Shown: positions 1 through 64,000 of the stretch, piece by piece | How positions within the stretch are numbered: position 1 is the first letter of the stretch | How the letters are laid out: each line of letters opens with the position of its first letter | Origin: Methanobrevibacter sp. TLL-48-HuF1 | GTDB lineage: Archaea > Methanobacteriota > Methanobacteria > Methanobacteriales > Methanobacteriaceae | Length of the DNA: 64,000 nucleotides | Assembly: GCF_023617305.1 (NCBI RefSeq) | Contig: NZ_CP081485.1 | Location: forward strand, 62,001-126,000 | Direction of reading: 5' to 3' | Program-made: the position numbers and the translations under genes | Notes under the pieces: generated by a model | Told to the model about the DNA's origin: nothing | Databases searched by the model: none | What the model saw: only the letters and a program-made list of their open reading frames with translations

Positions 1-369
1 AGAAAAGTATGAGACATTTTCTACAATGTTATGTTATTAATAAGTTATGTTAGTTTATAAATTTATAATTAATGTGGAGAACAATCTCAAGTCATGAACA
101 TTAACATTTACATCACAATTAACAATGTCATATTTTATTTCGCAATATTATTTTGCATTTTATGGAAATCATCATCCGATATACACCTAAACAACTGTTT
201 ATTTAAATGTTATAACCAACTAGTAATTGGGACTTCATCCGCAAATTTAATTAAGCATCCCAATCAAAAAGATTATTGTAAAAAAGGTAAGTGAAATCAT
301 AAAAGTAACTGATATTTTAGTGATAATAATGATGAATCCAGTAATTCTGATTATGATGAACGTTCATTT
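1..369. other. AT-rich start of window, no convincing gene
   Basis: A 66-codon frame at 94-294 (+) begins with a hydrophobic stretch but has no ribosome-binding site and no recognisable family. I do not call it a gene. The frame of the next gene is open upstream from 313 and encodes an acidic, Asn/Ser-rich stretch, so that gene may once have started further upstream. Confidence 0.4.
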
Positions 370-597
370 ATGGAAGAATATGACTTTGAAGATAATTTAA
401 CTTTTGAAATGGAATCAGAAATTTATGGATCAGATTTTAAATCAGAAATGGATGATTATGGGGAAGAAGAATATTATCAGAAGAAAATAGCTGAAATGGA
501 TGCAATAGAACGAGCTCAGGAAAGAGAATTTGAGAAGCAAATAGCTGAATATAATGCAAAAAATCCAATTAAAAAAATGATAAAACATGTCTTATGA
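370..597 (+). CDS. Small acidic coiled-coil protein, possibly 5'-truncated
   Basis: A 75-residue protein, very rich in Glu, Asp and Tyr, with a predicted helical or coiled segment (residues about 35-65, KKIAEMDAIERAQEREFEKQ). No family recognised. The ATG has no clear ribosome-binding site, and the frame stays open upstream to 313 with similar acidic composition. The annotated start may therefore be internal to a gene whose 5' end has been lost. It overlaps the next TPR gene by 11 bp, suggesting translational coupling. Function unknown. Confidence 0.45.
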   Translation: MEEYDFEDNLTFEMESEIYGSDFKSEMDDYGEEEYYQKKIAEMDAIERAQEREFEKQIAEYNAKNPIKKMIKHVL

Positions 598-1576
598 TGA
601 TATAATAGCTAAAATTAAATCTGATTTAACTGGAAATACAGATAAAGATAAAGCTTATCTGATTAAGCAATTTAAGATTCATAACTCAAAGGAAATCCAT
701 TTGGAACTTGGCAGATTGCTTTGGGATTTGATGAGTGATGAAGAACAAAATGCGTATAAAAAAGCTGTTATTCAGGATATACCAGTTGATGAATTCATAA
801 AATCAGTTTACAGTTATCTGAATTATGGGGATTTTGAAACAGCCCTAAAAGAGCTTGAAGACTTTATGGAAATTTTACCATTTAAATTTAGGGAAGATCC
901 TCAATTTGATTATTTTTACTTTAATAATCCTTTGGAAGAGGAGTTATTCCGGAAATATTTTAAAACACCAAAAGAAATGAAAGTAATTCCATTTGGTGAT
1001 GAATATCCAAGAGTGTTTTACTTGTATGGTGTTGTACTTATGAATTTATCTGAATTTGACAGGGCTGAAAGTGCACTTAAAAAAGCTCTATCCTATAATC
1101 CTGTTTCTGGTGAGATTTTATCTACATTATCTGCATTATATGATGGAAATTATGATTTGAATAATTTGAAGAAAACAGCAGTTGAAATTTTAAAGTTTAG
1201 CTATGATCCAAGAGAAATAGCTAAAGCGTATAGGGATTTGGGATACTGCTACTATGAAAATAAGAAGTGTAACATATCAAAGGCATTATATGAACAAAGT
1301 TTAAACTATGAAAATCATCCGAGGGCACAAATAGAGCTGCAATTAATAAACAGCTATCTGCATATTGATGAAACAGACATTAAAAAAGTTTTAAATGATG
1401 AAAATATTCCGGCAAATATTAATGATGATATTTTGGAAATATCAATGTTTTTAGCTTTGGATTTTGAAAAGAAAAATCTTTTAAATCAGTCCTTGTATTT
1501 TTATGGTGTTTTATATAACTTAACTCATGATGAAGAAGTTTTAACTAAAATTAATGATTTAAAACATAGATTATAA
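587..1576 (+). CDS. TPR-repeat protein
   Basis: A 329-residue soluble protein. Helical repeats of TPR type are visible around residues 145-180 (YLYGVVLMNLSEFDRAESAL followed by KKALSYNP) and again at 215-245 (AYRDLGYCYYENK). The N-terminal third is an Asp/Glu-rich helical region. There is no signal peptide or membrane segment, so it probably acts in the cytoplasm as a protein-binding scaffold. Partners are unknown. The start overlaps the preceding acidic ORF. Other TPR proteins lie at 9.6-12.1 kb but are organised differently. Confidence 0.7.
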   Translation: MSYDDIIAKIKSDLTGNTDKDKAYLIKQFKIHNSKEIHLELGRLLWDLMSDEEQNAYKKAVIQDIPVDEFIKSVYSYLNYGDFETALKELEDFMEILPFKFREDPQFDYFYFNNPLEEELFRKYFKTPKEMKVIPFGDEYPRVFYLYGVVLMNLSEFDRAESALKKALSYNPVSGEILSTLSALYDGNYDLNNLKKTAVEILKFSYDPREIAKAYRDLGYCYYENKKCNISKALYEQSLNYENHPRAQIELQLINSYLHIDETDIKKVLNDENIPANINDDILEISMFLALDFEKKNLLNQSLYFYGVLYNLTHDEEVLTKINDLKHRL

Positions 1577-1690
1577 TTTTTTTATTTGGTTTAAAACTTC
1601 CAATCCAAATTTAGTTATTTCATATATTCTTCCTTTTTTGTCTTCTAATACACTAAGTTAGGTTTTTAGTGCAATTTCAGAAATGCAGCA
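1577..1690 (-). pseudogene. Remnant of a winged-helix regulator C-terminus
   Basis: Read on the minus strand from 1690, one frame gives ISEIALKT, then a TAA stop (1658-1660), then LSVLEDKKGRIYEITKFG and LEVLNQIKK. This has the look of the wing and last helix of an archaeal winged-helix regulator. There is no start codon and the N-terminal helices are missing. I infer a decayed gene. The rest of the intergenic stretch to 1902 holds nothing else I can identify beyond AT-rich promoter-like sequence. Confidence 0.45.
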
Positions 1691-1902
1691 TATAATTATT
1701 TTCAGGATATTTTAAATCCATGACTGAATAAATTTCTTTTTTGTTTATAAAATATTAATTAATCCCCATTTTTAATAACAATATTAATATATGATATCTT
1801 ACAAAATTAAAATATAATATATCTATTTTAATAAAAAATTAGGCTTCCTAGTTTTGAATTAGGTTAAATTATTTGAGATGTTAAGAGGAAAAGTGCAAAC
1901 TG

Positions 1903-2694
1903 TTGTTGAAAATCAAAATACTGAAACCAAGTAAAGCAGAACTTTTAAGACAGTATCAGCAATTATATGATGAAAGTACAATTGTTGAAGTAGAATTCAA
2001 TAGTCTTAAACAGGAAGTTTTAAATAGGCAAGTGTTTATTATGGCTGATGATGAAGAATATTGTTTAAGATTGGAAAAAATCATTGATAAACAAGATGGA
2101 TTATTAAATCATTATGATGCAAAATTTAATCAGCAAAATTCATTAAATGATGCATTATCTAGACAAAATAAAATTTTAAAAGAGGATTTGCAAAAGCATA
2201 AAAATCTTTTAAAAGATATGAAAAAAAATATTGACCAACATAAAAATGTTGTTAATAAATTAAAAAAAGAGCTTGAAGAACAACTTAAAATACAACAAAA
2301 TTTACATAAAGATTATGGTGAAGTTATTAAAGAATTAACTGATGAATTAGAACTTCAAGAAAAACAAAAAGAAGAAATTCAAAATAAAACTAAACAAATT
2401 GGAAATAATCAACCAATAAATAACAATTCTAAACTAAAATCCAATAGGGTAGAATTACCTCCAAGAGAACATGACAACGATCATGTTGCTGATGCAAAAG
2501 ATTTATTCAATAATGTTAAAGAAAAATCAAAAGAAGCTATTGATGAAATTTCAGAAAACCATAAAAAAAATACTGCTACTTCTGCAATTAATAATAATGT
2601 TCCAAAAACAAATGAGAATAAATGTCCTAAATGTGGTTCAGTAGTAGATAACAGTTTTATATTTTGTGATAAATGTGGTTATAAACTAAAATAA
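1903..2694 (+). CDS. Coiled-coil protein with C-terminal zinc ribbon
   Basis: A 263-residue protein. Residues about 10-150 form a long charged coiled coil and residues 160-235 an Asn/Lys-rich linker. The C-terminus is a zinc ribbon with two CxxC knuckles (CPKCG and CDKCG, last 25 residues). The start is a TTG preceded by AGAGGA at 1885-1890; the upstream ATG at 1878 is in another frame and closes quickly. It is followed 10 bp later by 2705-3238, probably in one operon. Function unknown. Confidence 0.65.
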   Translation: MLKIKILKPSKAELLRQYQQLYDESTIVEVEFNSLKQEVLNRQVFIMADDEEYCLRLEKIIDKQDGLLNHYDAKFNQQNSLNDALSRQNKILKEDLQKHKNLLKDMKKNIDQHKNVVNKLKKELEEQLKIQQNLHKDYGEVIKELTDELELQEKQKEEIQNKTKQIGNNQPINNNSKLKSNRVELPPREHDNDHVADAKDLFNNVKEKSKEAIDEISENHKKNTATSAINNNVPKTNENKCPKCGSVVDNSFIFCDKCGYKLK

Positions 2695-2704
2695 AGGTGT
2701 TTAA

Positions 2705-3238
2705 ATGGGTTTTTTTAACAATATGAAAAATTTAAAAGACCAGGCTTTGGAAAATGAAAAAATCCAAAATTATGAACAACTTCAAGGTTTATTTGATGCA
2801 ATTGATAATCAGGCTGAAAAAGAAAAAGAAAAAGATAAAAAGGAAAGAGAATATTTTGAAAGTTTAACTCCTGAACAAAAAGTAGAGTATAAACGTATTA
2901 AAAAAAGAAATAAAAACCTTAAAAAACTTGGAATGTATGGTTTAACTGCCGCAAGCATGGCTACTGGTGTTGGTGTTCCTGTTATGATGGCTGCTAATGT
3001 AGGATCAATGATTTCTGATGATAATATGACATTTAACAAAGATCAACATGATGCAAAAATGAAAAAAATGTCTGGACAAAAGAAAAGGCCTCAAGCTAAA
3101 CCTAACAAAGCTAAAACAAAAAAAGTACCTCTTATATCAATAAAATATGATAAAAAAGGCCAACCGAAGGTTCAAACTTTTATAGATAAAGATTGGTACA
3201 ATATAAACTTCAGATATGCTGAACTTATAAGAGAATAA
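2705..3238 (+). CDS. Hypothetical protein with one hydrophobic segment
   Basis: A 177-residue basic protein. The N-terminal 65 residues are highly charged and coiled-coil-like. Residues about 75-100 are a Gly/Ala/Met-rich hydrophobic segment that could be a membrane helix. A Lys-rich linker and a C-terminal beta-type region (VPLISIKYDKKGQPKVQTF) follow. No family recognised. A GGTGT motif lies just before the ATG. It sits between two zinc-ribbon genes in the same orientation and may belong to their operon. Confidence 0.6.
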   Translation: MGFFNNMKNLKDQALENEKIQNYEQLQGLFDAIDNQAEKEKEKDKKEREYFESLTPEQKVEYKRIKKRNKNLKKLGMYGLTAASMATGVGVPVMMAANVGSMISDDNMTFNKDQHDAKMKKMSGQKKRPQAKPNKAKTKKVPLISIKYDKKGQPKVQTFIDKDWYNINFRYAELIRE

Positions 3239-3258
3239 TTGCTATATGGTGTATTAAT

Positions 3259-4020
3259 ATGGTTTTTTGCCCTAATTGTAAAAATGAAGTTGGTGAGAGT
3301 AAATTTTGCCCCAATTGCGGTTCAAAAATACTTAAGCCAGAAATAGATCCTCAAGAAAATAATACTATGAATTTTTGCCCTAATTGTGGAAATGAAGTTG
3401 GTGGGAGTAAATTTTGCCCCAATTGCGGTTTAAAAATACTTAAACATGAAGCTGAAATACCTACTTCTGAAATTGATGTTAATACAAACAATCAGTACAC
3501 ATCTGATGCTGATGAAAAAGATACATTTGATAAGATAATTGACATTGATGATAAAATTTCAGGTAAAATGAATGGTTTATTTGCAAAAAGTAAAACTGCA
3601 AATAAAATTTTAGATAAAACGGTTTCCTTTCAGTCTTTTAAATATAAACTTTATCAAAATAGAGAATATCTTGAAAATATAGAACCTGTATTTATTGAAG
3701 TATATGATTCTATTGATGATCCATTTATTAAAGATATTCTAATGTTAGAAAGAATTGCAATGGCTACTACTAGTAGTGCAGTTGGTATGGTTGCATCTCA
3801 AATTTACACTCCAACAAAAGACATGCCACATGATAAAGCAGTAATGTTTTACCAAAATATGGTTAATAGAATTGTTAGTGAAATTAATCAGGAAAAACAA
3901 AATGGTACTTTTGATGAAGAAACATTCTATAAAAACAAAACTAAGCAAGCTACATTGGATAATATTTCTGTTTTAGGAATTTCCAAATCAGTGAAGGCCT
4001 TTAAAAAAAATCGTGAATGA
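3259..4020 (+). CDS. Protein with two N-terminal zinc ribbons
   Basis: A 253-residue protein. It starts with two nearly identical zinc ribbons (residues 3-24 and 37-59, pattern FCPNC ... KFCPNCG), evidently an internal duplication. An acidic linker follows, then a helical domain of about 150 residues with no family I recognise. No signal peptide. Its zinc knuckles match those of the neighbouring genes at 1903, 4890 and 5459, pointing to local expansion of double-zinc-ribbon proteins. Function unknown. Confidence 0.65.
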   Translation: MVFCPNCKNEVGESKFCPNCGSKILKPEIDPQENNTMNFCPNCGNEVGGSKFCPNCGLKILKHEAEIPTSEIDVNTNNQYTSDADEKDTFDKIIDIDDKISGKMNGLFAKSKTANKILDKTVSFQSFKYKLYQNREYLENIEPVFIEVYDSIDDPFIKDILMLERIAMATTSSAVGMVASQIYTPTKDMPHDKAVMFYQNMVNRIVSEINQEKQNGTFDEETFYKNKTKQATLDNISVLGISKSVKAFKKNRE

Positions 4021-4136
4021 ATATTTGTAAAAAGTGTAATGATCAACAAAATACAAATTTAAAATTTAACAAAATTAAATCATTTTTCTTTTATTAAAAA
4101 ATATGATAAAAGTTTAAAAACAGGATAAGTGATATT

Positions 4137-4760
4137 ATGGCAGATGGAGAATATGTAGATAGTGATGGTGACGGATACAAAGAAAGTTATGTTGAAGATA
4201 GTGATGGTGATGGACAATATGACACCGTTTACATGGATACTGACGGGGACGGGTATGCAGATACTGTTGGTGTAGATACAGATGGAAACGGGTACGTAGA
4301 TACCGTTGGCATGGATACTGATGGTGACGGGTATGTGGATACTGTTGTTGAGGATACTGATGGAGATGGTGAATTTGACACCGTTTACATGGATACTGAC
4401 GGGGATGGCTATGCAGATACTGTTGGTGTAGATACAGATGGAGACGGGTACGTAGATACCGTTGGCATGGATACTGATGGTGACGGGTATGTGGATACTG
4501 TTGTTGAGGATACTGATGGAGATGGTGAATTTGACACCGTTTACATGGATACTGACGGGGATGGCTATGCAGATGCCGTTGGTGTAGATACAGATGGAGA
4601 CGGGTACGTAGATGCTGTTGGTGTAGATACAGATGGAGATGGTGAACTAGATAGCTATGCTTATGATACTGATGGTGATGGAGAATTTGACGAATATGAA
4701 TCAGATTATGATGACGACTATGATGATATAGACGATGACTACGATGATGATATATTTTAA
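4137..4760 (+). CDS. Calcium-loop repeat protein (14 x 13 residues)
   Basis: A 207-residue, extremely acidic protein. After MADGEYV it consists of 14 back-to-back 13-residue units of the type DTDGDGYVDTVGM, then an Asp/Tyr-rich tail. The DxDxDG loops match the calcium-binding loops of EF-hand, dockerin or thrombospondin type 3 repeats, so it should bind many Ca2+ ions (inference). No signal peptide or anchor is visible, which is odd because such repeats are usually extracellular. A ribosome-binding site of the GTGAT type (aagtgatatt) precedes the ATG. Confidence 0.7.
   Translation: MADGEYVDSDGDGYKESYVEDSDGDGQYDTVYMDTDGDGYADTVGVDTDGNGYVDTVGMDTDGDGYVDTVVEDTDGDGEFDTVYMDTDGDGYADTVGVDTDGDGYVDTVGMDTDGDGYVDTVVEDTDGDGEFDTVYMDTDGDGYADAVGVDTDGDGYVDAVGVDTDGDGELDSYAYDTDGDGEFDEYESDYDDDYDDIDDDYDDDIF
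4158..4703 (+). repeat. 39-bp tandem repeat with 156-bp higher-order unit
   Basis: Fourteen 39-bp units encode the Ca-loop repeats. Four consecutive units (tails YADTVGV, YVDTVGM, YVDTVVE, EFDTVYM) make a 156-bp block that recurs almost unchanged from about 4236 and from 4392. This indicates recent unequal crossing-over or slippage. Copy number may vary between strains. Confidence 0.8.
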
Positions 4761-4889
4761 TTAAAATACTGAATTATGGATTTCTATCAATTATAGAAAT
4801 TCATGTATATTTTAACTAATGATGAAACATTAAATAAATCAAATATTGTTGTACTAAAATTTTAATAAAAAATGGTTAATGGTGAATAA

Positions 4890-5429
4890 ATGGTTAAATG
4901 TCCTTCTTGTGGGAAAGAAGTTGGGGATGCTGCTTTTTGTAATAATTGCGGATCCAAACTTCATTCTCAAAAAAATGAAAAAATAAAAAGCAATGATTTT
5001 CAAGAAAAAAAATTCTGTGCTAACTGTGGAAGTGAAATGAATGTTAATGCTACATTTTGTTCTAATTGCGGAACTCATGAATTAAAGGCAAATAATCAGG
5101 TAGGCAATAATCTTGTTGCTACTTTTAATCCTGGAACTGCATTTTTAATATCTATATACACTACCGGTGCGGGACATATTTATTTAGGATTATTTAAAAG
5201 AGGCATATCCTTTTTAATATCTCAAATAGTTCTTGTAGTATTAGTAGCTATATTTACACTACTATTGGGATATCTATGGTATATGTTAGCTGTGATTGTA
5301 TTGTTATTAGGTATTTTAGCATGTTTAACTTTGCATATATATTCAATTTATGATTCATATAAATCAATTAAAAAAATAACAAATGGTGAAAGTGTTGAAG
5401 ATATAATGTTTTTCAATAAGTTCATGTGA
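4890..5429 (+). CDS. Double zinc-ribbon membrane protein
   Basis: A 179-residue protein. Two cytoplasmic zinc ribbons (residues 4-22 CPSCG/CNNCG and 43-64 CANCG/CSNCG) are followed by a membrane region of about three hydrophobic helices (residues 85-165). The start of that region, with NPGTAFLISIY, GAGHIYLGLFKRGI and an aromatic-rich turn, resembles TM2-like domains. The preceding aatggtgaata gives the GGTGA ribosome-binding site for the ATG. Same orientation as 5459-5935; likely co-transcribed. Function unknown. Confidence 0.65.
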   Translation: MVKCPSCGKEVGDAAFCNNCGSKLHSQKNEKIKSNDFQEKKFCANCGSEMNVNATFCSNCGTHELKANNQVGNNLVATFNPGTAFLISIYTTGAGHIYLGLFKRGISFLISQIVLVVLVAIFTLLLGYLWYMLAVIVLLLGILACLTLHIYSIYDSYKSIKKITNGESVEDIMFFNKFM

Positions 5430-5458
5430 ATTTTTAGCTTAAACCCATGAGGCAAAAT

Positions 5459-5935
5459 ATGATAAGATGTCCAAAGTGTGGAAATGAAGTTAGTGGAGAT
5501 GATTTTTGTTCTGAATGCGGACTTAAACTTAATCATACTTCAAAAGAAAATAAACATTACTGTCCAGAGTGCGGTTTTGAAACTAGTATAAAAGATAAAT
5601 TTTGCCAAAAATGCGGTGCAAAAATAAATGGTAAATCTGATAATGATGATTTGTTAAGTTTTAATAAAACTAATCTTTATCCCATTATTTTAGGATTTAT
5701 CTTCCTTTTAATTGCAATACTTTTCGCAAGTAGGCTTGTATTAGTTCTTTGTTTATTTGCAGCGGGGTTTCTTTTTGAATTTAAATCAGACAATGCATTT
5801 CTTAATAGTATTTTAGTTGCTGTAATTCCAGGTATTTTATTTATTATCACAATGCAAAATATATATTATTTATTGATGTGTTTTATACCTCCGATAGCTG
5901 GCTGTTTTATAGCTGCCACATATAGAAGAAGGTAA
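5459..5935 (+). CDS. Double zinc-ribbon membrane protein
   Basis: Begins MIRCPKCGNEVSG; two zinc ribbons (CPKCG/CSECG and CPECG/CQKCG) are followed by three or four hydrophobic segments. I chose the ATG at 5459 because a GAGG lies at 5449-5452, 6 bp upstream; the in-frame ATG at 5447 would place that motif inside the gene. Similar in layout to 4890-5429, with a different membrane half. Function unknown. Confidence 0.6.
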   Translation: MIRCPKCGNEVSGDDFCSECGLKLNHTSKENKHYCPECGFETSIKDKFCQKCGAKINGKSDNDDLLSFNKTNLYPIILGFIFLLIAILFASRLVLVLCLFAAGFLFEFKSDNAFLNSILVAVIPGILFIITMQNIYYLLMCFIPPIAGCFIAATYRRR

Positions 5936-5982
5936 ATACACTTAAATATTTTCAAATACTAAAATCATTTTAAGGAGAAAAT

Positions 5983-6141
5983 ATGTTTAAGTTAATTATT
6001 GGAATAATTTATATTATAACTATTATCTTATATTGTGCTATTTTAGTAAAAAAGAAGATTAAAGACACAAGTACTTATATAAACCTTGGAATATTAATAG
6101 CTGTTTTCATATTTCTTGTATACAAAGGATATCTTTTCTAA
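5983..6141 (+). CDS. Small two-helix membrane protein
   Basis: A 52-codon ORF preceded by a strong AAGGAG ribosome-binding site (5972-5977), 5 bp before the ATG. The product has two hydrophobic helices (residues 2-22, LIIGIIYIITIILYCAILV, and 34-50) separated by KKKIKDTSTY. The good ribosome-binding site argues that it is translated. No family recognised; it may partner the membrane protein encoded just upstream. Confidence 0.5.
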   Translation: MFKLIIGIIYIITIILYCAILVKKKIKDTSTYINLGILIAVFIFLVYKGYLF

Positions 6142-6166
6142 ATATTTAATAACCTAATTGATTTTA

Positions 6167-7474
6167 ATGACTTCTGAGTACACACCTGAAGAAAATAAAT
6201 TAAGAGAGCTTACTGGCGGAGATTATTTTTCCCAGGAATTTATGGATAATTTAAATTCCTTAAATTTAACAGTTAAAGAAGCTAATATTGTTATTAATCA
6301 GATTAAACATGAAATAACTACTGGTGAATGTTGTTTGGAAGCTATTCCAATTAGATTAAATTATCTTTTAAAACAGTTAGCTCCAGAAATTACAAAATAT
6401 GTTGTACCCTCTAAAGAATTAATAGCTAAAAAAGAACTTATTTTCCTTTTAAATCTGAAAGACAATATAACTTTTTGTCCGAATTGTCAAAGCAGCCTTT
6501 TTTTAACAGATAAATTTTGCTATAAATGTGGTGCTAAAAATATGCAATCAATAGCTATTAAAGCACCGAAAGATGATGATTTGAACTTAAATGAGATATA
6601 TTGTGCCAAATTATATGAGAAATATCCCCTTAATTTTAAATATGCTTATGTTTGTTTTTTAAGATATGTCAATGAAAATCCTGGGAAAGTTGAGTTTCCA
6701 GTATTTAATAATATTGACGGGTTTAAATTAAAAAAACAGGCTGTTAAAGATAATTATTTCACATTAGGTGATCCTGTTTACAGTATTTCTAATTATACTA
6801 TTTCAGATATTAAAAAGGTTTTAAAAAAGTATGATTTGAAAGTTTCAGGTAAAAAAGATGAACTGATTGAAAGAATAAGTAAAAATTTATCAGATGATGA
6901 GATTAATAATGAATTTGAAAACAGCACTTTTGTTTTAACATCTGAAGCTGAAAAATTTTTAAAAGAAAATAAATACATTGTCTATTATTATGATAACAGT
7001 TTAGATGAATTTATTTCTCTAGAAAAATACGAGTCATTATTTAAGAAATCTAAAGTAACTGATTCTATTTATGATGTTTTATATAGGTATTATACTAATT
7101 TAGCTAATGAATCTGTAAATAATAAACAATGGGATCACTACAAAACATCTATAGGCCATATCATTAACATATCAGTTGACAATATCAGTGATTTAAAATT
7201 ACTTAAATTACACATTAAGTATTTTATTTTAGAAGCTAATAATTGGATTTGTGATGATTACAGTGATTATTATAATCCTTCTTTTAATTTGGAATTTAAT
7301 AAATCCAGAAATGATTTAATAGCTAGTTTAAAATTAGAATTAAATGAACTTCAGGAAATATTTGATGAAGCATGGAGTGAAGTTAAAATACCTTCCTATA
7401 CAGTCACAAAAGCAGATACTTTTAAAAAATTAATTTTAGCATTTAATGGTGAAGATTTAAATGAAATTCACTGA
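6167..7474 (+). CDS. Zinc-ribbon and SAP-domain protein
   Basis: About 435 residues. Residues 100-125 form a zinc ribbon (FCPNC ... FCYKCG). Residues about 212-245 (YTISDIKKVLKKYDLKVSG, then KKDELIERI) match the SAP helix-extended-helix motif found in DNA-binding proteins. The rest is helical and unrecognised. I take the ATG at 6167; a TTG at 6158 is also in frame, and neither has a good ribosome-binding site. Nucleic-acid binding is inferred from the SAP motif. Its end overlaps the convergent gene by 7 bp. Confidence 0.6.
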   Translation: MTSEYTPEENKLRELTGGDYFSQEFMDNLNSLNLTVKEANIVINQIKHEITTGECCLEAIPIRLNYLLKQLAPEITKYVVPSKELIAKKELIFLLNLKDNITFCPNCQSSLFLTDKFCYKCGAKNMQSIAIKAPKDDDLNLNEIYCAKLYEKYPLNFKYAYVCFLRYVNENPGKVEFPVFNNIDGFKLKKQAVKDNYFTLGDPVYSISNYTISDIKKVLKKYDLKVSGKKDELIERISKNLSDDEINNEFENSTFVLTSEAEKFLKENKYIVYYYDNSLDEFISLEKYESLFKKSKVTDSIYDVLYRYYTNLANESVNNKQWDHYKTSIGHIINISVDNISDLKLLKLHIKYFILEANNWICDDYSDYYNPSFNLEFNKSRNDLIASLKLELNELQEIFDEAWSEVKIPSYTVTKADTFKKLILAFNGEDLNEIH

Positions 7475-8406
7475 TTAAATGATTTAAAAGTGTCTAAAAA
7501 TTCATTCAGCACATTTTTAAAATCCGGATTTTTCATAGCTGCATCAAATGAACCTGCAAGAGGTCCCATAATCAGTTCGTTTCTGCTGTTTCCATCCATC
7601 ATATCTGTAGTTTCCATACCTATCTGAGAATAGCTGGGAGGTAACTGGTCTTTATTGTATTGCTGTTTTATTTCGTGTCTCAAATCTTCATCAATAAAAT
7701 GCTCAAGTAAATGGATTATGTCTTCAGCTATTGTATTTCCTAAAACAAGTGAAATAACAACTGTGTCATGATCAAGTTCATCTTTCTGTTCTTCAAGTAT
7801 TGAATTAAATGACCCGTAATTTTGATAACCATGTGGAATGAATCTTCCTTCAACAGTATGGGCACAGTATTCATTCATTAAATGTACTGTTCCAGATGCA
7901 AGGATGTATTGGACAAATACTTCAATTTCATAGGTTTTTTCAACTTCCCAGAAATACATTAGAATTTGTTCATGAATTTCAGCAAGCAGATGGTGTGATA
8001 ACTCATGAATTAGTGTAGCTATTTGTACTGAATCATTTAGCCGGTCATCTAGTTTTATATTGTTTGCACTATAAAATCCAAGTTCTCCTCCTTTGGATTT
8101 ATATGACCATTTGGCATATGCTTCAACAACATCAGCTACTTTTTCTAAAGCTGTGGACCCTTTGTTTTTAAGAGATTTTTTACCTGTTTCATATATATTA
8201 TTCAATATAAGTTCATAAATCTCATTGGTTAATGGTATTTCATTTAATTGCTCTTTGTGTTTTTGTGTAAACATGTCTTCAAATGAGGTTATTTTATCAC
8301 CTACTTTAAAGTTATCAAGTTTTCTAAGTACGCTTCCACAGTTGATACAATAATCTTTTGTCGGTGAGTTTTTTTCTCCACATTTTGAGCAATATATTTC
8401 GGTCAT
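7468..8406 (-). CDS. Zinc-ribbon metalloprotease-like protein
   Basis: A 312-residue protein. It has an N-terminal zinc ribbon (YCSKCGEKN ... YCINCGS), then an alpha domain with the HExxH zinc-protease signature near residue 135 (ATLIHELSHHLLAEIH). There is no signal peptide, so a cytoplasmic peptidase is inferred. A typical GTGAT ribosome-binding site precedes the ATG. The catalytic His and Glu are present; I cannot identify the third metal ligand with confidence, although a Glu-rich stretch follows. Confidence 0.6.
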   Translation of the reverse strand: MTEIYCSKCGEKNSPTKDYCINCGSVLRKLDNFKVGDKITSFEDMFTQKHKEQLNEIPLTNEIYELILNNIYETGKKSLKNKGSTALEKVADVVEAYAKWSYKSKGGELGFYSANNIKLDDRLNDSVQIATLIHELSHHLLAEIHEQILMYFWEVEKTYEIEVFVQYILASGTVHLMNEYCAHTVEGRFIPHGYQNYGSFNSILEEQKDELDHDTVVISLVLGNTIAEDIIHLLEHFIDEDLRHEIKQQYNKDQLPPSYSQIGMETTDMMDGNSRNELIMGPLAGSFDAAMKNPDFKNVLNEFLDTFKSFNQ

Positions 8407-8428
8407 TTTTAATCACTATTTAATCCAT

Positions 8429-9346
8429 TTAATTTTTTAAATTTAGCTGTTTTATTTCTTCTATGCTTAATTTTGTTGAAATAGCTATGTCTTCAGGAGA
8501 TATGTTTCTAGTTAATAATGATTTTGCTATTTTCCATTTTTCATTATTAGCTCCCTCAGCATGCCCTTTTTCAATTCCTTTTTTAATTCCTTTTTCAATT
8601 CCTTTTTCATATCCTTCATCGTATCTTTCTTGCCCATATTCTTCCATTAATCTCATATTATCCCTCAATATGTTTCTTAATCTTTTTCTTCTTGATGTTT
8701 CGTTTATAAATTTATCTACAATTAGAAATTCAATTCCAAAAGCAAAATTCTTAGTACTTCCTATGGAATTTCGTACTTTATTTAGTGTTTGCACAGTTTT
8801 TTCTATTTGCTCATCAAGAGGATTTCTTGAACTCATAAATGGAGCTAGTGATAGATATATTAATTCCCGTCTGGTTATTTTTGTATTGTTTTTTATTTTA
8901 TTTTCAATATTATTTATAATTTCATCACCGTCAAAATCTTTTAGAGATATTATTGGAATTGTAAATACACAGTCCTTATTTAATTTATATTGTTTAATTT
9001 TTGTTTTTTCAGCTGTACTAAATACTATTAAAAGTATTGGTTTGTTGTTTTGCTTTGCATAATCAACAATTGCTGTATATAAACGATATCTTTTTTCATC
9101 GAATTTTTTTACTACTGTTGATTGAAATTCAGTTATTACTATTATATTATCCAATTCCATTATCATATCTGATTTATAGACGGTAGGATCAAGTTCTATT
9201 AATTCTGTTGGGTTGAATATTAAATTTTCAGATTCAAAGTCATATTTTTTCATGTCTGAATTTAATTCTTCAATTAAATTTATAAAACTAAATCCGTCTT
9301 CTTTTGCAGCATATTTAAACAGTTTGTCTTCTGCCTGATTCGACAT
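8429..9346 (-). CDS. Rpn-like PD-(D/E)XK nuclease family protein
   Basis: A 305-residue protein of the PD-(D/E)XK family often annotated as transposase-like or Rpn (recombination-promoting nuclease). The N-terminal half has a candidate active site: Asp in YKSDMIMEL and the EFQ motif of IVITEFQSTV. The C-terminal quarter carries the typical Gly/Glu/Lys repeats (EKGIEKGIKKGIEKGHAEG) followed by a short helical domain. Family members are usually single genes of accessory regions; whether this one is mobile is unknown. It lies 22 bp upstream of the metalloprotease-like gene, in the same direction. Confidence 0.65.
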   Translation of the reverse strand: MSNQAEDKLFKYAAKEDGFSFINLIEELNSDMKKYDFESENLIFNPTELIELDPTVYKSDMIMELDNIIVITEFQSTVVKKFDEKRYRLYTAIVDYAKQNNKPILLIVFSTAEKTKIKQYKLNKDCVFTIPIISLKDFDGDEIINNIENKIKNNTKITRRELIYLSLAPFMSSRNPLDEQIEKTVQTLNKVRNSIGSTKNFAFGIEFLIVDKFINETSRRKRLRNILRDNMRLMEEYGQERYDEGYEKGIEKGIKKGIEKGHAEGANNEKWKIAKSLLTRNISPEDIAISTKLSIEEIKQLNLKN

Positions 9347-9522
9347 GTTATCACGCTAATCAATTTTTATAGCAATTATTATGATATATCAAGTATTTAA
9401 ATGCTTTGTTGTAAAAAAGAACAATTTTTAAGGCTGAAATCAATATTTTAAAGTTAAATAAATATTATTTTTAATTTAAAATAAATATTGTTTATACTTT
9501 GTTAAATTGTTTTTTACTGGTT

Positions 9523-9570
9523 AAATTGTCTTTAAATTTAACAATAAGCTTTTATATTTCTTATTACCAA
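9523..9570 (+). promoter_or_regulatory. Duplicated promoter element of TPR genes
   Basis: The stretch aaattgtctttaaat ... aacaataagcttttatatttctt just upstream of the first TPR gene is repeated with few changes at 11373-11420, upstream of the third TPR gene. It includes a TATA-like tttatattt. The copies probably arose with duplication of the genes and suggest common control. Confidence 0.5.
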
Positions 9571-9594
9571 GATTAGAGTAGAGGTGTTTTAGAT

Positions 9595-10116
9595 ATGAAC
9601 TCCTATTTGAATATTAGAATTAATGGTAAAAATTTAGAAAAGAAAGCAGATATTGAAAATGCAATTTTGAAATTTGATGAAGATTTAAAAGAAAATCCTG
9701 ATGATGAAGCTACCATTGTTGGGAAATCTGTTTTATTATATAAACTAGGTAAATTAAATGAATCTCTTAATTGTTTAAATCAGATTGAAAATATTAGAAA
9801 TGTTTCTATTATAGAGTTAAAAGCTGTTATTTTAATGGGACTGGAAAACTATAAACAGGCACTGGAATTGTTAAACGAAGTTTTGAAAGTGGATAACGGC
9901 AATATCAGTGCACTTTACTATAAAACTGAATGCCTTTTTCAATTAAAACGTTTTAATGAAGTTGTAGATACTGCCAATGTAGCCTTGAAAATTGATAAAA
10001 ACCATCAATCTATCTTAATAAATAAGTTCTGTTCTTTAGTTGAACTTAACAGCACAAAAGAAGCTTTAAAAGTTAAAGAAAAACTTTTAAGATTAGGTTT
10101 AAATTGCAATATCTGA
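9595..10116 (+). CDS. TPR-repeat protein
   Basis: A 173-residue protein made of about four TPR-like helix pairs. Recurrent motifs are DEDLKENPDDEATIVGKSV, NYKQALELLNEVLKVDNGN and FNEVVDTANVALKIDKNHQ. No signal peptide, so cytoplasmic. It stands 10 bp before a longer TPR gene with which it shares repeat sequence, probably in one operon. A GAGGTGTTTT motif upstream of the ATG provides the ribosome-binding site. Protein-binding role inferred; partner unknown. Confidence 0.7.
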   Translation: MNSYLNIRINGKNLEKKADIENAILKFDEDLKENPDDEATIVGKSVLLYKLGKLNESLNCLNQIENIRNVSIIELKAVILMGLENYKQALELLNEVLKVDNGNISALYYKTECLFQLKRFNEVVDTANVALKIDKNHQSILINKFCSLVELNSTKEALKVKEKLLRLGLNCNI

Positions 10117-10126
10117 GGTTAATAAT

Positions 10127-11371
10127 ATGGAACATCAAATAAAGGAATTCAGAAAAGAGGATATTGACAAGGAAGAATTAAAAAAACAAATACCTGCATG
10201 GTGTAATCTTTTAAGAGAATCACCTGATGATGTGAGACTAAGAATTATTGTTGCATCAATGTTTTATTTCATTGATGAAAAACAAAAATCACTTAAATTA
10301 TTAAAAAATGCGCCAAATGGTGAAAATATAGAATTAAAAGAAGTAAAAGCAATTGTTTATATGGATTTGGATTATTATAATGAAGCTTTAGAGCTGTTTA
10401 ATGAAATTTTAGATGCTGATTATAACAAAAGCATTTTGGATTTAAAAGTTGACTGTTTATTTCTTTTAGAAAAGTTTGAAGAGGTAATTAAAACAGCTGA
10501 TGAATACTTGGAAAGTTTTGGAGATAATCTTGATGTTTTAACTAATAAAAAATTGGCTTTAGAAGAATTAAACCGCAAAAATGATGCAAATGAAGTGGAA
10601 AAAACAATTTCAAATTTAAAGACATTTAATAAATTTGCAATCTATCTGCCAAAAGATCAGATTGATGAGACTATTCCGGCAGAAATTTATGAAAAAGAAT
10701 TGGGGTTGTGCTTTGATGATTTGAAAGATAATCCTGATGATGATGCAGTTCTTATTTCAATAGCTACATTCTTATATAATCTTGACAGAACTGATGAATC
10801 CGTTGAATATTTGGATAAGATCAGTGATGATGCAGATAGTGTTACACTAAATGCTAAAGCATGTATGTTTATGAAACTTGAAAGATTCCCTAAAGCTCTT
10901 GAAATATTAAATAAATCTTTAAAAAAAGATAAATCAAATATTATAACTTTAATATCAAAATCTGAATGTTTAATGGAAATGGAAAAATATGAAGAGGCAT
11001 TGGCATGTGTTGATGAAGGATTGAAGATTAATAACACAAATACACATTTATGGAAAAATAAATTCTGTGCTTTACTTGAACTGGACAGATTGATCGAAGC
11101 AAAGGAAGTTCAGGATTTAATTTTTGATTTGGAAATAGCTAACGATAAAGTTGACGGTTCTCTTAAAAAAGCAATTAATAGATTTCACTGTATGGAATAT
11201 AGAGAATGTTTAAATCTTTGTTATGATGTTTTGGATGTTGATAAGGATAATGAAGAAGCTGCAGCTTTAATGATGAATGCCGTTTATTTATTAGGTGATA
11301 TTGATGAAGCTCCAAAAGCATTGTATAGAGCACTTAATTGTAATGGGGGTGAAATATTGACTCGAAACTGA
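10127..11371 (+). CDS. TPR-repeat protein
   Basis: A 414-residue protein with two similar halves of TPR repeats. The DLKDNPDDDAVLISIATFLY segment in the middle mirrors the NLLRESPDDVRLRII start and the LKENPDDEA segment of the preceding gene. This indicates internal and tandem duplication. Ribosome-binding site gaggttaat before the ATG. No enzymatic motif. A scaffold role is inferred only from the fold. Confidence 0.7.
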   Translation: MEHQIKEFRKEDIDKEELKKQIPAWCNLLRESPDDVRLRIIVASMFYFIDEKQKSLKLLKNAPNGENIELKEVKAIVYMDLDYYNEALELFNEILDADYNKSILDLKVDCLFLLEKFEEVIKTADEYLESFGDNLDVLTNKKLALEELNRKNDANEVEKTISNLKTFNKFAIYLPKDQIDETIPAEIYEKELGLCFDDLKDNPDDDAVLISIATFLYNLDRTDESVEYLDKISDDADSVTLNAKACMFMKLERFPKALEILNKSLKKDKSNIITLISKSECLMEMEKYEEALACVDEGLKINNTNTHLWKNKFCALLELDRLIEAKEVQDLIFDLEIANDKVDGSLKKAINRFHCMEYRECLNLCYDVLDVDKDNEEAAALMMNAVYLLGDIDEAPKALYRALNCNGGEILTRN

Positions 11372-11372
11372 A

Positions 11373-11420
11373 AAATTGTCTTTAAATATAACAATAAGGT
11401 TTAATATTTCTTTATTTAAT
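11373..11420 (+). promoter_or_regulatory. Second copy of TPR-gene promoter element
   Basis: Near-identical to 9523-9570: aaattgtctttaaat, aacaataagg and taatatttcttt in the same order and spacing. It lies between the end of the 414-residue TPR gene and the next TPR gene. Confidence 0.5.
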
Positions 11421-11441
11421 AATTAAATAGGTGTGATGCAT

Positions 11442-12095
11442 ATGGATGTAATAATATCTGCATTGATTGAAGCAAATAAATTATTAAACAAAAAGGATTA
11501 TTATAAAGCGCTTGACGGTTTTGAATGTGTGTTAAATATAAATCCTACCAACAATCTGGCTACAATTGGAAAAATAATTTGTATACATTATTTAAACTCA
11601 TTTGAAGACAGTAATCTGATAAACAAGTACGAAGAAAAATTAAATGTTAATCTTAAACTTGCAGAGTTGTATGAACACGGAAAATACGATGAAACGATAA
11701 AAGAATGCAATAAAATATTAAAAAAAGACAAAAACAATTTTAACGCATTAGCTATTAAATTCTCAGCCCAATTTGAACTCACCAAGTATACAGAAGCATT
11801 GAAAACCTGTGATAAACTCCTAGAATTAGAACCAAATGATTTAGTAATAATATATGCAAAAGCCACCACATTATATAAACTAAACATTTATAATGAAGCT
11901 ATTGAGTGCTATGATAAAATCCTGGAAGTAACTAATAACTTTAATGTTTTATTTTTTAAATCAGCATCATTGTTAATATTAAATAAATATGAAGAAGCTT
12001 TAAAATATTGTAATTATGCATTGGAATTAGAACCTGAAAATTGTGATGCAAATGGATTAAAACAATTGATTAAATATAAAATAGCTCAAAAATAG
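11442..12095 (+). CDS. TPR-repeat protein
   Basis: About 217 residues of TPR repeats with clear consensus positions (YDETIKECNKILKKDKNNFN, YTEALKTCDKLLELEPNDLV, YNEAIECYDKILEVTNNFN, YEEALKYCNYALELEPENC). AGGTGTG at 11429-11435 sits 6 bp before the ATG at 11442, so I prefer this start to the upstream GTG/ATG pair at 11433. It is the third member of a tandem TPR family sharing a duplicated promoter. Confidence 0.7.
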   Translation: MDVIISALIEANKLLNKKDYYKALDGFECVLNINPTNNLATIGKIICIHYLNSFEDSNLINKYEEKLNVNLKLAELYEHGKYDETIKECNKILKKDKNNFNALAIKFSAQFELTKYTEALKTCDKLLELEPNDLVIIYAKATTLYKLNIYNEAIECYDKILEVTNNFNVLFFKSASLLILNKYEEALKYCNYALELEPENCDANGLKQLIKYKIAQK

Positions 12096-12178
12096 CTATT
12101 TTATTTTTTTCATTATTGTATCTTATACGAAAAATAGTATGAAAATATAATAGGCTATAAAAATTGGGAGGTAAAACT

Positions 12179-13618
12179 ATGAAATTATAAGAAGAATTAA
12201 TGCAATATATTTTAGCTAAACAAAGATTAATGCCTAAAATTATATCTTCTAAATTATCCTCAAATAATAAAAAATTAAATCATCGTACTGATTATTTCAG
12301 AATAAAAGAATACATTGACAACTTTTTAAATGGCAATAATCAAAATAGATTTATTGTAATGCCTGGTCTTAGAGGAGTAGGTAAAACAACAATTTTATTG
12401 CAATTGTATGAATATTTAATTAAAAATGATGTTCCTAATTCAGATATTCTTTATTTTGATGTAAGTGAGTTGAAAAGTTTTTATGATGTTAATATATTGG
12501 ATGTAATAACTAATTTTATTGAAAACATACATCAAACAACAATGGTGGAATTAAATAAACCAATATTCTTATTAATTGATGAAGTTCATTTTGATAAAAA
12601 TTGGGCATTAACTGGTAAAATAGTATATGATAATAACAATAATATTTTTATGATTTTTACTGGTTTATCTGCTATTGAATTACAAATTCATGCTGATGCA
12701 ATTAGAAGAATGGAAAAATAACCAATATTTCCATGTACATTTCCAGAATATCTTTTTTTAAAACAGAACATACATTTTCCAAAGGAGATGTCTTTTGCAT
12801 TGCAAGATTTAATACTAAATGGAAATGTTGATTTAACTATAACTAATGAAAGAAAAATCCAAGAAAGTATGATTAACTTAAATAATGATCCATATATTGA
12901 ATTCAAAAAGTTTTTAACACAACATTCATTCCCATTTTCTTTAAAAATGCAAGATTTTCAAATTCATGAAAAAACTATAAATAATATAAATAGAATAATT
13001 GAAAAAGATATTTCTTCTTTAAAAACATTTAATAGTTCTACTAATGATACTATATCACGAATTGTTACATATATTGCTATGCAAAAACCTGGTGGAACTT
13101 CAAATGTTAAATAGCTCAAATGTTAGGTGTTTCTCCAAATACAATTAATAATATCTTAAATGTTTTAGAAAAAACACAATTATTATTTCCCATAACTGCT
13201 TATGGTACTGGAAGTAAAATTATTAAAAAACCCTGGAAGTATTTCTTTTTAGCTCCATCCATTAAAGCATCAATTAATTTTGAAATTGGAAGATATAATT
13301 TAAATAGTAAAAAATGTTTATCCACATTAGCTGAAACTTTAGTTGCATCATCATTATATAAACTAAAATTGTTATGTCATAATTTTATAGGTTTATTTTA
13401 TGATCCTAAAAAGTCAGGTGTTGATTTTTTAGTAAGAAATATTGATAAAATAATTCCGATTGAAGTGGGTGTAGGTAAAAAAAACTAAAAGTCAATTAAC
13501 AAAAGCAATTAATAATTATAATTCTGATTATGGTATTTTAATATCTAATAGAACATTTAGCATAAAAAAGGAAAATAATATTATTTATATTCCATTAAGA
13601 ACCTTTTCTTACATATGA
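12179..13618 (+). pseudogene. Broken archaeal ATPase, paralog of the 13621-15054 gene
   Basis: The translation parallels the intact minus-strand ATPase along its whole length. Shared parts include the P-loop GLRGVGKTT, the Walker B region FLLIDEVHFDKNW, FMIFTGLSA, and the C-terminal nuclease-like FYDPKKSGVDFL and IIPIEVGVG. Lesions: stop at codon 4 (12188-12190) right after a good GGGAGG ribosome-binding site, TAA at 12719-12721, a frameshift near 13113 and an extra A in the A-run near 13478-13486. With these corrected the reading frame runs to the TGA at 13616-13618. Clearly inactivated. Confidence 0.85.
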
Positions 13619-13620
13619 AA

Positions 13621-15054
13621 CTACATAAATGAAAATGTAGAAAGGGGAATGCTTATTATATTATCTTCTTTTTGAATTCTGCTGCTTTTATTTGAAACTA
13701 TAATTCCATAATCAGAGTTGTATCTTGAAATAGCTTTTTTAACCTGTTTTGTATTTTTAGCACCAATTCCAACTTCTATAGGAATTATATCTCCCATTAT
13801 AGTGTTTAACAGAAAGTCTACTCCACCTTTTTCAGGGTCATAAAATATTCCAAAATCTCTGTTTTGCTGCAGTTTAAATAAACTAGCTGCAACAAGATTT
13901 TCAGAAAGGTTTGCAATGTATTCTTTTGGATTTTGTGTAGCTAATCCATTTTTTATATAGATACTTGCTTTTATTTGACTAGTTAAGAAGTAATATTCCC
14001 AGGATTTTCGCTGTCTTTTAACACAAGATCCATAAGGTTCAACATGAAATAATAAATGTGTTTTTTCCAATGCCTGAAATATTGATTGTATGGAAGTTTT
14101 TGAAATATTTAATATATTGGATAGTTTATTGGATGATAACTCTGAAGGTTTTGACATTGCTATAATATTTATTAATTTGTATGTAGCTAAACGTATTGGA
14201 GTTGTAAAAGAAGTTATTATATCAAGGTCTTTTTCAATTATTCTGTCTTTCATATCCAAAGTCAATTGCACAATTGATTCTTCTGTTCTATTTAAAGTAA
14301 ATGGAAAACATCCATATTGAATATAATATTCCCATTCTTTTAAGTAATTCTGGTTTAAATTTATTAGATTTTGATTATACATCATATTTTCGATTTTTTG
14401 AGATTTTTCGACTTTTCCTGTAAAAATCATGTCTCTAAAAGTTTCACTTAACATGTCCGGATAATTAATATCATATTTTAAATAAAGATATTCTGCAAAA
14501 TTTAATGGATAAATTTCTTTTTTAAGAGATCTTCTAGCTGAATCATTGTTATACTCTAAATTCAATGCATCTGATCCTGTAAAAATCATGAAAACATTTT
14601 TATCTTCATCAAATATTATTTTACCTAAAGATGCCCAATTTTTTGAATATTGTGATTCATCTACAAATATGAATACCTTATTTTTTACCGTTGGATATGC
14701 TTCATTTACATCTTTTAGGAAAACATCAATGTATTCTTTAATATTAAAGTTAGGAACATCTTTTAGGTTTTCTAAATTAAGATATAATATTCTGTTTTTT
14801 GGAATTTGTTTTTCATTAAGCAGATAACTGAATAATTGGTATATGATTGTTGTTTTCCCAACACCTCTTAATCCGGGCATTATAAAAAATCGGTCATCAC
14901 TTTCTTTTTCTAAAAATGTGTCAATATGTTCTTTAAGTTGGTAATATTCTTTTTTTTTGTTAAATTTTTTATCATTATAGTTTAAATTATTTTCAACTAT
15001 TTTAGGGTTTGTCTTAAGTAAATTTGTAATATATGATTGTGTTTCAATTTCCAT
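13621..15054 (-). CDS. AAA-family ATPase with C-terminal nuclease-like domain
   Basis: About 477 residues. The N-terminal AAA domain has Walker A (GLRGVGKTT, near residue 60), Walker B (VFIFVDESQYSKNW) and sensor-like FMIFTGSDA. The central winged-helix-like part is followed by a C-terminal region with FGIFYDPEKGGVDFLLN and IIPIEVGIGAKN, the PD-(D/E)XK-like pattern of DUF4143-type ATPases. The ATG at 15054 is preferred over an in-frame TTG at 15072. Family members are common in archaeal accessory DNA; their biological role is unsettled. Operator-like repeats lie just upstream, and the dead paralog lies tail to tail, 2 bp away. Confidence 0.7.
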   Translation of the reverse strand: MEIETQSYITNLLKTNPKIVENNLNYNDKKFNKKKEYYQLKEHIDTFLEKESDDRFFIMPGLRGVGKTTIIYQLFSYLLNEKQIPKNRILYLNLENLKDVPNFNIKEYIDVFLKDVNEAYPTVKNKVFIFVDESQYSKNWASLGKIIFDEDKNVFMIFTGSDALNLEYNNDSARRSLKKEIYPLNFAEYLYLKYDINYPDMLSETFRDMIFTGKVEKSQKIENMMYNQNLINLNQNYLKEWEYYIQYGCFPFTLNRTEESIVQLTLDMKDRIIEKDLDIITSFTTPIRLATYKLINIIAMSKPSELSSNKLSNILNISKTSIQSIFQALEKTHLLFHVEPYGSCVKRQRKSWEYYFLTSQIKASIYIKNGLATQNPKEYIANLSENLVAASLFKLQQNRDFGIFYDPEKGGVDFLLNTIMGDIIPIEVGIGAKNTKQVKKAISRYNSDYGIIVSNKSSRIQKEDNIISIPLSTFSFM

Positions 15055-15074
15055 TTTTATCAGCTTTTTCAAGT

Positions 15075-15170
15075 AGTTGGTTATTTTTTTGACCGACCTT
15101 TTATATATAGTTGGTTATTTTTTTGACCGACCTTTTATATACTGTTGGTTAAATTTTTTACCAGCTATAT
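15075..15170. repeat. 34-bp tandem repeat upstream of the ATPase gene
   Basis: The unit agttggttatttttttgacc + gaccttttatat occurs twice exactly and a third, partial time with period 34 bp (GTTGGTT at 15076, 15110, 15144). Each unit holds a rough dyad (GGTTA...TGACC) and, on the minus strand, a TATA box. Because it overlaps the promoter of the ATPase gene, autoregulatory binding is a reasonable inference. Confidence 0.7.
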
Positions 15171-15300
15171 AAAAGAACCAAATTAATATACATATTTATA
15201 ACTAATTAGTTACTTTTTAGATACATTTATATACTAGAATAATACAATATAACTATGTAATAACATAAGTTGTTATAAAAATATTAAAAAATTGATTTAA

Positions 15301-16185
15301 ATGACATTGCTATTAGGTAAAAAACAAGAATGTGGAAATATAACTATAGTTCCTATTTTAAATGATTCACCTTTGAAATTAGATATTTTAGATTTAACAA
15401 CAGGATTTAAAATGGGTCTTGTTGAAGTATCTGAGTGTGAACAAAGTACAGTTGGAACAATTATGGTTAAAAATAATGCTACCTCTCCATTACTTTTAGT
15501 AGATGGGGAAGAAGTAGCTGGAGCAAAACAGAACAGAATTATTGGACAAAGTATGTTAATTCCTCCGAATACCAGCATACCAATTCCAGTTAATTGCTCT
15601 GAACAGGGAAGGTGGAATTACAAATCTGAATTTAAACATTCAAATTATATGGCAAATTCAGAAACTCGATGCAGAAAAGCAGAATATAATATGGACAATT
15701 CAATAAGAGCTTCACAAGGTGCAGTATGGGATTCTATTGAAGACCTTCAAGTAAAAAGAAACAGTTTTTCCAAAACCTCTGCTTTAAGGGATAATTATGA
15801 AAAAATAGAAAAAACAAATGATGATTATTTGAAACACTTCGGGATTTATGATAATCAGGTTGGTGTAATAGCCAGGTTAGAAAATAAAGTAGGTTTGGAT
15901 GTATTTGCTAATCATAGTTTATATGAACAGTACAGTGATATGATTCTTAAAAGTTATATTATTGATGATGTTGGAAATAATTCACTTATAAAAGATGACT
16001 TTGACTTTGAGGCTGTTTTAGACAATATAAATGAAAAATATTTTAATAAAAGAAATACTGTTGGTTTAGGTCAGTCTTATTTCATCAAAACAAATAACGG
16101 ATCAGGAACCTCATTAATCTATGAAAATGAGTTGATACATGCTAATTTCTTTTATAATAACAGATTAAGAAACCTAAAACTGTAA
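15301..16185 (+). CDS. ARPP-1-like protein (copy A)
   Basis: A 294-residue protein resembling the ARPP-1 family, a domain that comparative genomics links to NAD+/ADP-ribose metabolism. Conserved elements are the start NITIVPIL, LVEVSE, the LLLVDGEEVAGAKQNRII stretch (residues 61-80), IPVNCSEQGRW, the FSKTSALRDNYE helix and the C-terminal HANFF. The exact reaction is unknown. A paralog lies at 18179-19102, on the other side of the nicotinamide phosphoribosyltransferase gene. TATA box acatttatata near 15222; no ribosome-binding site before the ATG. Confidence 0.65.
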   Translation: MTLLLGKKQECGNITIVPILNDSPLKLDILDLTTGFKMGLVEVSECEQSTVGTIMVKNNATSPLLLVDGEEVAGAKQNRIIGQSMLIPPNTSIPIPVNCSEQGRWNYKSEFKHSNYMANSETRCRKAEYNMDNSIRASQGAVWDSIEDLQVKRNSFSKTSALRDNYEKIEKTNDDYLKHFGIYDNQVGVIARLENKVGLDVFANHSLYEQYSDMILKSYIIDDVGNNSLIKDDFDFEAVLDNINEKYFNKRNTVGLGQSYFIKTNNGSGTSLIYENELIHANFFYNNRLRNLKL

Positions 16186-16339
16186 ATATATTGTATTGGC
16201 TCTTAAATTAAAAATATCACCTTTTACACGATAAAAACACTGGAAATTAAACATCACACCCCGCATAATATCTCCTACTTAAAAAGGGACAAACACGTAT
16301 CAAAAAAACCATCATTTTTACTTTTTTTAAATACTAATT

Positions 16340-16398
16340 AAACACATTTATATAGTATAAACTCACAATATATACACATTATATTATAAAAGAGGTAC
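16340..16398 (+). promoter_or_regulatory. Promoter and ribosome-binding site of nadV-like gene
   Basis: The TATA box catttatatag (about 16346-16356) is followed about 35 bp later by the ribosome-binding site AGAGGT, which is 7 bp before the ATG at 16404. The TATA element closely resembles the one upstream of ARPP-1 copy A (acatttatata), suggesting shared control. Confidence 0.5.
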
Positions 16399-16403
16399 TA
16401 AAA

Positions 16404-17816
16404 ATGATTGAAAACAATATCTGTTTACTGACAGACAGTTACAAAGTTACCCATCATGCATTTTACCCAAAAAATACTGAAAAATTATATTCATATTTGG
16501 AAAGCAGGGTAGGATCAGAGTTTAACAAAACAATCTTTTATGGTCTCCAATACATAATAAAAAAGTATTTGGAAGGACAAGTTATAACTCCAGAAAAAGT
16601 AAACCAGGCAAACAGTCTGATTAACACACACATTGGTGAAGATATATTCAACTATGACGGATGGATGTATATAGCTGATGAACTTGATGGAAAATTGCCG
16701 ATAGAAATAAAAGCCGTAGAAGAGGGAACACCTGTAGAAGTGGGAAATGTTTTAATGACTGTTGAAAACACAGATAAACAGTGCTACTGGTTACCGAATT
16801 ACCTGGAATCATTATTATTGCATGTATGGTATCCGTCAACAGTAGCTACATTGTCAGCAGAGGTAAGAAAACTCTGTAACTTTTATTTAGATGTAACAGG
16901 ATCAGGCAAAGAAAACCTGGAATTTATGTTACATGATTTTGGATATAGGGGAGCTACCTCAACAGAATCTGCAGAACTTTGTGGAAGTGCACATCTCCTA
17001 AGCTTTAAAGGAACTGATACAATTCCGGCATTAACAATACCTGAAAACTACTATAATGACAATAATATATACGGCCTGTCAGTACAGGCAACTGAACACA
17101 GTGTAATGACTTCATTGGGAGAAGAAGGTGAAATAAAACAGACAGTTAATGTAATTGATAATGCAAAAGACGGAATATTATCTATGGTAATTGACAGTTA
17201 TAACTACAGAGAATTCTTAAAACAAGCCAGTACAAAAGGCAATAAATTAAATGATAAAATTGATGAATTTTTAGAAAAAACTGATGGAAATAAAGTAGTA
17301 TTTAGACCCGACAGTGGAGAACCAGTTTCAACAACGCTGGACTGTTTAAATATTCTTGAAGAAGGTTTTGGAACTGTAAAAACCGAAAAAGGATATAAAA
17401 TCTTTGCAAAAAACATCGGACTGCTGTGGGGAGACGGTTTAAACTATCATAAAATAAGGGATATTCTATTTGGAATGAAATCAAATGGCTGGGCAGCACA
17501 AAACATCATATTTGGAATGGGAAGTGGCCTCCATTCTTCAGTAAACAGAGACACTCAAAGAACTGCATTTAAATGTTCAGCACAGCTAAGAGACGGAACA
17601 TGGCATGATATCTTTAAAAACCCGTTAGACAGCAGCAAAAAATCAAAAACAGGAAGATTGAAATTAGTAAAAGAAAAGGATCACTTTAAAACTGTTCCAA
17701 TATCTGATGAAAACAAAGACTATCTGCAGACTGTCTTTAAAAATGGTGAATTAATCAGAGAAGAAAAATTCAGTGATATTAAAAACAGAGCACTAACCTA
17801 CATAAGGAATAGATAA
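16404..17816 (+). CDS. nadV: Nicotinamide phosphoribosyltransferase (NAMPT/NadV type)
   Basis: A 470-residue enzyme that should join nicotinamide and PRPP to give NMN, the first step of NAD+ salvage. Hallmarks are DSYKVTHHAFYP at the N-terminus, the MLHDFGYRGA motif (residues about 175-184), FKGTDT, and VVFRPDSGEP near residue 300. Length and HDFGYRG fit NAMPT/NadV better than the shorter nicotinate enzyme. NadV is patchily distributed and frequent in viruses, so acquisition by transfer is plausible. It is flanked by two ARPP-1-like genes and a HIRAN-like gene in one direction, only 1 bp before the next gene. Confidence 0.8.
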   Translation: MIENNICLLTDSYKVTHHAFYPKNTEKLYSYLESRVGSEFNKTIFYGLQYIIKKYLEGQVITPEKVNQANSLINTHIGEDIFNYDGWMYIADELDGKLPIEIKAVEEGTPVEVGNVLMTVENTDKQCYWLPNYLESLLLHVWYPSTVATLSAEVRKLCNFYLDVTGSGKENLEFMLHDFGYRGATSTESAELCGSAHLLSFKGTDTIPALTIPENYYNDNNIYGLSVQATEHSVMTSLGEEGEIKQTVNVIDNAKDGILSMVIDSYNYREFLKQASTKGNKLNDKIDEFLEKTDGNKVVFRPDSGEPVSTTLDCLNILEEGFGTVKTEKGYKIFAKNIGLLWGDGLNYHKIRDILFGMKSNGWAAQNIIFGMGSGLHSSVNRDTQRTAFKCSAQLRDGTWHDIFKNPLDSSKKSKTGRLKLVKEKDHFKTVPISDENKDYLQTVFKNGELIREEKFSDIKNRALTYIRNR

Positions 17817-17817
17817 A

Positions 17818-18168
17818 ATGAAAGAAGATATGTATATTACTTTAGTAAGTATGAATCACTTTTTTGGAGTAAAACCTTTTAAAAAAGACGGAATTCTTAA
17901 ATTAATAAAGGAAAAAGACAATAACTATGATGATGAAGCTATAAAAGTTGAAATGAGACACGCAGGACAAGTTGCATATGTATCAAACAGTACAAATACA
18001 GTAATTAGAGGAACAATGAGTGCAGGTAGAATTTATGATAAAATTTTAGATGAAGATTATGCACAAATCAAATTCTACAACAGAGAAATGGGAATAGCTA
18101 AAATATTAACCCCTGATGAAATAGATGAATTAAAAAAAGACCCTGAAAATGATTTGAACGTTATATAG
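17818..18168 (+). CDS. HIRAN-like domain protein
   Basis: A 116-residue protein. The pattern FFGVKPFKKDGILKLIKEKD, NNYDDEAIKVE, then GQVAYVSNSTNTV, follows the HIRAN fold (G...L..E.DN.YD..AI.V......GYV). HIRAN domains bind DNA ends or single strands in helicases; here the domain stands alone. The ATG follows the stop of the nadV-like gene by one base, so the two are probably translationally coupled. A link between NAD+ salvage and DNA damage would be inference only. Confidence 0.6.
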   Translation: MKEDMYITLVSMNHFFGVKPFKKDGILKLIKEKDNNYDDEAIKVEMRHAGQVAYVSNSTNTVIRGTMSAGRIYDKILDEDYAQIKFYNREMGIAKILTPDEIDELKKDPENDLNVI

Positions 18169-18178
18169 GTGATTAAAA

Positions 18179-19102
18179 ATGAATTTAAAGCATTTGAGTT
18201 TAGCTGAAAGGCAGAATTATGAAAACATGACAATAGTTCCTATTTTAAGTGATACCAATACTCCATTTGATGTTTTAGATTTAAAAGAAGGGCTGAAAAT
18301 GGGACTTGTAAAGATTGAAGAATGTGATAACTCAAATATAGAACAAGTAAAATTAAAAAATAACTCCATATCTCCATTAATTTTACTTGATGGTGAAGAA
18401 ATTGCAGGATCTCTCCAGAACAGAATTATCTCACAAACAATGATAATAGCTCCTAAAAGTGAAATAAAAATACCTGTAAACTGTTCTGAAAAAGGAAGAA
18501 ACACCTATAAATCAGAGTTTCATTATTCAAATTACATGGCTAACTCAAATACCCGAAGAAAAAAAGTATACAATAAAAACAAACTTCGTCAGAATGTTGT
18601 ATGGAGTTCTATTGATGATTTGGAAAAGGATAAAAACACCTGCTCCAAAACAAATGCACTTAGAGACAGCTATGAAAAAAATAAATACGATATTGACAGC
18701 TATTTAAAACACTTCAAAATGGAAAATAATCAGATTGGAGTAATATGCATTGTAGAAAACAAAGTAAGCCTTGAAATATTTAATAATCATTCATTATATG
18801 AAAAGTATAATGAAATGCTACTTAGAAGTTACATTATTGACAGTTCCAACAAAGAAAAAATAAATATCTCCAACAAAGAGCTTGAAAATATACTGGATAG
18901 TATAAATGATGATTCATTTATTAAAAAAGAGGCAGTAGGTTTAGGAAAATATTATAAAATTTCCAACAGCTACGGTAACGGGCATATATTAATCTATGAA
19001 AATAATATGGTACATGCCAGCTTCTTTAAAAAAATTGAAGAACCAGCAGTGAATAATGGATTTGTAAAAAACATTCAAAATAATAAACAGGCAATATGTT
19101 AA
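18179..19102 (+). CDS. ARPP-1-like protein (copy B)
   Basis: A 307-residue paralog of 15301-16185 with the same landmarks: MTIVPILSD, GLKMGLVKIEE, LILLDGEEIAGSLQNRII, IPVNCSEKGRNTYKSEFHYS, CSKTNALRDSYE and HASFF near the end. It differs throughout, so the duplication is not recent. Ribosome-binding site aggtgatt 4-5 bp before the ATG. It is the fourth gene of the same-direction run starting with copy A, and sits 10 bp after the HIRAN-like gene. Confidence 0.65.
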   Translation: MNLKHLSLAERQNYENMTIVPILSDTNTPFDVLDLKEGLKMGLVKIEECDNSNIEQVKLKNNSISPLILLDGEEIAGSLQNRIISQTMIIAPKSEIKIPVNCSEKGRNTYKSEFHYSNYMANSNTRRKKVYNKNKLRQNVVWSSIDDLEKDKNTCSKTNALRDSYEKNKYDIDSYLKHFKMENNQIGVICIVENKVSLEIFNNHSLYEKYNEMLLRSYIIDSSNKEKINISNKELENILDSINDDSFIKKEAVGLGKYYKISNSYGNGHILIYENNMVHASFFKKIEEPAVNNGFVKNIQNNKQAIC

Positions 19103-19122
19103 TTTAATTGAGAGGAATAAAA

Positions 19123-19296
19123 ATGACTAATTATGAATGTAATGGATTAAAATATAAAACAAACAGTACTAAAAGTGTAAAACACTGTCCAGGTTGCGGA
19201 TCAACAGATTTTGTAATGGACGATTGCAGGTGTGAATTAATATGCAGAAAATGCGGAATGGTTATAGATGATGAATTCATACAATATGGACCTTAA
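19123..19296 (+). CDS. Stand-alone TFB-type zinc ribbon protein
   Basis: A 57-residue protein that is little more than a zinc ribbon: CPGCGSTDFVMDDCRCELIC, then RKCGMVIDDEFIQYGP. The spacing and the (V)IDDEFIQ.GP end match the N-terminal ribbon of archaeal TFB/TFIIB, but the cyclin domains are absent. GAGAGG at about 19109-19115 supports the ATG at 19123 rather than the in-frame codon at 19108. It could act as a transcription modulator (inference) or be a trimmed TFB. Confidence 0.6.
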   Translation: MTNYECNGLKYKTNSTKSVKHCPGCGSTDFVMDDCRCELICRKCGMVIDDEFIQYGP

Positions 19297-19300
19297 AAAA

Positions 19301-19341
19301 AAGGTAATTGGAAAAAGCTGAGCGATAAATTCCATTACCTT
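19301..19341. terminator. Hairpin at the end of the ARPP-1/nadV run
   Basis: AAGGTAATTGGA (19301-19312) pairs with TCCATTACCTT (19331-19341) with one bulged base; the loop is about 18 nt. It begins 4 bp after the zinc-ribbon stop codon and separates that gene from minus-strand sequence, so it could serve both directions. Confidence 0.5.
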
Positions 19342-19364
19342 AAAAACTTATTTATAAATTGTTG

Positions 19365-19790
19365 CTAATCGATATTAATAACTTTTGCATGTTCTGAAGA
19401 GCTTTCATATGATGAACCATAATCAAAAGAACCTGAATCAGATCCAGAAGAACTAAAACTTCCTGAACTGTAATCTTCATAGTAATCATCATCAAAATCA
19501 TCATCAATGGATGTATCATTTGAAGAAGTGTCTTTTTTTATATTAACAGTATGTGGGGGTGCTTAAATCACTATTGGAAGTATTATTAGTTTTATCAGCA
19601 TTAGAATAGATAACACTATTTACAATAGTTAGTAATCATGTGTTGTAATTAAAATATTATCATGAGTTTCATCATTACCTATAAATATTGTATAGGTTCC
19701 GGTATTTTGATTATAATAAACACTCGTTCCATTTTCAACAAGCACATGACTATTTAACTGTTGACTATCACGTAAAATACAAAAGATTCA
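19365..19790 (-). pseudogene. Decayed Ser/Asn-rich secreted protein gene
   Basis: Minus-strand frames give pieces of one protein: DSQQLNSHVLVENGTSVYY..GTYTIFIGNDETHDNILITTH, then in another frame NSVIYSNADKTNNTSNSD, then PPHTVNIKKDTSSNDTS and a Ser/Gly/Tyr-rich acidic tail ending AKVINID before a stop at 19365-19367. Frames change at least twice and internal stops are present. The composition is that of Methanobrevibacter cell-surface proteins. Inactive remnant. Confidence 0.6.
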
Positions 19791-19794
19791 ATTT

Positions 19795-21006
19795 TCATAT
19801 ATTTTCATTTTTTAAAAAATCAATTACATTTAAATGAGTTATTCCATTTTTAGAGTAGTCCCAGTCATCTAATGTTAATACATATTTAGGATAATTGTCA
19901 GATATTTTCTCTAAAGGATTAAATTCTCTTTCACGTGTATTTTCATCTAAAATTGACTCTGATACTTGAATATAAATAGTTTTATCATGTTTTCTACATA
20001 TAAAATCAATTTCTTGTTTTCCAATATTTCCAACAGTAACCCGATATTTTCTTCTGATTAACTCTAAAAATACTACATTTTCCAATATTTGCCCTCTTGA
20101 CTTATTAACTCCAGCCTGTAATTGATAAAATCCCGGATCAATACAATAATATTTTTCATTAACACTAAGAAGTTTTTTTGTTTTTATTTCTTCTCTTTGT
20201 GCTTTTAATAAAATATAAGCTTCAGTAATATGTTTTAAGTATGTACTGATGGTATTTGTTGAGACATTTATATTTTCATGTTTCAAATACTTTTTAATAG
20301 AGTTAACAGAAAATATCTGGCCTGTGTTTGTTATTAAAAATTTTATTAGCCTTTCTAAAAAACCAATATTTCGCATATTATTTCTATAAATTATATCTTT
20401 AAGAACAATAGTACTATAGATATCTGTTAAATAATCTATTTTTTCATCATCATCAAAATCAAGAACTCTTGGAAGGCCTCCATATTTAAGATATTTATTA
20501 AATATTGATTTTTCATTATCTTTTGTTAAATTTCCATTAGTTACTTTGTAATATTCTAATATTTCATTAAATGAAAATGGATATAGGTCTATTTTGATAT
20601 ATCTGCCAGAAATTAAAGTAGCTAATTCTCCAGATAATAATTTGGAATTTGAACCTGTAATGTAAATATCACAATTTAAATCAATTCTATATGCATTAAT
20701 ACTTTTTTCCCAATTGGAAACTAATTGGATTTCATCAAAAAGTAAATATATTTTTCCTTTGAGATTTTCAGTTTGTTTAAATATATATTCATTTAGATCC
20801 ACATAATCTTTAATGTTGTCGTATTTAGATGATTCTAATGATACATATAGAATGTTTTCATTATTTACCCCACGTTTTTCAAGTTCATCAATAATTTGTT
20901 TAAGTAAACAAGTTTTACCACATCTTCTAACTCCAGTTATAGCTTTAATTTCTTCTTTATCAATGAATTTACGTATTTTTGATAAATATAATTCTCTTTT
21001 TATCAT
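19795..21006 (-). CDS. DUF4143-type AAA ATPase
   Basis: About 403 residues. N-terminal AAA_14 domain: Walker A GVRRCGKTCLL near residue 28, Walker B IYLLFDEIQLV, then IYITGSNSKLL. The C-terminal DUF4143 region has YKVTVGNIGKQEIDFICRK...IYIQVSE, a PD-(D/E)XK-like layout (D and Q/E positions). The ATG at 21006 is preferred because GAGATGA lies 5 bp upstream; a second in-frame ATG is at 21015. Such proteins are widespread in archaeal accessory DNA with unclear roles. An inverted repeat lies upstream at 21071-21114. Confidence 0.75.
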   Translation of the reverse strand: MIKRELYLSKIRKFIDKEEIKAITGVRRCGKTCLLKQIIDELEKRGVNNENILYVSLESSKYDNIKDYVDLNEYIFKQTENLKGKIYLLFDEIQLVSNWEKSINAYRIDLNCDIYITGSNSKLLSGELATLISGRYIKIDLYPFSFNEILEYYKVTNGNLTKDNEKSIFNKYLKYGGLPRVLDFDDDEKIDYLTDIYSTIVLKDIIYRNNMRNIGFLERLIKFLITNTGQIFSVNSIKKYLKHENINVSTNTISTYLKHITEAYILLKAQREEIKTKKLLSVNEKYYCIDPGFYQLQAGVNKSRGQILENVVFLELIRRKYRVTVGNIGKQEIDFICRKHDKTIYIQVSESILDENTREREFNPLEKISDNYPKYVLTLDDWDYSKNGITHLNVIDFLKNENI

Positions 21007-21070
21007 AAAAATCATCTCGTGATATTATTTATATTTTTAATTAATAATAAATTTTTCTAATTTTAAATTG

Positions 21071-21114
21071 TATAATGAACAAAATTAATAAAATCATAAT
21101 TTTTATTCATTATA
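21071..21114. promoter_or_regulatory. Inverted repeat upstream of the ATPase gene
   Basis: TATAATGAA (21071-21079) is exactly repeated in inverted form as TTCATTATA (21106-21114), 56 bp upstream of the ATPase start codon. A regulator-binding site is possible. Confidence 0.4.
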
Positions 21115-21316
21115 TTATTTAAAAATACAAATAATTAAAAAAATCATCAATATATAATTTAAAAATGAAATTATCTTAAGTATCAAAGAGGCGGTAATTT
21201 AATTTCGTCTTTTTCAATGTAAACAAACCTTTTTCATGACATCTGATTTTTTTACTATAATACTCCAGTTACACTTTTGCAATAATAAAATATAAACTAA
21301 AAATAAATAGAAATAA

Positions 21317-21517
21317 TTAAAACTCTTCCAAGGCTCCATCTTCACTTATTTTTTGAATTGTTGCTTTTGTATCACTTAATTCAGTATTACACTCTTTAAG
21401 TAATATATTTGCCTGAGTATACAACTCAACAGCTTCTTTTAACGGAACATTGTCTGATTCTAATTGTTTAACTAATTTTTCCAATTCTTCTAACTTTTCT
21501 TCAAAACTTTTAGTCAT
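21317..21517 (-). CDS. xseB: Exonuclease VII small subunit
   Basis: A 66-residue protein with the family pattern SFEEKLEELEKLVKQLESDN, then PLKEAVELYTQANILLKECN, a helical hairpin. It binds the long coiled coil of XseA to form exonuclease VII, which degrades single-stranded DNA from either end. The gene starts 17 bp after the xseA stop codon in the same direction, so they form an operon. Length is typical. Confidence 0.9.
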   Translation of the reverse strand: MTKSFEEKLEELEKLVKQLESDNVPLKEAVELYTQANILLKECNTELSDTKATIQKISEDGALEEF

Positions 21518-21534
21518 ATTATCACCTTTTTATT

Positions 21535-23121
21535 TTATTTTAAACTAAGTAATATTAACAGTACTATAACAATAGCTAAAAACAGTATTATAATTACATT
21601 TTTAGCTTTGGATTTTCTTATTTCATCAGGATCTTTTACAACATATCCTTTTTCCAGCAATTCATCAGGATTTAAAATCTTTAATTTTTCTTCAAGAATC
21701 TTTAATTTATTTTCATTGCTGTCTAATGTCTTAGTAATTTCTGCATCTAAACTTTTATGTATTTGAGCCATTTTAACAAATTTATCGTCCAATACATGAC
21801 ACGGATTGCTGAAAACATGATTATTTTTAATTATTTCCAAATCATGAATATGTGAATTCAATGTGACATTAATTGAATTATTTAAATTATTCTCAATTAA
21901 ATTTAAAGAATTTCTTTTTAATTCAAAAGATTCAAGGAAATTCAGGGATTTTAAATTTTTAAAATGTAGGTTAAGTTTATTTTCATATTCTAACAGACAG
22001 TTAGATATGTTGTTATCCAATTCATTTTTAAATAAAGTAATTTTACCGACTTTTTTATTTAAGATATAATCAGGATTATTCAGAATATATGAATTATTAA
22101 AGTTATCAAGCTGCAGTTCATTTGACTGAATCAGCTGATTTAATGATTTCTCAGCAGTTGTTTTTAATAAAACCAAATTTGTGTGATGATTCTTATACTT
22201 TGATAAAGGATCTTTTAAGGTTTTATTGTTTTTGGAAATATTGAGTTTATGTGTTAAATTATCTAATTTGGAATTTATTAAATCATTTAATCTTGTTTCA
22301 ATATTTTTTAGCTTTTCATTAAGTTCAACTTTATTTGGAACAACCAGCTCAGCTGCTTTTGTAGGTGTTGCTGCAACTTTATCGGATGCCAAATCTGAAA
22401 GCGTTTTGTCTGTTGAGTGACCAATAGCTGTTATAACCGGTTTTTTAGAATTAGCTATTGAACGTACAACTTCCTCTTTGTTAAAATCCCATAAATCCTG
22501 AGTACTTCCTCCTCCACGACCTACAATTATCACATCAACATCTGTTTTGTTTGCCAATGCAATATTTTTAGTTATGCTTCGGGTAGAGTTGGCTCCCTGT
22601 ACTGTAGTGTTCCAGACAATTATTTCTGCAGGCCATCTTTTTTCAATGTTGTTTACAATGTCTTTAACGGCTTTTCCGCTTGCAGAGGTTATTACTCCTA
22701 TTTTTTTAGGATATTGTGGAATTGCTTTTTTGTCTTTAAATAATCCTTCTTTATCTAATTTCTTTTTAAGCTTTTCAAAAGCAATGTATAAATCTCCCAA
22801 TCCTGCTTCCTGCATTTTTCTTACTCGGAATTGCAGGTTTCCACGTACTTTATAAAATGAAACTTCACCACTGGCTACAACATCCACACCATTTTTAGGT
22901 TCGAAATCCAAAGATTTTGTAGATAATTTAAACATTACACAGGAAATTGAAGAGTTTTTGTCTTTTAGGGAGAAATAGTAGTGTCCTGAATTATATGATC
23001 CGTTAAAATTAGTTATTTCACCTCTGATTTTGATCTTTTTAAAATCATCACAGTAGCTAATTTTTTTATCAATCAAATTATTGATTGCACTGATTGAGTA
23101 AATATCATTTTCTTCCATCAA
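21535..23121 (-). CDS. xseA: Exonuclease VII large subunit with C-terminal membrane anchor
   Basis: A 528-residue protein. An N-terminal OB-fold (residues 25-100, GSYNSGHYYFSLKDKNSSIS) is followed by the catalytic domain (GVITSASGKAVKDI, VDVIIVGRGGGSTQDLWDFN, AIGHSTDKTLSDLASDKVAA) and a long coiled coil. The end is unusual: after the coiled coil a short KSKAKN linker leads into about 21 hydrophobic residues (NVIIILFLAIVIVLLILLSL), a likely membrane helix, as the last segment. Standard XseA is soluble. Together with xseB downstream this is the ssDNA exonuclease. Confidence 0.9.
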   Translation of the reverse strand: MMEENDIYSISAINNLIDKKISYCDDFKKIKIRGEITNFNGSYNSGHYYFSLKDKNSSISCVMFKLSTKSLDFEPKNGVDVVASGEVSFYKVRGNLQFRVRKMQEAGLGDLYIAFEKLKKKLDKEGLFKDKKAIPQYPKKIGVITSASGKAVKDIVNNIEKRWPAEIIVWNTTVQGANSTRSITKNIALANKTDVDVIIVGRGGGSTQDLWDFNKEEVVRSIANSKKPVITAIGHSTDKTLSDLASDKVAATPTKAAELVVPNKVELNEKLKNIETRLNDLINSKLDNLTHKLNISKNNKTLKDPLSKYKNHHTNLVLLKTTAEKSLNQLIQSNELQLDNFNNSYILNNPDYILNKKVGKITLFKNELDNNISNCLLEYENKLNLHFKNLKSLNFLESFELKRNSLNLIENNLNNSINVTLNSHIHDLEIIKNNHVFSNPCHVLDDKFVKMAQIHKSLDAEITKTLDSNENKLKILEEKLKILNPDELLEKGYVVKDPDEIRKSKAKNVIIILFLAIVIVLLILLSLK

Positions 23122-23350
23122 AACACCATGCAGGTTAAATTTAATATTGAATTTAACTTGTAATAATGTTTTATCATTAATCTGATTTAATCATTGTTAT
23201 TTAATTGTGTCAACTAAAAAAAAGTATTACTTTAAAAAAATTTTTTATTATAAATTCAAAAATTGAAGAAAATGGTCTTTTTGCAGCAGCTAACCTATAT
23301 GTCCTGATAGTTTTTTGACACCTTCTCAGAAAAGAGATTTTCAGCCTAAT

Positions 23351-23393
23351 TTTATATATAAAGAGAACGTATATTTTATGTAATAATATACGT
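23351..23393 (+). promoter_or_regulatory. TATA box and 9-bp inverted repeat before the recombinase
   Basis: tttatatata (23351-23360) looks like a TATA box. Just downstream ACGTATATT (23367-23375) is inverted as AATATACGT (23385-23393). An operator placed between TATA box and the recombinase start would fit repression. The rest of 23122-23494 is AT-rich without a gene. Confidence 0.5.
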
Positions 23394-23494
23394 AAGTAAA
23401 AGAAAGATACGAATATTTTATATACTAAAAAAACAAAGAATAAAATGTAGCAAAAATTGGGATTAAAAAATCATGAACTAGGTGAAAAAAGATT

Positions 23495-24574
23495 ATGATT
23501 GCTACAAAAGAACTTTCAGGATATTTAGATGAATATCTTGAAGAAAAACAAGAGATAAAGAACCTAACCTCAGAAACAATTAAAAAACAAACATTTAATA
23601 TTAATCAGTTTATCAATTACCTTGAAAATGAAGGAATTGAAGAACTGGACAGCACAAATGTTAAAAAACAACTAAGACACTACCGTAGATACTGTCTTAA
23701 AGGTAGAGGCAATAAAAGGACAACAGTAAAAACATACATGATGAATATTTTAGAATTCATCAACTCTGAGGAAGTTCAAGAAGAAATACAGCATGATCCC
23801 ATTAAAATGAAGGATATTATTGAAGTTAAAGTCGAAGATCCTGAAACTGCTAAAAAAAGAATTGAAAAAATAAGCTTAAATAGCCAGCAAAGTGATTTCC
23901 TACTTGAAACAATAAAATTAAGCGGAAATGCAAGGGATTATGCAATCTGTTCTACATTTCTTGACTCTGGAATTAGGTTAAAAGAGTTGGTTGGGCTTAA
24001 TAAAAGTGACATTCAAGTTCCATTAGATGAAAATGGTTTTTATATATTGCCTGATGACGTAAATAGCTATATAGAACTACATCTACGTGCAGAAACAACA
24101 AAAGGACAGTCTAAGGACCGCACTACATTTATAACCTATGATACATTAGCCAGTATTAATGATATGATTTATGACCGTATAACAAAACTTAGAAAAAATA
24201 CTTATGATGTCTACAGACCTGTTATTCAGCGAAAAAAAGCTGAAGCTGAGAAAACCCGTGAAGAACTTTTTTTAAATCAAAAGGGAAAACGTATAGGAAA
24301 ACGTGCAGTTCAAGATGTGATAAAAAAGTATGCTAAGTTAAGTGATGAGAGAATAGCTAATGAAAATATAGATTGTCCGGTAAATTACGGGAAAAATGTT
24401 AGTGTTCATATTCTCAGACACACTGCACTAAGTCATTATGCTGAAATCCTTACAGTAGCTGAGGTTCAAAGTATAGCAGGACATAGTAACAGCCAAACAA
24501 CTGACAAATATATTCACATTGATCGTGAGCATATTAAACAAAAATTAAAACTTAATAATATGAAAGCTATGTAA
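23495..24574 (+). CDS. Tyrosine recombinase/integrase
   Basis: A 359-residue tyrosine recombinase. The N-terminal SAM-like DNA-binding domain (residues 1-95) is followed by the catalytic domain with the Arg of SGIRLKELVGLN, HILRHTALSHYAE (H-x-x-R-H), GHSNSQTTDKYIHI with the nucleophilic Tyr. These domains join strands by site-specific recombination. It could be the XerA-type chromosome-dimer resolvase or an integrase of a lost element; neighbours on both sides are long non-coding stretches, and no viral genes flank it. The ATG follows a weak gaaaaaag site. Confidence 0.75.
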   Translation: MIATKELSGYLDEYLEEKQEIKNLTSETIKKQTFNINQFINYLENEGIEELDSTNVKKQLRHYRRYCLKGRGNKRTTVKTYMMNILEFINSEEVQEEIQHDPIKMKDIIEVKVEDPETAKKRIEKISLNSQQSDFLLETIKLSGNARDYAICSTFLDSGIRLKELVGLNKSDIQVPLDENGFYILPDDVNSYIELHLRAETTKGQSKDRTTFITYDTLASINDMIYDRITKLRKNTYDVYRPVIQRKKAEAEKTREELFLNQKGKRIGKRAVQDVIKKYAKLSDERIANENIDCPVNYGKNVSVHILRHTALSHYAEILTVAEVQSIAGHSNSQTTDKYIHIDREHIKQKLKLNNMKAM

Positions 24575-25307
24575 TTTAGCTTTCTTTTAAATCTTTTTTT
24601 ATGAAACTGCCATATATTAACAGCCTGACCTATATCATGTTAACCCATTTAGCAAGTTTTTCTTTTATAAATTTCATGAAAATTATAAATTTTTGGTTGA
24701 ATATCTGTTCATATTCTGATTTAAGCTAAATAACAATATAATATTTGTTTTTATCTTTAAAATTAGTATAATAATATTTATTCTATTTAAATATCATTAA
24801 TTAAATATTTAAATATAAAATAAGTTTATTTAAGGTCTTTTTTTATAAGATTTATTAAATCTTAAATATTATATGAGTCGGCATTAGTATGCCGAATATT
24901 TCTGTATTTACAGACAAAATATAAATAAGATAAATTAGTTAAATAGCTATTATAAGTATAATTACTATAATAAGTAAAACACTAATACTACTATTAATAT
25001 ATGTTATAGCTATTCATATTAAATAACTACTATCTGTAAAATATATAAATAATATATTATACCCCTAATACTCAAATCATATTTTATTAATTTTTAACTG
25101 AAATTTTAAGTAAAAATTGGTCTAAATTATCAGCTCCATATATATGTAACTAATACAAAAATACTATTTTAATCAATACTTTCATTAAACCAATACTTTC
25201 AACCAATAATTTGAGTACTTTTTATTAAATTTATTAATTTTTATTTTATAAATTGCACTATAAAATAATTTCCCACAAAAAAAGAAAAAAAGGAATTATG
25301 AAATCCC
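24575..25307. other. 730-bp AT-rich non-coding region after the recombinase
   Basis: No ORF or RNA gene recognised. It contains a strong hairpin TCGGCAT-tagt-ATGCCGA (24878-24895), a palindrome TCTGTA-tt-TACAGA (24901-24914) and many short ATATTA/TATAAT runs. The sequence gacctatatcatg near 24625 shares ACCTATAT with aacctatatgtcctg near 23294 on the other side of the recombinase. Recombination site, replication-related region or decayed DNA are all possible. Confidence 0.4.
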
Positions 25308-25739
25308 TTAATCATCATAATATTCTCCATTACTTCTGTATTTTACTGTTGAACCATAAGTATTAATATAATCCTGGCTATGGTATCCATGTCTGTCAGG
25401 CATGTCTCCACTACCTATAGGTCTTCCAGAAGCTTTATCATATAAAACATAACCTTCCCCATCACTATCCTGTTTACTGTACCATGTATCACCTTCACAA
25501 ACCCAATCAGAATGAGGATCCTCAGATTGTGAAGATGCAGAAGAATATGATTTATGTTCATCAGATATTGAGCGAACATCAGCAGTATTATTAGTAGTGT
25601 TATTAGTAATATTTGCAGTATTATTTAATGTTGTATTATTTACCGGTTCGCTGCTTAGTGAAACAGTATAAATCAATCCACCGATAAGGCAGCACACAAT
25701 CAGTATAAGTATGGCTATAATAGTTCTTTCATTGTCCAT
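25308..25739 (-). CDS. Membrane-anchored extracellular protein
   Basis: A 143-residue protein with an N-terminal membrane helix (residues 6-28, IIAILILIVCCLIGGLIYTV), then a Thr/Asn-rich stalk with many N-T-T/N-x-S/T sequons and a C-terminal domain (DWVCEGDTWYSKQDSDGEGYV) of unknown fold. Probably anchored with the domain outside the cell. No family assigned. Confidence 0.6.
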   Translation of the reverse strand: MDNERTIIAILILIVCCLIGGLIYTVSLSSEPVNNTTLNNTANITNNTTNNTADVRSISDEHKSYSSASSQSEDPHSDWVCEGDTWYSKQDSDGEGYVLYDKASGRPIGSGDMPDRHGYHSQDYINTYGSTVKYRSNGEYYDD

Positions 25740-25826
25740 CTCTTCACCAAAATTACATATTTAAAATATGATAAAAAATATCATACTTAAAATATTATTA
25801 TATTGTTTATACTATTTAAACACATA

Positions 25827-26369
25827 TTACTCATTAGTATCAGTTAAAATCTCTTCTATTTCCAAAAGATTATTGGGAAAATAGATTTTTTTCTGCTTAT
25901 CTGATGTAGATAAACCCATTTCAATCATATGATCCAAAAGAACTTTCAGGTTATCATAATATCCATTAAGATTATATATAATACATGGAGCATTTATCTG
26001 TTTTAGGGCAACTTTAGTCATTATTTCAGTTATTTCATCTAAAGTACCGGTACCTCCCGGAAAAGCAATGAAAGCATCTCCAAGTTCAATCATTTTTCTC
26101 TTTCTATCCTGCAGATCACTGGTTATTATAAGTTCGCTTAAATTTTCATGCTGCAGGTTATCGTCTATAAAAAACTCAGGTTCAACACCAATTGCCATAC
26201 CTTCAGCATTCAGAACACTGTCTGCAAGTTCCCCCATCAATCCTATTTTTGAACCGCCATAAACAAGTATATGATTATTTTCAGCAATCCACACTCCAAG
26301 TTCCCTTACAGCTTCTTTCAGAAAGGGGTCACTACCTTCATGTGATCCAAGATATACAGTAATTTTCAT
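25827..26369 (-). CDS. LOG-family protein (nucleotide 5'-monophosphate phosphoribohydrolase-like)
   Basis: A 180-residue Rossmann-fold protein of the TIGR00730/LOG family. It shows YGGSKIGLMGELADSVL (residues about 38-54) and the signature PGGTGTLDEI (residues about 104-113). Known LOG proteins cleave nucleoside monophosphates to base plus ribose 5-phosphate; the archaeal substrate is uncertain. Length is normal and the key Arg/Glu region RKRKMIELGDAF is intact. Confidence 0.8.
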   Translation of the reverse strand: MKITVYLGSHEGSDPFLKEAVRELGVWIAENNHILVYGGSKIGLMGELADSVLNAEGMAIGVEPEFFIDDNLQHENLSELIITSDLQDRKRKMIELGDAFIAFPGGTGTLDEITEIMTKVALKQINAPCIIYNLNGYYDNLKVLLDHMIEMGLSTSDKQKKIYFPNNLLEIEEILTDTNE

Positions 26370-26408
26370 TAAGTTACACCTATTATGTTATATATGCTCC
26401 AAATTCTC

Positions 26409-26774
26409 TTAAATTCCAAAAATAAATATTATAAATGAAACGATTGGTATAATTATTCCATGTTTAAAAGTTTTTTCATCACTGATTAATTTTAGTGACA
26501 CATAAACTGACAGCATAATTGACAATAACGGATATAGCAATAGCCTGTCGGCATTTATTACTTTAACATTATACCACGCGGAAAGTACAGAAATTAAAAG
26601 AATTAAAACTGTCAAATAACCTATTCCTATTAATGCGTATCTTTTATTTTTTTCATAATCACTGCCTGCATCAGTTTGAGTATTTGAATCAGAATTATCT
26701 ATTTTTGTTCCACATTCCTGGCAGAATTTAGAATCTTTTTCAACTAATACACCGCAATTAGGACAATTAACCAT
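26409..26774 (-). CDS. Zinc-ribbon membrane protein
   Basis: A 121-residue protein with an N-terminal zinc ribbon (VNCPNCG ... FCQECGTKI) and three hydrophobic helices (residues about 46-66, 74-92, 103-121). Same type as the double-ribbon proteins at 4890 and 5459 but with one ribbon. Function unknown. The intergenic region upstream (26775-26968) holds nothing I recognise. Confidence 0.6.
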   Translation of the reverse strand: MVNCPNCGVLVEKDSKFCQECGTKIDNSDSNTQTDAGSDYEKNKRYALIGIGYLTVLILLISVLSAWYNVKVINADRLLLYPLLSIMLSVYVSLKLISDEKTFKHGIIIPIVSFIIFIFGI

Positions 26775-26968
26775 AAAAACATCCCCCCAATTGTTTTTAT
26801 TTATCTTGTTAACAATATATAATAATTATGTTTTGAAAACAGGAAAAAACATGATTTTCATTTAATGATATTGCAGAGCAGGGCTTTTTTAAAAAACAGA
26901 AACTGTCAAAACAGCATTTTGTCTGATTTAACAAAAATTAAAAATATAAAAAAGGTAGAAAAAATATC

Positions 26969-27787
26969 TTAGGTAATTTTTCTGATTAATACTGAAGTAT
27001 TGTTTGTATTGCCTGTAGGCAGGAGCATTACTTCCTTATGGAATCCTCTGGTGTCTTTTTCAGTAACAGGAGAGTATAAAATAGCTCTCATACCTGTATA
27101 AGTTCTATAAAGAACAGGTGTTTTTTCACTTACCACATCCCAAATATTGGAAAATACTCTTTCTTTAGGTTCTGCAAAAGCAGCTACCATCAAAATATCA
27201 TAATCCAAATCAGCTATTGTATTTTCATTACCTATAACAATTTTAATATCGTCATCAAGGTTTAATTTTTTCAAAACTTTTCTGGATAACTGGGCTACAT
27301 CTTCCTGCTGTTCAATTCCAATACATTTACATCCGAATACTTCATTGAACATGATTAAAGTTAAAGGCAGCGGTCCGCTTCCCAGGAATAAAAAGGTTTT
27401 TTCATCATTGAATTTAGCTAATTTACTTTCATTATTAATTAATCCTATATAACGCTCATAAAAGTGAAAAGAGTCAAGTACTTCTCTTGGATTATCTGAG
27501 TTAAGTATTTTTAATGCATTTTCCATTTCCAGTCTGGCACCGACATAAACATAAAACTTACGGATTAATTTTAATGCACGGTTCATCTTTTCATCATCAA
27601 GAATATGTTTAGCAGAGTCAAAATCGATTGTTTTATCATGTGCAATAACTTCAACTTCATCTAAAATCTCAATAACCTCATCAATAGCAACATCATCCAA
27701 AGCGTCCATATCATCATCAAGATTACCGAAATTGGAAAGTTTATCAGCTATTTCTTCAATTTTACCCCAATATTTATAACAACTCAT
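26969..27787 (-). CDS. Nicotianamine-synthase-like protein
   Basis: About 272 residues. The C-terminal Rossmann-like half has FLFLGSGPLPLTLIMFNEVF, GIEQQEDVAQLSRKV and PVLYRTYTGMRAILYSP, motifs of nicotianamine synthase. That enzyme condenses aminocarboxypropyl groups of S-adenosylmethionine into a metal chelator. A Methanothermobacter homolog makes a related compound, so a nickel/iron-chelator role is plausible. ATG at 27787 chosen (GTGAT 3-4 bp upstream) over TTG at 27820. It is divergent from a GNAT gene; repeated GTATTAC motifs fill the space between. Confidence 0.75.
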   Translation of the reverse strand: MSCYKYWGKIEEIADKLSNFGNLDDDMDALDDVAIDEVIEILDEVEVIAHDKTIDFDSAKHILDDEKMNRALKLIRKFYVYVGARLEMENALKILNSDNPREVLDSFHFYERYIGLINNESKLAKFNDEKTFLFLGSGPLPLTLIMFNEVFGCKCIGIEQQEDVAQLSRKVLKKLNLDDDIKIVIGNENTIADLDYDILMVAAFAEPKERVFSNIWDVVSEKTPVLYRTYTGMRAILYSPVTEKDTRGFHKEVMLLPTGNTNNTSVLIRKIT

Positions 27788-27876
27788 AATATCACGATAT
27801 TTTTTCAAATTAAATAACAAATTATATATAGTATTTTCTAGTTTATTATATATTAAAGTTTAGTATATGATAATAA

Positions 27877-27976
27877 AGTATTACTAAAGCTTCAATTTAA
27901 GAAATAAAGTAATACTTTCATTTTTTCAAAAAATAAAGTATTAAAAATAGATTAAAATTTTCAAAAAAGTAATACA
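27877..27976. promoter_or_regulatory. Four AGTATTAC/AGTAATAC boxes between nas-like and GNAT genes
   Basis: Boxes AGTATTACT (27877-27885), AGTAATACT (27908-27916), AGTATTA (27938-27944) and AGTAATAC (27968-27975), each in an aaA-GTA context, recur every 30-31 bp in the divergent intergenic region. The even spacing (about three helical turns) suggests cooperative binding of a regulator, perhaps of metal homeostasis given the neighbour (inference). Confidence 0.55.
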
Positions 27977-27995
27977 TTTAATGGAGGAGCAAAAA

Positions 27996-28568
27996 GTGAA
28001 CTTTAAAATTATTCAACTGTCTGACAATATTTGTGAAAAAACCAGGACTCAGGAGTTTTTATTTAAGCAGATCAAAAAAGAATACGGATACGGATATGTG
28101 CCGGAATATCATAAAGACATAATGAAACTAAATGAATATTACATAAATCCGAGAAAAAATAATTTGTTCTTGGCAAAAAATTCTGAAAATGATGAAATAA
28201 TAGCTACAATAGCTGTAAGAGGCTATGACAAAAAATTCAGAGAATTTGAAGGATTATATAATAAAGAAGATACTGCAAGCATCTGGAGATTATATGTTGA
28301 TGAAAAATACAGAAGACTGGGTCTTGCAACAAAACTGTTCAAAGTAGTAGAGTCATTTAGCTATTTAAACAGCTATAAAGAAATTTATCTCCACACCCAT
28401 AAAAATTTAAATGGGGGATTAAACTTTTGGAAAAAAATGGGATTTGAAACAACTGTAGATACAAACAATGACCTTCAGACAGTCCATATGATTAAAAAAT
28501 TACCTAAGTTCAAACTCAATAATGTTCAATCCAGCCATAACTTAGCTATTGAATCTTTAACTCTTTAG
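27996..28568 (+). CDS. GNAT-family N-acetyltransferase
   Basis: About 190 residues with a GNAT fold: LFLAKNSENDEIIATIAVRG, IWRLYVDEKYRRLGLATKLF (the acetyl-CoA binding R/Q-x-x-G-x-A motif, RRLGLA) and FWKKMGFET. It should transfer an acetyl group from acetyl-CoA to an unknown amine. I place the start at the GTG at 27996, which is 6 bp after a full GGAGGAG ribosome-binding site. The in-frame ATG at 27981 has none. Divergent from the nicotianamine-synthase-like gene, so a joint metabolite is conceivable. Confidence 0.7.
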   Translation: MNFKIIQLSDNICEKTRTQEFLFKQIKKEYGYGYVPEYHKDIMKLNEYYINPRKNNLFLAKNSENDEIIATIAVRGYDKKFREFEGLYNKEDTASIWRLYVDEKYRRLGLATKLFKVVESFSYLNSYKEIYLHTHKNLNGGLNFWKKMGFETTVDTNNDLQTVHMIKKLPKFKLNNVQSSHNLAIESLTL

Positions 28569-28813
28569 ATTATTATTTCCCTATCAGTTGTTATGTTATC
28601 TGCCATATAATTGATATGACCTCTTCTGGCTGTTTTTTTAACATTGAAAAATATGTTTAGTTTATGGCCTGCAACTGAATTATTATATTCTGCATTTAAT
28701 TTATTATGCATTCCTTCGCTTATGGTATATTTTCTTCCGTCATCTTCAACAATCCAGTAAGCTTTGGAAAAATCCGAACCGAACAGTATAGCCAGACTAA
28801 AATCTACTTTCAT
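28565..28813 (-). CDS. Small hypothetical protein
   Basis: An 82-residue protein without recognised family, mixed beta/alpha composition (MKVDFSLAILFGSDFSKAYW). It converges on the GNAT gene with a 4-bp overlap of stop codons. No signal peptide. Function unknown. Confidence 0.5.
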   Translation of the reverse strand: MKVDFSLAILFGSDFSKAYWIVEDDGRKYTISEGMHNKLNAEYNNSVAGHKLNIFFNVKKTARRGHINYMADNITTDREIII

Positions 28814-28956
28814 ATATTATAGTTACATATGATTTAATAAAAAGTTTAGACATATTAAAAAAAATAGTTTTAAGAAATTATAACTCAATCTACTTTTATA
28901 AAGAAAATATAAATCCTATTAATTTTATATATAATATAAACACTGATGGAGATATT

Positions 28957-29400
28957 ATGAAAGACTCTGTTTTTAATGATGAATCAAGTTATTTCAATTC
29001 TTGGTATAATATAACCAAATACTTTGATAAATTTTTTGCCAATAGAATAGGAAACTTAAATATAAGTCCTAATGAGGTAATGTTTTTATCAAAAATTTAT
29101 TATAATAAAGGTATTAGCCAAAAAGCAATTGCAAATCAAATGCTTGTTTCTGAAGCATATGTTACAAAAATGTTTAAAAGTTTAAATAATAAAAATTTAG
29201 TTAAAAAATCAATTGATCCAAAGAATAATACTCGTAGACAATTATTTTTAACAGAAAAAGGAAAAAAAGTTTTTGAAGAAATGATTGAAATTTTTAATGA
29301 ATTTGAAGAATTACTATTTCAAAAATATGGCAAAGACCAAATAAAATATGTAGCACATATTATGGCAACTATAGGAACTGATTCTTTGAAATTTCAATAA
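28957..29400 (+). CDS. MarR-family transcriptional regulator
   Basis: A 147-residue winged-helix protein. Helix-turn-helix at residues about 46-85 (ISQKAIANQMLVSEAYVTKM, FKSLNNKNLVKKS) and the wing DPKNNTRRQLFLTEKGKKVF, all typical of MarR. These act as dimers controlling neighbouring genes. Here the convergent neighbour is the radical SAM gene, whose promoter region holds CTTAATTAAG (30916-30925). Ribosome-binding site GGAG before the ATG (gatggagatatt). Confidence 0.8.
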   Translation: MKDSVFNDESSYFNSWYNITKYFDKFFANRIGNLNISPNEVMFLSKIYYNKGISQKAIANQMLVSEAYVTKMFKSLNNKNLVKKSIDPKNNTRRQLFLTEKGKKVFEEMIEIFNEFEELLFQKYGKDQIKYVAHIMATIGTDSLKFQ

Positions 29401-29423
29401 TAAAAAATAAGAAAAATTATTTA

Positions 29424-30860
29424 TTATATTTCTTCCCATTCTTTCATGTTTTTAACACAACCCGGATCCCCATATTTAATGTCATGGAAATAATTGTAAG
29501 CTCTTGCTCTACATCCTCCACAAATATAACGAGATTCACATTCTCCACAATGTCCTTCAAGTATATCTTTATCTCTGAATACTTTTAAAAGTTCATTATT
29601 AAGCCATAAATCATTTAAATCATCATTTATATTTCCTAAACAAACTTCTTTATCATGTGGGAAGAAAACACAAGGATATATTTTTCCATCAGGTTCTACA
29701 CTCATATAAAATCTTCCAGCACCACATCCGCCTACAAACTCTGCAAGTTGCATCATTGCTGGATTTTGATATTCTACATTATAGAAATGTGTTGGAATCA
29801 TTTCTTTATTATCATAAGTATGAGTTACAACATCCGCAAATTGTGGAGCTGTAGATAGTATTTGCATATCTTCTATACCATTTTTCTCATAAATTAATTC
29901 AAGTATTTCAAGTCTTTCATCTGGACTTAAATCTACTTCTTTAATATCTGCACCTTTTCCTGTTGGTATAAAATTATATAACATAAACCATCCAACTTTT
30001 AAATCAGCTAAAAAGTCAATCATTTCAGGAATTTCATCTTTATTCTTTTTAGTTACAGTTGTAGATACTTCTACAAAAGTATCTGTTTTGTTAAAGTTTT
30101 TAATAGCATTTACGGCATGTTCCCATGATCCTTTAACTTGACGGAATTCATCATGTGTTTTAGGATTTAATCCATCTAAACTTATTTGTACAAATTTCAA
30201 ACCTAAATCTGAAAATTCTTTTGCTGTTTCATAATTATTAAAGATATATCCATTAGTTGCCATACTAACATACATACCTCTATCTGTTGCATGTTTAATG
30301 AATTTCTTAATATCTGGATGTATTGACGGTTCTCCACCACTAAAAGCAATTGAAGCTACTCCTAAATCAGCTAGTCTATCAATTCCATCTAGAATTTCTT
30401 CAGAAGATAATTCATTTTCATCTTTTTTACCAGCATTTTCATAACAATGAATACATCTGAAATTACATGCTTTTGTTATGTTCCAAACAATTTGGTAAGG
30501 AGCTCCTGGAGTAAATGGTTTTACAGCTCCAAATTTAGCTAATCCTTTAAATGTACTGATTAAACCAAGTTCCCAATAATCATCCTGCATAGCTCTTATA
30601 AAACTTTCTTCAGAAGTTTCAAAACTTTTTAATGCACTGTGAATAATTTTAGAAATTACTTCATAACTTGCTTTACATTTAAAACATATATCATCTTGTT
30701 TACCTAAATAATAGTCTAATGAAGATTGCAATCTGCTTTTACCGCATTTATCACAGTACTTTAAGGATTTGTTTAATAATTTTTTAGATAATTTATTATT
30801 GACAATATGTTGAAATGTTTTTACTAATTTTTCCATATCCATCTCATTTTCAGATTCCAT
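29424..30860 (-). CDS. Radical SAM/SPASM-domain enzyme
   Basis: About 478 residues. The N-terminal part has two CxxC pairs (CDKCG ... CFKC). The radical SAM core shows CNFRCIHC (CxxxCxxC, residues near 133-140) and IAFSGGEPS. The C-terminal SPASM region carries GGCGAGRFYMSVEPDGKIYP, HCGECESRYICGGCRARAY and a final DPGC, so two auxiliary iron-sulphur clusters are expected. Such enzymes modify peptides or assist cofactor/heme assembly; the substrate is not evident. ATG at 30860 chosen because GAGG lies 8 bp upstream. Confidence 0.75.
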   Translation of the reverse strand: MESENEMDMEKLVKTFQHIVNNKLSKKLLNKSLKYCDKCGKSRLQSSLDYYLGKQDDICFKCKASYEVISKIIHSALKSFETSEESFIRAMQDDYWELGLISTFKGLAKFGAVKPFTPGAPYQIVWNITKACNFRCIHCYENAGKKDENELSSEEILDGIDRLADLGVASIAFSGGEPSIHPDIKKFIKHATDRGMYVSMATNGYIFNNYETAKEFSDLGLKFVQISLDGLNPKTHDEFRQVKGSWEHAVNAIKNFNKTDTFVEVSTTVTKKNKDEIPEMIDFLADLKVGWFMLYNFIPTGKGADIKEVDLSPDERLEILELIYEKNGIEDMQILSTAPQFADVVTHTYDNKEMIPTHFYNVEYQNPAMMQLAEFVGGCGAGRFYMSVEPDGKIYPCVFFPHDKEVCLGNINDDLNDLWLNNELLKVFRDKDILEGHCGECESRYICGGCRARAYNYFHDIKYGDPGCVKNMKEWEEI

Positions 30861-31155
30861 TTTCATATCCTCATTTTAATTATTTATTTCAATTTAAAAC
30901 TTAATTATGTAAATGCTTAATTAAGTTAAGTAAAAACAAATAATTATTTAGGTTCATTATATTTAAATCTTATCAAAAATTAGATTTTAAAACTGAATAT
31001 TATTAAATAATTTTTAGAGAATCTAAATTTTTTTTAGTGATAAATATAGTTAATTTGTTTTGTTTTTATTATTTGTAATGGTAATTTTTTGGTGTTTTGT
31101 AAAAATACATCTGTATAATTTTTAGTTTATTAAAAAAGGGTCTTAATATCGATAA

Positions 31156-31192
31156 GTTAAATTTTAATTGTATCTTTCATTAAGAAACATAC
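31156..31192 (-). repeat. Degenerate terminal repeat (R0)
   Basis: It has the same 37-bp length as the array repeat and matches it at both ends (GTtAAATTTTAATTGtATCTTT ... AAACATAC) but differs at about eight or nine positions, mostly in the 3' arm of the dyad. A decayed leader-distal repeat is a classic property of CRISPR arrays. Confidence 0.8.
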
Positions 31193-31265
31193 CCCAATGA
31201 TAACTCAGATTATATGATTGAGAAAGGATACATAAACATTGAAAAATAATATCATTACTTCTACT

Positions 31266-31535
31266 TTAAATCATTTCAAGTATACGAACTGGTTGCATAA
31301 GCAAACCTTCATCAGTGAATTCATTATCTGGACTTTTAGGATCATCATAATAATAACATGCACTTTCATATTCTCTTCTTATCATACCATTTTCCTTTTC
31401 TTCTTTTAGAAGATATCTTCTAAATTCCAAATCCTTGGGAGAATCAGCTTCTCCTAAAAATAATTCACTAACTCTTTTCTCAAATTCTTCATAAGTCATA
31501 GGGTATTTGGATTCATCAATAGTTTCAGATTTCAT
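31266..31535 (-). CDS. Insert 0: small acidic protein, possible immunity protein
   Basis: About 89 residues, strongly acidic (FEKRVSELFLGEADSPKDLE, YESACYYYDDPKSPDNEF). It follows the truncated C-terminus of another protein by 17 bp in the same direction, an arrangement like toxin then immunity gene in viral MuF loci. I infer this only from context and composition. ATG at 31535 chosen because AAGGA lies about 10 bp upstream; an ATG at 31544 is also in frame. It is complete within the first insert. Confidence 0.5.
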   Translation of the reverse strand: MKSETIDESKYPMTYEEFEKRVSELFLGEADSPKDLEFRRYLLKEEKENGMIRREYESACYYYDDPKSPDNEFTDEGLLMQPVRILEMI

Positions 31536-31552
31536 TATTATCATTCCTTACT

Positions 31553-31716
31553 TTACCGTGTTTGGTTTTCATCTCTGATTGTGTAAGCTTTAACATAAGC
31601 ATCATCACCAGTTACTGGAGAAATTGCTTCATAAAACTGTTCAGATTTCTCATATCTACTTTGTTTACCTGTATATTTAAAGAATATTACATGCTCTGCT
31701 TTATCTCTTTCTTTTA
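31553..31716 (-). pseudogene. Insert 0: C-terminal fragment cut by repeat
   Basis: The reading frame enters from the repeat at 31717 and gives about 54 residues (KAEHVIFFKYTGKQSRYEKS, EAISPVTGDDAYVKAYTIRD) before a TAA at 31553-31555. The 5' part is missing, exactly at the repeat border. The family is not recognised; position before a small acidic gene suggests the end of a toxin-like protein. Confidence 0.5.
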
Positions 31717-31753
31717 GTCAAATTTTAATTGCATCTTTTTGAAGCAAACATAC

Positions 31754-31854
31754 ATATTAGTGCTGCTGAAGAATTATTAAAATGGTATGATTTATTAGAA
31801 AAAGGAATTATAACTCCTGAAGAATTTGAAAAAAAGAAAAGAGAATTAATATGA
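31754..31854 (+). pseudogene. Insert 1: C-terminal SHOCT domain fragment
   Basis: Directly from the repeat border the frame reads SAAEELLKWYDLLEKGIITP, then EEFEKKKRELI and a stop. This is a complete SHOCT motif, the short C-terminal domain of many proteins. The rest of the gene is absent. It converges on the ion-channel gene with 2 bp between stops, so the insert spans a junction of two genes of the source genome. Confidence 0.7.
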
Positions 31855-31856
31855 AT

Positions 31857-32591
31857 TTAATTATTTTTCATTATAATCTCTTTTAATTCATCAATTTTAT
31901 TTTCTAATTTTTTATTTTCTTCTTTAAGTTCATCAATTTTACTATTCAAATCTTTTTCAGAATCATCAGTTATTTTACTCACATATATGGATGATATAGC
32001 TGCAGTTAATGTGCTGAAAAAAATAATTCCTAATAATATGACAAAATATGAAATTACTTTTCCTATTATTGAATGTGGAGTTATATCTCCATAACCAACA
32101 CTTGTTAATGTTACAATAATATACCAAAATGCATCAATTAAATTTGTAACTGAATCTTCAATAAATAATATAGCAATAGATGAAATTACAACAAATATTA
32201 TCACAACATATATCAATTTATCCAAGTTTGTTGATTTGATAAAATAAACAAATGAATGTCCCCATCCTTTTAAAAAGAGTAATACTCTGCTGAATCTTAT
32301 TAAACGTATTATTCTTATGAATCTGAACCATCTTAAGAAAAAATAGTCTAAAGGTATTATTGCGATAACAGTCAACCAGTTTTCTTTTAAAAATTGTTTT
32401 TTATCATTTGATTTATATAAGTTATATATAAAATCAATCCATAAAATGAAACAAACAAATAAATCAAAGTAAATAATTTTCTGCTCTACATGTTGAGAAA
32501 CATTGGAAAAAGTCAATATTAATAATAATATCATATCAATTATTACTAACAACAATACTGATGATTCAATTATTTTTTCTGTATATTTCAT
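31857..32591 (-). CDS. Insert 1: voltage-gated-type K+ channel, intact
   Basis: A 244-residue membrane protein with six predicted helices. An S4-like segment (RWFRFIRIIRLIRFSRVLLF) carries regularly spaced Arg, and the pore filter TLTSVGYGDITP near residue 165 is the K+ selectivity signature. A C-terminal coiled coil (about residues 215-244) could tetramerise it. The gene is complete, with 174 bp of upstream DNA before the next repeat, so it could be expressed from the array. It looks like host-type DNA rather than viral DNA. Confidence 0.8.
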   Translation of the reverse strand: MKYTEKIIESSVLLLVIIDMILLLILTFSNVSQHVEQKIIYFDLFVCFILWIDFIYNLYKSNDKKQFLKENWLTVIAIIPLDYFFLRWFRFIRIIRLIRFSRVLLFLKGWGHSFVYFIKSTNLDKLIYVVIIFVVISSIAILFIEDSVTNLIDAFWYIIVTLTSVGYGDITPHSIIGKVISYFVILLGIIFFSTLTAAISSIYVSKITDDSEKDLNSKIDELKEENKKLENKIDELKEIIMKNN

Positions 32592-32802
32592 GAAAATCTA
32601 TCTTTTTTAGTTAAAATATTTACTTTTAATTCCCGAATTATTAATAACAAAATCCAAATTAAGATTATTTCTAATTCTTTTTATCATTAATTCTATGTTA
32701 TATTTTTTATAGAATATAATTTTAAAGATTATATTATTAGTAAAAAAAAGTTAATTTGAGTATTAGTCAAATTTTAATTGCATCTTTTTGAAGCAAACAT
32801 AC

Positions 32803-32954
32803 CTCCAAAAGGAACAAAAGGGGCGGCTATTGATGGTGAGATAATAGGTAATGCTGGAACTGAATATGAATATTTATTAAATAAAAATCAAGAATATATT
32901 ACATTAAATGTAGATGAAAATTTAAGAATAATTGATATCTTGTTGGTGAATTAA
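32803..32954 (+). pseudogene. Insert 2: C-terminal fragment of ADP-ribosyltransferase-like toxin
   Basis: Directly after the repeat the frame reads PPKGTKGAAIDGEIIGNAGT, EYEYLLNKNQEYITL and ends ILLVN before TAA. PKGTKGA...E.E.LLN is the last conserved block of the ART/VIP2-like exoenzyme fold, with the E-x-E catalytic region (EYEYLLN). The start of the gene is cut away by the repeat. Such domains occur as C-terminal toxins of phage MuF proteins. Confidence 0.65.
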
Positions 32955-33353
32955 ATGGAAAATTTGAAGTCAAAATATATTGTTTTGTCATTTGTGAATC
33001 AAAAAAAAGAAGAATTAATTAATATACCTGATTTTTTACCATGGGGGATTTCTTTACAATTTAAAGATAATCCTACTAGATTAAAAATTATTGAAGAAAA
33101 TAATTTAAAAAGGGTATATGTATTAAAACATGTGAAACGTAATGAGTATGTTAAAATGCATAAAACTGATTTTTTCTTTCATGCTGAAGAATTAGTGAGG
33201 TTTGTTGAAAAGTATCCTCAATTTAAAGGAGTTCTCAAAGAAGAATTACTAAATAAGGATATCATAAACTATGAATCAATAACTGGTCTGAGTTTATTGG
33301 AGATTTTCAACAAAGAAGGTAAATACTTTGAAGATAAAATATATAATAAATAA
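32955..33353 (+). CDS. Insert 2: possible immunity protein, intact
   Basis: A 132-residue soluble protein of unknown family (MENLKSKYIVLSFVNQKKEE). Its ATG directly follows the stop codon of the ADP-ribosyltransferase-like fragment, so the two were coupled. Toxin followed at once by its antidote is the usual order, hence the tentative immunity assignment. The whole gene sits inside the insert. No catalytic motif seen. Confidence 0.55.
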   Translation: MENLKSKYIVLSFVNQKKEELINIPDFLPWGISLQFKDNPTRLKIIEENNLKRVYVLKHVKRNEYVKMHKTDFFFHAEELVRFVEKYPQFKGVLKEELLNKDIINYESITGLSLLEIFNKEGKYFEDKIYNK

Positions 33354-33383
33354 GAGGTGAGTTGAAATGTCATTAATTACTTT

Positions 33384-33436
33384 ATGGCAAAAAAACCTAT
33401 TGAAGAATATGTATTGCCTGATGGAAGCTTTGTTTG
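33384..33436 (+). pseudogene. Insert 2: gene start cut by the next repeat
   Basis: MAKKPIEEYVLPDGSFVW starts at an ATG about 20 bp after a GAGGTGAG motif and runs straight into the repeat at 33437. Another start at 33367 in a different frame is closer to the GAGGTGAG. Either way, a gene has been cut by the insert border. Confidence 0.4.
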
Positions 33437-33473
33437 GTCAAATTTTAATTGCATCTTTTTGAAGCAAACATAC

Positions 33474-33667
33474 ATATTGTTGAAAAAAGAATGAGCTATG
33501 AATATGATGTTAATCAATTAGATTATTGGCAACAAGAACGTTTGAGAGAAAAATTAACTGCTCAAGTTACTGAAGAAAATTTCAGAGAATATGAAGAAGG
33601 TATTTTAAATTTTTTCAATGATGAAAATGGTCTAAAATTATATGTTCATGATAAAAAAAGAGGATGA
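33474..33667 (+). pseudogene. Insert 3: 5'-truncated protein fragment
   Basis: The frame is open from the repeat border and ends at 33667: IVEKRMSYEYDVNQLDYWQQ, then RLREKLTAQVTEENFREYEE. A helical acidic protein end of unknown family. An internal ATG (33491) would allow a short product. It is followed 6 bp later by another small gene, as in the other inserts with small viral genes. Confidence 0.5.
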
Positions 33668-33673
33668 GCAAAT

Positions 33674-33982
33674 ATGACTTCAGTATTTTTTGGTATGAAA
33701 GAATTGTTATTTATTTCAATTTATGATGGTGAAAAATATTATACAGATAAATTTTCCATGGAAGAAGCTAAAAATTTTGATAATAATAAAAGATTTACTC
33801 TTCTAAGTCAAGGGTACGATGTTGAAACTTATGAAAAATTATTTTATGAGTTAAAAGAAGATATTCTTATTAAAAATAGATCTGCCAAAAATATTTGGGA
33901 GCGAGCTAAAATTGCGGAAGAATACTTACAGAAGAAAAAAGATCTTGCTAAAGAATATCTTAATGTGGAATGGAAATCATAA
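33674..33982 (+). CDS. Insert 3: small protein, intact, unknown
   Basis: A 102-residue protein (MTSVFFGMKELLFISIYDGE ... EEYLQKKKDLAKEYLNVEW). The N-terminal half looks beta-rich and the C-terminal half helical. Ribosome-binding site GAGGATGAG just before. A further gene begins at ATG 34002 (ATG ACT GAT) and is cut by the repeat after three codons. Possible immunity-type gene by context only. Confidence 0.5.
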   Translation: MTSVFFGMKELLFISIYDGEKYYTDKFSMEEAKNFDNNKRFTLLSQGYDVETYEKLFYELKEDILIKNRSAKNIWERAKIAEEYLQKKKDLAKEYLNVEWKS

Positions 33983-34047
33983 ATGATGTGAGGTTCACTA
34001 AATGACTGATGTCAAATTTTAATTGCATCTTTTTGAAGCAAACATAC

Positions 34048-34390
34048 TAAACTAAAAAAATCGGAGGTAATAAAAAAATGCATCAACAATAAAAAAAACT
34101 GATTTTTAATGTTTTAATGTACCGATGTAATAAATACTTGTAATAAATAGTAAGCTATGCGAGAACTCATATAAAATGTTTTAAAAGTTTGTAGACGTTA
34201 AATCTTCTTAATATTTTATTATTTCATCCATATAGAATAAATAAAAAAAAACATTTTTTTTTGAGGGTCTTCTTCATACTATACCGTGAGCAATTAGAAA
34301 CTTCTTTGAAAGGTGGGGTGAGGGTTAGATAAATGGTAAAAAGTGGGGTAAATTGGTAATTTACCTAGGTTAATTAATGTTTTTTTTCAT
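34048..34390. other. Insert 4: non-coding part
   Basis: About 340 bp without a gene. It has an orphan ribosome-binding site (ggaggt, near 34064) followed by a 4-codon frame, a G-rich stretch (ggtggggtgagggtt, about 34312-34326) and a hairpin GGTAAATT-ggt-AATTTACC (34347-34365) downstream of the gene at 34391, probably its terminator. Confidence 0.45.
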
Positions 34391-34891
34391 TTAAAAAATT
34401 CTTCTTAGGTATGAAAAATCTTCGCCTTCATCATAATCATCAGGTATGCTTTTACTGACATTGTTTTCCATGTGTTTTTCTGTGATGGTGTTTATATGTT
34501 CATCATAAATAATAACTCGCATGCCGCTTCCATGGTTATTGTCCATACCCCATCCATCATATGTGCCATCTCTTAGTTTGGATCCAAAATCGAATGTTAT
34601 TCTCATTCCATTATTGAAATAAATTTTTTCATTTTTCCAGTTATTGCCCTGGTTTTGATATCTGTTATTTTCATAACTTCTATCTACAAATGGGTTGGGT
34701 TCTATTAATTTTTCAATAACTTCACCATTTTTATCATATAATATGGATTTTCTGAAGTCTCCTTCTATTCTTTGTTGATTCCAGTCACAGACTCCATCAT
34801 CGTTTCGAGTACCATAATTTACAATTAATTTCATACCATTATCAAAATCAATAGTCTTACTTTTATCCAAACCCTCAGTATATACATGCAT
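34391..34891 (-). CDS. Insert 4: hypothetical protein with two similar halves
   Basis: A 166-residue protein with an internal duplication: KTIDFDNGMKLIVNYGTRND and EKIYFNNGMRITFDFGSKLR, each followed by an Asp/Gly/Trp-rich loop and a RKSILYD/MRVIIYD strand. All-beta folding is likely. A good GGAGGA ribosome-binding site precedes the ATG. The gene is complete, with only about 28 bp before the repeat at 34920. No family recognised. Confidence 0.55.
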   Translation of the reverse strand: MHVYTEGLDKSKTIDFDNGMKLIVNYGTRNDDGVCDWNQQRIEGDFRKSILYDKNGEVIEKLIEPNPFVDRSYENNRYQNQGNNWKNEKIYFNNGMRITFDFGSKLRDGTYDGWGMDNNHGSGMRVIIYDEHINTITEKHMENNVSKSIPDDYDEGEDFSYLRRIF

Positions 34892-34956
34892 AATTTAAAT
34901 CCTCCAGGATTTTTTTAGTGTCAAATTTTAATTGCATCTTTTTGAAGCAAACATAC

Positions 34957-35030
34957 CTTCTAAGTATTAATATTTCATTGTCTTTGTTTTTAACGATTCC
35001 TCTCATTGTAAGTCCATATGGTTTGTCCAT
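34957..35030 (-). pseudogene. Insert 5: N-terminal fragment of a Nudix hydrolase
   Basis: MDKPYGLTMRGIVKNKDNEI + LILRR matches the first strands of Nudix hydrolases (G.V.N..G.ILLLRR) and then stops at the repeat border. GGTGGA 7 bp before the ATG at 35030 supports this start. It is divergent from the acyltransferase fragment in the same insert, so this insert spans a divergent promoter of the source genome. Confidence 0.65.
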
Positions 35031-35192
35031 TTTAAATCCACCTGCTTTACTGTTTGCCACGGTGATATTTAATTATTTTGATTTATCTGTTATGTTCATT
35101 TTTAGTATCATTTCAAGAGTAATGTTTATAATATATTAAATTTTATAACTAATTATTAGTTAATAGTTCAACTTTAAAGAGGGTAAAGTTCA

Positions 35193-35485
35193 ATGGAAAT
35201 TGGTGAAAGGATAAGATATGTTGATCAATTAAGGGCAGTCAGTATACTTTTCTTAATTGCAATAAACGTAGCTATGGTTTTTAAGTATAAAAGTGTAGGA
35301 AATTTACAGGAATATGTTGTTTTTACGACTTTCGGATTCGGTGTTCCAATATTTCTCATGCTTTTAGGTTTGTTAATGATTGACAGGGATTACTCAGATA
35401 TTGAAACATTTATTAAAACGGATTTTCTAAGGATTTTCATTCCTTTTTTAATCTGGAATACATTACTGGCTTTACTTATGACGGC
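35193..35485 (+). pseudogene. Insert 5: N-terminal fragment of a membrane acyltransferase
   Basis: About 98 residues beginning MEIGERIRYVDQLRAVSILF. R-x-x-x-x-D-x-L-R-A-x-(S/A)-I is the start of the acyltransferase-3 family. Two or three membrane helices follow, and the frame is cut by the repeat at 35486. It continues by chance in frame through the repeat into the adhesin fragment of insert 6; that fusion should not be taken as a real gene. Ribosome-binding site AGAGGG upstream. Confidence 0.7.
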
Positions 35486-35522
35486 GTCAAATTTTAATTG
35501 CATCTTTTTGAAGCAAACATAC

Positions 35523-36021
35523 AAATATGATGTGTCTGCTTACTTCACAGGTCAAAATTATTATAAAGACTCATTTGCTTCAGCATCATTTAGTGTGAAT
35601 AAATTAAACCCAGTCCTTAGTATTAATGCTAGTTCTATTAACTGTGGCGAAGATGTTATTATTAATGTGTCTTCATCTGTATCTTCTATAGAAGTTGAAT
35701 TAGTTATTCGTTTAGACAATTCAAATTATTATAGATATGATTCTTTCTATATATATGGTCAAGAATCAAGAAAAATATCTGATTTGCCTGCAGGAAGTTA
35801 TTTGGTTCAATTTATTGCACCGGAAGACACTAAAAATAATAGAGCACAAACTACAGTTCGTTTCACAGTATCCAAATTAGCTTCTTCTGTTGCAGTTGAT
35901 GTTAAAGATATTGTTGTTGGTGAGGATGCTGTTATTGGTGTGTCTGTTCCAGGTATTGTTTCTGGTGTAGTTAATGTTACTGTTAATGATGAATCTTATG
36001 ATGTAGCTATTGTTGATGGTA
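35523..36021 (+). pseudogene. Insert 6: internal segment of an adhesin-like protein
   Basis: Open in one frame across the whole 499-bp insert: about 166 residues with Ig-like repeats (LSINASSINCGEDVIINVSS, VAVDVKDIVVGEDAVIGVSV, VVNVTVNDESYDVAIVDGS). The pattern is that of Methanobrevibacter adhesin-like proteins. Neither start nor stop is native. A piece of surface-protein gene thus forms a complete insert. Confidence 0.75.
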
Positions 36022-36094
36022 GTCAAATTTTAATTGCATCTTTTTGAAGCAAACATACTACCTTATAAATATAAACTAAAAGGAGGTGAACACA

Positions 36095-36262
36095 ATTATT
36101 GATTATACTGAAAGCATTTCCAAAGATAACGTATCTGAAATAATAGATATATTACTCAAATTTCAATTAAAAAAAGTAACTGCTAAAGATGAAATTTCTA
36201 TGGAAACAGAAGAAGCAATGAAAAATTTAATAAGATTAATAGAACTTAAATCTACTTATTAA
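36095..36262 (+). CDS. Insert 7: small helical protein, non-ATG start
   Basis: AGGAGGTGA (36080-36088), a near-perfect ribosome-binding site, is followed 6 bp later by ATT ATT GAT, a frame of 55 codons to the TAA at 36260-36262 ([20 protein letters not shown] ... [11 protein letters not shown]). No ATG or GTG lies in the right position, so an ATT start is inferred. The small helical product has no family. It converges on the next gene with an 11-bp overlap. Confidence 0.45.
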
Positions 36263-36449
36263 GTCCTTCAGCTAATTCTTTAATTGGGGAGTAATTTTCT
36301 CCAGTGATTTGAAATATTTTATTTTTTGTGTATTCATTAATAGCTTGTTTAGAATCAAATTTGAGTTCTACTCCTTTTTCAAGATATATTTTGTAGGTCC
36401 CATTGGTTCTAAGTACTATTGCTGGATACTTTTCTTCTTCAGATACCAT
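36252..36449 (-). CDS. Insert 7: small protein, unknown
   Basis: A 65-residue protein ([20 protein letters not shown] ... [10 protein letters not shown]). Beta-strand start and helical end. It is the last of three same-direction genes behind the JAMM-domain fragment, with GAGGTTAT before the ATG. No family recognised; viral accessory gene by context. Confidence 0.5.
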
Positions 36450-36466
36450 AATATAACCTCAAATAT

Positions 36467-36697
36467 TTAAAGTTTAGATTCATCTATAGTAATAGGATTA
36501 TCAGATGTACCAAACAAATCAGGTAAATCACCAGATTCTATACAATCTTCTTTCCATTCATAATATGCTTCGGGATCTTCCAACCATAACTTTTTAATGC
36601 GAGCTTTTTGCTCTTCATCAGTTAATGTTTTCATATATGCAACTTCACTAGCATTTCCAAGCATGCCATAACCCCCATCTAACATTCCATCATACAT
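36467..36697 (-). CDS. Insert 7: small acidic protein, homolog of one in insert 9
   Basis: A 76-residue acidic protein with the pattern DPEAYYEWKEDC...LPDLFGTSDNP. The protein at 38082-38345 has NPKAFAEWKEWC...LTDIFGTLEDP in the same place behind a JAMM-domain protein. The conserved order suggests that it neutralises or escorts the JAMM domain (inference). AGGAGAT ribosome-binding site before the ATG. Confidence 0.55.
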   Translation of the reverse strand: MYDGMLDGGYGMLGNASEVAYMKTLTDEEQKARIKKLWLEDPEAYYEWKEDCIESGDLPDLFGTSDNPITIDESKL

Positions 36698-36716
36698 ATT
36701 AATATATCTCCTTTTC

Positions 36717-37290
36717 TTATTTAATAAATATTACTTCCATGTCAAAATCAACTAACTTCTCTTGATACATCTTTACATACCTATCATTATGTTTCATCAC
36801 ATAATTTTCTAACTTCCTATCATAAAGACTTTTTTTAGTAGCATAAAACTCCCTCCAGTTAGGAGTGTCTCTTCTAAAATCATCAACCATCTTATCAACA
36901 ATACCCTTTGTTACTTTTTTAATTTCATTATATCTTTCTTTGTTTTTAGTTACATTATTGTTTTTTATGATTAATGTGCCTGATTTATTAGTTGATACTC
37001 CATTTGACACCCCACACTTAGTATATGCAATTAAATCTTTTGGAGATGGTAATGGTGAGGTGTTACCTGGATGATTATGTATTACAGTATGAATACCATT
37101 TTTTAATCCTTCTTTTTGTAGCCATTCTGGAAATGCTACTTTCACGGCATTACCATTAGTGAATGTATCTATTATTTCATCATTTAATTTTACTGAAGCA
37201 TATTCAGTATTTTCATAATGAATATCTTTTTTAAAGTTAGATAAATGGTTAAATAGATTGGTGATTTCTTCATCACTTAGTTTTCCTTGA
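36717..37290 (-). pseudogene. Insert 7: JAMM-domain C-terminal fragment of a viral protein
   Basis: About 190 residues, open from the repeat border. It carries a JAMM/MPN metalloprotease signature IHTVIHNHPGNTSPLPSPKD (H-x-H-P-x7-S-x2-D), which binds zinc. The same domain forms the C-terminus of the MuF protein in insert 9, so this is probably the tail of such a protein from another virus. The first codon of the open frame lies in the repeat, so the real start is lost. Confidence 0.65.
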
Positions 37291-37327
37291 GTCAAATTTT
37301 AATTGCATCTTTTTGAAGCAAACATAC

Positions 37328-37741
37328 ACATTATAACTATCAGATACATCATAAGTATTATTAGCATAAGTATAATCCATATTTACAGTATTTTTAGCAA
37401 CAGTACTTACACCAGTTTCAGAATCAATAATGGTTATATTATCATCTGTACTATTATCAAATTCCGGAGCATATGCTTTATACCTTAAACTAAGACTTGT
37501 ACCACTTAAATCTCCAGTAGCTTCTTTTAATTTTAAAATTATTTTTCCGCCAGTTTTATTACCGTCAGGTTTTTCAACAGTATATAAACTGGAATCTATG
37601 ATTCTTCCTTTGGAGTCATATAAAACCAGACTGCCCAAATACATTATATTAGATGGAAGTACATCTGCAATAGTGATATTTTCAATTTTTGCACCATTAG
37701 CTATGTTAATATTTACATAATACTCAAATGGGAAATTTGAA
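37328..37741 (-). pseudogene. Insert 8: internal segment of a DUF11-like surface protein
   Basis: The smallest insert (414 bp) is open in one minus-strand frame: YYVNINIANGAKIENITIAD, VLPSNIMYLGSLVLYDSKGR, GKIILKLKEATGDLSGTSLS. Alternating beta strands and the 'VLPSNI.YLGS' turn resemble DUF11/conserved-repeat adhesins of Methanobrevibacter. Neither end is native. The open frame continues by chance through the repeat at 37291. Confidence 0.7.
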
Positions 37742-37798
37742 GTCAAATTTTAATTGCATCTTTTTGAAGCAAACATACCTCAAAAAAAAAGAAAAAAA

Positions 37799-38140
37799 TT
37801 AAAGAATTTGTTTCAATTTATATGTAACTTTTTCATTATCTTCAATAGGATTATACTCAATAATCCTATTTAATATAACATGAATTGTCTCTTCAATATT
37901 GTTTTTAAGATTTTCTTTAAATTTTTTATCAAAACTAAACTTAATATTCTTCAATTCATTCCCATCTTCAGAAGAAATTTCCAAAGAACAAACATTTCTA
38001 TGTGTATCAATAATAATTAAATAATAATGATGTCTATTTAGGATTAATATAAAAGTATAAATAATATAAAAAAAGTAGGTTTTAGTCTTCAGCAAATAGT
38101 TTTTCTTCATCAAATTCTTTAGGATCTTCAAGAGTACCAA
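37799..38140 (-). CDS. Insert 9: hypothetical protein, start uncertain
   Basis: Up to 113 residues. The C-terminal 70 (IDTHRNVCSLEISSEDGNEL, KNIKFSFDKKFKENLKNNIE) look like a real soluble protein; the first 40 residues are hydrophobic and overlap the upstream gene by 59 bp. The true start may therefore be further downstream at a non-ATG codon. It ends 21 bp from the repeat at 37742. No family recognised. Confidence 0.4.
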   Translation of the reverse strand: MVLLKILKNLMKKNYLLKTKTYFFYIIYTFILILNRHHYYLIIIDTHRNVCSLEISSEDGNELKNIKFSFDKKFKENLKNNIEETIHVILNRIIEYNPIEDNEKVTYKLKQIL

Positions 38141-38345
38141 AAATATCAGTCAAAAGATGTACATACATACACCATTCTTTCCATTCAGCAAAAGCTTTAG
38201 GATTAGTCTTATACATCCCTCTCATATGCTCCATCTTTTCCTCCTCAGTTTCAAGGATTCTTATGTAAGCACTATGATCAGTGTTAAATGTCCCGTAACC
38301 AACACGACGACCCGCATCAAGACCATTAACTTCAAAGTATCTCAT
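38082..38345 (-). CDS. Insert 9: small acidic protein, homolog of one in insert 7
   Basis: An 87-residue acidic protein with NPKAFAEWKEWCMYVHLLTD + IFGTLEDP, matching the 76-residue protein of insert 7. It follows the MuF-JAMM gene by 15 bp with a GGAG ribosome-binding site (gaaggagtgttg). A dedicated partner of the JAMM-type toxin domain is the natural inference, not proved. Confidence 0.55.
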   Translation of the reverse strand: MRYFEVNGLDAGRRVGYGTFNTDHSAYIRILETEEEKMEHMRGMYKTNPKAFAEWKEWCMYVHLLTDIFGTLEDPKEFDEEKLFAED

Positions 38346-38360
38346 GAAACAACACTCCTT

Positions 38361-39995
38361 CTAATATAAAAATTCAATTTCAAAACCATAATCTGATAAT
38401 TCATCTTCATATAATTTTTTATATTTATTTTTATGTTCATTAACATATTTATCTCTTTCTTTAAAATATTTTAACTCTTCAGAAGTATATTCCTTAACAG
38501 GTTTACCCTCATACAAAGTAGGCGGAGGAACCATACCTGTATCAGTAGAAAAATGCTCTTTCATTTTATCTTCAATCTTTACACCAAGTTCATAGATTTC
38601 TTTATATTTGTCTTTATTTTGTGAAGATTTATTGTTTTTAAGAATAAAAGTACCTTCTTCATTTGTTACTAAACCATATTTTATTTCTAATGAAGTAAAA
38701 TAAGCTAAATCATCAGAAGAAGGTAATGGGGGGTTTGATTTTGGATGATTATGAATTAAATATAAAATACCTTTATCTTCCTTTGCAATTTCTAAAAAAG
38801 TAGTAGATAAAGCTACTTCTTTATTCGCCCCATTTGAAAAAATCCCTGATACAGTTCCTTTATTTGTTATTGCCCAACCATGCTCAATATTAATAAAATG
38901 AACATTCTTTTGAAAATTAAATAAATCCTCAGTTAAAATGCTTATAGTCTTTGAATCCATAAATCCTGAAAGTCTTTTTTCAAATTCTTCTTTAGATAAA
39001 GAATTTCTAATTCCTTTGTAATCATATTCCCATAAATCTTTTTCATTGTTTAATTTCCCATTTGAGAAAAGATTTCTTAAAATATTAAGTTCATCATTTG
39101 ATAATGGTGTTAAGTTAACTGTGTATGGTTCAACATCACTATCTCTACTATCCCACACACTCAAATAAGTACAACGGCAATTAGGGTGCAAAGGCAACAT
39201 ACTATCCTCATCCAAATCACTTATACGATGCACATTATCTTTTAAACCAGGATGATAAACCTTATCTTCACTTTTATTAAATAAGTAAGCATTATCCAAA
39301 CATAAACTACAAACATTACTATCTTCAGCAGTTAGAATAGTAACTTCAGTATAGCCTTCATTAACATAGGATTGTAAAATACCTGTGTTTTGTGCTCTGC
39401 TAACTTCTGTTTTAGCAATCATTACTGCTCTTTGTTTAGCACTTAAAGTACTACCTTCTAAAGGTTTTACTCCTAATTCAATTATTTTGTTAGCTAAACT
39501 ATATGGGTTTTCACCAGTAGCTACAGCTTGAGTAATTGTTTTTTTAACACTGCCTCGTAAATCATCACTTAATTTCTTTATTAAATGAAAATTGTATTGT
39601 CTTACAAAGTCTAATGCTTCCTTGTCAGTATCAGTGAATACGAGTTTCTGTTTAATGTCATTGTATCCTTTCTGTTTACCTAATTCATATACTCGTTCGA
39701 TTAAATCATCAACACTTTCATAGCTCTGCTCTAATAAATCATCCCATTCCATATCCAAACTTTGGAGTATTTCTTTTTGTCTTTGCATTTCCGCATAATA
39801 ATACTCTTTAGCCCGTGGTGATGATAACCACATTCTACTATGGTTTAATTGCTTGTCAAGTAAGTTACTTATCAAATTATAATATTCTTGTACACTTATG
39901 GGGTCTTTAGTTTTGTTTATACGGAATTCTTCCCATAAACCAGTACATGATAATAATAATTTATCTGTTTCTATCTGTTCACTTGTTTTAATCAT
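38361..39995 (-). CDS. Insert 9: MuF-type viral head protein with C-terminal JAMM domain
   Basis: A 544-residue intact gene. Residues about 130-285 are the phage Mu gpF-like minor head domain (AVMIAKTEVSRAQNTGILQS, SNVCSLCLDNA, MLPLHPNCRCTYLSV). The C-terminal part has the JAMM zinc signature ILYLIHNHPKSNPPLPSSDD near residue 415. MuF proteins with variable C-terminal enzymatic or toxin domains are known in tailed viruses. Its start overlaps the portal fragment by 8 bp, as in viral head operons. A virus segment of 2.6 kb therefore sits between two CRISPR-type repeats. Confidence 0.8.
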   Translation of the reverse strand: MIKTSEQIETDKLLLSCTGLWEEFRINKTKDPISVQEYYNLISNLLDKQLNHSRMWLSSPRAKEYYYAEMQRQKEILQSLDMEWDDLLEQSYESVDDLIERVYELGKQKGYNDIKQKLVFTDTDKEALDFVRQYNFHLIKKLSDDLRGSVKKTITQAVATGENPYSLANKIIELGVKPLEGSTLSAKQRAVMIAKTEVSRAQNTGILQSYVNEGYTEVTILTAEDSNVCSLCLDNAYLFNKSEDKVYHPGLKDNVHRISDLDEDSMLPLHPNCRCTYLSVWDSRDSDVEPYTVNLTPLSNDELNILRNLFSNGKLNNEKDLWEYDYKGIRNSLSKEEFEKRLSGFMDSKTISILTEDLFNFQKNVHFINIEHGWAITNKGTVSGIFSNGANKEVALSTTFLEIAKEDKGILYLIHNHPKSNPPLPSSDDLAYFTSLEIKYGLVTNEEGTFILKNNKSSQNKDKYKEIYELGVKIEDKMKEHFSTDTGMVPPPTLYEGKPVKEYTSEELKYFKERDKYVNEHKNKYKKLYEDELSDYGFEIEFLY

Positions 39996-40401
39996 ATTCT
40001 CGCCTTAACCTTTCCATAGTCAAAGCTTTTTGCAGACTTTTAACTTGTAAATCCACATTAGGACTCATGTTTAGGTTTTGGTTTAAAGGTAACTCACCCC
40101 AATCCACAGGATTCAAACCATAATCCAAACGAACCTCGTTAATAGATTTAACACCGTTCTTCAACTGAATATCCTCTATCTGAGCACGAGTCAACTTATT
40201 CTCCAAATCCATATGGTTATACTCAAAAACCTCTTTAAACCCAGACCTGCCTAATACTTTATTAAAAGCATTTTCAATAATCTTACAATCCCCGGACAAA
40301 GTATTATTAAAAGATTTTTCTTGACTATCCCCTGTACCACTACCTAAGTGTGCTGTTTCAACAATACCTATCACAGCAGGAGGCACTTGAAAACCAATTA
40401 A
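39988..40401 (-). pseudogene. Insert 9: C-terminal fragment of a viral portal protein
   Basis: About 137 residues from the repeat border: LIGFQVPPAVIGIVETAHLG, FEYNHMDLENKLTRAQIEDI, VRLDYGLNPVDWGELPLNQ. 'IN E.R...GL.P' and the position directly before MuF are typical of portal protein C-termini. The frame happens to be in phase with an ATG inside the repeat (MQLKFD), which could allow translation of a fragment. Confidence 0.7.
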
Positions 40402-40438
40402 GTCAAATTTTAATTGCATCTTTTTGAAGCAAACATAC

Positions 40439-40921
40439 CTAATGCTAATGTTGAGGTTATAATTCATATAGCTGATAATACACAGGTAGCTGCATTTTTA
40501 ACTCCTAGAATTATTATTAATGAAATAAAAACTCATTTTGCTAATCAGTTAGATGAAATTGATATGATTTTAGTTCCAGGTTTAATAAAGAAAGGAACCA
40601 GGGAAATAACAAAAGAATTGGGAATTCCTACTTTTAAAGGTTCAACTGACGGAGCTGATTTGGCTATGGTTTTAAATTTAATTGATCAAATTGAATTGTC
40701 TGAAGATAAACCTGCAGATAAACTAATTGAAGAGGAAAAAAGAAAAGAAGCTTTAAAATTCATTGATGATTTTGAAAATGATGAAAAAACCATTGAAAAA
40801 TTATTGGAAAAACCTAATAATATTCTGGTTGGAAATCTCCCGGTAGGTGAAGATTTTCCAATGAGAGTATTGTCTGAAATAGCTAACGCCCCATTTTTAT
40901 CAAAAGAAGCTTTAATTCATA
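40439..40921 (+). pseudogene. Insert 10: internal fragment of a dihydropteroate-synthase-related protein
   Basis: Open across the insert, about 160 residues: [60 protein letters not shown]. This matches the N-terminal part of the methanogen dihydropteroate-synthase-related protein (pterin/methanopterin pathway). It lies next to the leader, so it would be the most recent acquisition, and it looks like chromosomal methanogen DNA, not viral DNA. Confidence 0.7.
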
Positions 40922-40958
40922 GTCAAATTTTAATTGCATCTTTTTGAAGCAAACATAC

Positions 40959-41072
40959 TTTATTTTTATTTTCTTTTTTATACTATTTAAACACATGTTA
41001 ATTCTTTTTTGAAAAGTATTATTAGGAAAGTATAAAAGTATTACAAAAATAAGGGGGCTTTCCTAAAATTAT
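40959..41072 (-). promoter_or_regulatory. Candidate leader of the array
   Basis: About 114 bp, very AT-rich, between the last repeat and the cas1 stop codon. It contains TTAGGAAAG (41022-41030) inverted as CTTTCCTAA (41058-41066), which could be a cas1 terminator or a protein-binding site, and two AAGTATTA boxes (near 41015 and 41033). A tatttaaacaca element near 40983 could be part of a promoter. Confidence 0.5.
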
Positions 41073-42077
41073 TTACCAGTTTAAATAAAACCCACTATAT
41101 TCTGTATTATTAAGTAATGAATTTACTAATTTTTTTGTTTGATTTTCAATGATTTTAGCATAAGTTACTTTTTCATTTTCAAAAGTTAAATCACTATGAA
41201 TTTTGGCCATTATTTCGCCGGCTAATAAGTTTCTTGATTCTAATTTTAATGAATTGTTTCTTTTATCAATGTTTGTTTCGTTGATTTGGTTGGTGTTTAT
41301 TAATTTGAACACTGTTTTATCAACGATTTGTTGTCTAAATTCTTCTATTAAATCAAAAATTAAGCTTTGTCTTCTTTTTAAATCTGCATGCAATAATCCG
41401 CAGTATGGATCAAGCCCTAATGTTACAATATTTTTTGCAATTTCTGAAGCAAGTATTGCATATCCATAATTTAGCATAGAATTTACAACATCATTTTCTG
41501 GTTTTTGATTTCTGTTTTTGAAATTGATTTCATCAGGCAGCAGCAAACTTACTGCTTCCCAGTAATTAACAGAAGCTATTCCTTCAAATCCCATTATTTT
41601 ATTTTTAGATGTGAATATATTATCATTTAGACTTATTTTAAAGTTTTTGAAATCTTTTATGTTTTGTTTAATTTTATTTTCAATTATTTTAACTTCTTTG
41701 ATTTTTTTATTTTTATTTAATGTTTTAATTGTTGATTTTTGGTTTTTCATTTTAGATGTTATAAATTCTTTTGAAATTAAAAGCCCTTTATGATTTTCAC
41801 TAGCTTGATATTGTAATTTTTTTAAAACAATATTGTTCTGATTTGGAGACTCTAAAATATAGTTGATTTGACCAAAGTAGTTGATACTAATTAATTTAAT
41901 ATTGTTTTTTGCCATAAGATTTAATGCATCGAATGTTATATGGCCTTTAGCCATTATAGTTATATCTGATACTTTGTTTGCAGAAATTCTATATATCTCA
42001 TTGTCTTTTTCCATGACTACTATTTGATTGTCTTTTTTTCTTAGTGTTTTATTGTAGCCATCAATTATCAATTTCAT
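41073..42077 (-). CDS. cas1: Cas1 integrase
   Basis: A 334-residue Cas1. The N-terminal beta domain (MKLIIDGYNKTLRKKDNQIV) is followed by a helical catalytic domain. The metal ligands appear present: Glu in MGFEGIASVNYWEAV, His in GLDPYCGLLHADLKRR, and Asp in SLIFDLIEEFRQQIVDK. Cas1 with Cas2 inserts new DNA at the leader-repeat junction and duplicates the repeat. Here the only adjacent array has kilobase-scale inserts. cas2 overlaps its start by 4 bp, and the operon points toward the array. No effector genes accompany it. Confidence 0.9.
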   Translation of the reverse strand: MKLIIDGYNKTLRKKDNQIVVMEKDNEIYRISANKVSDITIMAKGHITFDALNLMAKNNIKLISINYFGQINYILESPNQNNIVLKKLQYQASENHKGLLISKEFITSKMKNQKSTIKTLNKNKKIKEVKIIENKIKQNIKDFKNFKISLNDNIFTSKNKIMGFEGIASVNYWEAVSLLLPDEINFKNRNQKPENDVVNSMLNYGYAILASEIAKNIVTLGLDPYCGLLHADLKRRQSLIFDLIEEFRQQIVDKTVFKLINTNQINETNIDKRNNSLKLESRNLLAGEIMAKIHSDLTFENEKVTYAKIIENQTKKLVNSLLNNTEYSGFYLNW

Positions 42078-42358
42078 AATATCTTATATTTTTCTTCTTC
42101 TAGATTTATTTCTTTTCCAAAATATGTGATTTTATTATAACATGTCCCACATATTGGAATTATAATTATAAACCCGTTTTCATCAGGTATTTTTGATATT
42201 TTTTCTTTTAAAATAAGTATTTCATTATTATCCAAATTTCCAATATATGTTTTTTCACTTATTTGTTTAAATGCATTGTAGTTTAAGATTCTTTTAAGTT
42301 TTAAAATATCTTTTTTGAATTTTAAATTAAATAAAACTAGAATTTTCAATTTTATCAC
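42074..42358 (-). CDS. cas2: Cas2-like protein, divergent
   Basis: A 94-residue protein in the position and with the layout of Cas2: first strand IKLKILVLFNL, helix KDILKLKRILNYNAFKQ, then ISEKTYIGNLDNNE, and GFIIIIPIC..CYNKITYFGK. The Asp that normally follows the first strand is Asn here (LVLFNL), so nuclease activity is unlikely; Cas2 serves mainly as the dimer that positions Cas1. Its divergence could matter for the unusual insert length (inference). Start overlaps nothing upstream. Confidence 0.75.
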   Translation of the reverse strand: MIKLKILVLFNLKFKKDILKLKRILNYNAFKQISEKTYIGNLDNNEILILKEKISKIPDENGFIIIIPICGTCYNKITYFGKEINLEEEKYKIL

Positions 42359-42525
42359 ATTTTTTAATTAATATCCATATTTTTTTAAGTAATTCCAAAT
42401 TTATGACTCAAATCAGAATTTTAAAGTTTATTAATTATTTTTTCTAATAAAATTACTATTCAGTTATTTTATTCAAAAATACTTAAAGTATCCAAGAATA
42501 ATAATAATAAAAATGATTATAAAAC

Positions 42526-42777
42526 TTATTCCCCTCTAATTATCATATCTCCATATGAAATATCACTATCAACACATCTAATACCAAATGTAAAAATATT
42601 ATTAATCATATAAGTACCTTTATTAAGTTTACCCTCCTGATATTTAGGAGGTAATTTAAAATCAACATTATTTATTTTTACTGTTTTCCAATCAGAACTA
42701 TCTACTGCATTTACACAATTAATTGAAACTATTAAACTAATAAAAAGTAAAGATATTAAAAGTTTTTTTGAAATCAT
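42526..42777 (-). CDS. Truncated secreted protein, paralog of the gene at 52701-53279
   Basis: An 83-residue protein with signal peptide (KKLLISLLFISLIVSINCVNA) and then SSDWKTVKINNVDFKLPPKY, nearly the same as the N-terminus of the 53-kb protein (NWKTVKINDVDFKIPPKY). It ends after IRCVDSDISYGDMIIRGE where the paralog continues for over 100 residues, so it is probably a truncated copy. The 167 bp between it and cas2 hold no gene. Confidence 0.55.
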   Translation of the reverse strand: MISKKLLISLLFISLIVSINCVNAVDSSDWKTVKINNVDFKLPPKYQEGKLNKGTYMINNIFTFGIRCVDSDISYGDMIIRGE

Positions 42778-42852
42778 ATAATCACTATTATGTATTTAGA
42801 AAATCAATTCATTCATCGAAACTTAAGCAGTTTTTTTCTAATTTTTATATTT

Positions 42853-44499
42853 TTAATTTTCACGTTTTTTAAGTAATTCCAAACCTATGTCTCCCAGTTT
42901 GTATTTTTGGATTTTTCCGCTTGTTGTCAATGGGAATTCATCAACAAAGAATACATGTTTTGGAACTTTATATCTGGCTATTTTACTTATTGCATAGTCC
43001 CTTACATCTTCTTCAGTTAAATCTGAGCCTTCTTCTTTGATTATGAATGCTCCTACGATTTCACCGTATTTTTCATCAGGTATTCCTGCTACCTGAACGT
43101 CCTGAACTCCATCTATTGTATATATGAACTCTTCGATTTCACGTGGGTAGATGTTTTCTCCTCCACGGATAATCATGTCTTTAATTCTTCCGACAATAGA
43201 ATAGTATCCGTCTTCATCAATGGTAGCCAAGTCTCCGGAGTGTAAAAATCCGTCATCTTCTATGACTTCTTTTGTTTTTTCAGGATTTTTATAATATCCT
43301 TTCATTACATTAAATCCTCTGCAGACTATTTCTCCTTTTTTACCTACTTCAGTTATGTCTTCACCAGTATCAGGATCTATAAGCTTAACTTCAACATTCG
43401 GAAACGGAGTTCCTACAGTGTTTACCTTTTTCTCAAATGTATCTGAAGCATTTGTTTGTGTCATTCCCGGAGATGCTTCTGTTAGACCGTATACACTGGT
43501 GATTTCAGTCATGTTCATTTTGTCTATTACTTCTTTCATGGTTTCAACAGGACATGTTGATCCCGCCATGATTCCTGTTCTAAGTGATGACATGTCAAAC
43601 ATATCAAACATAGGATGTGTCAATTTTGCAATAAACATTGTTGGAACACCGTGAATTGCAGTACATTTTTCCTTTTGAATAGCTGAAAGAGCTAAAAGCG
43701 GATCAAATTCCTCCAGCATTACAATAGTTGAACCATGTGTGATTACTGCCATGACTCCTAAAACTGAACCGAAACAATGGAATAAAGGTACCTGAATACA
43801 TAATCTGTCTTCTTCAGAGAAGTTCATGTTTTCCCCGATGTAATATCCGTCATTTAAGATGTTTCTGCTGGTAAGCATTACTCCTTTTGGGAAACCTTCT
43901 GTACCGCTGGTATACTGCATATTTACTACATCATTATTGTCAAATTCTTTTTTGATTTCTTTTAGGATTACATCATCCTGATTTTGACCTAACAATAATA
44001 ATTCATTAGTGTTATACATTCCTCTGTGTTTATCCTGACCTACATGAATAACATGTTTTAAAAATGGGAATTTTTCAGAATTTAATTTTCCTCTCTGACA
44101 GGTTTTAAGTTCAGGCACTAACTCATAGATTATATCAATATAATTATTGTCTCTGAATCTGTCAGTTAGAGCTAAAGCTTTCATATCTGACTGTTTAAGA
44201 ATATATTCCAGTTCATGACTTTTATAAGCAGTATTTACAGTTACTAAAACAGCTCCTATTTTAGCTGTTGCAAACATGAAAGTCAACCATTCGGGAACAT
44301 TTTTAGCCCATATTCCTACATGGTCCCCTTTTCCAACACCAATAGATAATAATCCTTTAGCTAAATTGTTAGCCCTTTCATTAAATTCAGAATATGTGAA
44401 TCTCAAGTTTCTATCAGGATAAATTAAAAATTCATGGTCCGGAAGTCTTTCTACTTGTTTTTCAAAAAAATCTGCTAGCGTGTCTTCACTGAATAACAT
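42853..44499 (-). CDS. AMP-forming acyl-CoA synthetase
   Basis: A 548-residue member of the AMP-binding superfamily that activates a carboxylic acid as acyl-AMP and then acyl-CoA. Motifs: [20 protein letters not shown] (P-loop-like A3), [53 protein letters not shown], and the C-terminal catalytic Lys in [11 protein letters not shown]. Soluble, cytoplasmic. Substrate not determinable; medium or branched acids are possible. The XRE-cupin regulator gene lies 23 bp upstream in the same operon. Confidence 0.85.
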
Positions 44500-44522
44500 T
44501 TTTTTAACTCCTGAAATTAAAT

Positions 44523-45104
44523 TTAATCTACCGGTGTGTATATTACAGCTAAGATTTTTGCTGTTTCATCATTGGAACTGTGTACATGGTGAGATACAAT
44601 TGAATCATAGTAAATACTGTCACCAGTTTCTAAAACATAGTTATTCTGACCATAAATAACTTCAATTGTTCCTTCAAGAACATAGAGGAATTCTTCACCT
44701 TCGTGAGAGCTGAGTTCATGGCTTTCTTCAGCATCCACTTTAAAGTCAATGATAAAAGGTTCCATATTTCTGTCACTTTTTCCGGCAGCCAATGAGTAGA
44801 ATTCCAGATTACTGTCATCTGTCTTGTTTTCATCACCTGAAAAGTATACAACTTTATCGCTTTTTCCTTTTCTAACGACTAAAGGTCCTGTTTGTTCATC
44901 ATCATCAATAAAAGTACCTATTCTAACACCAAGTACTCTAGCTATTTTGGTTAAAGGAGTAAGAGATGGTATAATTTCCCCGTTTAATATTTTCTCAACC
45001 AATTCTATGTTAACATCACTGTCATTAGCTAATTCTTCAAGTGATACATTTCTAACTTCCATTAAAGTTTTAATTTTTTCTCCAATTTTATTTTTATTAG
45101 GCAT
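44523..45104 (-). CDS. XRE-family regulator with cupin domain
   Basis: A 193-residue protein: helix-turn-helix of XRE type at residues 10-65 ([40 protein letters not shown]) and a C-terminal cupin barrel ([36 protein letters not shown]) that could bind a small ligand. It is transcribed first in an operon with the acyl-CoA synthetase, so it probably controls that gene in response to a metabolite. Confidence 0.8.
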
Positions 45105-45242
45105 CTTTTTCCACCATTAACTCTTTAATATAAAAATAATATGTTGTTTATAATTAATAAAAGTATTTTTTAGACACTTAAAAATAAAATTATATAGTGA
45201 AAATTATTAAAAAATAATATATAATTCATATAAGTGATTGTT

Positions 45243-45707
45243 ATGCCGCCTTCAAAAGAAGATATTTTATTAACTTATTTAGGTAAAAGAGATGCAAATA
45301 GAAACTTATCAAATACTCCAAAACCTGATGAAAATCTTGTATATAAAGCAACAATTGAAAACTACTCCTATAAAGCTGGAAAATGGATTGTAGTTATAGT
45401 AATTTTAAGTTTTATCATGACATTATTTGCAGGGATAGGCAGTCTGATACTTTCCCTGTTTGTTCTGGCTGTTGTGTTTGTTTATTATTATGGAATTAAA
45501 AGATCACTGCAAAATAAACAAAGCAATAGAACAAGATATTACTGTACAAACTGCAATCATGCATTTGTAGGTCCTAAACCTTACTGTGAAGAATGTGGAA
45601 TTCAGCTTAACTGTGACAGAAATATGTATAAATGCAGATGCTGCGGACAAACATTTATCGGAAAAAGAAAAATCTGTCCACACTGTAAAGGGAAACTATA
45701 CTATTAA
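45243..45707 (+). CDS. Zinc-ribbon membrane protein
   Basis: About 154 residues. Two membrane helices (residues about 42-82) are followed by a cytoplasmic C-terminus with two zinc ribbons (YYCTNCNHAFVGPKPYCEEC, KCRCCGQTFIGKRKICPHC). The order is reversed compared with the ribbon-first proteins at 4890 and 5459. ATG at 45243 chosen because GTGAT lies 4 bp upstream. Function unknown. Confidence 0.65.
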   Translation: MPPSKEDILLTYLGKRDANRNLSNTPKPDENLVYKATIENYSYKAGKWIVVIVILSFIMTLFAGIGSLILSLFVLAVVFVYYYGIKRSLQNKQSNRTRYYCTNCNHAFVGPKPYCEECGIQLNCDRNMYKCRCCGQTFIGKRKICPHCKGKLYY

Positions 45708-45790
45708 ATAACCTGCACTAATTTAAGCAATACAATCAGTATTACAATTATCACCAAAGCGCTTTTTAATAAACAGAATGGGTTTTTCAA
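45704..45790 (-). CDS. Possible small membrane peptide
   Basis: A 28-codon frame beginning with TTG (45788-45790) after an AGAGGT motif, 12 bp downstream of the stop codon of the glutamate-synthase-like gene. The product KNPFCLLKSALVIIVILIVL + LKLVQVI is one membrane helix with a charged start. Plausible but unproven. Confidence 0.3.
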   Translation of the reverse strand: MKNPFCLLKSALVIIVILIVLLKLVQVI

Positions 45791-45801
45791 ACTAATAACC
45801 T

Positions 45802-47439
45802 CTAAACATGTTTGATATTTGTATAATCAGATATTTCACTATTGAATGTAGCTAAATTTGAAACATTCAAATCATGAATATCATTGTGTCCTGTTATTCT
45901 TGCAAAAGTTTTAATTTCTTCAAGACTTGCATTAAGATAATTAGTTAATCTTTTTGCTCCAATATCTATTTTTAATCTGGAACGCAGTTCTTTATCCTGT
46001 GTTGCAACTCCCACAGGACATTGTCCTTTATCACATAATTTATATTGCTGACATGCCACTGCAATTAAACTGGCCGAAGCTATAGCTATTGCATCTGCCC
46101 CCATAGCTAAGGCTTTTGCAAAGTCACTGGAAACTCTTAAACCCCCAGTAATTACCAGATCAATATCCAAATCATGTTCATCAAGATATTTTCTGGCCCT
46201 ATACAATGCAAATATTGTTGGAACGCTTGTTGCATCTCTAACTAATAAGGGACTGGCTCCAGTAGCACCTCCTCTTCCGTCAATTGTAATAAAATCAGGT
46301 TTGACATAACTAATAAATTCCAAATCATTTTCAATGTATCCTGCAGCTATTTTAATACCTATCGGACAGCCTTCAGATTTTGATCTTAATTCATCTACCA
46401 GATTTTTTAAATCTTTCTTAGAATTAATATTCGGGAATCTTGATGGAGATATTATGTCTTCACCTGCTTTTTTACCTCTTACTTTAGCTATTTCAGGCGT
46501 TACTTTATCTCCAGGCAATAATCCTCCCATTCCTGGTTTTGTTGCCTGACCTATTTTAATTTCAATTGCATCTGAAGTTTTTAAGTTTTCATCAGTTACT
46601 GAATACTGGTTGGGAACATATTCAAAAATGTATTTATATGCTGTATTTTTAACTTCCGGCAGTATTCCCCCTTCTCCGCTACACATTGCAGTTTTAGCAT
46701 TGAAACTTCCTTTAGCTAAAGCAACTTTACTTTCCTTAGACAAAGCTCCATAAGACATATGGGATACATATATTGGACTTTCAATAACCAGTGGCTTTTT
46801 AGCATTTTTACCTATTATAGTTGTAGTTGATACTTCAGCATCTTCTTCTAAAGGCATTGGATTTAACTGGTTTCCTAAAATAAGAATATCATCCCAATTT
46901 GGCATTGGCAATGCTGTAGCCATTGGTGCTGTAATGGGTTTTCCGGAATCACATAACTTATAAATAGTGTCCATATGCCTTACTGATTCATCATTTCTGA
47001 TGTACTGTTCCGGAAATGAAATTAGCCAGTTATTTTCATTTGTTTCAATTGGTTCAAAGTTAGATATATCTGATTTGCAATCAGGACACTCCTTAAGGTC
47101 TTTTAATGGTATTTTTTCACTTTTTTCATCATGAATATAATTACAAACCTTACACTGATATGTCCCATATTTTACTTTTTGGATTGCTTTGAATTTTGAT
47201 AGCGGCGATCCGCATACTGGGCATTTTCCAAGTTTAATAAGTACCGAACCCTCTTTTTCTTCATCATAAACATAATGGCAGACTTCACATTCATATGTCT
47301 TATAGACTGTATCTTCTTCCATTACTTCAAAATTAGAAACATCTGATCCGCAATCAGGACATTTTTCAAGTTCTTTAAAGGATTTGCCTTCTTTTTCTTC
47401 ATCATGAATATAACCACATATCTGACACTGGTATTTCAT
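45802..47439 (-). CDS. Glutamate-synthase-like FMN protein with three rubredoxin-like modules
   Basis: A 545-residue protein. Residues 1-130 contain three rubredoxin-like modules, each with two CxxC pairs (YQCQICGYIHDEEKEG ... CPDCGS; YECEVCHYVYDEEKEG; YQCKVCNYIHDEKSEK). The rest is the FMN-binding central domain of archaeal-type glutamate synthase: MSYGALSKESKVALAKGSFN, GEGGILPEV, GRGGATGASPLLVRDATSVP and the cysteine cluster region QQYKLCDKGQCPVGVATQD. Electron transfer from the metal modules to the flavin is inferred. The amidotransferase domain is absent, as in other archaeal forms. Confidence 0.8.
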   Translation of the reverse strand: MKYQCQICGYIHDEEKEGKSFKELEKCPDCGSDVSNFEVMEEDTVYKTYECEVCHYVYDEEKEGSVLIKLGKCPVCGSPLSKFKAIQKVKYGTYQCKVCNYIHDEKSEKIPLKDLKECPDCKSDISNFEPIETNENNWLISFPEQYIRNDESVRHMDTIYKLCDSGKPITAPMATALPMPNWDDILILGNQLNPMPLEEDAEVSTTTIIGKNAKKPLVIESPIYVSHMSYGALSKESKVALAKGSFNAKTAMCSGEGGILPEVKNTAYKYIFEYVPNQYSVTDENLKTSDAIEIKIGQATKPGMGGLLPGDKVTPEIAKVRGKKAGEDIISPSRFPNINSKKDLKNLVDELRSKSEGCPIGIKIAAGYIENDLEFISYVKPDFITIDGRGGATGASPLLVRDATSVPTIFALYRARKYLDEHDLDIDLVITGGLRVSSDFAKALAMGADAIAIASASLIAVACQQYKLCDKGQCPVGVATQDKELRSRLKIDIGAKRLTNYLNASLEEIKTFARITGHNDIHDLNVSNLATFNSEISDYTNIKHV

Positions 47440-47572
47440 TTTACCAACTCCACCATAATTAATATATTATATAACTTTAACAATAATATAAATATTTTTG
47501 TATAATATAATTAATTCAATGTTAAAAAAAGTAAAAGTTTATAACTGTTTAATTGAATAAATAAAATATACT

Positions 47573-48175
47573 ATGAACAATAAATCTTTCTGGAACAGAT
47601 ATGCATCAGTTTATGATAAAATTATAGGCAATAAAATAAACAATAAAGAGCTGTTTAATTTTATTTTAAAATACACAGGCAAAGACGACAGATTAATAGA
47701 GGCAGCCTGTGGAACTGGTGCTTTTACCTGTTTATTATCACCAAATTTAGGAGAAATAATTGCATTTGACTATTCTGAAGAAATGGTTAAAAAAGCTAAA
47801 AACAAAACTAAAAACTTAAACAATGTTGAAGTTTCTGTTGGAGATTTAAATAATATAAATTATGAAGACAATTATTTTGATGTGGCTCTGGCTGCCAATG
47901 TGTTGCACTTATTGGATAAACCTGAAACAGCTATCAGTGAACTTACACGTGTTGTTAAGGATAACGGAATTTTAATACTTCCTACTTATGTAAAAGGAAA
48001 TACTTTTCAGCGTCTGATGCTTAAAACATTGAAATTATTTGTTTTTGAAAGTAATGAATGGTCCAAAAATGAATATTTGTGTTTTTTAAAAAATCATAAT
48101 CTTGAAATTCTTGATTATGATGTGTTTAATGCAGGCCAGCCCTTATGTGTAGCCATTATCAAAAATTCCAAATAA
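47573..48175 (+). CDS. SAM-dependent methyltransferase (class I)
   Basis: A 200-residue Rossmann methyltransferase: motif I LIEAACGTGAFTCLLSP (SAM binding), AFDYSEEMVKKAKNK with the ribose-binding Asp, motif IV YFDVALAANVLHLLDKPETA, then ELTRVVKDNGILILPT. Substrate unknown. No clear ribosome-binding site before the ATG. Two copies of a TACAATAGACTTTTT motif lie downstream of the stop. Confidence 0.75.
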   Translation: MNNKSFWNRYASVYDKIIGNKINNKELFNFILKYTGKDDRLIEAACGTGAFTCLLSPNLGEIIAFDYSEEMVKKAKNKTKNLNNVEVSVGDLNNINYEDNYFDVALAANVLHLLDKPETAISELTRVVKDNGILILPTYVKGNTFQRLMLKTLKLFVFESNEWSKNEYLCFLKNHNLEILDYDVFNAGQPLCVAIIKNSK

Positions 48176-48180
48176 TTTTT

Positions 48181-48262
48181 TCTACAATAGACTTTTTTAA
48201 AATTATGTAATTTTATTTTAATCAAAATAACGATTGATTTAATTGTATACAATAGACTTTTT
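48181..48262. repeat. Two copies of TACAATAGACTTTTT
   Basis: tctacaatagactttttt (48181-48198) and gtatacaatagactttttat (48245-48264). The reverse complement, AAAAAtCTATTGTA, occurs twice more at about 51295-51310 and 51330-51345, before the ketopantoate-reductase-like gene. A binding or termination motif is possible. Confidence 0.45.
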
Positions 48263-48320
48263 ATTAAAATAATTAAAGCTTTCTTAAAAATTTAAAAAAA
48301 ATAATAAGTGTATGAAATTA

Positions 48321-48490
48321 AAATTTGTCTTCGAAATAATTTCCAAGTTTTTGGTATATGTACAATAGAGAATATAAATGCTGCAATCCCTATTATTGAA
48401 CATAAAACAACAGGGATGCATTCAATAATGCAAATGCATTAATAATTGTTGCATATCAGACAGAACCAATTCATTAAAACTAAATGAATC
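48321..48490 (-). pseudogene. Remnant of an mntP copy
   Basis: The DNA aaatttgtcttcgaaataat + ttccaagttttt and later gctgcaatccctattattga, caacagggatgcat, aataatgcaaatgca closely follows the mntP gene at 49345-49540 (aaatttgtctccgaaataat, ttccaagttttt, ccacaattcctattattgta, caacagggacat, agtaatgcaaatgta). Frame and start are lost. It even runs into the last codons of the EF-hand gene. A partial duplication that has decayed. Confidence 0.7.
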
Positions 48491-49139
48491 CAAATCTATC
48501 TGAAAATTCATAGTAAGATAAAAATCCGTCACGGTTTGAGTCAAGACTTTCAAATTCAGAAATGATTACTTCTTCAGGAGAATAACCGTCCCAAAATGAA
48601 TCCTCCATTATATATTCAGTTAATTCTTCAAATTCATCAATACTAAGTTTTCCGTCATGATTCGTATCCAGTTCATTAAAAGTGTCAGAATAAGGATTTG
48701 TACCTAATCTGGCATAGAATTCCTCAGTGGTAAGTGTTGAATTTGGTAAATTTTTAACTATATCTTGAAGTTTCTTAATATCACTGTCTTCTTTACAGCT
48801 TGCTTTAAAAAGTTTATCACCTGCAGAGAAATAAAAAACATTAAAATCATCCGAAGATTTTGAATAGATAACTAAAACATCACGGTGGTACAGAGTCATT
48901 TTAGTGAGGCTTGAATTTTTAATTGTATTTTGCTCATCAGGCAATGAGTTATCCTGAATCAAATCAATGCCAAATTTGTCTGTATGGTAACCTGTATTAT
49001 CTGGAGTAAACTCCCCATTTGACGGAACACTAAATTTAACTCCACCTAAAAAGATTTCTTTAGATGAATCAGCTGCAAAAACAGCTGAAACTGAAATTAA
49101 AAATATAACTGCAACCAGAATCGCATATGTTTTTTTCAT
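48480..49139 (-). CDS. Secreted EF-hand calcium-binding protein
   Basis: About 219 residues: signal peptide (KKTYAILVAVIFLISVSAVFA), an N-terminal domain (KEIFLGGVKFSVPSNGEFTP) similar to the proteins at 42526 and 52701, then EF-hand loops FNELDTNHDGKLSIDEFEEL and FESLDSNRDGFLSYYEFSDR. Ca2+ binding outside the cell is expected. ATG at 49139 chosen (GGGAT upstream) over an in-frame ATG at 49151. The C-terminal codons overlap DNA resembling mntP. Confidence 0.7.
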   Translation of the reverse strand: MKKTYAILVAVIFLISVSAVFAADSSKEIFLGGVKFSVPSNGEFTPDNTGYHTDKFGIDLIQDNSLPDEQNTIKNSSLTKMTLYHRDVLVIYSKSSDDFNVFYFSAGDKLFKASCKEDSDIKKLQDIVKNLPNSTLTTEEFYARLGTNPYSDTFNELDTNHDGKLSIDEFEELTEYIMEDSFWDGYSPEEVIISEFESLDSNRDGFLSYYEFSDRFGFI

Positions 49140-49291
49140 AATATCCCACATTTATTGATTATATCACATTAAAGTAAATAAAAATTAGTATTTTTTAACT
49201 AAACTGATTTGTTTAATTATGTGATGCATTATTTAATTGAATTGAAAAACAAGTATTGAAAATATAAAAGAAAAAATTAATTTAAGATATA

Positions 49292-49846
49292 TTAATATCC
49301 GAGTAAAATTTTAATGCCTATTAAAATCAGGACCACACCACCAAGAATTTCAAATTTGTCTCCGAAATAATTTCCAAGTTTTTTTCCAATGAAAATACCT
49401 GCAATACTGAATATAAATGCCACAATTCCTATTATTGTACATGGAAGCAACAGGGACATATTCAGTAATGCAAATGTAATTCCAACAGCAAATGCATCAA
49501 TACTTGTTGCAACAGCCAGCAAAGTCAATTCCTTAAAGCTAAAAGTATCCATAATATCTTCATCATCACTACCTAAGCTTTCACGAATCATGTTTAATCC
49601 GATAGCCAAAAGCAGGAAAAATGCAATCCATGGAGCTACAGTTGATACAAATGAACTGATTGTTGTACCGCAAATGTATCCGATTACAGGCATCATAAAC
49701 TGGAAAAAACCAAAAAATAGTCCATAATATAAAATCTGTGATTTTGTCAGGTTTTTTTGTGTAAATCCCTTTGTCAGGGAAACACTAAATGCATCCATTG
49801 CCAGAGCAATAGCTATTATAATGATTGAAATTAAAGCTGTATCCAT
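49292..49846 (-). CDS. mntP: Manganese efflux pump MntP
   Basis: A 184-residue membrane protein with six helices and the two family motifs: AIALAMDAFSVSLTKGF (residues 10-26) and AVATSIDAFAVGITFALLN, with the conserved Asp in each. It exports Mn2+ from the cell in bacteria. Length and motifs are normal. A decayed partial copy lies about 1 kb away at 48321-48490. Confidence 0.85.
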   Translation of the reverse strand: MDTALISIIIIAIALAMDAFSVSLTKGFTQKNLTKSQILYYGLFFGFFQFMMPVIGYICGTTISSFVSTVAPWIAFFLLLAIGLNMIRESLGSDDEDIMDTFSFKELTLLAVATSIDAFAVGITFALLNMSLLLPCTIIGIVAFIFSIAGIFIGKKLGNYFGDKFEILGGVVLILIGIKILLGY

Positions 49847-49948
49847 ATTATTCTCCGATTAAAATATTCTCTTCAATATACAGTTTTATTTCTGATAGAT
49901 AATATAGATTATTAATTTAAAAAAAATAAGAAAAAAATAAGTAAATAC

Positions 49949-51013
49949 TTATTTTCTTTTTACAATAACAACAGCAGCAATTATAATCAATGCTATTGCC
50001 AATATAGCTATTGGAAGGCCTGTAGAGGCATCAATCCCAATGTCGTTTAAGTTTTCATCAGTACTGTTTTCAATAGCTGGCGGTTCTACTGCTTTTTTAC
50101 CTACACTTAAAGGCACCTGTGTTGAATTAGCCAAATAATTGTCATCACCGCTGTAATTAACATTAACAATATATGATCCTTTTGCTAAATCAGGAACAGT
50201 GACAGTAGTTTTTCCGTCAATCAACTGATTAGTATAACTTTTATCATAAACAGTAACCTTTACAGAACCGGTAGCACCAGCAGGCAAACTAACATGAACA
50301 ACTGCATTTTCACCTTCTTTTACATCCTTAGCAGAAACGGAAATTGGTGCATTATGTTTTCCTACACTAAAACTTGAAGTGTTTGTACTTGGCAGATAGT
50401 TTTCATCTCCGTCATAACTGGCTAAAACATCATAAGAACCACTAGCCAAATTATCTATCTTAAAAGTAGTTAATCCTTTATCAATAGGAGCTGAATATGT
50501 TTTGCCGTCAACAGTTATAGTTATACTTCCAGTTGCATCTTCATTAACCCGTACAGTTATCTTTTCGCTGTCTCCCATAGCAATATTGTTTGTATTAACA
50601 ATAATTGTAGAGTTTGCCTTGGTTTTTTCATTAGCTTTAACAGGGACAGATGCAGAAGCACCAGGTTTTTCTACATTAAAACTTGAAGTGTTTGTACCTG
50701 GAAGATAGTTTTCATCTCCGTCATAACTGGCTAAAACATCATAAGAACCACTAGCCAAATTATCTATCTTAAAAGTAGCTATTCCCTTGTCAATAGGGGC
50801 GGAATAATTTTTGCCATCAACAGATATGTTAATAACTCCAGTTGCATCTTCATTAACATGTACAGTTATCTTTTCAATATCTCCTACAGTAATATTACTT
50901 GCATTAACAATAATTGTAGAATCGGCTTTCATACTATCATCTACAGCAACTATTGTTGGAATAATCAATAAGAGCAAAATGAATAGTAAAATAATATATT
51001 TTATTTTGTTCAT
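49949..51013 (-). CDS. Surface protein with three Ig-like repeats
   Basis: A 354-residue protein: signal peptide (YIILLFILLLLIIPTIVAVD), three Ig-like repeats of about 95 residues (DSTIIVNASNITVGDIEKIT...SYDGDENYLPGTN; NSTIIVNTNNIAMGDSEKIT...SYDGDENYLPSTN; ISVSAKDVKEGENAVVHVSL...NYSGDDNYLANST), and a C-terminal membrane helix (LPIAILAIALIIIAAVVIV) with a KRK stop. Repeats one and two are nearly identical at DNA level (about 50343-50650 and 50665-50960). Likely adhesin-like. Confidence 0.8.
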   Translation of the reverse strand: MNKIKYIILLFILLLLIIPTIVAVDDSMKADSTIIVNASNITVGDIEKITVHVNEDATGVINISVDGKNYSAPIDKGIATFKIDNLASGSYDVLASYDGDENYLPGTNTSSFNVEKPGASASVPVKANEKTKANSTIIVNTNNIAMGDSEKITVRVNEDATGSITITVDGKTYSAPIDKGLTTFKIDNLASGSYDVLASYDGDENYLPSTNTSSFSVGKHNAPISVSAKDVKEGENAVVHVSLPAGATGSVKVTVYDKSYTNQLIDGKTTVTVPDLAKGSYIVNVNYSGDDNYLANSTQVPLSVGKKAVEPPAIENSTDENLNDIGIDASTGLPIAILAIALIIIAAVVIVKRK

Positions 51014-51294
51014 TTTTTAACCTCCACTAATAAATAGTGATTAAAGGATACTATGTTTATTATAATATTAAAAATTTACTTAAAAAACAGGAAAACAATG
51101 AAAAAAATTATTCGCATTTTCTTAATGAAATCATTATGTTTAAAGTCATAACAATAGAATAACTGCTTTTTAAATTAATTATATCTGCTCCATATCATCC
51201 ATTCCCCATAGTAAAAACCTGTTTACAGATAATTTCAGCTAAATTATTATAATTTTTAATTGCCTACATCAAATTATTCAGAAAAATTACAGTT

Positions 51295-51347
51295 GAAAAA
51301 AATCTATTGTAGACATATATTTCAAGTGTAAAAAATCTATTGTATAG
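51295..51347 (+). repeat. Two copies of AAAAAATCTATTGTA upstream of the reductase gene
   Basis: aaaaaatctattgtagac and aaaaaatctattgtatag, 35 bp apart, just upstream of the ketopantoate-reductase-like gene. They are the reverse complement of the pair at 48181-48262. Possibly a regulator site. Confidence 0.45.
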
Positions 51348-51405
51348 GAAATTATTTTATAAAATCAAAAACAAAATACCAGTAACGACAAAAGGAATTA
51401 ATAAA

Positions 51406-52356
51406 ATGAATATTTTAATTGACGGAGCAGGTGCAGTAGGATTAGGATTAGGTGCATCTATGCTTTCACAAAAAGCAAATGTATCCTTTTATGCAACAGG
51501 AAAAACAGCTACTGCAATTAAAGAAAACGGACTTGAAAGAACAGGATTATTCCACCATTACTCTTTTACACCTGATGAATATCAAGTATATGATGATTAT
51601 AAAGACATTCCTGAAAAAACTTTTGATTATGTTTTTATATGCAGTAAAACAGTAGCTAATGAGGATATAAGTAAAAAATTAGCTAAAAATAAAGAAATCT
51701 TGAAAGATAACTGTAAAATAATCATATTCCAGAATGGATTTGCTAATGATGAACCTTTTTTAAGATATTTTTCCAAAGATGAAGTATACTGTGCAAGAGT
51801 AATTACAGGTTTTTCACGACCTCAAAGACATATCAGTGAAATAACTGTATACACAGAACCTATACTTTTAGGATCACTTCAAAATGCAGATCCTGACTGT
51901 TTAGAAAAAATAGCTCAAATGATTACAGCATCAGGAATTAAATGTGAAACAACAACAGAAATTGATAAATATTTATGGGCTAAAATGCTTTATAACTGTG
52001 CTCTAAATCCATTAGGAGTAATTCTTAACTGCACATATGGTAAATTAACTGAAAATGAATACTCTAAAAATATTATGAACAGTATTATAGATGAAATATT
52101 TGCAGTTATCAAAAAAAGTGAATACTCCACATTATGGGATTCACCGGATGAATATAAAAAATTATTCTACTCAAAACTAGTTCCAGATACATATAACCAT
52201 TATTCATCAACATATCAGGATATTCAAAAGAAAATAAAAACCGAAATCGATACATTAAATGGAAGCGTTATTCGGTTAGGTGAAAAATATGATGTTGATG
52301 TAAGCACAAATAAAATTATTTATAACTTAATCAAATCAATAGAATCAGAATTTTAA
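51406..52356 (+). CDS. 2-dehydropantoate 2-reductase-like (ketopantoate reductase family)
   Basis: About 316 residues. N-terminal NAD(P)-binding fold MNILIDGAGAVGLGLGASML, then CSKTVANEDISKKLAKN, and the C-terminal domain with KYLWAKMLYNCALNPLGVIL, which carries the catalytic Lys and Asn of the family. Methanogens make CoA via ketopantoate, so a pantoate role is possible, but related hydroxyacid dehydrogenases share the fold. ATG at 51406 is chosen since AAAGGA precedes it; an upstream in-frame extension from 51340 lacks a ribosome-binding site. Confidence 0.7.
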   Translation: MNILIDGAGAVGLGLGASMLSQKANVSFYATGKTATAIKENGLERTGLFHHYSFTPDEYQVYDDYKDIPEKTFDYVFICSKTVANEDISKKLAKNKEILKDNCKIIIFQNGFANDEPFLRYFSKDEVYCARVITGFSRPQRHISEITVYTEPILLGSLQNADPDCLEKIAQMITASGIKCETTTEIDKYLWAKMLYNCALNPLGVILNCTYGKLTENEYSKNIMNSIIDEIFAVIKKSEYSTLWDSPDEYKKLFYSKLVPDTYNHYSSTYQDIQKKIKTEIDTLNGSVIRLGEKYDVDVSTNKIIYNLIKSIESEF

Positions 52357-52688
52357 GGTTTATTAGTTATTTTTTCCAATAAACTAATAATCTTATTATT
52401 CTGTTCAATAAGAATATCCATTTTTCTTGCTTGTGATGCAAGTAAATGTCCGTTAACATTATCCAATCTTGCAACACAGTTTCTATCATATAGTTTATAT
52501 AATTCTTCAGCTACTCTTAAATCCCTTGCATAATCTCCAGTTTTATAGTATCCTCTTTTTTTATGTTTAGTTATATTTGATGCAGGTTTGTTTAAAGAAT
52601 TCAGATTAATAAGTCTTGATCCACAATCAATACAATAATTGCTGTTATTATCTTCGTATTTACTGCCACATCTTGGACATTCTTTCAT
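52353..52688 (-). CDS. Zinc-ribbon protein with C-terminal helix
   Basis: A 111-residue protein: zinc ribbon at residues 4-26 (CPRCGSKYEDN...YCIDCGSRL), basic linker, then a helical tail (MDILIEQNNKIISLLEKITN) that may oligomerise. Its end overlaps the convergent reductase gene by 4 bp. GGTGATT precedes the ATG. Function unknown. Confidence 0.6.
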   Translation of the reverse strand: MKECPRCGSKYEDNNSNYCIDCGSRLINLNSLNKPASNITKHKKRGYYKTGDYARDLRVAEELYKLYDRNCVARLDNVNGHLLASQARKMDILIEQNNKIISLLEKITNKP

Positions 52689-52700
52689 TTAATCACCTTT

Positions 52701-53279
52701 TTAACGCCACCAAAATATGTAATAATTGTTTCTTTCAGTACTTGGTGTTGAAACATAATATGACTGGTCATTTGTCTGTTCACTATCATACTCCTGTTTT
52801 GCTTCATTTAATATTCCATAAAAGGTACTTGTGTCATATGAAGAATCAGGAGTGTTAATTATGATCTCCTCTATTTCATCAGTCATTTATCCGCTGCCCC
52901 CGAATATACAATATATTGAATCTCCTGATGAAAAATAAGCATGAGATACATCATGTTTTGCAAAGTTATTGTACTGATAAAAGTATGCTACATCATGTGA
53001 ACCTATAGTTAGGTTTTTGCCTTTGAAATTATGCCAGCACCCGTAACTGCTTGCAATATAATCCTCAATACATAAAATACCAAATGTATTTAAATCATTA
53101 TAATGATAATTCATATGGTCATTATTGATGTCACCACCCTGATATTTTGGAGGAATTTTAAAATCAACATCATTTATTTTTACAGTTTTCCAATTGGAAC
53201 TGTCAACTGCATTAGCACAGCCCATAGATATTATTAAAGCAATTAAAAGTAATGATAAGAAAAGCTTTTTTGAAAACAT
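52701..53279 (-). pseudogene. Secreted protein gene split by one in-frame stop
   Basis: Residues 1-130 (signal peptide KKLFLSLLLIALIISMGCAN, then NWKTVKINDVDFKIPPKY ... YFSSGDSIYCIFGGSG) end at a TAA (52887-52889). The next codon is ATG, and the same frame continues MTDEIEEIIINTPDSSYDTS, TFYGILNEAKQEYDSEQTND. The continuation aligns with the EF-hand protein at 48480 (FSAGDKLFK..SDIKKLQDIVKNLPNSTLTTEEFYARL). So one 193-codon gene is interrupted by a single nonsense codon. Either recently inactivated or producing two pieces. Confidence 0.65.
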
Positions 53280-53374
53280 AGTAATCTATTTGTACTAACT
53301 TATATATAACATTTTATTAACAATATTTTAAAAATAAATTATAAAAGTTTATATATCTAAAAAACAAAAATAGT

Positions 53375-53421
53375 ATTGTTCGTATTTTGATATATCTTAT
53401 TTTTTTACGAATACGAACAAT
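53375..53421. promoter_or_regulatory. Perfect 12-bp inverted repeat
   Basis: ATTGTTCGTATT (53375-53386) is exactly inverted as AATACGAACAAT (53410-53421), 23 bp apart. It lies in the non-coding stretch between the split secreted-protein gene (upstream of it) and the end of the 53495 gene. An operator or part of a structured RNA. Confidence 0.5.
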
Positions 53422-53435
53422 GGTGATGGTTAAAA

Positions 53436-53487
53436 ATGAGTATTCGCTATTACTCCTTTAGTGGTGTTTAGGAGGATGAATACTCAT
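53436..53487. terminator. Nested hairpin downstream of the J-domain-like gene
   Basis: ATGAGTATTC (53436-53445) pairs with GAATACTCAT (53478-53487), and inside it CTCCT (53453-53457) pairs with AGGAG (53470-53474). It starts 8 bp after the stop codon of the minus-strand gene at 53495, so a terminator is likely, though with the neighbouring inverted repeat a small RNA is possible. Confidence 0.5.
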
Positions 53488-53494
53488 TATATAT

Positions 53495-54199
53495 TTAAAT
53501 TAATTCATCTAATTTTTTACCGTATTCTTCAATTAACAAATAATCATTAGCTACAACATCCAATAACTGAGTCTTATAATCCTTAAATAATGCATCATCA
53601 TCAAGAATCTTTTTTTTGTTATAAGGATAGCTATTTTTAATATTATAAATTTCCTGATTGATTTGGCTAATTGATTTTATGAAAACATCATCATCTTCAA
53701 AAATTGTTTTGCCCTCAGGAATTAGAATAGCCAGAGATCTCATAGAAGTTAAATCATAATTCTCAAAAGCATCTACAATTTCTTCAAACAAATCTTTCTC
53801 ATAAATACTTTGAACAGGGTTAAAAGAAGGATGCAATTTATAAATTAAATCCAAATAAAGACTGTTTAAACTGTCCAAATCATCTTTAGACAACTCAAAA
53901 TGAATATCTTTTCGTTCAATAGCTAAATCTAATTCGCCCATATATTTTTCCAACATGCCAACTGATTCTTCAAATTCAATATCCAGCTTTTCATCAATTT
54001 CAGATAAATCCTCACCCTGATTAAACAGCTCAATATATCTTTTAATCATTTCCAATTCAATATCCAAATTATAAGCTTCACATTCAAGAAAACCAAAACT
54101 AAGCAGATACATATCTTCAATTTTAGGACAGATATGAAACCTCAGTTCATCATATTCAAAAATTAATTCGGCTAATTTTTCCTTTAAACTAATTGACAT
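53495..54199 (-). CDS. Protein with central J-domain-like region
   Basis: A 234-residue acidic helical protein. Residues about 105-150 (DLDSLNSLYLDLIYKLHPSF + NPVQSIYEKDLFEEIVDAFE) follow the J-domain-like pattern L..LY..L...LHP.......E..LF....AY, but the HPD tripeptide is HPS. N-terminal part helical (LAELIFEYDELRFHICPKIE). DnaK stimulation therefore seems unlikely. No membrane segment. Function unknown. Confidence 0.5.
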   Translation of the reverse strand: MSISLKEKLAELIFEYDELRFHICPKIEDMYLLSFGFLECEAYNLDIELEMIKRYIELFNQGEDLSEIDEKLDIEFEESVGMLEKYMGELDLAIERKDIHFELSKDDLDSLNSLYLDLIYKLHPSFNPVQSIYEKDLFEEIVDAFENYDLTSMRSLAILIPEGKTIFEDDDVFIKSISQINQEIYNIKNSYPYNKKKILDDDALFKDYKTQLLDVVANDYLLIEEYGKKLDELI

Positions 54200-54262
54200 T
54201 GTTAAAACCTTAATTCTATATATATGAATTAAACATATTTATAGATATATAGGTGATTTTAA

Positions 54263-54691
54263 ATGGAAATAAAAGAAAATAACCTTAAAGAATTAATCGA
54301 AAAATACATGAGCATTGAAGAAACAGAAGAAAACCATGAAGAATTACATCAGTTAGGTCACGAAATCGACCATGTAATCTTTGACAATAATTTTTATCTT
54401 GTAACACATAATGACGGCGAAGAAAAAGAAATTGTTTCATTAATAGTAGGTGAAGATGATGAATACTTCATACCATTATATACAGATGATGAAGAAGTAA
54501 AAGAAGCAATTGAAATATTTAAAAAAGAGGACAGCGAAGCCGAGTTTGAAACTGAAATTGTATCATCAACAGACATATTGGAAACCTACTTAGATGATGA
54601 TACTTTCCTTGGAATAGCTATTAACCCACCAAAATATGACTTTGTAATATTTAGTCAGAATGTCATTGAAGATCACCAGGACTGCTGCTGA
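54263..54691 (+). CDS. SseB-like protein
   Basis: A 142-residue protein resembling the SseB N-terminal domain: FYLVTHNDGEEKEIVSLIVG, DDEYFIPLYTDDEEVKEAIE, FLGIAINPPKYDFVI. It ends in DHQDCC. Two similar genes lie at 56519 and 56964. SseB-like proteins of archaea have no known role. Ribosome-binding site ggtgatttt, followed by a terminator hairpin at 54701. Confidence 0.65.
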   Translation: MEIKENNLKELIEKYMSIEETEENHEELHQLGHEIDHVIFDNNFYLVTHNDGEEKEIVSLIVGEDDEYFIPLYTDDEEVKEAIEIFKKEDSEAEFETEIVSSTDILETYLDDDTFLGIAINPPKYDFVIFSQNVIEDHQDCC

Positions 54692-54700
54692 ATTTATACC

Positions 54701-54722
54701 AGGAGATATACTCTCCTTTTTC
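54701..54722 (+). terminator. Intrinsic-type terminator
   Basis: AGGAGA-TATAC-TCTCCT (54701-54717) followed by a T run (tttttc), 10 bp after the stop codon of the SseB-like gene. Confidence 0.7.
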
Positions 54723-54850
54723 TTCAATTAGATAAAAAATGAAATTTATAAAGTTATTAAAATGAATATGGTAAAAATCATATTAAAACTTTTTTTCAAT
54801 GTTAACAGCTAATTATAGAATAAACCATGCTATAAAATGTAATAAATAAT

Positions 54851-56122
54851 TTAACATAAACAACCTATTGGAATTACTTTTACATCATCTTCTGTTGTAT
54901 AAGCATATTTGCCGCCTGTAATAACTGCTAAAAATTTAGGTTCTTTGAAATTTTTTTCTTTTAATAAATTCTTCAGTTTTAATAAGTTTTTAGCTCCTTT
55001 TTCTATTTCATCACTACCTAATTTAAATTCAATTAAAGCATAATCACCATTTTCTAAATGTATTACACAATCAGCTTCTAAACCATTTCTATCATTATAA
55101 TAAGAAATTTCTCCCCATTTCTTGCTGGTATAAACTCTTAAATCTCTAATACATAATGTTTCAAAAATAAAACCAAAAGTATTTAAATCATCCATTAAAC
55201 TTTGTGGTGATAAACCTAGTGTTGCAACAGCAATAGATGGATCAATAAATTCTTTTTTAGGACTTGACCTAATAGAACTTTTAGACCGTATGCTTGGAGA
55301 CCATGCTGGAACATCTTCTATGACAAACAACCTCTTCAATGCATTAATATAATTATAATATGTATTTTTACTAATATTTTGAAACTCAGCATTAATGTCT
55401 GCTAAAATAGTTGAGTTTGAAGCTAAAGTGGAAATATTTCTTGAATATGACCTTAAAATGTTTCTTACTTTTTGAGGATCGCGTTTAACATCATCAAAAG
55501 AGGAAACATTAATTTCACAAATGTTTTTCACATAAGATTTTGCTACAAACAATTGTGCTTTTTCAGATTTTTTATTTAAACTTTCAGGCCATCCCCCTCT
55601 ACAAGCAGCAAATATCAAATCTTTAACACTTAAATCAGAAGTAATGCCATTAATATTCATACAAGGATTTTTAAAAAGTTCTAAAATTGAAATTTTACCA
55701 TTTGATTCACCGCTTTCATAAAGACTCATTGTTCTCATAAGAACTCTATGGATTCTTCCAGTACCTGTGTGCATCACTTCTATATCCTCAATAGTAGTTG
55801 AGCCTGTTAAGATATATAAACCGTCTTCATGAAGTTCATCAACACTGTTTCTCACAGCATCCCATAAAATCGGTGCCATTTGCCATTCATCAATAAGTCT
55901 AGGTTTTTCTCCTTCAAGAAGTATGGATGGCTGTATTTTAGCCCATCTTAAATAATTTTCAGATTGATCTGTGTCCTGTAGTTTAATACTGCTTTTTGCA
56001 TGTTGTTCGGCTGTTGTTGTTTTACCGCACCATTTTGGACCTTCAATAAGAATTGCGCCAATCATTTCTAAATATTCATCAATTTCCTCATCAATAAGTC
56101 GAGATTTATATTTAAATGCCAT
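54851..56122 (-). CDS. DUF4143-type AAA ATPase
   Basis: A 423-residue protein. AAA_14 domain: Walker A ILIEGPKWCGKTTTAEQHAK near residue 30, RLIDEWQMAPILWDAVR with Walker B, GLYILTGSTTIE. The C-terminal DUF4143 part has ISYYNDRNGLEADCVIHLEN, GDYALIEFKLGS (D, E-x-K: a complete PD-(D/E)XK site). A distinct subfamily from those at 13621 and 19795. Like them it has repeats upstream (56170-56262), suggesting autoregulation. Confidence 0.8.
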   Translation of the reverse strand: MAFKYKSRLIDEEIDEYLEMIGAILIEGPKWCGKTTTAEQHAKSSIKLQDTDQSENYLRWAKIQPSILLEGEKPRLIDEWQMAPILWDAVRNSVDELHEDGLYILTGSTTIEDIEVMHTGTGRIHRVLMRTMSLYESGESNGKISILELFKNPCMNINGITSDLSVKDLIFAACRGGWPESLNKKSEKAQLFVAKSYVKNICEINVSSFDDVKRDPQKVRNILRSYSRNISTLASNSTILADINAEFQNISKNTYYNYINALKRLFVIEDVPAWSPSIRSKSSIRSSPKKEFIDPSIAVATLGLSPQSLMDDLNTFGFIFETLCIRDLRVYTSKKWGEISYYNDRNGLEADCVIHLENGDYALIEFKLGSDEIEKGAKNLLKLKNLLKEKNFKEPKFLAVITGGKYAYTTEDDVKVIPIGCLC

Positions 56123-56169
56123 GGTATACTTCCTCTAATTCATATATTAATTTTATCACATATAAATTA

Positions 56170-56262
56170 ATTGGGCAACTTTGCATAAAATCATATGACC
56201 AATTTGCATAAAATCATTGGGCAACTTTGCATAAAATCATATGACCAATTTGCATATAATAT
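56170..56262. repeat. Iteron-like repeats upstream of the ATPase gene
   Basis: Two 46-bp units (56170-56215, 56216-56261), each made of two 23-bp halves: ttgggcaactttgcataaaa + tcat and tgaccaatttgcataaaatc + at. So four copies of CAAyTTTGCATAAAATCAT-like sequence in a row, about 50 bp upstream of the ATPase start. Operator or iteron function inferred. Confidence 0.7.
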
Positions 56263-56518
56263 AAAAAAGTATAGCATTAAACTTTCTTTTACTTGAAAGC
56301 AGATCAGCTTTTGAAAAGAATATTATAAACTGACAACAATTTTACTAAATAAAAATAATTTATAAAAATATTGTTTAGTAACTTAACAGCGAATCTATTG
56401 GAAGTTTCATCATGTTAAAGTCAAGAATGCATCTATGAATTAATATTAATGTAAATTTATTAATTATATATAATTTAAAAATGAAATAATAAATCAATTA
56501 TACTCTGGAGAAAGATAT

Positions 56519-56962
56519 ATGAAAACTGAAGATTTAGAAACTTATAAAAAAGACGGAACGAAAGCTTCTAAAAGTCAACTAAAGGAATTTATAAAGTTAT
56601 ATGCTACAATAGCTAAAGAACTCAAAAGTGAAAATTCAATAGAACTTAACTCTGTTAAAACAAATATCAAAGAAACATACTCTAAAGAAGTTTATTTAAC
56701 ATTAATTGATGAAGCAGAAAGATTTGTAAAATTCAATGTTTCTCAAGGTTCTAAAGAATATGTTATCCCTATATTTACAGACATTACCGAATATAGCGAA
56801 GGCAAACAAAAAATATCAGCTTTATTTTTAGATAAATTATCCTGTAAAGTTTTATCTGCAGGTGATATTGGAAAATTAGCCGATGATGATGAAAATTTTA
56901 AAGGTTTGGTGATTAATCCTCATTCACAAAATTTTATGATGGACCGAAATGGTGGTTTTTAA
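56519..56962 (+). CDS. SseB-like protein
   Basis: A 147-residue protein with the same architecture as 54263: helical N-terminus and an alpha/beta domain FVKFNVSQGSKEYVIPIFTD, ITEYSEGKQKISALFLDK, FKGLVINPHSQNFMMDR. No active-site residues known for this family. Overlapped at the 3' end by the ribosome-binding region of the next SseB-like gene. AT-rich DNA upstream (56263-56518) holds no gene. Confidence 0.6.
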   Translation: MKTEDLETYKKDGTKASKSQLKEFIKLYATIAKELKSENSIELNSVKTNIKETYSKEVYLTLIDEAERFVKFNVSQGSKEYVIPIFTDITEYSEGKQKISALFLDKLSCKVLSAGDIGKLADDDENFKGLVINPHSQNFMMDRNGGF

Positions 56963-56963
56963 T

Positions 56964-57236
56964 ATGGAATTTATTTGTCCGGTTTTAGGTGAAGGTGATG
57001 AAAGAGATTTTATAGCTATCGGTCATGCAGAAAACTTCAAAATTGCTGTATTTACTGACTTAGATATGTATCATGAAGGTTGCAAATATTTAGGAGTAAG
57101 TGGCTATGAACCAATTAAAGTTTCTGATAAATTATTCAAAGACCTTGCTAAAAAAGATGATGAATTCACAGGCATTATTGTAAATATTCACAATGAAAAA
57201 AAGATTATAAATAAAGAAGAATTAGAAAGATTATAA
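56964..57236 (+). CDS. SseB-like protein, short
   Basis: About 90 residues: FICPVLGEGDERDFIAIGHA, FKIAVFTDLDMYHEGCKYLG, FTGIIVNIHNEKKIINKEEL. It matches the core of the preceding SseB-like protein without its N-terminal helices. ATG at 56964 with GGTGG at 56951-56955; one base follows the previous stop, so translation is coupled. Converges with the next gene, overlapping by 6 bp. Confidence 0.6.
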   Translation: MEFICPVLGEGDERDFIAIGHAENFKIAVFTDLDMYHEGCKYLGVSGYEPIKVSDKLFKDLAKKDDEFTGIIVNIHNEKKIINKEELERL

Positions 57237-57503
57237 TTCATCCTCTTCAGCTTCCTCATCATCGACAATAGAAAAATTACTATAATATTTATATCTATAA
57301 GACATTTTAAATCCTTTATCTGCTTCTCTTTTTGGTCTTAATTTACGCCTTTTAGTAGCAGAAATTTCTTTTTTAGGATTTTGATGTGTTTTAACTAAAT
57401 TCTTATTTTCCCTTACAAACTGCTGTTGTCTGGTTCTAACACGATTATACTTATACACACCTTTTCTCAACAGACGTCTTCTGGTTGTTACAAATCTTAA
57501 CAC
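57231..57503 (-). CDS. Small basic protein, unknown
   Basis: A 90-residue protein, very rich in Arg/Lys in the first 65 residues (RRRLLRKGVYKYNRVRTRQQ) with an acidic end (DDEEAEEDEL). GTG start preceded by GAGTGAT. Nucleic-acid binding is possible by charge only. Follows the gene 57513-57692 by 9 bp in the same direction. Confidence 0.5.
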   Translation of the reverse strand: MLRFVTTRRRLLRKGVYKYNRVRTRQQQFVRENKNLVKTHQNPKKEISATKRRKLRPKREADKGFKMSYRYKYYSNFSIVDDEEAEEDEL

Positions 57504-57512
57504 AAAATCACT

Positions 57513-57692
57513 CTATTGTCTTGAAGCAGATTTATCTAAAGTAGCTTGAATTTCATCAATTCTATCAACAACCACTTTAATAGCTTGTTCACCTTGACGG
57601 GTAGGATTAATACCTTGCTCAACTAATAATGCATCCCTAATATCCCTTAATCTATCAATTGAATCAATTTTCATTATTGTACTATAAAACAT
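57513..57692 (-). CDS. Small helical protein, unknown
   Basis: A 59-codon gene with a strong GGAGGAG ribosome-binding site 4 bp before the ATG. The product (MFYSTIMKIDSIDRLRDIRD, ALLVEQGINPTRQGEQAIKV) is helical and soluble. No family recognised. It is the first gene of a two-gene unit with the basic protein downstream. Confidence 0.55.
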   Translation of the reverse strand: MFYSTIMKIDSIDRLRDIRDALLVEQGINPTRQGEQAIKVVVDRIDEIQATLDKSASRQ

Positions 57693-57776
57693 ATTTCTCC
57701 TCCAAAATTTATTATTAACTATATTACATTTTTATTTAGAATAATTTATAAATCTTATCATATTAAAACAAATATT

Positions 57777-58571
57777 ATGAAATACAACATTAAAACAATC
57801 TACCTGGCTGGAGGGTGCTTTTGGGAAGTGGAAGCATACATTTCAAGATTAAATGGAGTTATACAAACAGAAACAGGATATGCAAATGGTATAACCCATG
57901 ATCCAACATATGAAAAAGTAGCTGCAGGTAAAACAAAACATGTAGAATGTGTAAAAGTAAATTACAATACTTATGAAACAACATTGGAAGAAATACTTAA
58001 AGAATTTCTAAAAATAATTAAAAAACCAGCCAAACCGCAACACAAATTAGGAATTTACTGGCATGAAAGTAAAGATGCAAAAACAGTTTTAAAATTCTTA
58101 AAACAATCAGAACCCAAATTACCTATTGAAGCAAATTTTTTAAGGGGATTTTATCTTGCTGAAGAAAAATATCAGAAATACCTAGATAAACATCCTGAAA
58201 TAAACTCAGATATTGAAATAAAAATGAATCCAAGTGATAATTTAACATTGCTTTCATATCAGGTAACTAAATTGGCTATGAACGAAGAAGCATTTAGCGG
58301 AAAATATGCTGATTTTGATGAAGAAGGAGTGTATGTAGACATTACAAACAATGAAGAACTGTTTTCATCAAAAGATAAAATAAAAACCAATTCAGGATAT
58401 GCATGTTTTAGTAAAGCTATTGATGAAAATGCAATTGATAAATTGAGAGATTTTTCATACGGTATGGTCAGATTGGAAACCAGAGCCTCTAAAAGCGGAA
58501 TACATTTAGGATATAAAAGAAGAGACTATTATGAAATAAACTCTGCTGCACTTAAATTTATTTATAAATAG
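57777..58571 (+). CDS. msrA: MsrA-MsrB fusion (peptide methionine sulfoxide reductase), MsrB half altered
   Basis: A 264-residue protein. Residues 1-150 are MsrA with the nucleophilic Cys in YLAGGCFWEVEAY, TGYANG and HVECVKV; it reduces methionine-S-sulfoxide. Residues 155-264 are MsrB-like (YQVTKLAMNEEAFSGKYADF, TRASKSGIHLGYKR, EINSAALKF). In MsrB the catalytic Cys lies in RYCxNSAAL; here the segment is YYEINSAAL, so the Cys is replaced by Glu. A Cys occurs instead in SGYACFSKAI, where WP is usual. MsrB activity is doubtful. Confidence 0.8.
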   Translation: MKYNIKTIYLAGGCFWEVEAYISRLNGVIQTETGYANGITHDPTYEKVAAGKTKHVECVKVNYNTYETTLEEILKEFLKIIKKPAKPQHKLGIYWHESKDAKTVLKFLKQSEPKLPIEANFLRGFYLAEEKYQKYLDKHPEINSDIEIKMNPSDNLTLLSYQVTKLAMNEEAFSGKYADFDEEGVYVDITNNEELFSSKDKIKTNSGYACFSKAIDENAIDKLRDFSYGMVRLETRASKSGIHLGYKRRDYYEINSAALKFIYK

Positions 58572-59715
58572 CTACTCCTTTTTTAATAGCTTTCAAACCG
58601 TCCATTAATAATTTTCTTGGACAGGCAATGTTTAACCTTAAAAATTCATCACTGTTTTTACTAAAATCAACACCTGCAGATAACAGCACCCCAGTTTTTT
58701 CATTTAAAAACTTAACAAAATCCTTTGAAGAAATATCTAAACTGGAACAGTCCAGCCATAATAAATAAGTAGCATCTGCATCTATTAACTTAATTTCAGG
58801 AATTTCATCTTTTATAAAATCAGCTACAAATTTCTTATTGTCATAGAGATACTGGCGTAATTCATCAAGCCAAGGCCTGCCATTTTTATATGCTGCTATT
58901 GCACCAGTTATAGCAAAAATATTGGCTCTACTAACCCACTCAACATCTAAAGCATTGAAAATATCTTCCTTTAATTTATCTCCAACAATATAAACTGCAG
59001 CAGTATTCAATCCCGCTATATTAAATGATTTAGTGGGAGAAACTGTTGTAACAGAATCATAATTGCTTATACTGGCAAAAGGAGTATATTTTTTATCTGG
59101 ATCAGTTAAATCACAATGAATTTCATCAGATATTATATTTACATCATATTTAGCACACAAATCAGCTATTTTTTCCAAATCCTTTCTGGACCATATTTTA
59201 CCAACAGGATTGTGAGGATTGCAAAGCATCATCAGAGTTACATTTTCATCAGCTAATTTTTCTTCCAAATCCTTAAAGTCAATTTCATAGCTTCCATTTT
59301 TATACACTAACTGATTTTCCACAATTTCTCTGTTATTATCTTCAATTACATAGAAAAATACATGATACACAGGAGTTTGTATTAAAATTTTATCGTTTTC
59401 TTTAGTTAATTTACGAATAATAGTTGCTATTGCAGGCATTACCCCATTGGCAAATTTTAAATTGTTTTTATCCATATTTAATCCGTAATATTTCCACCAA
59501 TTAATATATGCATCGTACCATTCATCTGGAATTATGGCATATCCATAGAGATTTTCATTAGCTTTATTTATAATTTCTCCGGATATTTCAGGTGCAACTT
59601 TAAAATCCATATCAGCTACCCACATCGGCAGCTTAGTATCAAATAAATCCCATTTTAAGCAGTTGGTATTTTTACGATTAATTATGCTGTCAAAATCATA
59701 CTTCATACAAATCAT
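58558..59715 (-). CDS. PatB/MalY-type pyridoxal-phosphate C-S lyase or aminotransferase
   Basis: A 385-residue fold-type I PLP enzyme: LPMWVADMDFKVAPEI at the start, LMMLCNPHNPVGKIWSRKDL, IISDEIHCDLTDP, the PLP Lys in TTVSPTKSFNIAGLNTAA and FLRLNIACPRKLLMDGL. Family members cleave cystathionine or act as aminotransferases. ATG at 59715 or 59706, neither with a clear ribosome-binding site. It overlaps the end of the convergent msrA gene by 14 bp. Confidence 0.8.
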   Translation of the reverse strand: MICMKYDFDSIINRKNTNCLKWDLFDTKLPMWVADMDFKVAPEISGEIINKANENLYGYAIIPDEWYDAYINWWKYYGLNMDKNNLKFANGVMPAIATIIRKLTKENDKILIQTPVYHVFFYVIEDNNREIVENQLVYKNGSYEIDFKDLEEKLADENVTLMMLCNPHNPVGKIWSRKDLEKIADLCAKYDVNIISDEIHCDLTDPDKKYTPFASISNYDSVTTVSPTKSFNIAGLNTAAVYIVGDKLKEDIFNALDVEWVSRANIFAITGAIAAYKNGRPWLDELRQYLYDNKKFVADFIKDEIPEIKLIDADATYLLWLDCSSLDISSKDFVKFLNEKTGVLLSAGVDFSKNSDEFLRLNIACPRKLLMDGLKAIKKGVAIYK

Positions 59716-59930
59716 TTTTAATTTCTTTTATAGCTATTGCTGGAACACAAACAGCTAATTAACAACGTTATTTCCAGTAGTTACATTGCCTCCAATCTAT
59801 ATATCATCATAACTGGAGTTGCTGTTTATATTTTATTTCTTCTAAAGATATTGCCCTTATTAATGCAGTTTACATAGCCATTATAAGACATTAAATATTT
59901 TATAAAAAAAGTAGTTTAAAAAGAAGAGAA

Positions 59931-60803
59931 TTAATCTTCTTTTTTAAAGAAATCATCCTGAATATCATTAACTATTTCAGTGAATCTTTTAGTTACATCT
60001 GATTTAGGTTCAATAGTAACCATTACTCCACCTTTATTAGGTGAATTTGATACTTTTTCAGTTAATGGTAAATCTCCAAGATAAGTAATTTCCATTTCAT
60101 CAGCAAACTCTTTTCCATCACCTTTACCAAAGATATGGAGTTTTTCACCACAATGCGGACATTCATAGTAAGCCATGTTTTCAACTAAACCAATGTTTTC
60201 CACATTTAACATTTCAACCATTTTTACACATTTTAAAACATCTTCCTGGGATACTACATTAGGAGTAGTTACCATAACTACTGCATCAATATCAGGAATT
60301 GTCTGTAAAACTGTTAATGGTTCATCACCAGTGCCCGGCGGGTTATCAATAATAAGAACATCAAGAGGACCCCATGCTACATCAGCTATTAACTGTTTAA
60401 TACTTCCTGTTTTTTGTGGACCTCTCCAGATAATAGGTGTGTCGATACTGTCTAACATAAATGCCATTGACATTACTTTAAGACCGCTTGGTGCTTCAAC
60501 CGGCATCATATGACGTTCTTCGTTAATCATAATGTCCTGATCTTCTACACCTAACATTTTTGGTATGTTTGGACCATGAATATCTGCATCCAATATTCCT
60601 GTAGTAAATCCTTCTTTTTGAAAAGCTTCTGCAATATTTGCAGCTACTGTTGATTTTCCAACTCCACCTTTACCACTCATAACAGCAATTTTATATTTAA
60701 TTTGTCCTAAGTTTTTTGAGAGGTTGAGCTGTTGTTCAATCATTTGTTTTTGTTGTTCAGGAGTCATTTCTCCTCCATGACCATGATGTCCATGTTCTGG
60801 CAT
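59931..60803 (-). CDS. Mrp/NBP35-family iron-sulphur carrier ATPase
   Basis: A 290-residue protein of the Mrp/ApbC family. A His-rich start (MPEHGHHGHGGEM) is followed by the deviant P-loop AVMSGKGGVGKSTVAANIAE, DADIHGPNIP, IIDNPPGTGDEPLTVLQ, and CPHCG (residues about 215-220), the CxxC that holds a 4Fe-4S cluster between two subunits. It delivers clusters to target proteins in the cytoplasm. Complete, normal length. Confidence 0.88.
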   Translation of the reverse strand: MPEHGHHGHGGEMTPEQQKQMIEQQLNLSKNLGQIKYKIAVMSGKGGVGKSTVAANIAEAFQKEGFTTGILDADIHGPNIPKMLGVEDQDIMINEERHMMPVEAPSGLKVMSMAFMLDSIDTPIIWRGPQKTGSIKQLIADVAWGPLDVLIIDNPPGTGDEPLTVLQTIPDIDAVVMVTTPNVVSQEDVLKCVKMVEMLNVENIGLVENMAYYECPHCGEKLHIFGKGDGKEFADEMEITYLGDLPLTEKVSNSPNKGGVMVTIEPKSDVTKRFTEIVNDIQDDFFKKED

Positions 60804-60882
60804 AATATCACTCTCTAAAAATTTTATTTCTTATATAATATATTATAGTAACTAAAAGTATTTAAAAGTTTACACGTAAAAG

Positions 60883-62217
60883 TTAGTTAAATTTCTTACT
60901 AACTTCTTCTACAGCAAGTACTAAAGGATCAGTAACCATAGATACTGGAGGCGCATAAGCAAATTCAACATTACTTAATTCAAAGCAACTTAAGCCCTGA
61001 GTAATAGCTAAAGTCATTGTATCAATTCTTTCAGCTACTCTTTCTTCAGCAATTATTTGACAACCGATAATTCTACCATTACAGTCACAGATAATCTTAA
61101 TATCCATAGGTTTAGCATTAGGATAATAACGGGCTCTTGTAAGTGCTTCTACTTTTTCAACAATAGGTTTAATATTGTTTTGCTGAGCAAAACTGGAAGT
61201 TAAACCAACAGCACCAAACTCTAATTTACCTACTTTAGAAACCATAGCATTTAATACAGGATTGAAATTAGATTTTTTACCAGTTATTGTACGAGCTAAT
61301 GTCTTGGATTCACGAACAGCAGTAGTACCTAAATGACTGATGGTATTAGCTTGAAGAATTAAATCCTGAGATTCAACACAGTCTCCAAGAGCATAAACAT
61401 CTTCAACAGAAGTTTCCATTTTTTCATTAACTAAAATAGCCCATCTTCCGATATCACAGCCAGCCATTTTAGCTAATTCCAATTCAGGCCTTACACCAGT
61501 AGCTAAAATAACCATATCTGCATCAATACAGCTTCCGTCACCGAAATATGCTTTTTTAACTTTTCCACCTTCTCCTTCCAATTTAGTAATAGGTTCACCA
61601 AGCATTACATGAATATTTTCCATTTTCAAATATCTGGTTAAAATATCAGCCATATCACTATCAAGAGATCTTGGAACAATTTGAGGCATCATTTCACTTA
61701 AAGTAACATTTAAACCTAATTCTTTAAGAGCAAAAACAATTTCAATACCAATTAATCCGGCACCAGTTACAACAGCACTTTTAGAAGTTTTAGCCCATTG
61801 CTGAACTTTCCTACCGTCCTCAATGTTTCTTATTTGGAAAACACCCTCTAAATCCACACCTTCCATAGGAGGTACAAAGGGGTTTCCCCCAGTAGCTAAA
61901 ACCAATTTATCATAATCAATAGTTTTTTCACCATCTGCATTTTCATAAGTGACAGTTTTTTTACTGCTGTCAACTGCAGTTACTTCAGATTTTATTAAAA
62001 CATCAATATTGACTTCTTTATAATCTTCAGGTGTTTTCATAATAATATCGTCAAAAGAAGAAATCTTTCCAGACAATACATAAGGAATAGCACATGGAGA
62101 ATATGCCACATTTTCATCACGAGTTATAACAGTAATTTCTGCATCTTTATCTAAACGCCTAATATTTGAGGCAGTAGACATTCCGCCTGCTCCCCCACCA
62201 ACAATAACAACTTTCAT
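60883..62217 (-). CDS. CoA-disulfide reductase/NADH oxidase family flavoprotein
   Basis: A 444-residue FAD/NAD(P)-dependent oxidoreductase: FAD site VVIVGGGAGGMSTASNIRRL, the redox Cys in VAYSPCAIPYVLSG near residue 43, NAD(P)-binding AVVTGAGLIGIEIVFALKEL, second FAD motif DVYALGDCVESQDL, and the C-terminal dimerisation domain with AYAPPVSMVTDPLV. Members reduce O2, CoA-disulfide or polysulfide with NAD(P)H; in a strict anaerobe oxygen or thiol-stress defence is likely. Confidence 0.85.
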   Translation of the reverse strand: MKVVIVGGGAGGMSTASNIRRLDKDAEITVITRDENVAYSPCAIPYVLSGKISSFDDIIMKTPEDYKEVNIDVLIKSEVTAVDSSKKTVTYENADGEKTIDYDKLVLATGGNPFVPPMEGVDLEGVFQIRNIEDGRKVQQWAKTSKSAVVTGAGLIGIEIVFALKELGLNVTLSEMMPQIVPRSLDSDMADILTRYLKMENIHVMLGEPITKLEGEGGKVKKAYFGDGSCIDADMVILATGVRPELELAKMAGCDIGRWAILVNEKMETSVEDVYALGDCVESQDLILQANTISHLGTTAVRESKTLARTITGKKSNFNPVLNAMVSKVGKLEFGAVGLTSSFAQQNNIKPIVEKVEALTRARYYPNAKPMDIKIICDCNGRIIGCQIIAEERVAERIDTMTLAITQGLSCFELSNVEFAYAPPVSMVTDPLVLAVEEVSKKFN

Positions 62218-62342
62218 CGTTAAAACAACCTTTTTTTAAACAAATTAACAAAATATTTATGAATTTAACATTAATATTTATTAAAATATAAGTATAAAAA
62301 AGTAACTATCAAAAAAAGTTCAATTTAAAAGGTGAAATAAAT

Positions 62343-62969
62343 ATGAAAGAAATTGATTTTAATTTAAATGAAAATCCTTTTATTAATTTCCAGTCATCAA
62401 GATATTCAATGACTGCCAGAATCAACGTTGAAAAAATGTGGAAATATTCAAAAGAAAATAACTATTCATTTTTTGTATTGTCTTTAGGGTGTTTAATGGA
62501 AGCTGTAAACTCCATACCTCAGCTTAAAAGAAGAATAGTTAACGATAAAGTAATTGAGCATGATTATTTAGATGGAGTCTGCCCAATAATGGATGAAAAC
62601 AATGAAATCTATAAAGAAATGAGAGTAAAACCACCTGAAACATTTAATGACTTTGAAAACTGGCATAATTATGTTAAAAAAACATCAGCTGATGTGTTAT
62701 CCGGCAAAATAGATGAATTCAATGTTAAAATGGAAAAACGAGACTGTGAAAATATAGCTAATTACTCCTGTATCCCATGGGTTGATTTTGAATCAATAAC
62801 AAGTGGAATATTAACTGGAAATCAAATACAACCATTAATAACCTGGGGAAAAGTAAATAAAAACTATGAAATGAGTGTAGCTATTACTGTAAGCCATATT
62901 TTTGTTAATGGAAAAGAATTAGGATTATTTTACAAAAAAGCACAGGAAAATTTTAATCATCTGAAGTAG
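62343..62969 (+). CDS. Chloramphenicol-acetyltransferase-like enzyme (CatA fold)
   Basis: A 208-residue protein with the CAT fold (FINFQSSRYSMTARINVEKM, FFVLSLGCLMEAVNSIPQLK, LITWGKVNKNYEMSVAITVS). CATs have the motif HHxxxDG at the end; here it is SHIFVNGKELGLFYKK, keeping one His but with Asn for Asp. Substrate not known, antibiotic resistance not implied. The ribosome-binding site AAAGGTGA lies just before the ATG. Its end overlaps the next convergent gene by 17 bp. Confidence 0.7.
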   Translation: MKEIDFNLNENPFINFQSSRYSMTARINVEKMWKYSKENNYSFFVLSLGCLMEAVNSIPQLKRRIVNDKVIEHDYLDGVCPIMDENNEIYKEMRVKPPETFNDFENWHNYVKKTSADVLSGKIDEFNVKMEKRDCENIANYSCIPWVDFESITSGILTGNQIQPLITWGKVNKNYEMSVAITVSHIFVNGKELGLFYKKAQENFNHLK

Positions 62970-63282
62970 ATTCAATATCAGTAGTTTCCAATTTAAATAT
63001 AACTGGCCTTAACCCATCATTACAACTGACAATAGCTATACCTGGTTTTTTAATCCAATCCCCATAATAAAATAAATCATCAACACCGTGAGACAATGCA
63101 AATACATACTGATATATTGCTTTCCATGCTTCATCACAAAAGCCTTCAGGCTTTGCCCAATCCCCATAATAAACTTCACCTTCATTTAGAATCGGACATA
63201 CTCCCAAATCATCAATACCATATTCTTTAGCCAAATCCTCTTGGAATGTTGTTTTTAAAACTGTTATTTTTACTTTTTTCAT
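62953..63282 (-). CDS. TIGR04076-family protein
   Basis: A 109-residue protein that fits the small TIGR04076 family: VKITVLKTTFQEDLAKEYG, KPEGFCDEAWKAIYQYVFAL, YYGDWIKKPGIAIVSCNDGL, RPVIFKLE. Conserved Cys residues could bind metal. No function known. The last 10 residues are acidic and overlap the CAT-like gene. Confidence 0.75.
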   Translation of the reverse strand: MKKVKITVLKTTFQEDLAKEYGIDDLGVCPILNEGEVYYGDWAKPEGFCDEAWKAIYQYVFALSHGVDDLFYYGDWIKKPGIAIVSCNDGLRPVIFKLETTDIESTSDD

Positions 63283-63311
63283 TGTAATTCAAAAAAAATA
63301 AGGTAAAGATT

Positions 63312-63992
63312 TTATTCAAAATCAATACCAGTTATTCTAAATCCGCCATAATGAGATTTGAATTTAATGTTCATACCAATTAGCAATGGGGTAATAGATT
63401 CAATTAAATGAGCTTTATTTAAAGGCCCAATATCAATAGATCTTAAACCAGGTATTTTTTCAATAATATCACTAGCTATCTCTTTAGCTTCCTTATCATC
63501 ACCACAAATCAAACAGTCACATTCAATTGGGTCTGGAATATTTGCCAAATGAGAGTTACTGATATTGTTAAATGCTGCAACGACTTTAACATCTGCATCT
63601 TTTAAGATTTTTGCCGCCCTTTCTGCTGCTGAACCCGGATTTATATGTAAAGGATTACTTACCGGTCCGCCAATAGCTGTTTCCAATGGTACAGTTGCAT
63701 CTAAAAGTACTTTTCCTTTTGCATTTTCTTTAATAGTCTTTAAAGTTGCACTTTGAGCCTGTAAAGGTACGGTTAAAATTAACACATCAGCTGCAGCTGC
63801 TGCATCTTCATTAGCCATACCAACTAACTCTTTAGGATTGTGCTCTTTAATTTCCTCATTAGCTTCACCAACAACAGTTAAAGCTTTTTCTTCTTTACGA
63901 GATCCCACAATTACATCTTCACCTGCAATAGCTAAACGTTTTGCAATTCCAAGACCTTGAGGTCCTGTTCCACCAATTATACCAATTTTCAT
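63312..63992 (-). CDS. npdG: F420-dependent NADP reductase
   Basis: A 226-residue enzyme that transfers hydride between reduced coenzyme F420 and NADP+, a methanogen function. The N-terminal dinucleotide fold MKIGIIGGTGPQGLGIAKRL is followed by VIVGSRKEEKA for the NADP phosphate and VLILTVPLQAQ, AFNNISNSHLANIP, CDCLICGDDKEA. The C-terminus is complete. The start ATG lies at the edge of the window. Confidence 0.88.
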   Translation of the reverse strand: MKIGIIGGTGPQGLGIAKRLAIAGEDVIVGSRKEEKALTVVGEANEEIKEHNPKELVGMANEDAAAAADVLILTVPLQAQSATLKTIKENAKGKVLLDATVPLETAIGGPVSNPLHINPGSAAERAAKILKDADVKVVAAFNNISNSHLANIPDPIECDCLICGDDKEAKEIASDIIEKIPGLRSIDIGPLNKAHLIESITPLLIGMNIKFKSHYGGFRITGIDFE

Positions 63993-64000
63993 TTTTTTAT

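What the first reader, a model, noticed from the sequence alone, without database searches (positions are those of the whole stretch)
31156..42358. Cas1-Cas2 array whose 'spacers' are 0.4-2.6 kb DNA segments
Seen directly: eleven identical 37-bp direct repeats plus a degenerate twelfth, all in one orientation, with inserts of 414 to 2623 bp, next to an AT-rich leader and a cas2-cas1 operon. Established: Cas1-Cas2 normally inserts short spacers of about 30-40 bp and duplicates the first repeat; casposon Cas1 can insert kilobase DNA. Inference: here Cas1-Cas2 integrates long duplex DNA and duplicates a CRISPR-type repeat, giving a giant-spacer archive. I know of no standard CRISPR class with such inserts.
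Basis: partly seen in the sequence, partly recalled or inferred. Interest (0 to 1): 0.97.

Follow-up and report, generated by a model that had tools for sequence, protein, structure and literature searches.

The report
Cas1-Cas2 array of gene-sized inserts
Gut methanogens carry a CRISPR-type array whose "spacers" are gene-sized stretches of captured DNA, and many of them hold an intact small gene that sits beside a toxin-type gene in the microbes' viruses, which suggests a bank of protective genes rather than a bank of RNA guides.

Summary
In detail: eleven identical 37-nt repeats plus a degenerate end repeat, inserts of 414-2623 bp, a 114-nt leader and cas1-cas2. Four inserts are 99-100% copies of intact chromosomal loci, cut exactly at the repeat edges. 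The orthologous M. smithii array shares no insert, and its three leader-proximal repeats share a derived base, pointing to leader-end growth by repeat copying. I found 26 such arrays (100 inserts, 123-4299 bp) in 25 Methanobacteriaceae genomes; their Cas1s form one 100/100 group among Cas1s with ordinary spacers. Content is not random: a small-protein family that follows the MuF toxin-type gene in two named viruses and four proviral loci is in 19 of 100 inserts (12 of 74 without arrays found through that family), against 3.0 (2.3) expected from random viral DNA. Best reading: a Cas1-Cas2 pair freed of length control captures gene-sized DNA, and selection keeps immunity genes against virus-borne toxins, as in Bacteroidales rAID clusters. 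Capture is well supported; integration chemistry, expression and immunity function are inferred. My paper searches listed no description.

The parts
41073..42077 (-). cas1 (334 aa); E165, H230 and E245 conserved (their catalytic role is recalled)
   Evidence: Pfam Cas_Cas1 5.8e-70; alignment to PDB 4n06; H230 and E245 invariant, E165 nearly invariant in A1
42074..42358 (-). cas2 (94 aa)
   Evidence: Pfam CRISPR_Cas2 4.6e-7; NCBIfam cas2 5.8e-6
40959..41072 (-). leader, 114 nt between cas1 stop and first repeat; in relatives 111-116 or 197-200 nt
40922..40958 (+). leader-proximal 37-nt repeat
40439..40921 (.). insert i1 (483 bp), 100% copy of chromosome G000:C1 near 684625-685110, gene fragment
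40402..40438 (+). 37-nt repeat
37779..40401 (.). insert i2 (2623 bp), viral: portal end, full MuF protein with JAB-like C-terminus, ImmJ gene
38361..39995 (-). MuF-type protein (544 aa) in i2
   Evidence: Pfam Phage_Mu_F 2.2e-8; PHROGs head proteins
38082..38345 (-). ImmJ-family small ORF (87 aa) in i2
37742..37778 (+). 37-nt repeat
37328..37741 (.). insert i3 (414 bp), 99.3% copy of C1 near 1799374-1799791
37291..37327 (+). 37-nt repeat
36059..37290 (.). insert i4 (1232 bp): 5'-truncated JAB-like toxin tail (36717-37289 -) plus complete ImmJ ORF (36467-36697 -)
   Evidence: JAB match below Pfam cut-off
36022..36058 (+). 37-nt repeat
35523..36021 (.). insert i5 (499 bp), 99.8% copy of C1:1382517-1383015
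35486..35522 (+). 37-nt repeat
34957..35485 (.). insert i6 (529 bp), 99.2% copy of C1 near 921250-921781
34920..34956 (+). 37-nt repeat
34048..34919 (.). insert i7 (872 bp) with complete Imm7-family ORF 34391-34891(-), a family seen in 5 arrays
34011..34047 (+). 37-nt repeat
33474..34010 (.). insert i8 (537 bp): truncated ORF 33476-33667(+) then complete ORF 33674-33982(+)
33437..33473 (+). 37-nt repeat
32803..33436 (.). insert i9 (634 bp): ADP-ribosyltransferase-like tail (32805-32954 +) then complete Imm1 ORF (32955-33353 +)
32766..32802 (+). 37-nt repeat
31754..32765 (.). insert i10 (1012 bp) with complete ion-channel gene 31857-32591(-)
31717..31753 (+). 37-nt repeat
31193..31716 (.). insert i11 (524 bp), 87.5% to a related copy at C1:218745-219275; truncated ORF 31553-31714(-) then complete Imm11 ORF 31266-31544(-)
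31156..31192 (+). degenerate terminal repeat (8 mismatches), leader-distal end

Best explanation
This is a gene-capturing array. A Cas1-Cas2 pair that no longer enforces spacer length integrates double-stranded DNA of about 0.1-4 kb, taken from viruses and from the cell itself, at the leader-repeat junction and copies the 37-nt repeat each time (inferred from comparative sequence, well supported). Capture samples broadly (self fragments, assorted viral genes). Inserts that bring an intact immunity gene against a toxin carried by viral MuF head proteins (ADP-ribosyltransferase- or JAB-like C-termini) are kept by selection, so the array becomes a bank of protein-coding protection, not of RNA guides (inferred from content). 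Not shown: the integration reaction, how inserts are transcribed, that the small genes are immunity genes, and that they protect the cell.
For: Capture: 4 of 11 window inserts are full-length 99-100% copies of intact chromosomal loci, ends exactly at the repeat; 2 of 5 inserts of G101 likewise at 98.8% and 97.7%. Growth: leader-proximal repeats of G045 share a derived base; mismatch to the first repeat grows with distance from the leader in 10 arrays (0 of 5000 permutations as high), and still when repeats over 7 or over 5 mismatches are dropped (7 arrays, 0 of 1500; 6 arrays, 2 of 1500). Machinery: the 20 giant-array Cas1s in the tree are one side of a 100/100 branch, nested among 26 Cas1s with ordinary arrays; active-site residues conserved. 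Content: Imm1 family in 19 of 100 inserts, 12 of 26 arrays, with 3.0 expected if every insert were random DNA of a 38.8-kb virus (P 6e-10); leaving out the arrays and the one insert found through Imm1 itself, 12 of 74 against 2.3 (P 6e-6); also leaving out inserts bounded by very degenerate repeats, 11 of 64 against 2.1 (P 1e-5). Imm1 follows the MuF gene directly in vir080 and MSTV1 and in four proviral loci outside arrays that also carry portal, terminase or capsid genes (L315-L318). Imm1 cores complete in 17 of 19 inserts against 10.2 expected (P 2.7e-4), 12 of 12 against 7.0 in the unbiased set (P 6e-4). Three more recurrent small-ORF families; with toxin tails 35 of 100 inserts, 23 of 74 in the unbiased set. 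Other conflict genes in inserts: a complete MmeI-type IIG enzyme, an HTH plus IrrE-like pair, PIN, ParE-like.
Against: No expression, toxin or protection data. Insert ORFs lie on both strands relative to the leader, so one leader promoter cannot serve all; I tested no promoters. 65 of 100 inserts have no recognised toxin/immunity content, and leader-nearest inserts are not significantly poorer in it (6 of 23 against 18 of 52, Fisher p 0.59), so a selection sieve with age is not shown. If Imm1 ORFs that run off the insert's 3' end count as incomplete, completeness falls to 14 of 19 (P 0.04) and 10 of 12 (P 0.05); whole copies are also easier to detect. In the one pair where both could be compared with changes, the truncated toxin tail is more constrained than Imm1 (dN/dS 0.23 against 0.53), and between window i2 and L069_i3 the JAB tail has no change where ImmJ has five. 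The Imm1 profile was built mostly from array members. JAB matches are below Pfam's cut-off. No protospacer motif was shown (A next to the distal end in 5 of 7 donors, p 0.06).
Confidence: 0.65

Rival explanations
1. Unselected by-product: a Cas1-Cas2 pair without length control captures DNA at random or from a capture hotspot, and the immunity-gene excess reflects where capture happens in viral DNA (for example near the packaged end, as the MuF gene lies in the packaging module). The array has no function.
For: Self fragments without complete genes sit near the leader (window i1, i3, i5). Other viral regions are also captured: integrase, tail genes, head protease. Some arrays hold repeated overlapping captures of one region (L088 i1-i3, L069 i2-i3). 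dN/dS gives no sign that Imm1 is more constrained than the toxin tail.
Against: No insert of 100 matched a terminase large subunit of four methanogen viruses by phmmer (E 1e-3), where 4.9 would be expected if all were random viral DNA. Imm1 cores are intact more often than placement alone predicts, though only marginally under the stricter count. The cas operon and leader are kept in many species.
Confidence: 0.18
2. Giant spacers as nucleic-acid memory: inserts are transcribed into long RNAs or used as homologous DNA to recognise viruses, as in CRISPR but with long guides.
For: Architecture is CRISPR-like (leader, repeats, terminal degenerate repeat); content includes viral DNA.
Against: 4 of 11 window inserts are near-identical to the cell's own chromosome, which would be self-targeting. 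G000 has one Cas1 and no Cas3 over the curated cut-off; Cas3 is over cut-off in 2 of 8 giant-array genomes. A guide memory would not favour one protein family. Type III effectors were not searched, and the Cas6 search was uninformative.
Confidence: 0.1
3. A mobile 37-bp repeat, recombination between arrays, or an assembly artefact made the pattern; Cas1-Cas2 is only a neighbour.
For: Only weak: the G011 array has just a short, broken cas1 piece on its contig, so an array can stand without an intact cas1 beside it.
Against: Intact donor loci elsewhere; independent assemblies with their own repeats; near-fixed cas1-repeat distance; ordinary arrays beside sister Cas1s; no match of the repeats on the opposite strand within 9 mismatches other than 3 exact-type ones.
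Confidence: 0.02
4. General integron-like platform: the array collects any useful gene, with immunity genes only one cargo among many.
For: Complete short-chain dehydrogenase in the G045 array, ion channel in the window, type IIG enzyme, multi-gene inserts.
Against: Among the Pfam families listed (25 of 126) none matched more than 4 of 126 insert ORFs, ADPrib_exo_Tox being first, while Imm1 is in 19 of 100 inserts. Donor ends are ordinary gene sequence, without a cassette site.
Confidence: 0.05

Closest known systems
CRISPR array plus Cas1-Cas2 adaptation module (nearest ordinary relatives: Methanobacteriaceae loci such as L102-L104, L107, L108, L179-L186)
   Same: Cas1 and Cas2 families, leader, 37-nt direct repeats, terminal degenerate repeat, leader-end growth inferred
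   Different: Inserts 123-4299 bp instead of about 35-40 nt; protein-coding content; no Cas3 over cut-off in 6 of 8 genomes examined
rAID, recombinase-associated acquired interbacterial defence clusters of Bacteroidales (PMC12247911, abstract and passages seen)
   Same: Array of short orphan immunity genes separated by conserved motifs, next to an integrase gene
   Different: rAID has a predicted tyrosine recombinase and co-oriented genes against T6SS effectors; here Cas1-Cas2, CRISPR-type repeats, mixed orientation, viral MuF-type toxins, archaea
Casposons and casposases (PMC6977970, passages seen)
   Same: Cas1 homologue; a casposon is long DNA placed by it
   Different: Casposon Cas1 moves its own element with terminal inverted repeats and 14-15 bp target duplications; here a CRISPR Cas1 with Cas2, 37-nt repeats, and captured DNA whose donor ends show no shared terminal repeat
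Integrons (recalled)
   Same: Array of gene cassettes added at one end by a chromosomal integrase
   Different: Different integrase family; inserts are fragments cut at arbitrary points in genes, not cassettes with attC sites
MuF polymorphic toxins of temperate phages (PMC5576092, abstract seen)
   Same: MuF domain in the packaging module with a variable toxin C-terminus
   Different: Here in Methanobacteriaceae viruses, and as captured, mostly 5'-truncated copies in a host array

Membership tests
CRISPR array | Identical direct repeats of 20-50 bp with non-repetitive inserts, one orientation | tested here: met
CRISPR array | Spacers of uniform short length (about 25-75 nt, recalled) | tested here: not met
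   of 101 gaps between accepted repeats 100 are 123-4299 bp and one, in G011, is 32 nt; gaps under 60 nt were set aside by my filter and this was the only one
CRISPR array | Leader and polarised growth by repeat duplication | tested here: met
   (comparative evidence, not observed growth)
CRISPR-Cas immunity | Effector module / crRNA use | tested here: inconclusive
   Cas3 over cut-off in 2 of 8 genomes, not in G000; Cas6 search found 0 of 5 but also missed G045, whose species is reported to have a type I-B protein; type III not searched
Cas1 integrase | Catalytic E/H/E residues (recalled) | tested here: met
Casposon | Terminal inverted repeats on the moved DNA, Cas1 without Cas2 | tested here: not met
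   cas2 present; donor ends share no terminal repeat
Integron | Tyrosine integrase and attC sites | tested here: not met
   the adjacent integrase is Cas1; donor ends are ordinary gene sequence
rAID-like immunity bank | Recurrent orphan immunity genes | tested here: met
   Imm1 in 19 of 100 inserts, 12 arrays; the immunity role is inferred from position behind MuF genes
rAID-like immunity bank | Protection against the cognate toxin | not testable with these tools
   needs bench work
MuF polymorphic toxin | MuF domain plus toxin C-terminus in one protein | tested here: inconclusive
   L081:11374-12888 has Phage_Mu_F 7.6e-12 over cut-off, but its ADPrib_exo_Tox match (3.9e-4, 20.2 bits) is below the 23.4-bit cut-off; the cut-off is passed in a truncated insert ORF, L096_i2 (1e-7)

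The most novel reading that the evidence does not exclude
A third kind of heritable adaptive immunity: a CRISPR-derived Cas1-Cas2 integrase that acquires whole immunity genes from viral toxin loci and stores them, with chromosomal by-catch, in a leader-ordered array, so that the memory acts as protein rather than as RNA guide.
Probability: 0.6. Interest if true: 0.98.

Novelty: categorically new. Interest (0 to 1): 0.94.

Why it matters
The casposase work (PMC6977970, passages seen) argues that CRISPR adaptation had to gain a rule that only short spacers of set length are integrated. Here one Cas1-Cas2 lineage appears to have dropped that rule and become a gene collector, which makes the spacer-length ruler directly testable by comparing sister enzymes within one genus. 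If the immunity reading holds, it adds a protein-based adaptive memory to prokaryotic defence and implies that toxins carried in virus particles are a real selective force on dominant human-gut archaea. A natural integrase that places kilobase DNA at a defined leader-repeat site could also be a useful tool.

Tried and rejected
Rejected ideas: (1) mobile 37-bp element in contiguous DNA - donors are intact elsewhere. (2) Assembly artefact - independent genomes agree. (3) Capture hotspot at the viral packaged end as the sole cause - no terminase insert among 100. (4) A PAM - A at the distal flank of 5 of 7 donors, p 0.06, not claimed. (5) An age sieve of content - not significant. Led nowhere: viral-contig scans for the MuF protein and for two small ORFs found nothing; phage searches with window i9's and L069_i4's small proteins found nothing; viral contigs Cas1 hits were only distant fragments; the Cas6 search was uninformative; the AlphaFold model of Imm1 had mean pLDDT 61.9, so I ran no fold search. 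Rows dropped before counts: L072 (irregular repeats), one 32-nt gap in G011, spurious hits in L078 and the downstream hit in L090; the L084_i1 toxin match was set aside as chance, giving 35 rather than 36 inserts with toxin/immunity content. Three arrays (25 inserts: G064 second array, G070, G011) and insert L069_i5 were found by following Imm1, which inflates the Imm1 count; the counts without them are given. Six accepted arrays have only two repeats, one insert each (L076, L080, L084, L087, L091, L094). Of 35 giant-group cas1 loci examined, 23 have an array, 1 is doubtful, 6 run off a contig and 5 show none (two of these, L100 and L105, with cas1 in two pieces).


Full report
OBSERVATION. 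The array is as described: eleven identical 37-nt repeats, a degenerate twelfth at the leader-distal end, eleven inserts of 414-2623 bp, a 114-nt leader and a cas2-cas1 operon reading towards the array. The repeat occurs nowhere else in the 1.95-Mb single-contig genome. I number inserts from the leader (i1 = 40439-40921, i11 = 31193-31716).

WHERE THE INSERTS COME FROM. Searching the window's own genome with the array returned full-length matches for i1 (100%), i5 (99.8%), i3 (99.3%) and i6 (99.2%). In these four the donor locus is intact and uninterrupted, and insert and donor part company exactly at the repeat edge. They are copies placed in the array, not old contiguous DNA split by a repeat. 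Insert i11 has a related full-length copy at 87.5% elsewhere in the chromosome. In a second species (G101) the two leader-nearest of five inserts are 98.8% and 97.7% copies of its own chromosome. In G045, G046 and G042 no full-length self donor was found; these searches score at most 40 candidates per genome. Other inserts are viral: i2 carries the end of a portal gene and a full MuF protein, and parts of it match the Methanobacteriales virus vir080.

GROWTH AT THE LEADER. G045 has a contig of 1,853,160 bases. A table in PMC12281867 (passage seen) gives 1.85 Mbp in one contig for its first M. smithii column, and a small-gene hit at 1,711,122 falls inside the MSTV1 provirus interval given for M. 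smithii PS in PMC12134362 (passage seen), so I take G045 to be that strain. Its orthologous locus is 96% identical across leader and cas genes but shares no insert at the same place. Its three leader-proximal repeats carry one base change that the older repeats lack, as expected if the leader-proximal repeat is copied at each addition. Of 16 arrays of three or more repeats tested, ten vary, and in them mismatch to the first repeat rises with distance from the leader (0 of 5000 permutations as high). Keeping only repeats with at most 7 or 5 mismatches gives 0 of 1500 (7 arrays) and 2 of 1500 (6 arrays). The opposite strand of the same DNA holds 3 matches within 3 mismatches and no more up to 9, so the degenerate repeats are not chance. 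Growth itself was not watched.

HOW WIDESPREAD. A Cas1 search of 150 genomes of the order found matches in 80. I fetched 40 loci: 34 of the group at about 50% identity or more and 6 of the 39-43% group, 5 of which show ordinary arrays. With the window, 35 giant-group loci were examined: 23 have an array of 37-nt repeats with long inserts (six of them only two repeats), 1 is doubtful, 6 reach a contig end and 5 show none. Three more arrays came from following one gene family. The final set is 26 arrays in 25 genomes with 100 inserts of 123-4299 bp, median 743. Over 22 arrays the first repeat stands 111-116 or 197-200 nt from the cas1 stop, except L077, which reads 149 because its match ended early. 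In 80 named-genome loci (the best of 499), repeats in three or more copies outside the group have ordinary spacings, apart from one 1490-nt gap beside ordinary ones in L185; a few two-copy 24-26-mers there lie about 1-1.9 kb apart and were not pursued. The named records at 52% identity or more are Methanobrevibacter and Methanosphaera. In a tree of 46 Cas1s (20 giant, 26 ordinary) the giant group is one side of a 100/100 branch, nested in Methanobacteriaceae Cas1s with ordinary arrays. The residues recalled as catalytic are conserved.

CONTENT IS NOT RANDOM. Many inserts have the same make-up: the 5'-truncated end of a larger ORF followed by a complete small ORF. A profile started from nine such small ORFs converged on one family, Imm1, which includes the gene directly behind the MuF gene in vir080 and in MSTV1. 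Imm1 occurs in 19 of 100 inserts and 12 of 26 arrays; 3.0 would be expected if every insert were random DNA of a 38.8-kb virus. Because three arrays and one insert were found through Imm1, I recounted without them: 12 of 74 inserts in 9 of 23 arrays, 2.3 expected, P 6e-6; and 11 of 64 without inserts bounded by very degenerate repeats, 2.1 expected, P 1e-5. A second family, ImmJ, is in 9 inserts of 4 arrays, Imm11 in 3 inserts of 3 arrays and Imm7 in 5 inserts of 5 arrays. With toxin tails, 35 of 100 inserts are of this kind, 23 of 74 in the reduced set. Toxin evidence: ADP-ribosyltransferase Pfam matches at 1e-7 (L096_i2, over cut-off), 8.9e-5 (L094_i1) and 3.9e-4 (L081_i3, with a MuF domain at 7.6e-12), the last two below cut-off; JAB matches are weak. 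In 138 genomes Imm1 matched in 67. By my count of that listing, in the 25 array genomes 15 of 26 hits at E 1e-10 or better lie in arrays (12 of 22 without the three genomes whose arrays were found this way); arrays are roughly 0.2% of that DNA. The profile was built mainly from array members, so this is an upper view. Of 30 loci around hits, 10 have a toxin homologue: 4 are array copies and 6 lie outside known arrays. Larger stretches show that L315, L316, L317 and L318 carry portal, terminase or capsid genes and a MuF gene directly before Imm1, with no array repeats, as in proviruses; L314 looks like a remnant, and L305 has a portal match only.

SELECTION OR HOTSPOT. Phmmer with ORFs of 60 or more residues of four methanogen viruses places inserts on the MuF-Imm region most often, but also on integrase, tail, head-protease and other genes, and never on the terminase large subunit (0 of 100; 4.9 expected if all were random viral DNA). 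A packaged-end hotspot should include terminase. Imm1 cores are complete in 17 of 19 inserts where a simple placement model expects 10.2 (P 2.7e-4), and in 12 of 12 against 7.0 in the reduced set (P 6e-4). If ORFs that run off the insert are called incomplete, this drops to 14 of 19 (P 0.04) and 10 of 12 (P 0.05). Core lengths were rounded, and whole copies are easier to detect. Against selection: toxin/immunity content is not rarer in the leader-nearest insert (6 of 23 against 18 of 52, p 0.59). dN/dS is 0.53 and 0.65 for Imm1 pairs and 0.15-0.28 for ImmJ and Imm11 pairs, while the truncated toxin tail of the L098 pair is lower (0.23) than its Imm1 (0.53), and the JAB tail shared by window i2 and L069_i3 has no change; these values mix viral and host history.

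MECHANISM. Shown by sequence: copies of donor DNA, exact ends, a Cas1 group of its own, near-fixed leader distance. Inferred: Cas1-Cas2 does the integration; the repeat is duplicated at the leader; length control is lost; selection keeps immunity genes. Unknown: how ORFs on both strands are expressed, what makes the DNA ends, and whether a motif guides capture. A type I effector seems not to be needed: 2 of 8 giant-array genomes have Cas3 over the curated cut-off, and the window genome has a single Cas1 match. Type III was not searched.

COMPARISON AND NOVELTY. It works like rAID clusters (orphan immunity genes beside an integrase; PMC12247911, abstract and passages seen) but with CRISPR machinery. 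It is CRISPR-like in array form but fails the spacer-length criterion. It is not a casposon (PMC6977970, passages seen) or an integron. Ten full-text searches of the open library, six of them aimed at this system, listed no paper that I recognised as describing such arrays; I saw the listings and did not open most of the papers. That library lacks most subscription journals and the bioRxiv collection, so an earlier description cannot be excluded.

Noticed in passing
L309 (G011:C11), 997-16199: Longest array: 18 repeats with inserts of about 0.1-3 kb; the only giant-type cas1 match listed on that contig is a short, broken piece. One gap is only 32 nt, ordinary spacer size.
   Followed up: partly
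L306 (G064:C27), 4966-13646: Second giant array beyond the first, with the same kind of repeat in the opposite orientation.
   Followed up: partly
L076:891-3584(-); L082:7778-9399; L077:2841-3245 and 7715-8023: Inserts with other conflict genes: a complete MmeI-type IIG enzyme, an HTH plus IrrE-like pair with a third gene, a PIN-domain gene and a ParE-like gene.
   Followed up: partly
L069:14122-14931: The G045 array insert nearest the leader carries a complete short-chain dehydrogenase gene.
   Followed up: no
L155:10022-10420 and L154:13751-14276: Copies of two of the small-gene families also sit singly in chromosomes, outside arrays, between ordinary host genes.
   Followed up: partly
L088 inserts i1-i3: Three neighbouring inserts hold overlapping copies of the same DNA, partly in opposite orientation.
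   Followed up: no
L081 15544-15832 (insert i5): A roughly 290-bp dispersed repeat found at eight other listed places of that genome at 97-99% identity.
   Followed up: no
MN737622 32187-32501: Methanobacterium virus PhiF3 carries a gene annotated as Csx16-family.
   Followed up: no

Follow-up and report, generated by a model that had tools for sequence, protein, structure and literature searches.

The window, that is, the whole stretch of DNA analysed here (64,000 nucleotides; bases 62001-126000 of a single 1.95-Mb contig, 28% GC), contains adjacent cas1 and cas2 genes that are transcribed toward an array of widely spaced 37-bp repeats, whose inserts are 414-2623 bp long in the window. From the far end of the array to the cas genes, the features are as follows (no strand is assigned to inserts):

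31156-31192, + strand: leader-distal terminal repeat, matching the array repeat at 29/37 and probably of an older type
31193-31716: insert 11 (oldest), 524 bp, encoding part of a protein whose tblastx relatives lie in the giant arrays of L050 and L061, two other species
31717-31753, + strand: repeat, 37/37
31754-32765: insert 10, 1012 bp, ion-channel gene, known from viruses too (phrog_7872)
32766-32802, + strand: repeat, 37/37
32803-33436: insert 9, 634 bp, 98.3% end-to-end copy of virus contig L074:9849-10480
33437-33473, + strand: repeat, 37/37
33474-34010: insert 8, 537 bp
34011-34047, + strand: repeat, 37/37
34048-34919: insert 7, 872 bp, partial match to virus L074 (254 bp at 94.9%)
34920-34956, + strand: repeat, 37/37
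34957-35485: insert 6, 529 bp, self copy of G000:C1:921250-921781, end-to-end 99.2%
35486-35522, + strand: repeat, 37/37
35523-36021: insert 5, 499 bp, self copy of G000:C1:1382517-1383015, end-to-end 99.8%
36022-36058, + strand: repeat, 37/37
36059-37290: insert 4, 1232 bp, fragments of virus-family proteins (phrog_13287), which have relatives in the G006, G007 and G066 arrays
37291-37327, + strand: repeat, 37/37
37328-37741: insert 3, 414 bp, 86.7% end-to-end match to a G031 locus
37742-37778, + strand: repeat, 37/37
37779-40401: insert 2, 2623 bp, with the C-terminal part of a portal gene, a minor head gene (Mu-F) and small genes; head-tailed virus vir080 matches it at both ends
40402-40438, + strand: repeat, 37/37
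40439-40921: insert 1 (cas1-proximal, newest), 483 bp, 100% end-to-end self copy within G000:C1:684625-685110
40922-40958, + strand: leader-proximal repeat, 37/37
40959-41072, - strand: leader, between the first repeat and the cas1 stop, conserved in G006, with a TATA-like box TTTAAATA about 25 nt before the repeat
41073-42077, - strand: cas1, 334 aa, candidate catalytic E165, H230 and D242/E245 conserved
42074-42358, - strand: cas2, 94 aa, the sole gene family retained beside cas1 of this type (25/27 loci)

Both cas families were recognised by Pfam and NCBIfam, with HMM scores of 239 bits for TIGR00287 and 26.5 bits (cut-off 24.5) for TIGR01573. The candidate active-site residues of Cas1 (E165, H230, D242 and E245) are invariant, and the pair thus has the composition of an adaptation module, an E-H-D/E Cas1 beside Cas2. 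The effector and processing genes that would complete a CRISPR-Cas system were absent from the locus, and when the neighbourhoods of 27 loci were compared, the only broadly common neighbour was cas2.

The terminal repeat (GTTAAATTTTAATTGTATCTTTCATTAAGAAACATAC) matches the array repeat (GTCAAATTTTAATTGCATCTTTTTGAAGCAAACATAC) at 29 of 37 positions, the eight ungapped differences lying at positions 3, 16, 23-26, 28 and 29, while its 37-bp length is unchanged and both ends are intact. Seven of the eight changes (six within 23-29 and one at 16) fall, on direct reading, in the arms and loop of an imperfect dyad, TTGCATC/GAAGCAA. The other eleven repeats, between 31717 and 40958, are all identical and on the + strand. 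A union pattern allowing up to three mismatches matched the 1.95-Mb genome exactly 12 times, in each case inside the array at 31156-40958, and exact scans for the array and terminal repeats in viral contigs, and for the array repeat in genome contigs, which may have left out near records, returned no match. Left of the terminal copy, no repeat above chance was detected in the flank 28001-31150 (best gapped scores of 10 and 13; shuffled controls averaged 9.8 and reached up to 13). These data bear out the original prediction, which had described a repeat farthest from cas1 with its exact length and both ends kept, about eight or nine changes placed largely in the dyad, and an eleventh insert at 31193-31716; the protein-fragment relatives of this insert likewise lie inside giant arrays. 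That 31156-31192 is an unrelated look-alike which arose by chance in AT-rich DNA appears extremely improbable to us. At 28% GC, matches of up to 25-26/37 do occur (the best place in the 64-kb window after the terminal copy reaches 25/37), but the observed 29/37 exceeded all of 300 shuffled repeats searched against the same 41 kb (maximum 26/37, mean 23.1), and the terminal copy also lies at insert-like spacing (524 bp), in the orientation of the array repeats, and has base states in common with the relic repeats described below.

Judged by their matches to donor sequences, the inserts were copied from viruses and from the chromosome of the host cell itself. Two virus-derived inserts in the window match viruses end to end or at both ends, and others match partially. 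Three inserts (1, 5 and 6) are self copies from the same genome, whose donor loci are intact, with identities of 100, 99.8 and 99.2% that fall with distance from the leader, an age order that is based on n=3 inserts only. Similarly, the two leader-proximal inserts of the G062 array are 98-99% self copies. When insert proteins were compared with viral proteins, two of three were without a relative and the third led to L074, and almost no match emerged when the arrays of other species were compared with phage records by plain BLAST. At six donor sites where both ends could be compared for a PAM, no shared motif was seen, and the insert ends have a weak A/T preference. Inserts 11440-12436 and 12474-12958 of L039, together with window 37779-40401, constitute three captures of one viral region in two species and in both orientations.

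Each unit is flanked by repeats and several inserts contain ORFs, as would be expected if the units were integron- or transposon-like cassettes in which the 37-bp repeat is part of each mobile unit and the inserts are selected gene cassettes. However, the donor copies in virus and chromosome are without the 37-bp repeat, the inserts break genes at arbitrary points and in either orientation, none of 43 inserts has terminal inverted repeats at its ends, and the neighbouring genes are cas1-cas2 and not an integron integrase, which makes a cassette origin very improbable.

In about 25 genomes, cas1 is followed by a related giant array, whose inserts span 0.2-7 kb (72 inserts across all arrays, 204-7033 bp, median about 0.9 kb). 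Among 67 genomes of the genus, Cas1 proteins that are 52-62% identical to the window Cas1 precede arrays with 37-bp repeats and kb-sized inserts, while Cas1 proteins of about 41-43% identity form a separate group in the Cas1 tree, and the one array read from that group (L034) is an ordinary array with a period of about 73 bp. Giant-type Cas1 is also present in other genera of the family, with widely spaced repeats in G101, G131, G121 and G080. The distance from the cas1 end to the first repeat is fixed at 111-117 or about 198 nt, and this leader is conserved in more than 20 genomes. The nearest relative, the sister species G006 (Cas1 98.5%), has no orthologous insert in common with the window despite array flanks that are about 95% identical, suggesting that the arrays turn over quickly. 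At its distal end G006 has its own decayed repeat, which differs from the terminal copy (27/37), and the sequence to the left is not syntenic. A segment with MarR and radical SAM genes (28856-31155) separates the end of the array from the flank that the window and G006 have in common, and at this place G006 lacks it; repeat remnants that might mark it as a possible older insert were sought in this segment and none were found.

Eight arrays have a mixture of perfect and imperfect repeats, and in each of them the imperfect copies begin only beyond the last perfect one as counted from cas1 (joint chance about 4e-8); the leader-proximal repeat served as identity reference in this test, which biases it toward far-end decay, and the exclusion of the first repeat partly offsets the bias. 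In G006, a G7 variant is confined to the three cas1-proximal repeats, whereas the fourth has T7 as in the window, and the repeats beyond the fourth worsen outward from cas1 (34, gapped, and 28 of 37). The confinement of G7 to the proximal repeats indicates that a leader-proximal mutation was copied into newer repeats, as growth at the leader end predicts. Together with the conserved leader, these patterns sustain the earlier proposal that the terminal repeat marks the polarity of the array, and from the sequence comparisons it is largely supported that the array is extended at its cas1 end and that 31156-31192 is its worn, leader-distal end. Opposite-strand repeat copies in G025, G066 and G062 are left unexplained by this polarity model. 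Such copies, within or beyond the giant array, were observed in L043/L070 (G025, six copies), L040/L066 (G066) and L047/L069 (G062), and they may reflect either an inversion or a second array.

Further irregularities were noted among the relatives. In G038 (L045), Cas1 and leader are nearly identical to those of G025, and a single repeat follows about 199 nt after the cas1 end; its first 20 nt match the G025 repeat and its last 17 do not, perhaps as a result of array collapse by recombination between the first and terminal repeats. In G062, contigs C1, C4, C5 and C6 contain further instances of its repeat that lie far from cas1, and a multicopy element is found near some of these. In L061 (G003), L052 (G007) and L066 (G066), some old distal repeats have leader sequence on their leader side, as if an insert had once entered the leader itself or a former array start had become buried.

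A second site with leader and repeat sequence exists in both sister species. In the genome of the window, G000:C1:574849-574979 (L060:4849-4979) combines a decayed repeat with an 83%-identical leader (E=5e-31), and its counterpart in G006 (G006:C1:437750-437878; L137) likewise consists of a decayed leader and repeat; neither locus has a cas1 ORF. The look-alike at G000:C1:574849 was considered as noise, a reading that was rejected on account of its junction with leader sequence. A further leader-like stretch lies on the opposite strand at L060:3329-3429. Similar degenerate copies scattered through the genome outside any array had been named beforehand as evidence that would speak against the original prediction; one copy outside the array does exist, at G000:C1:574849, and the decayed leader attached to it identifies it as a relic array start and not as a scattered element. 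We interpret this second site in both species as a lost sister locus.

Both relic repeats align with the terminal copy with a score of 25 each, compared to scores of 21 and 16 with the working repeat, and most of the eight changes of the terminal copy are also present in the relic-locus repeats. None of 20,000 simulated random 8-substitution decays reached the summed relic score of the terminal copy, and when the same positions were changed to random bases, its relic fit had P=0.006. This better fit to the relics than that of simulated decays suggests that the terminal copy represents an earlier repeat type, and our sequence analysis thus indicates that it probably retains this type, plus some decay; alternatively, it could have been acquired by recombination from the lost second locus. 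The earlier description of the terminal copy as degenerate is therefore correct insofar as the copy is changed and leader-distal, and it fails insofar as it implies random decay alone, since most of the changes are common to the relic repeats. An explanation by plain wear, in which random point mutation of the current repeat produced the terminal copy and no older type existed, could draw on the fact that CRISPR arrays normally decay at their leader-distal end (PMC4869251) and on the graded wear in other arrays of this type. However, it would have to account for a relic fit that none of the 20,000 simulations matched and that has P=0.006 with positions fixed, and for an abrupt transition from eleven identical repeats to one with eight changes where clock-like decay predicts a gradient, and we consider it rather unlikely.

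The sequence itself displays the array with its leader, inserts identical to their donors, relic repeats, and a polarity that recurs across species. On these grounds we conclude with high confidence that the polarised array would have been built by the adjacent Cas1-Cas2, and that 31156-31192, at the leader-distal end, is its oldest repeat. In the mechanism that we propose, Cas1-Cas2 would capture a piece of duplex DNA, viral or chromosomal, that measures 0.2 to several kb and ends at arbitrary points, and join the fragment across the leader-adjacent 37-bp repeat, an integration chemistry that we infer from knowledge of the Cas1 family and from the intact candidate catalytic residues. Gap repair would presumably then duplicate the leader-adjacent repeat, so that the newest insert comes to lie beside the leader and older units are pushed outward. 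As only the leader-adjacent repeat would be copied, later repeats would be clonal and the far-end repeat would never be renewed. Transcription of the array may start from the leader.

Overall, we somewhat favour the view that an effector-less Cas1-Cas2 recorder operates in Methanobrevibacter-like archaea and related genera, that it stores kb-sized viral and self fragments in leader-polarised arrays, that the repeat at the far end is a fossil of a former type, one that a lost sister locus also had, and that repeat types turn over as the arrays grow. An antiviral memory based on long transcripts or recombination, and not on crRNA-guided DNA cutting, can be put forward only tentatively, a grading that extends to any such antiviral role; crRNA-guided cutting of DNA from the inserts is disfavoured because perfect self copies are tolerated. 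The arrays might instead be a by-product, in which a Cas1-Cas2 that has lost its length ruler traps any DNA ends to no benefit and the distal end is debris. The capture of self DNA, the lack of reading-frame logic in the inserts and the absence of an effector near the locus would fit such an origin, but the intact cas1, cas2 and leader across many species and several genera argue for selection, and several inserts are viral, with related viral genes recurring in the arrays of different species, so that a by-product, though a serious rival, appears rather unlikely to us.

In known Cas1-Cas2 adaptation, the stored pieces are about 30-40 nt long and their length is set by a protein ruler. An array with the same logic and pieces of 0.2-7 kb implies that the integrase operates free of such a ruler or that the stored DNA is put to another use. 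In addition, polarity provides a time axis, along which kb-scale records could reveal in what order gut-type methanogens encountered viruses. No account of kb-scale spacer arrays was found in the open-access papers searched, a scope that did not extend to bioRxiv and most subscription papers, and prior publication is possible; an extracellular-vesicle paper on circular DNA of M. smithii showed no link to cas1 or 37-bp repeats.

Among known systems, integrons likewise collect DNA pieces of kb size in an ordered series next to the gene of an integrase. In contrast, the enzyme here is Cas1 and not a tyrosine integrase, the donors are without the repeat and fragments are cut regardless of genes, which sets the locus apart from integrons. 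With casposons the locus has in common a Cas1-family integrase, kb-sized DNA and, in the proposed mechanism, a target duplication, which in casposons measures 14-15 bp (PMC6977970). It differs from them in the presence of cas2, in inserts that contain neither terminal inverted repeats (43 inserts) nor cas1, and in the repeated insertion at one site that yields an ordered array, and it is thus not a casposon. Ordinary CRISPR spacers are short and uniform, 97% of them being 29-43 nt (PMC4869251), whereas the inserts described here measure 204-7033 bp, many of them are self-derived, no clear PAM is apparent at the six donor sites compared, and the locus is without effector genes. Shared with CRISPR arrays are the direct repeats of fixed length in one orientation (eleven at 37/37 and one at 29/37), whose length lies within the usual range of about 24-37 nt, the unique inserts from viral DNA, albeit alongside self copies, the Cas1 and Cas2 families as assigned by HMM, and a polarity evident in the leader beside cas1, the growth at the leader end and the worn distal repeat.
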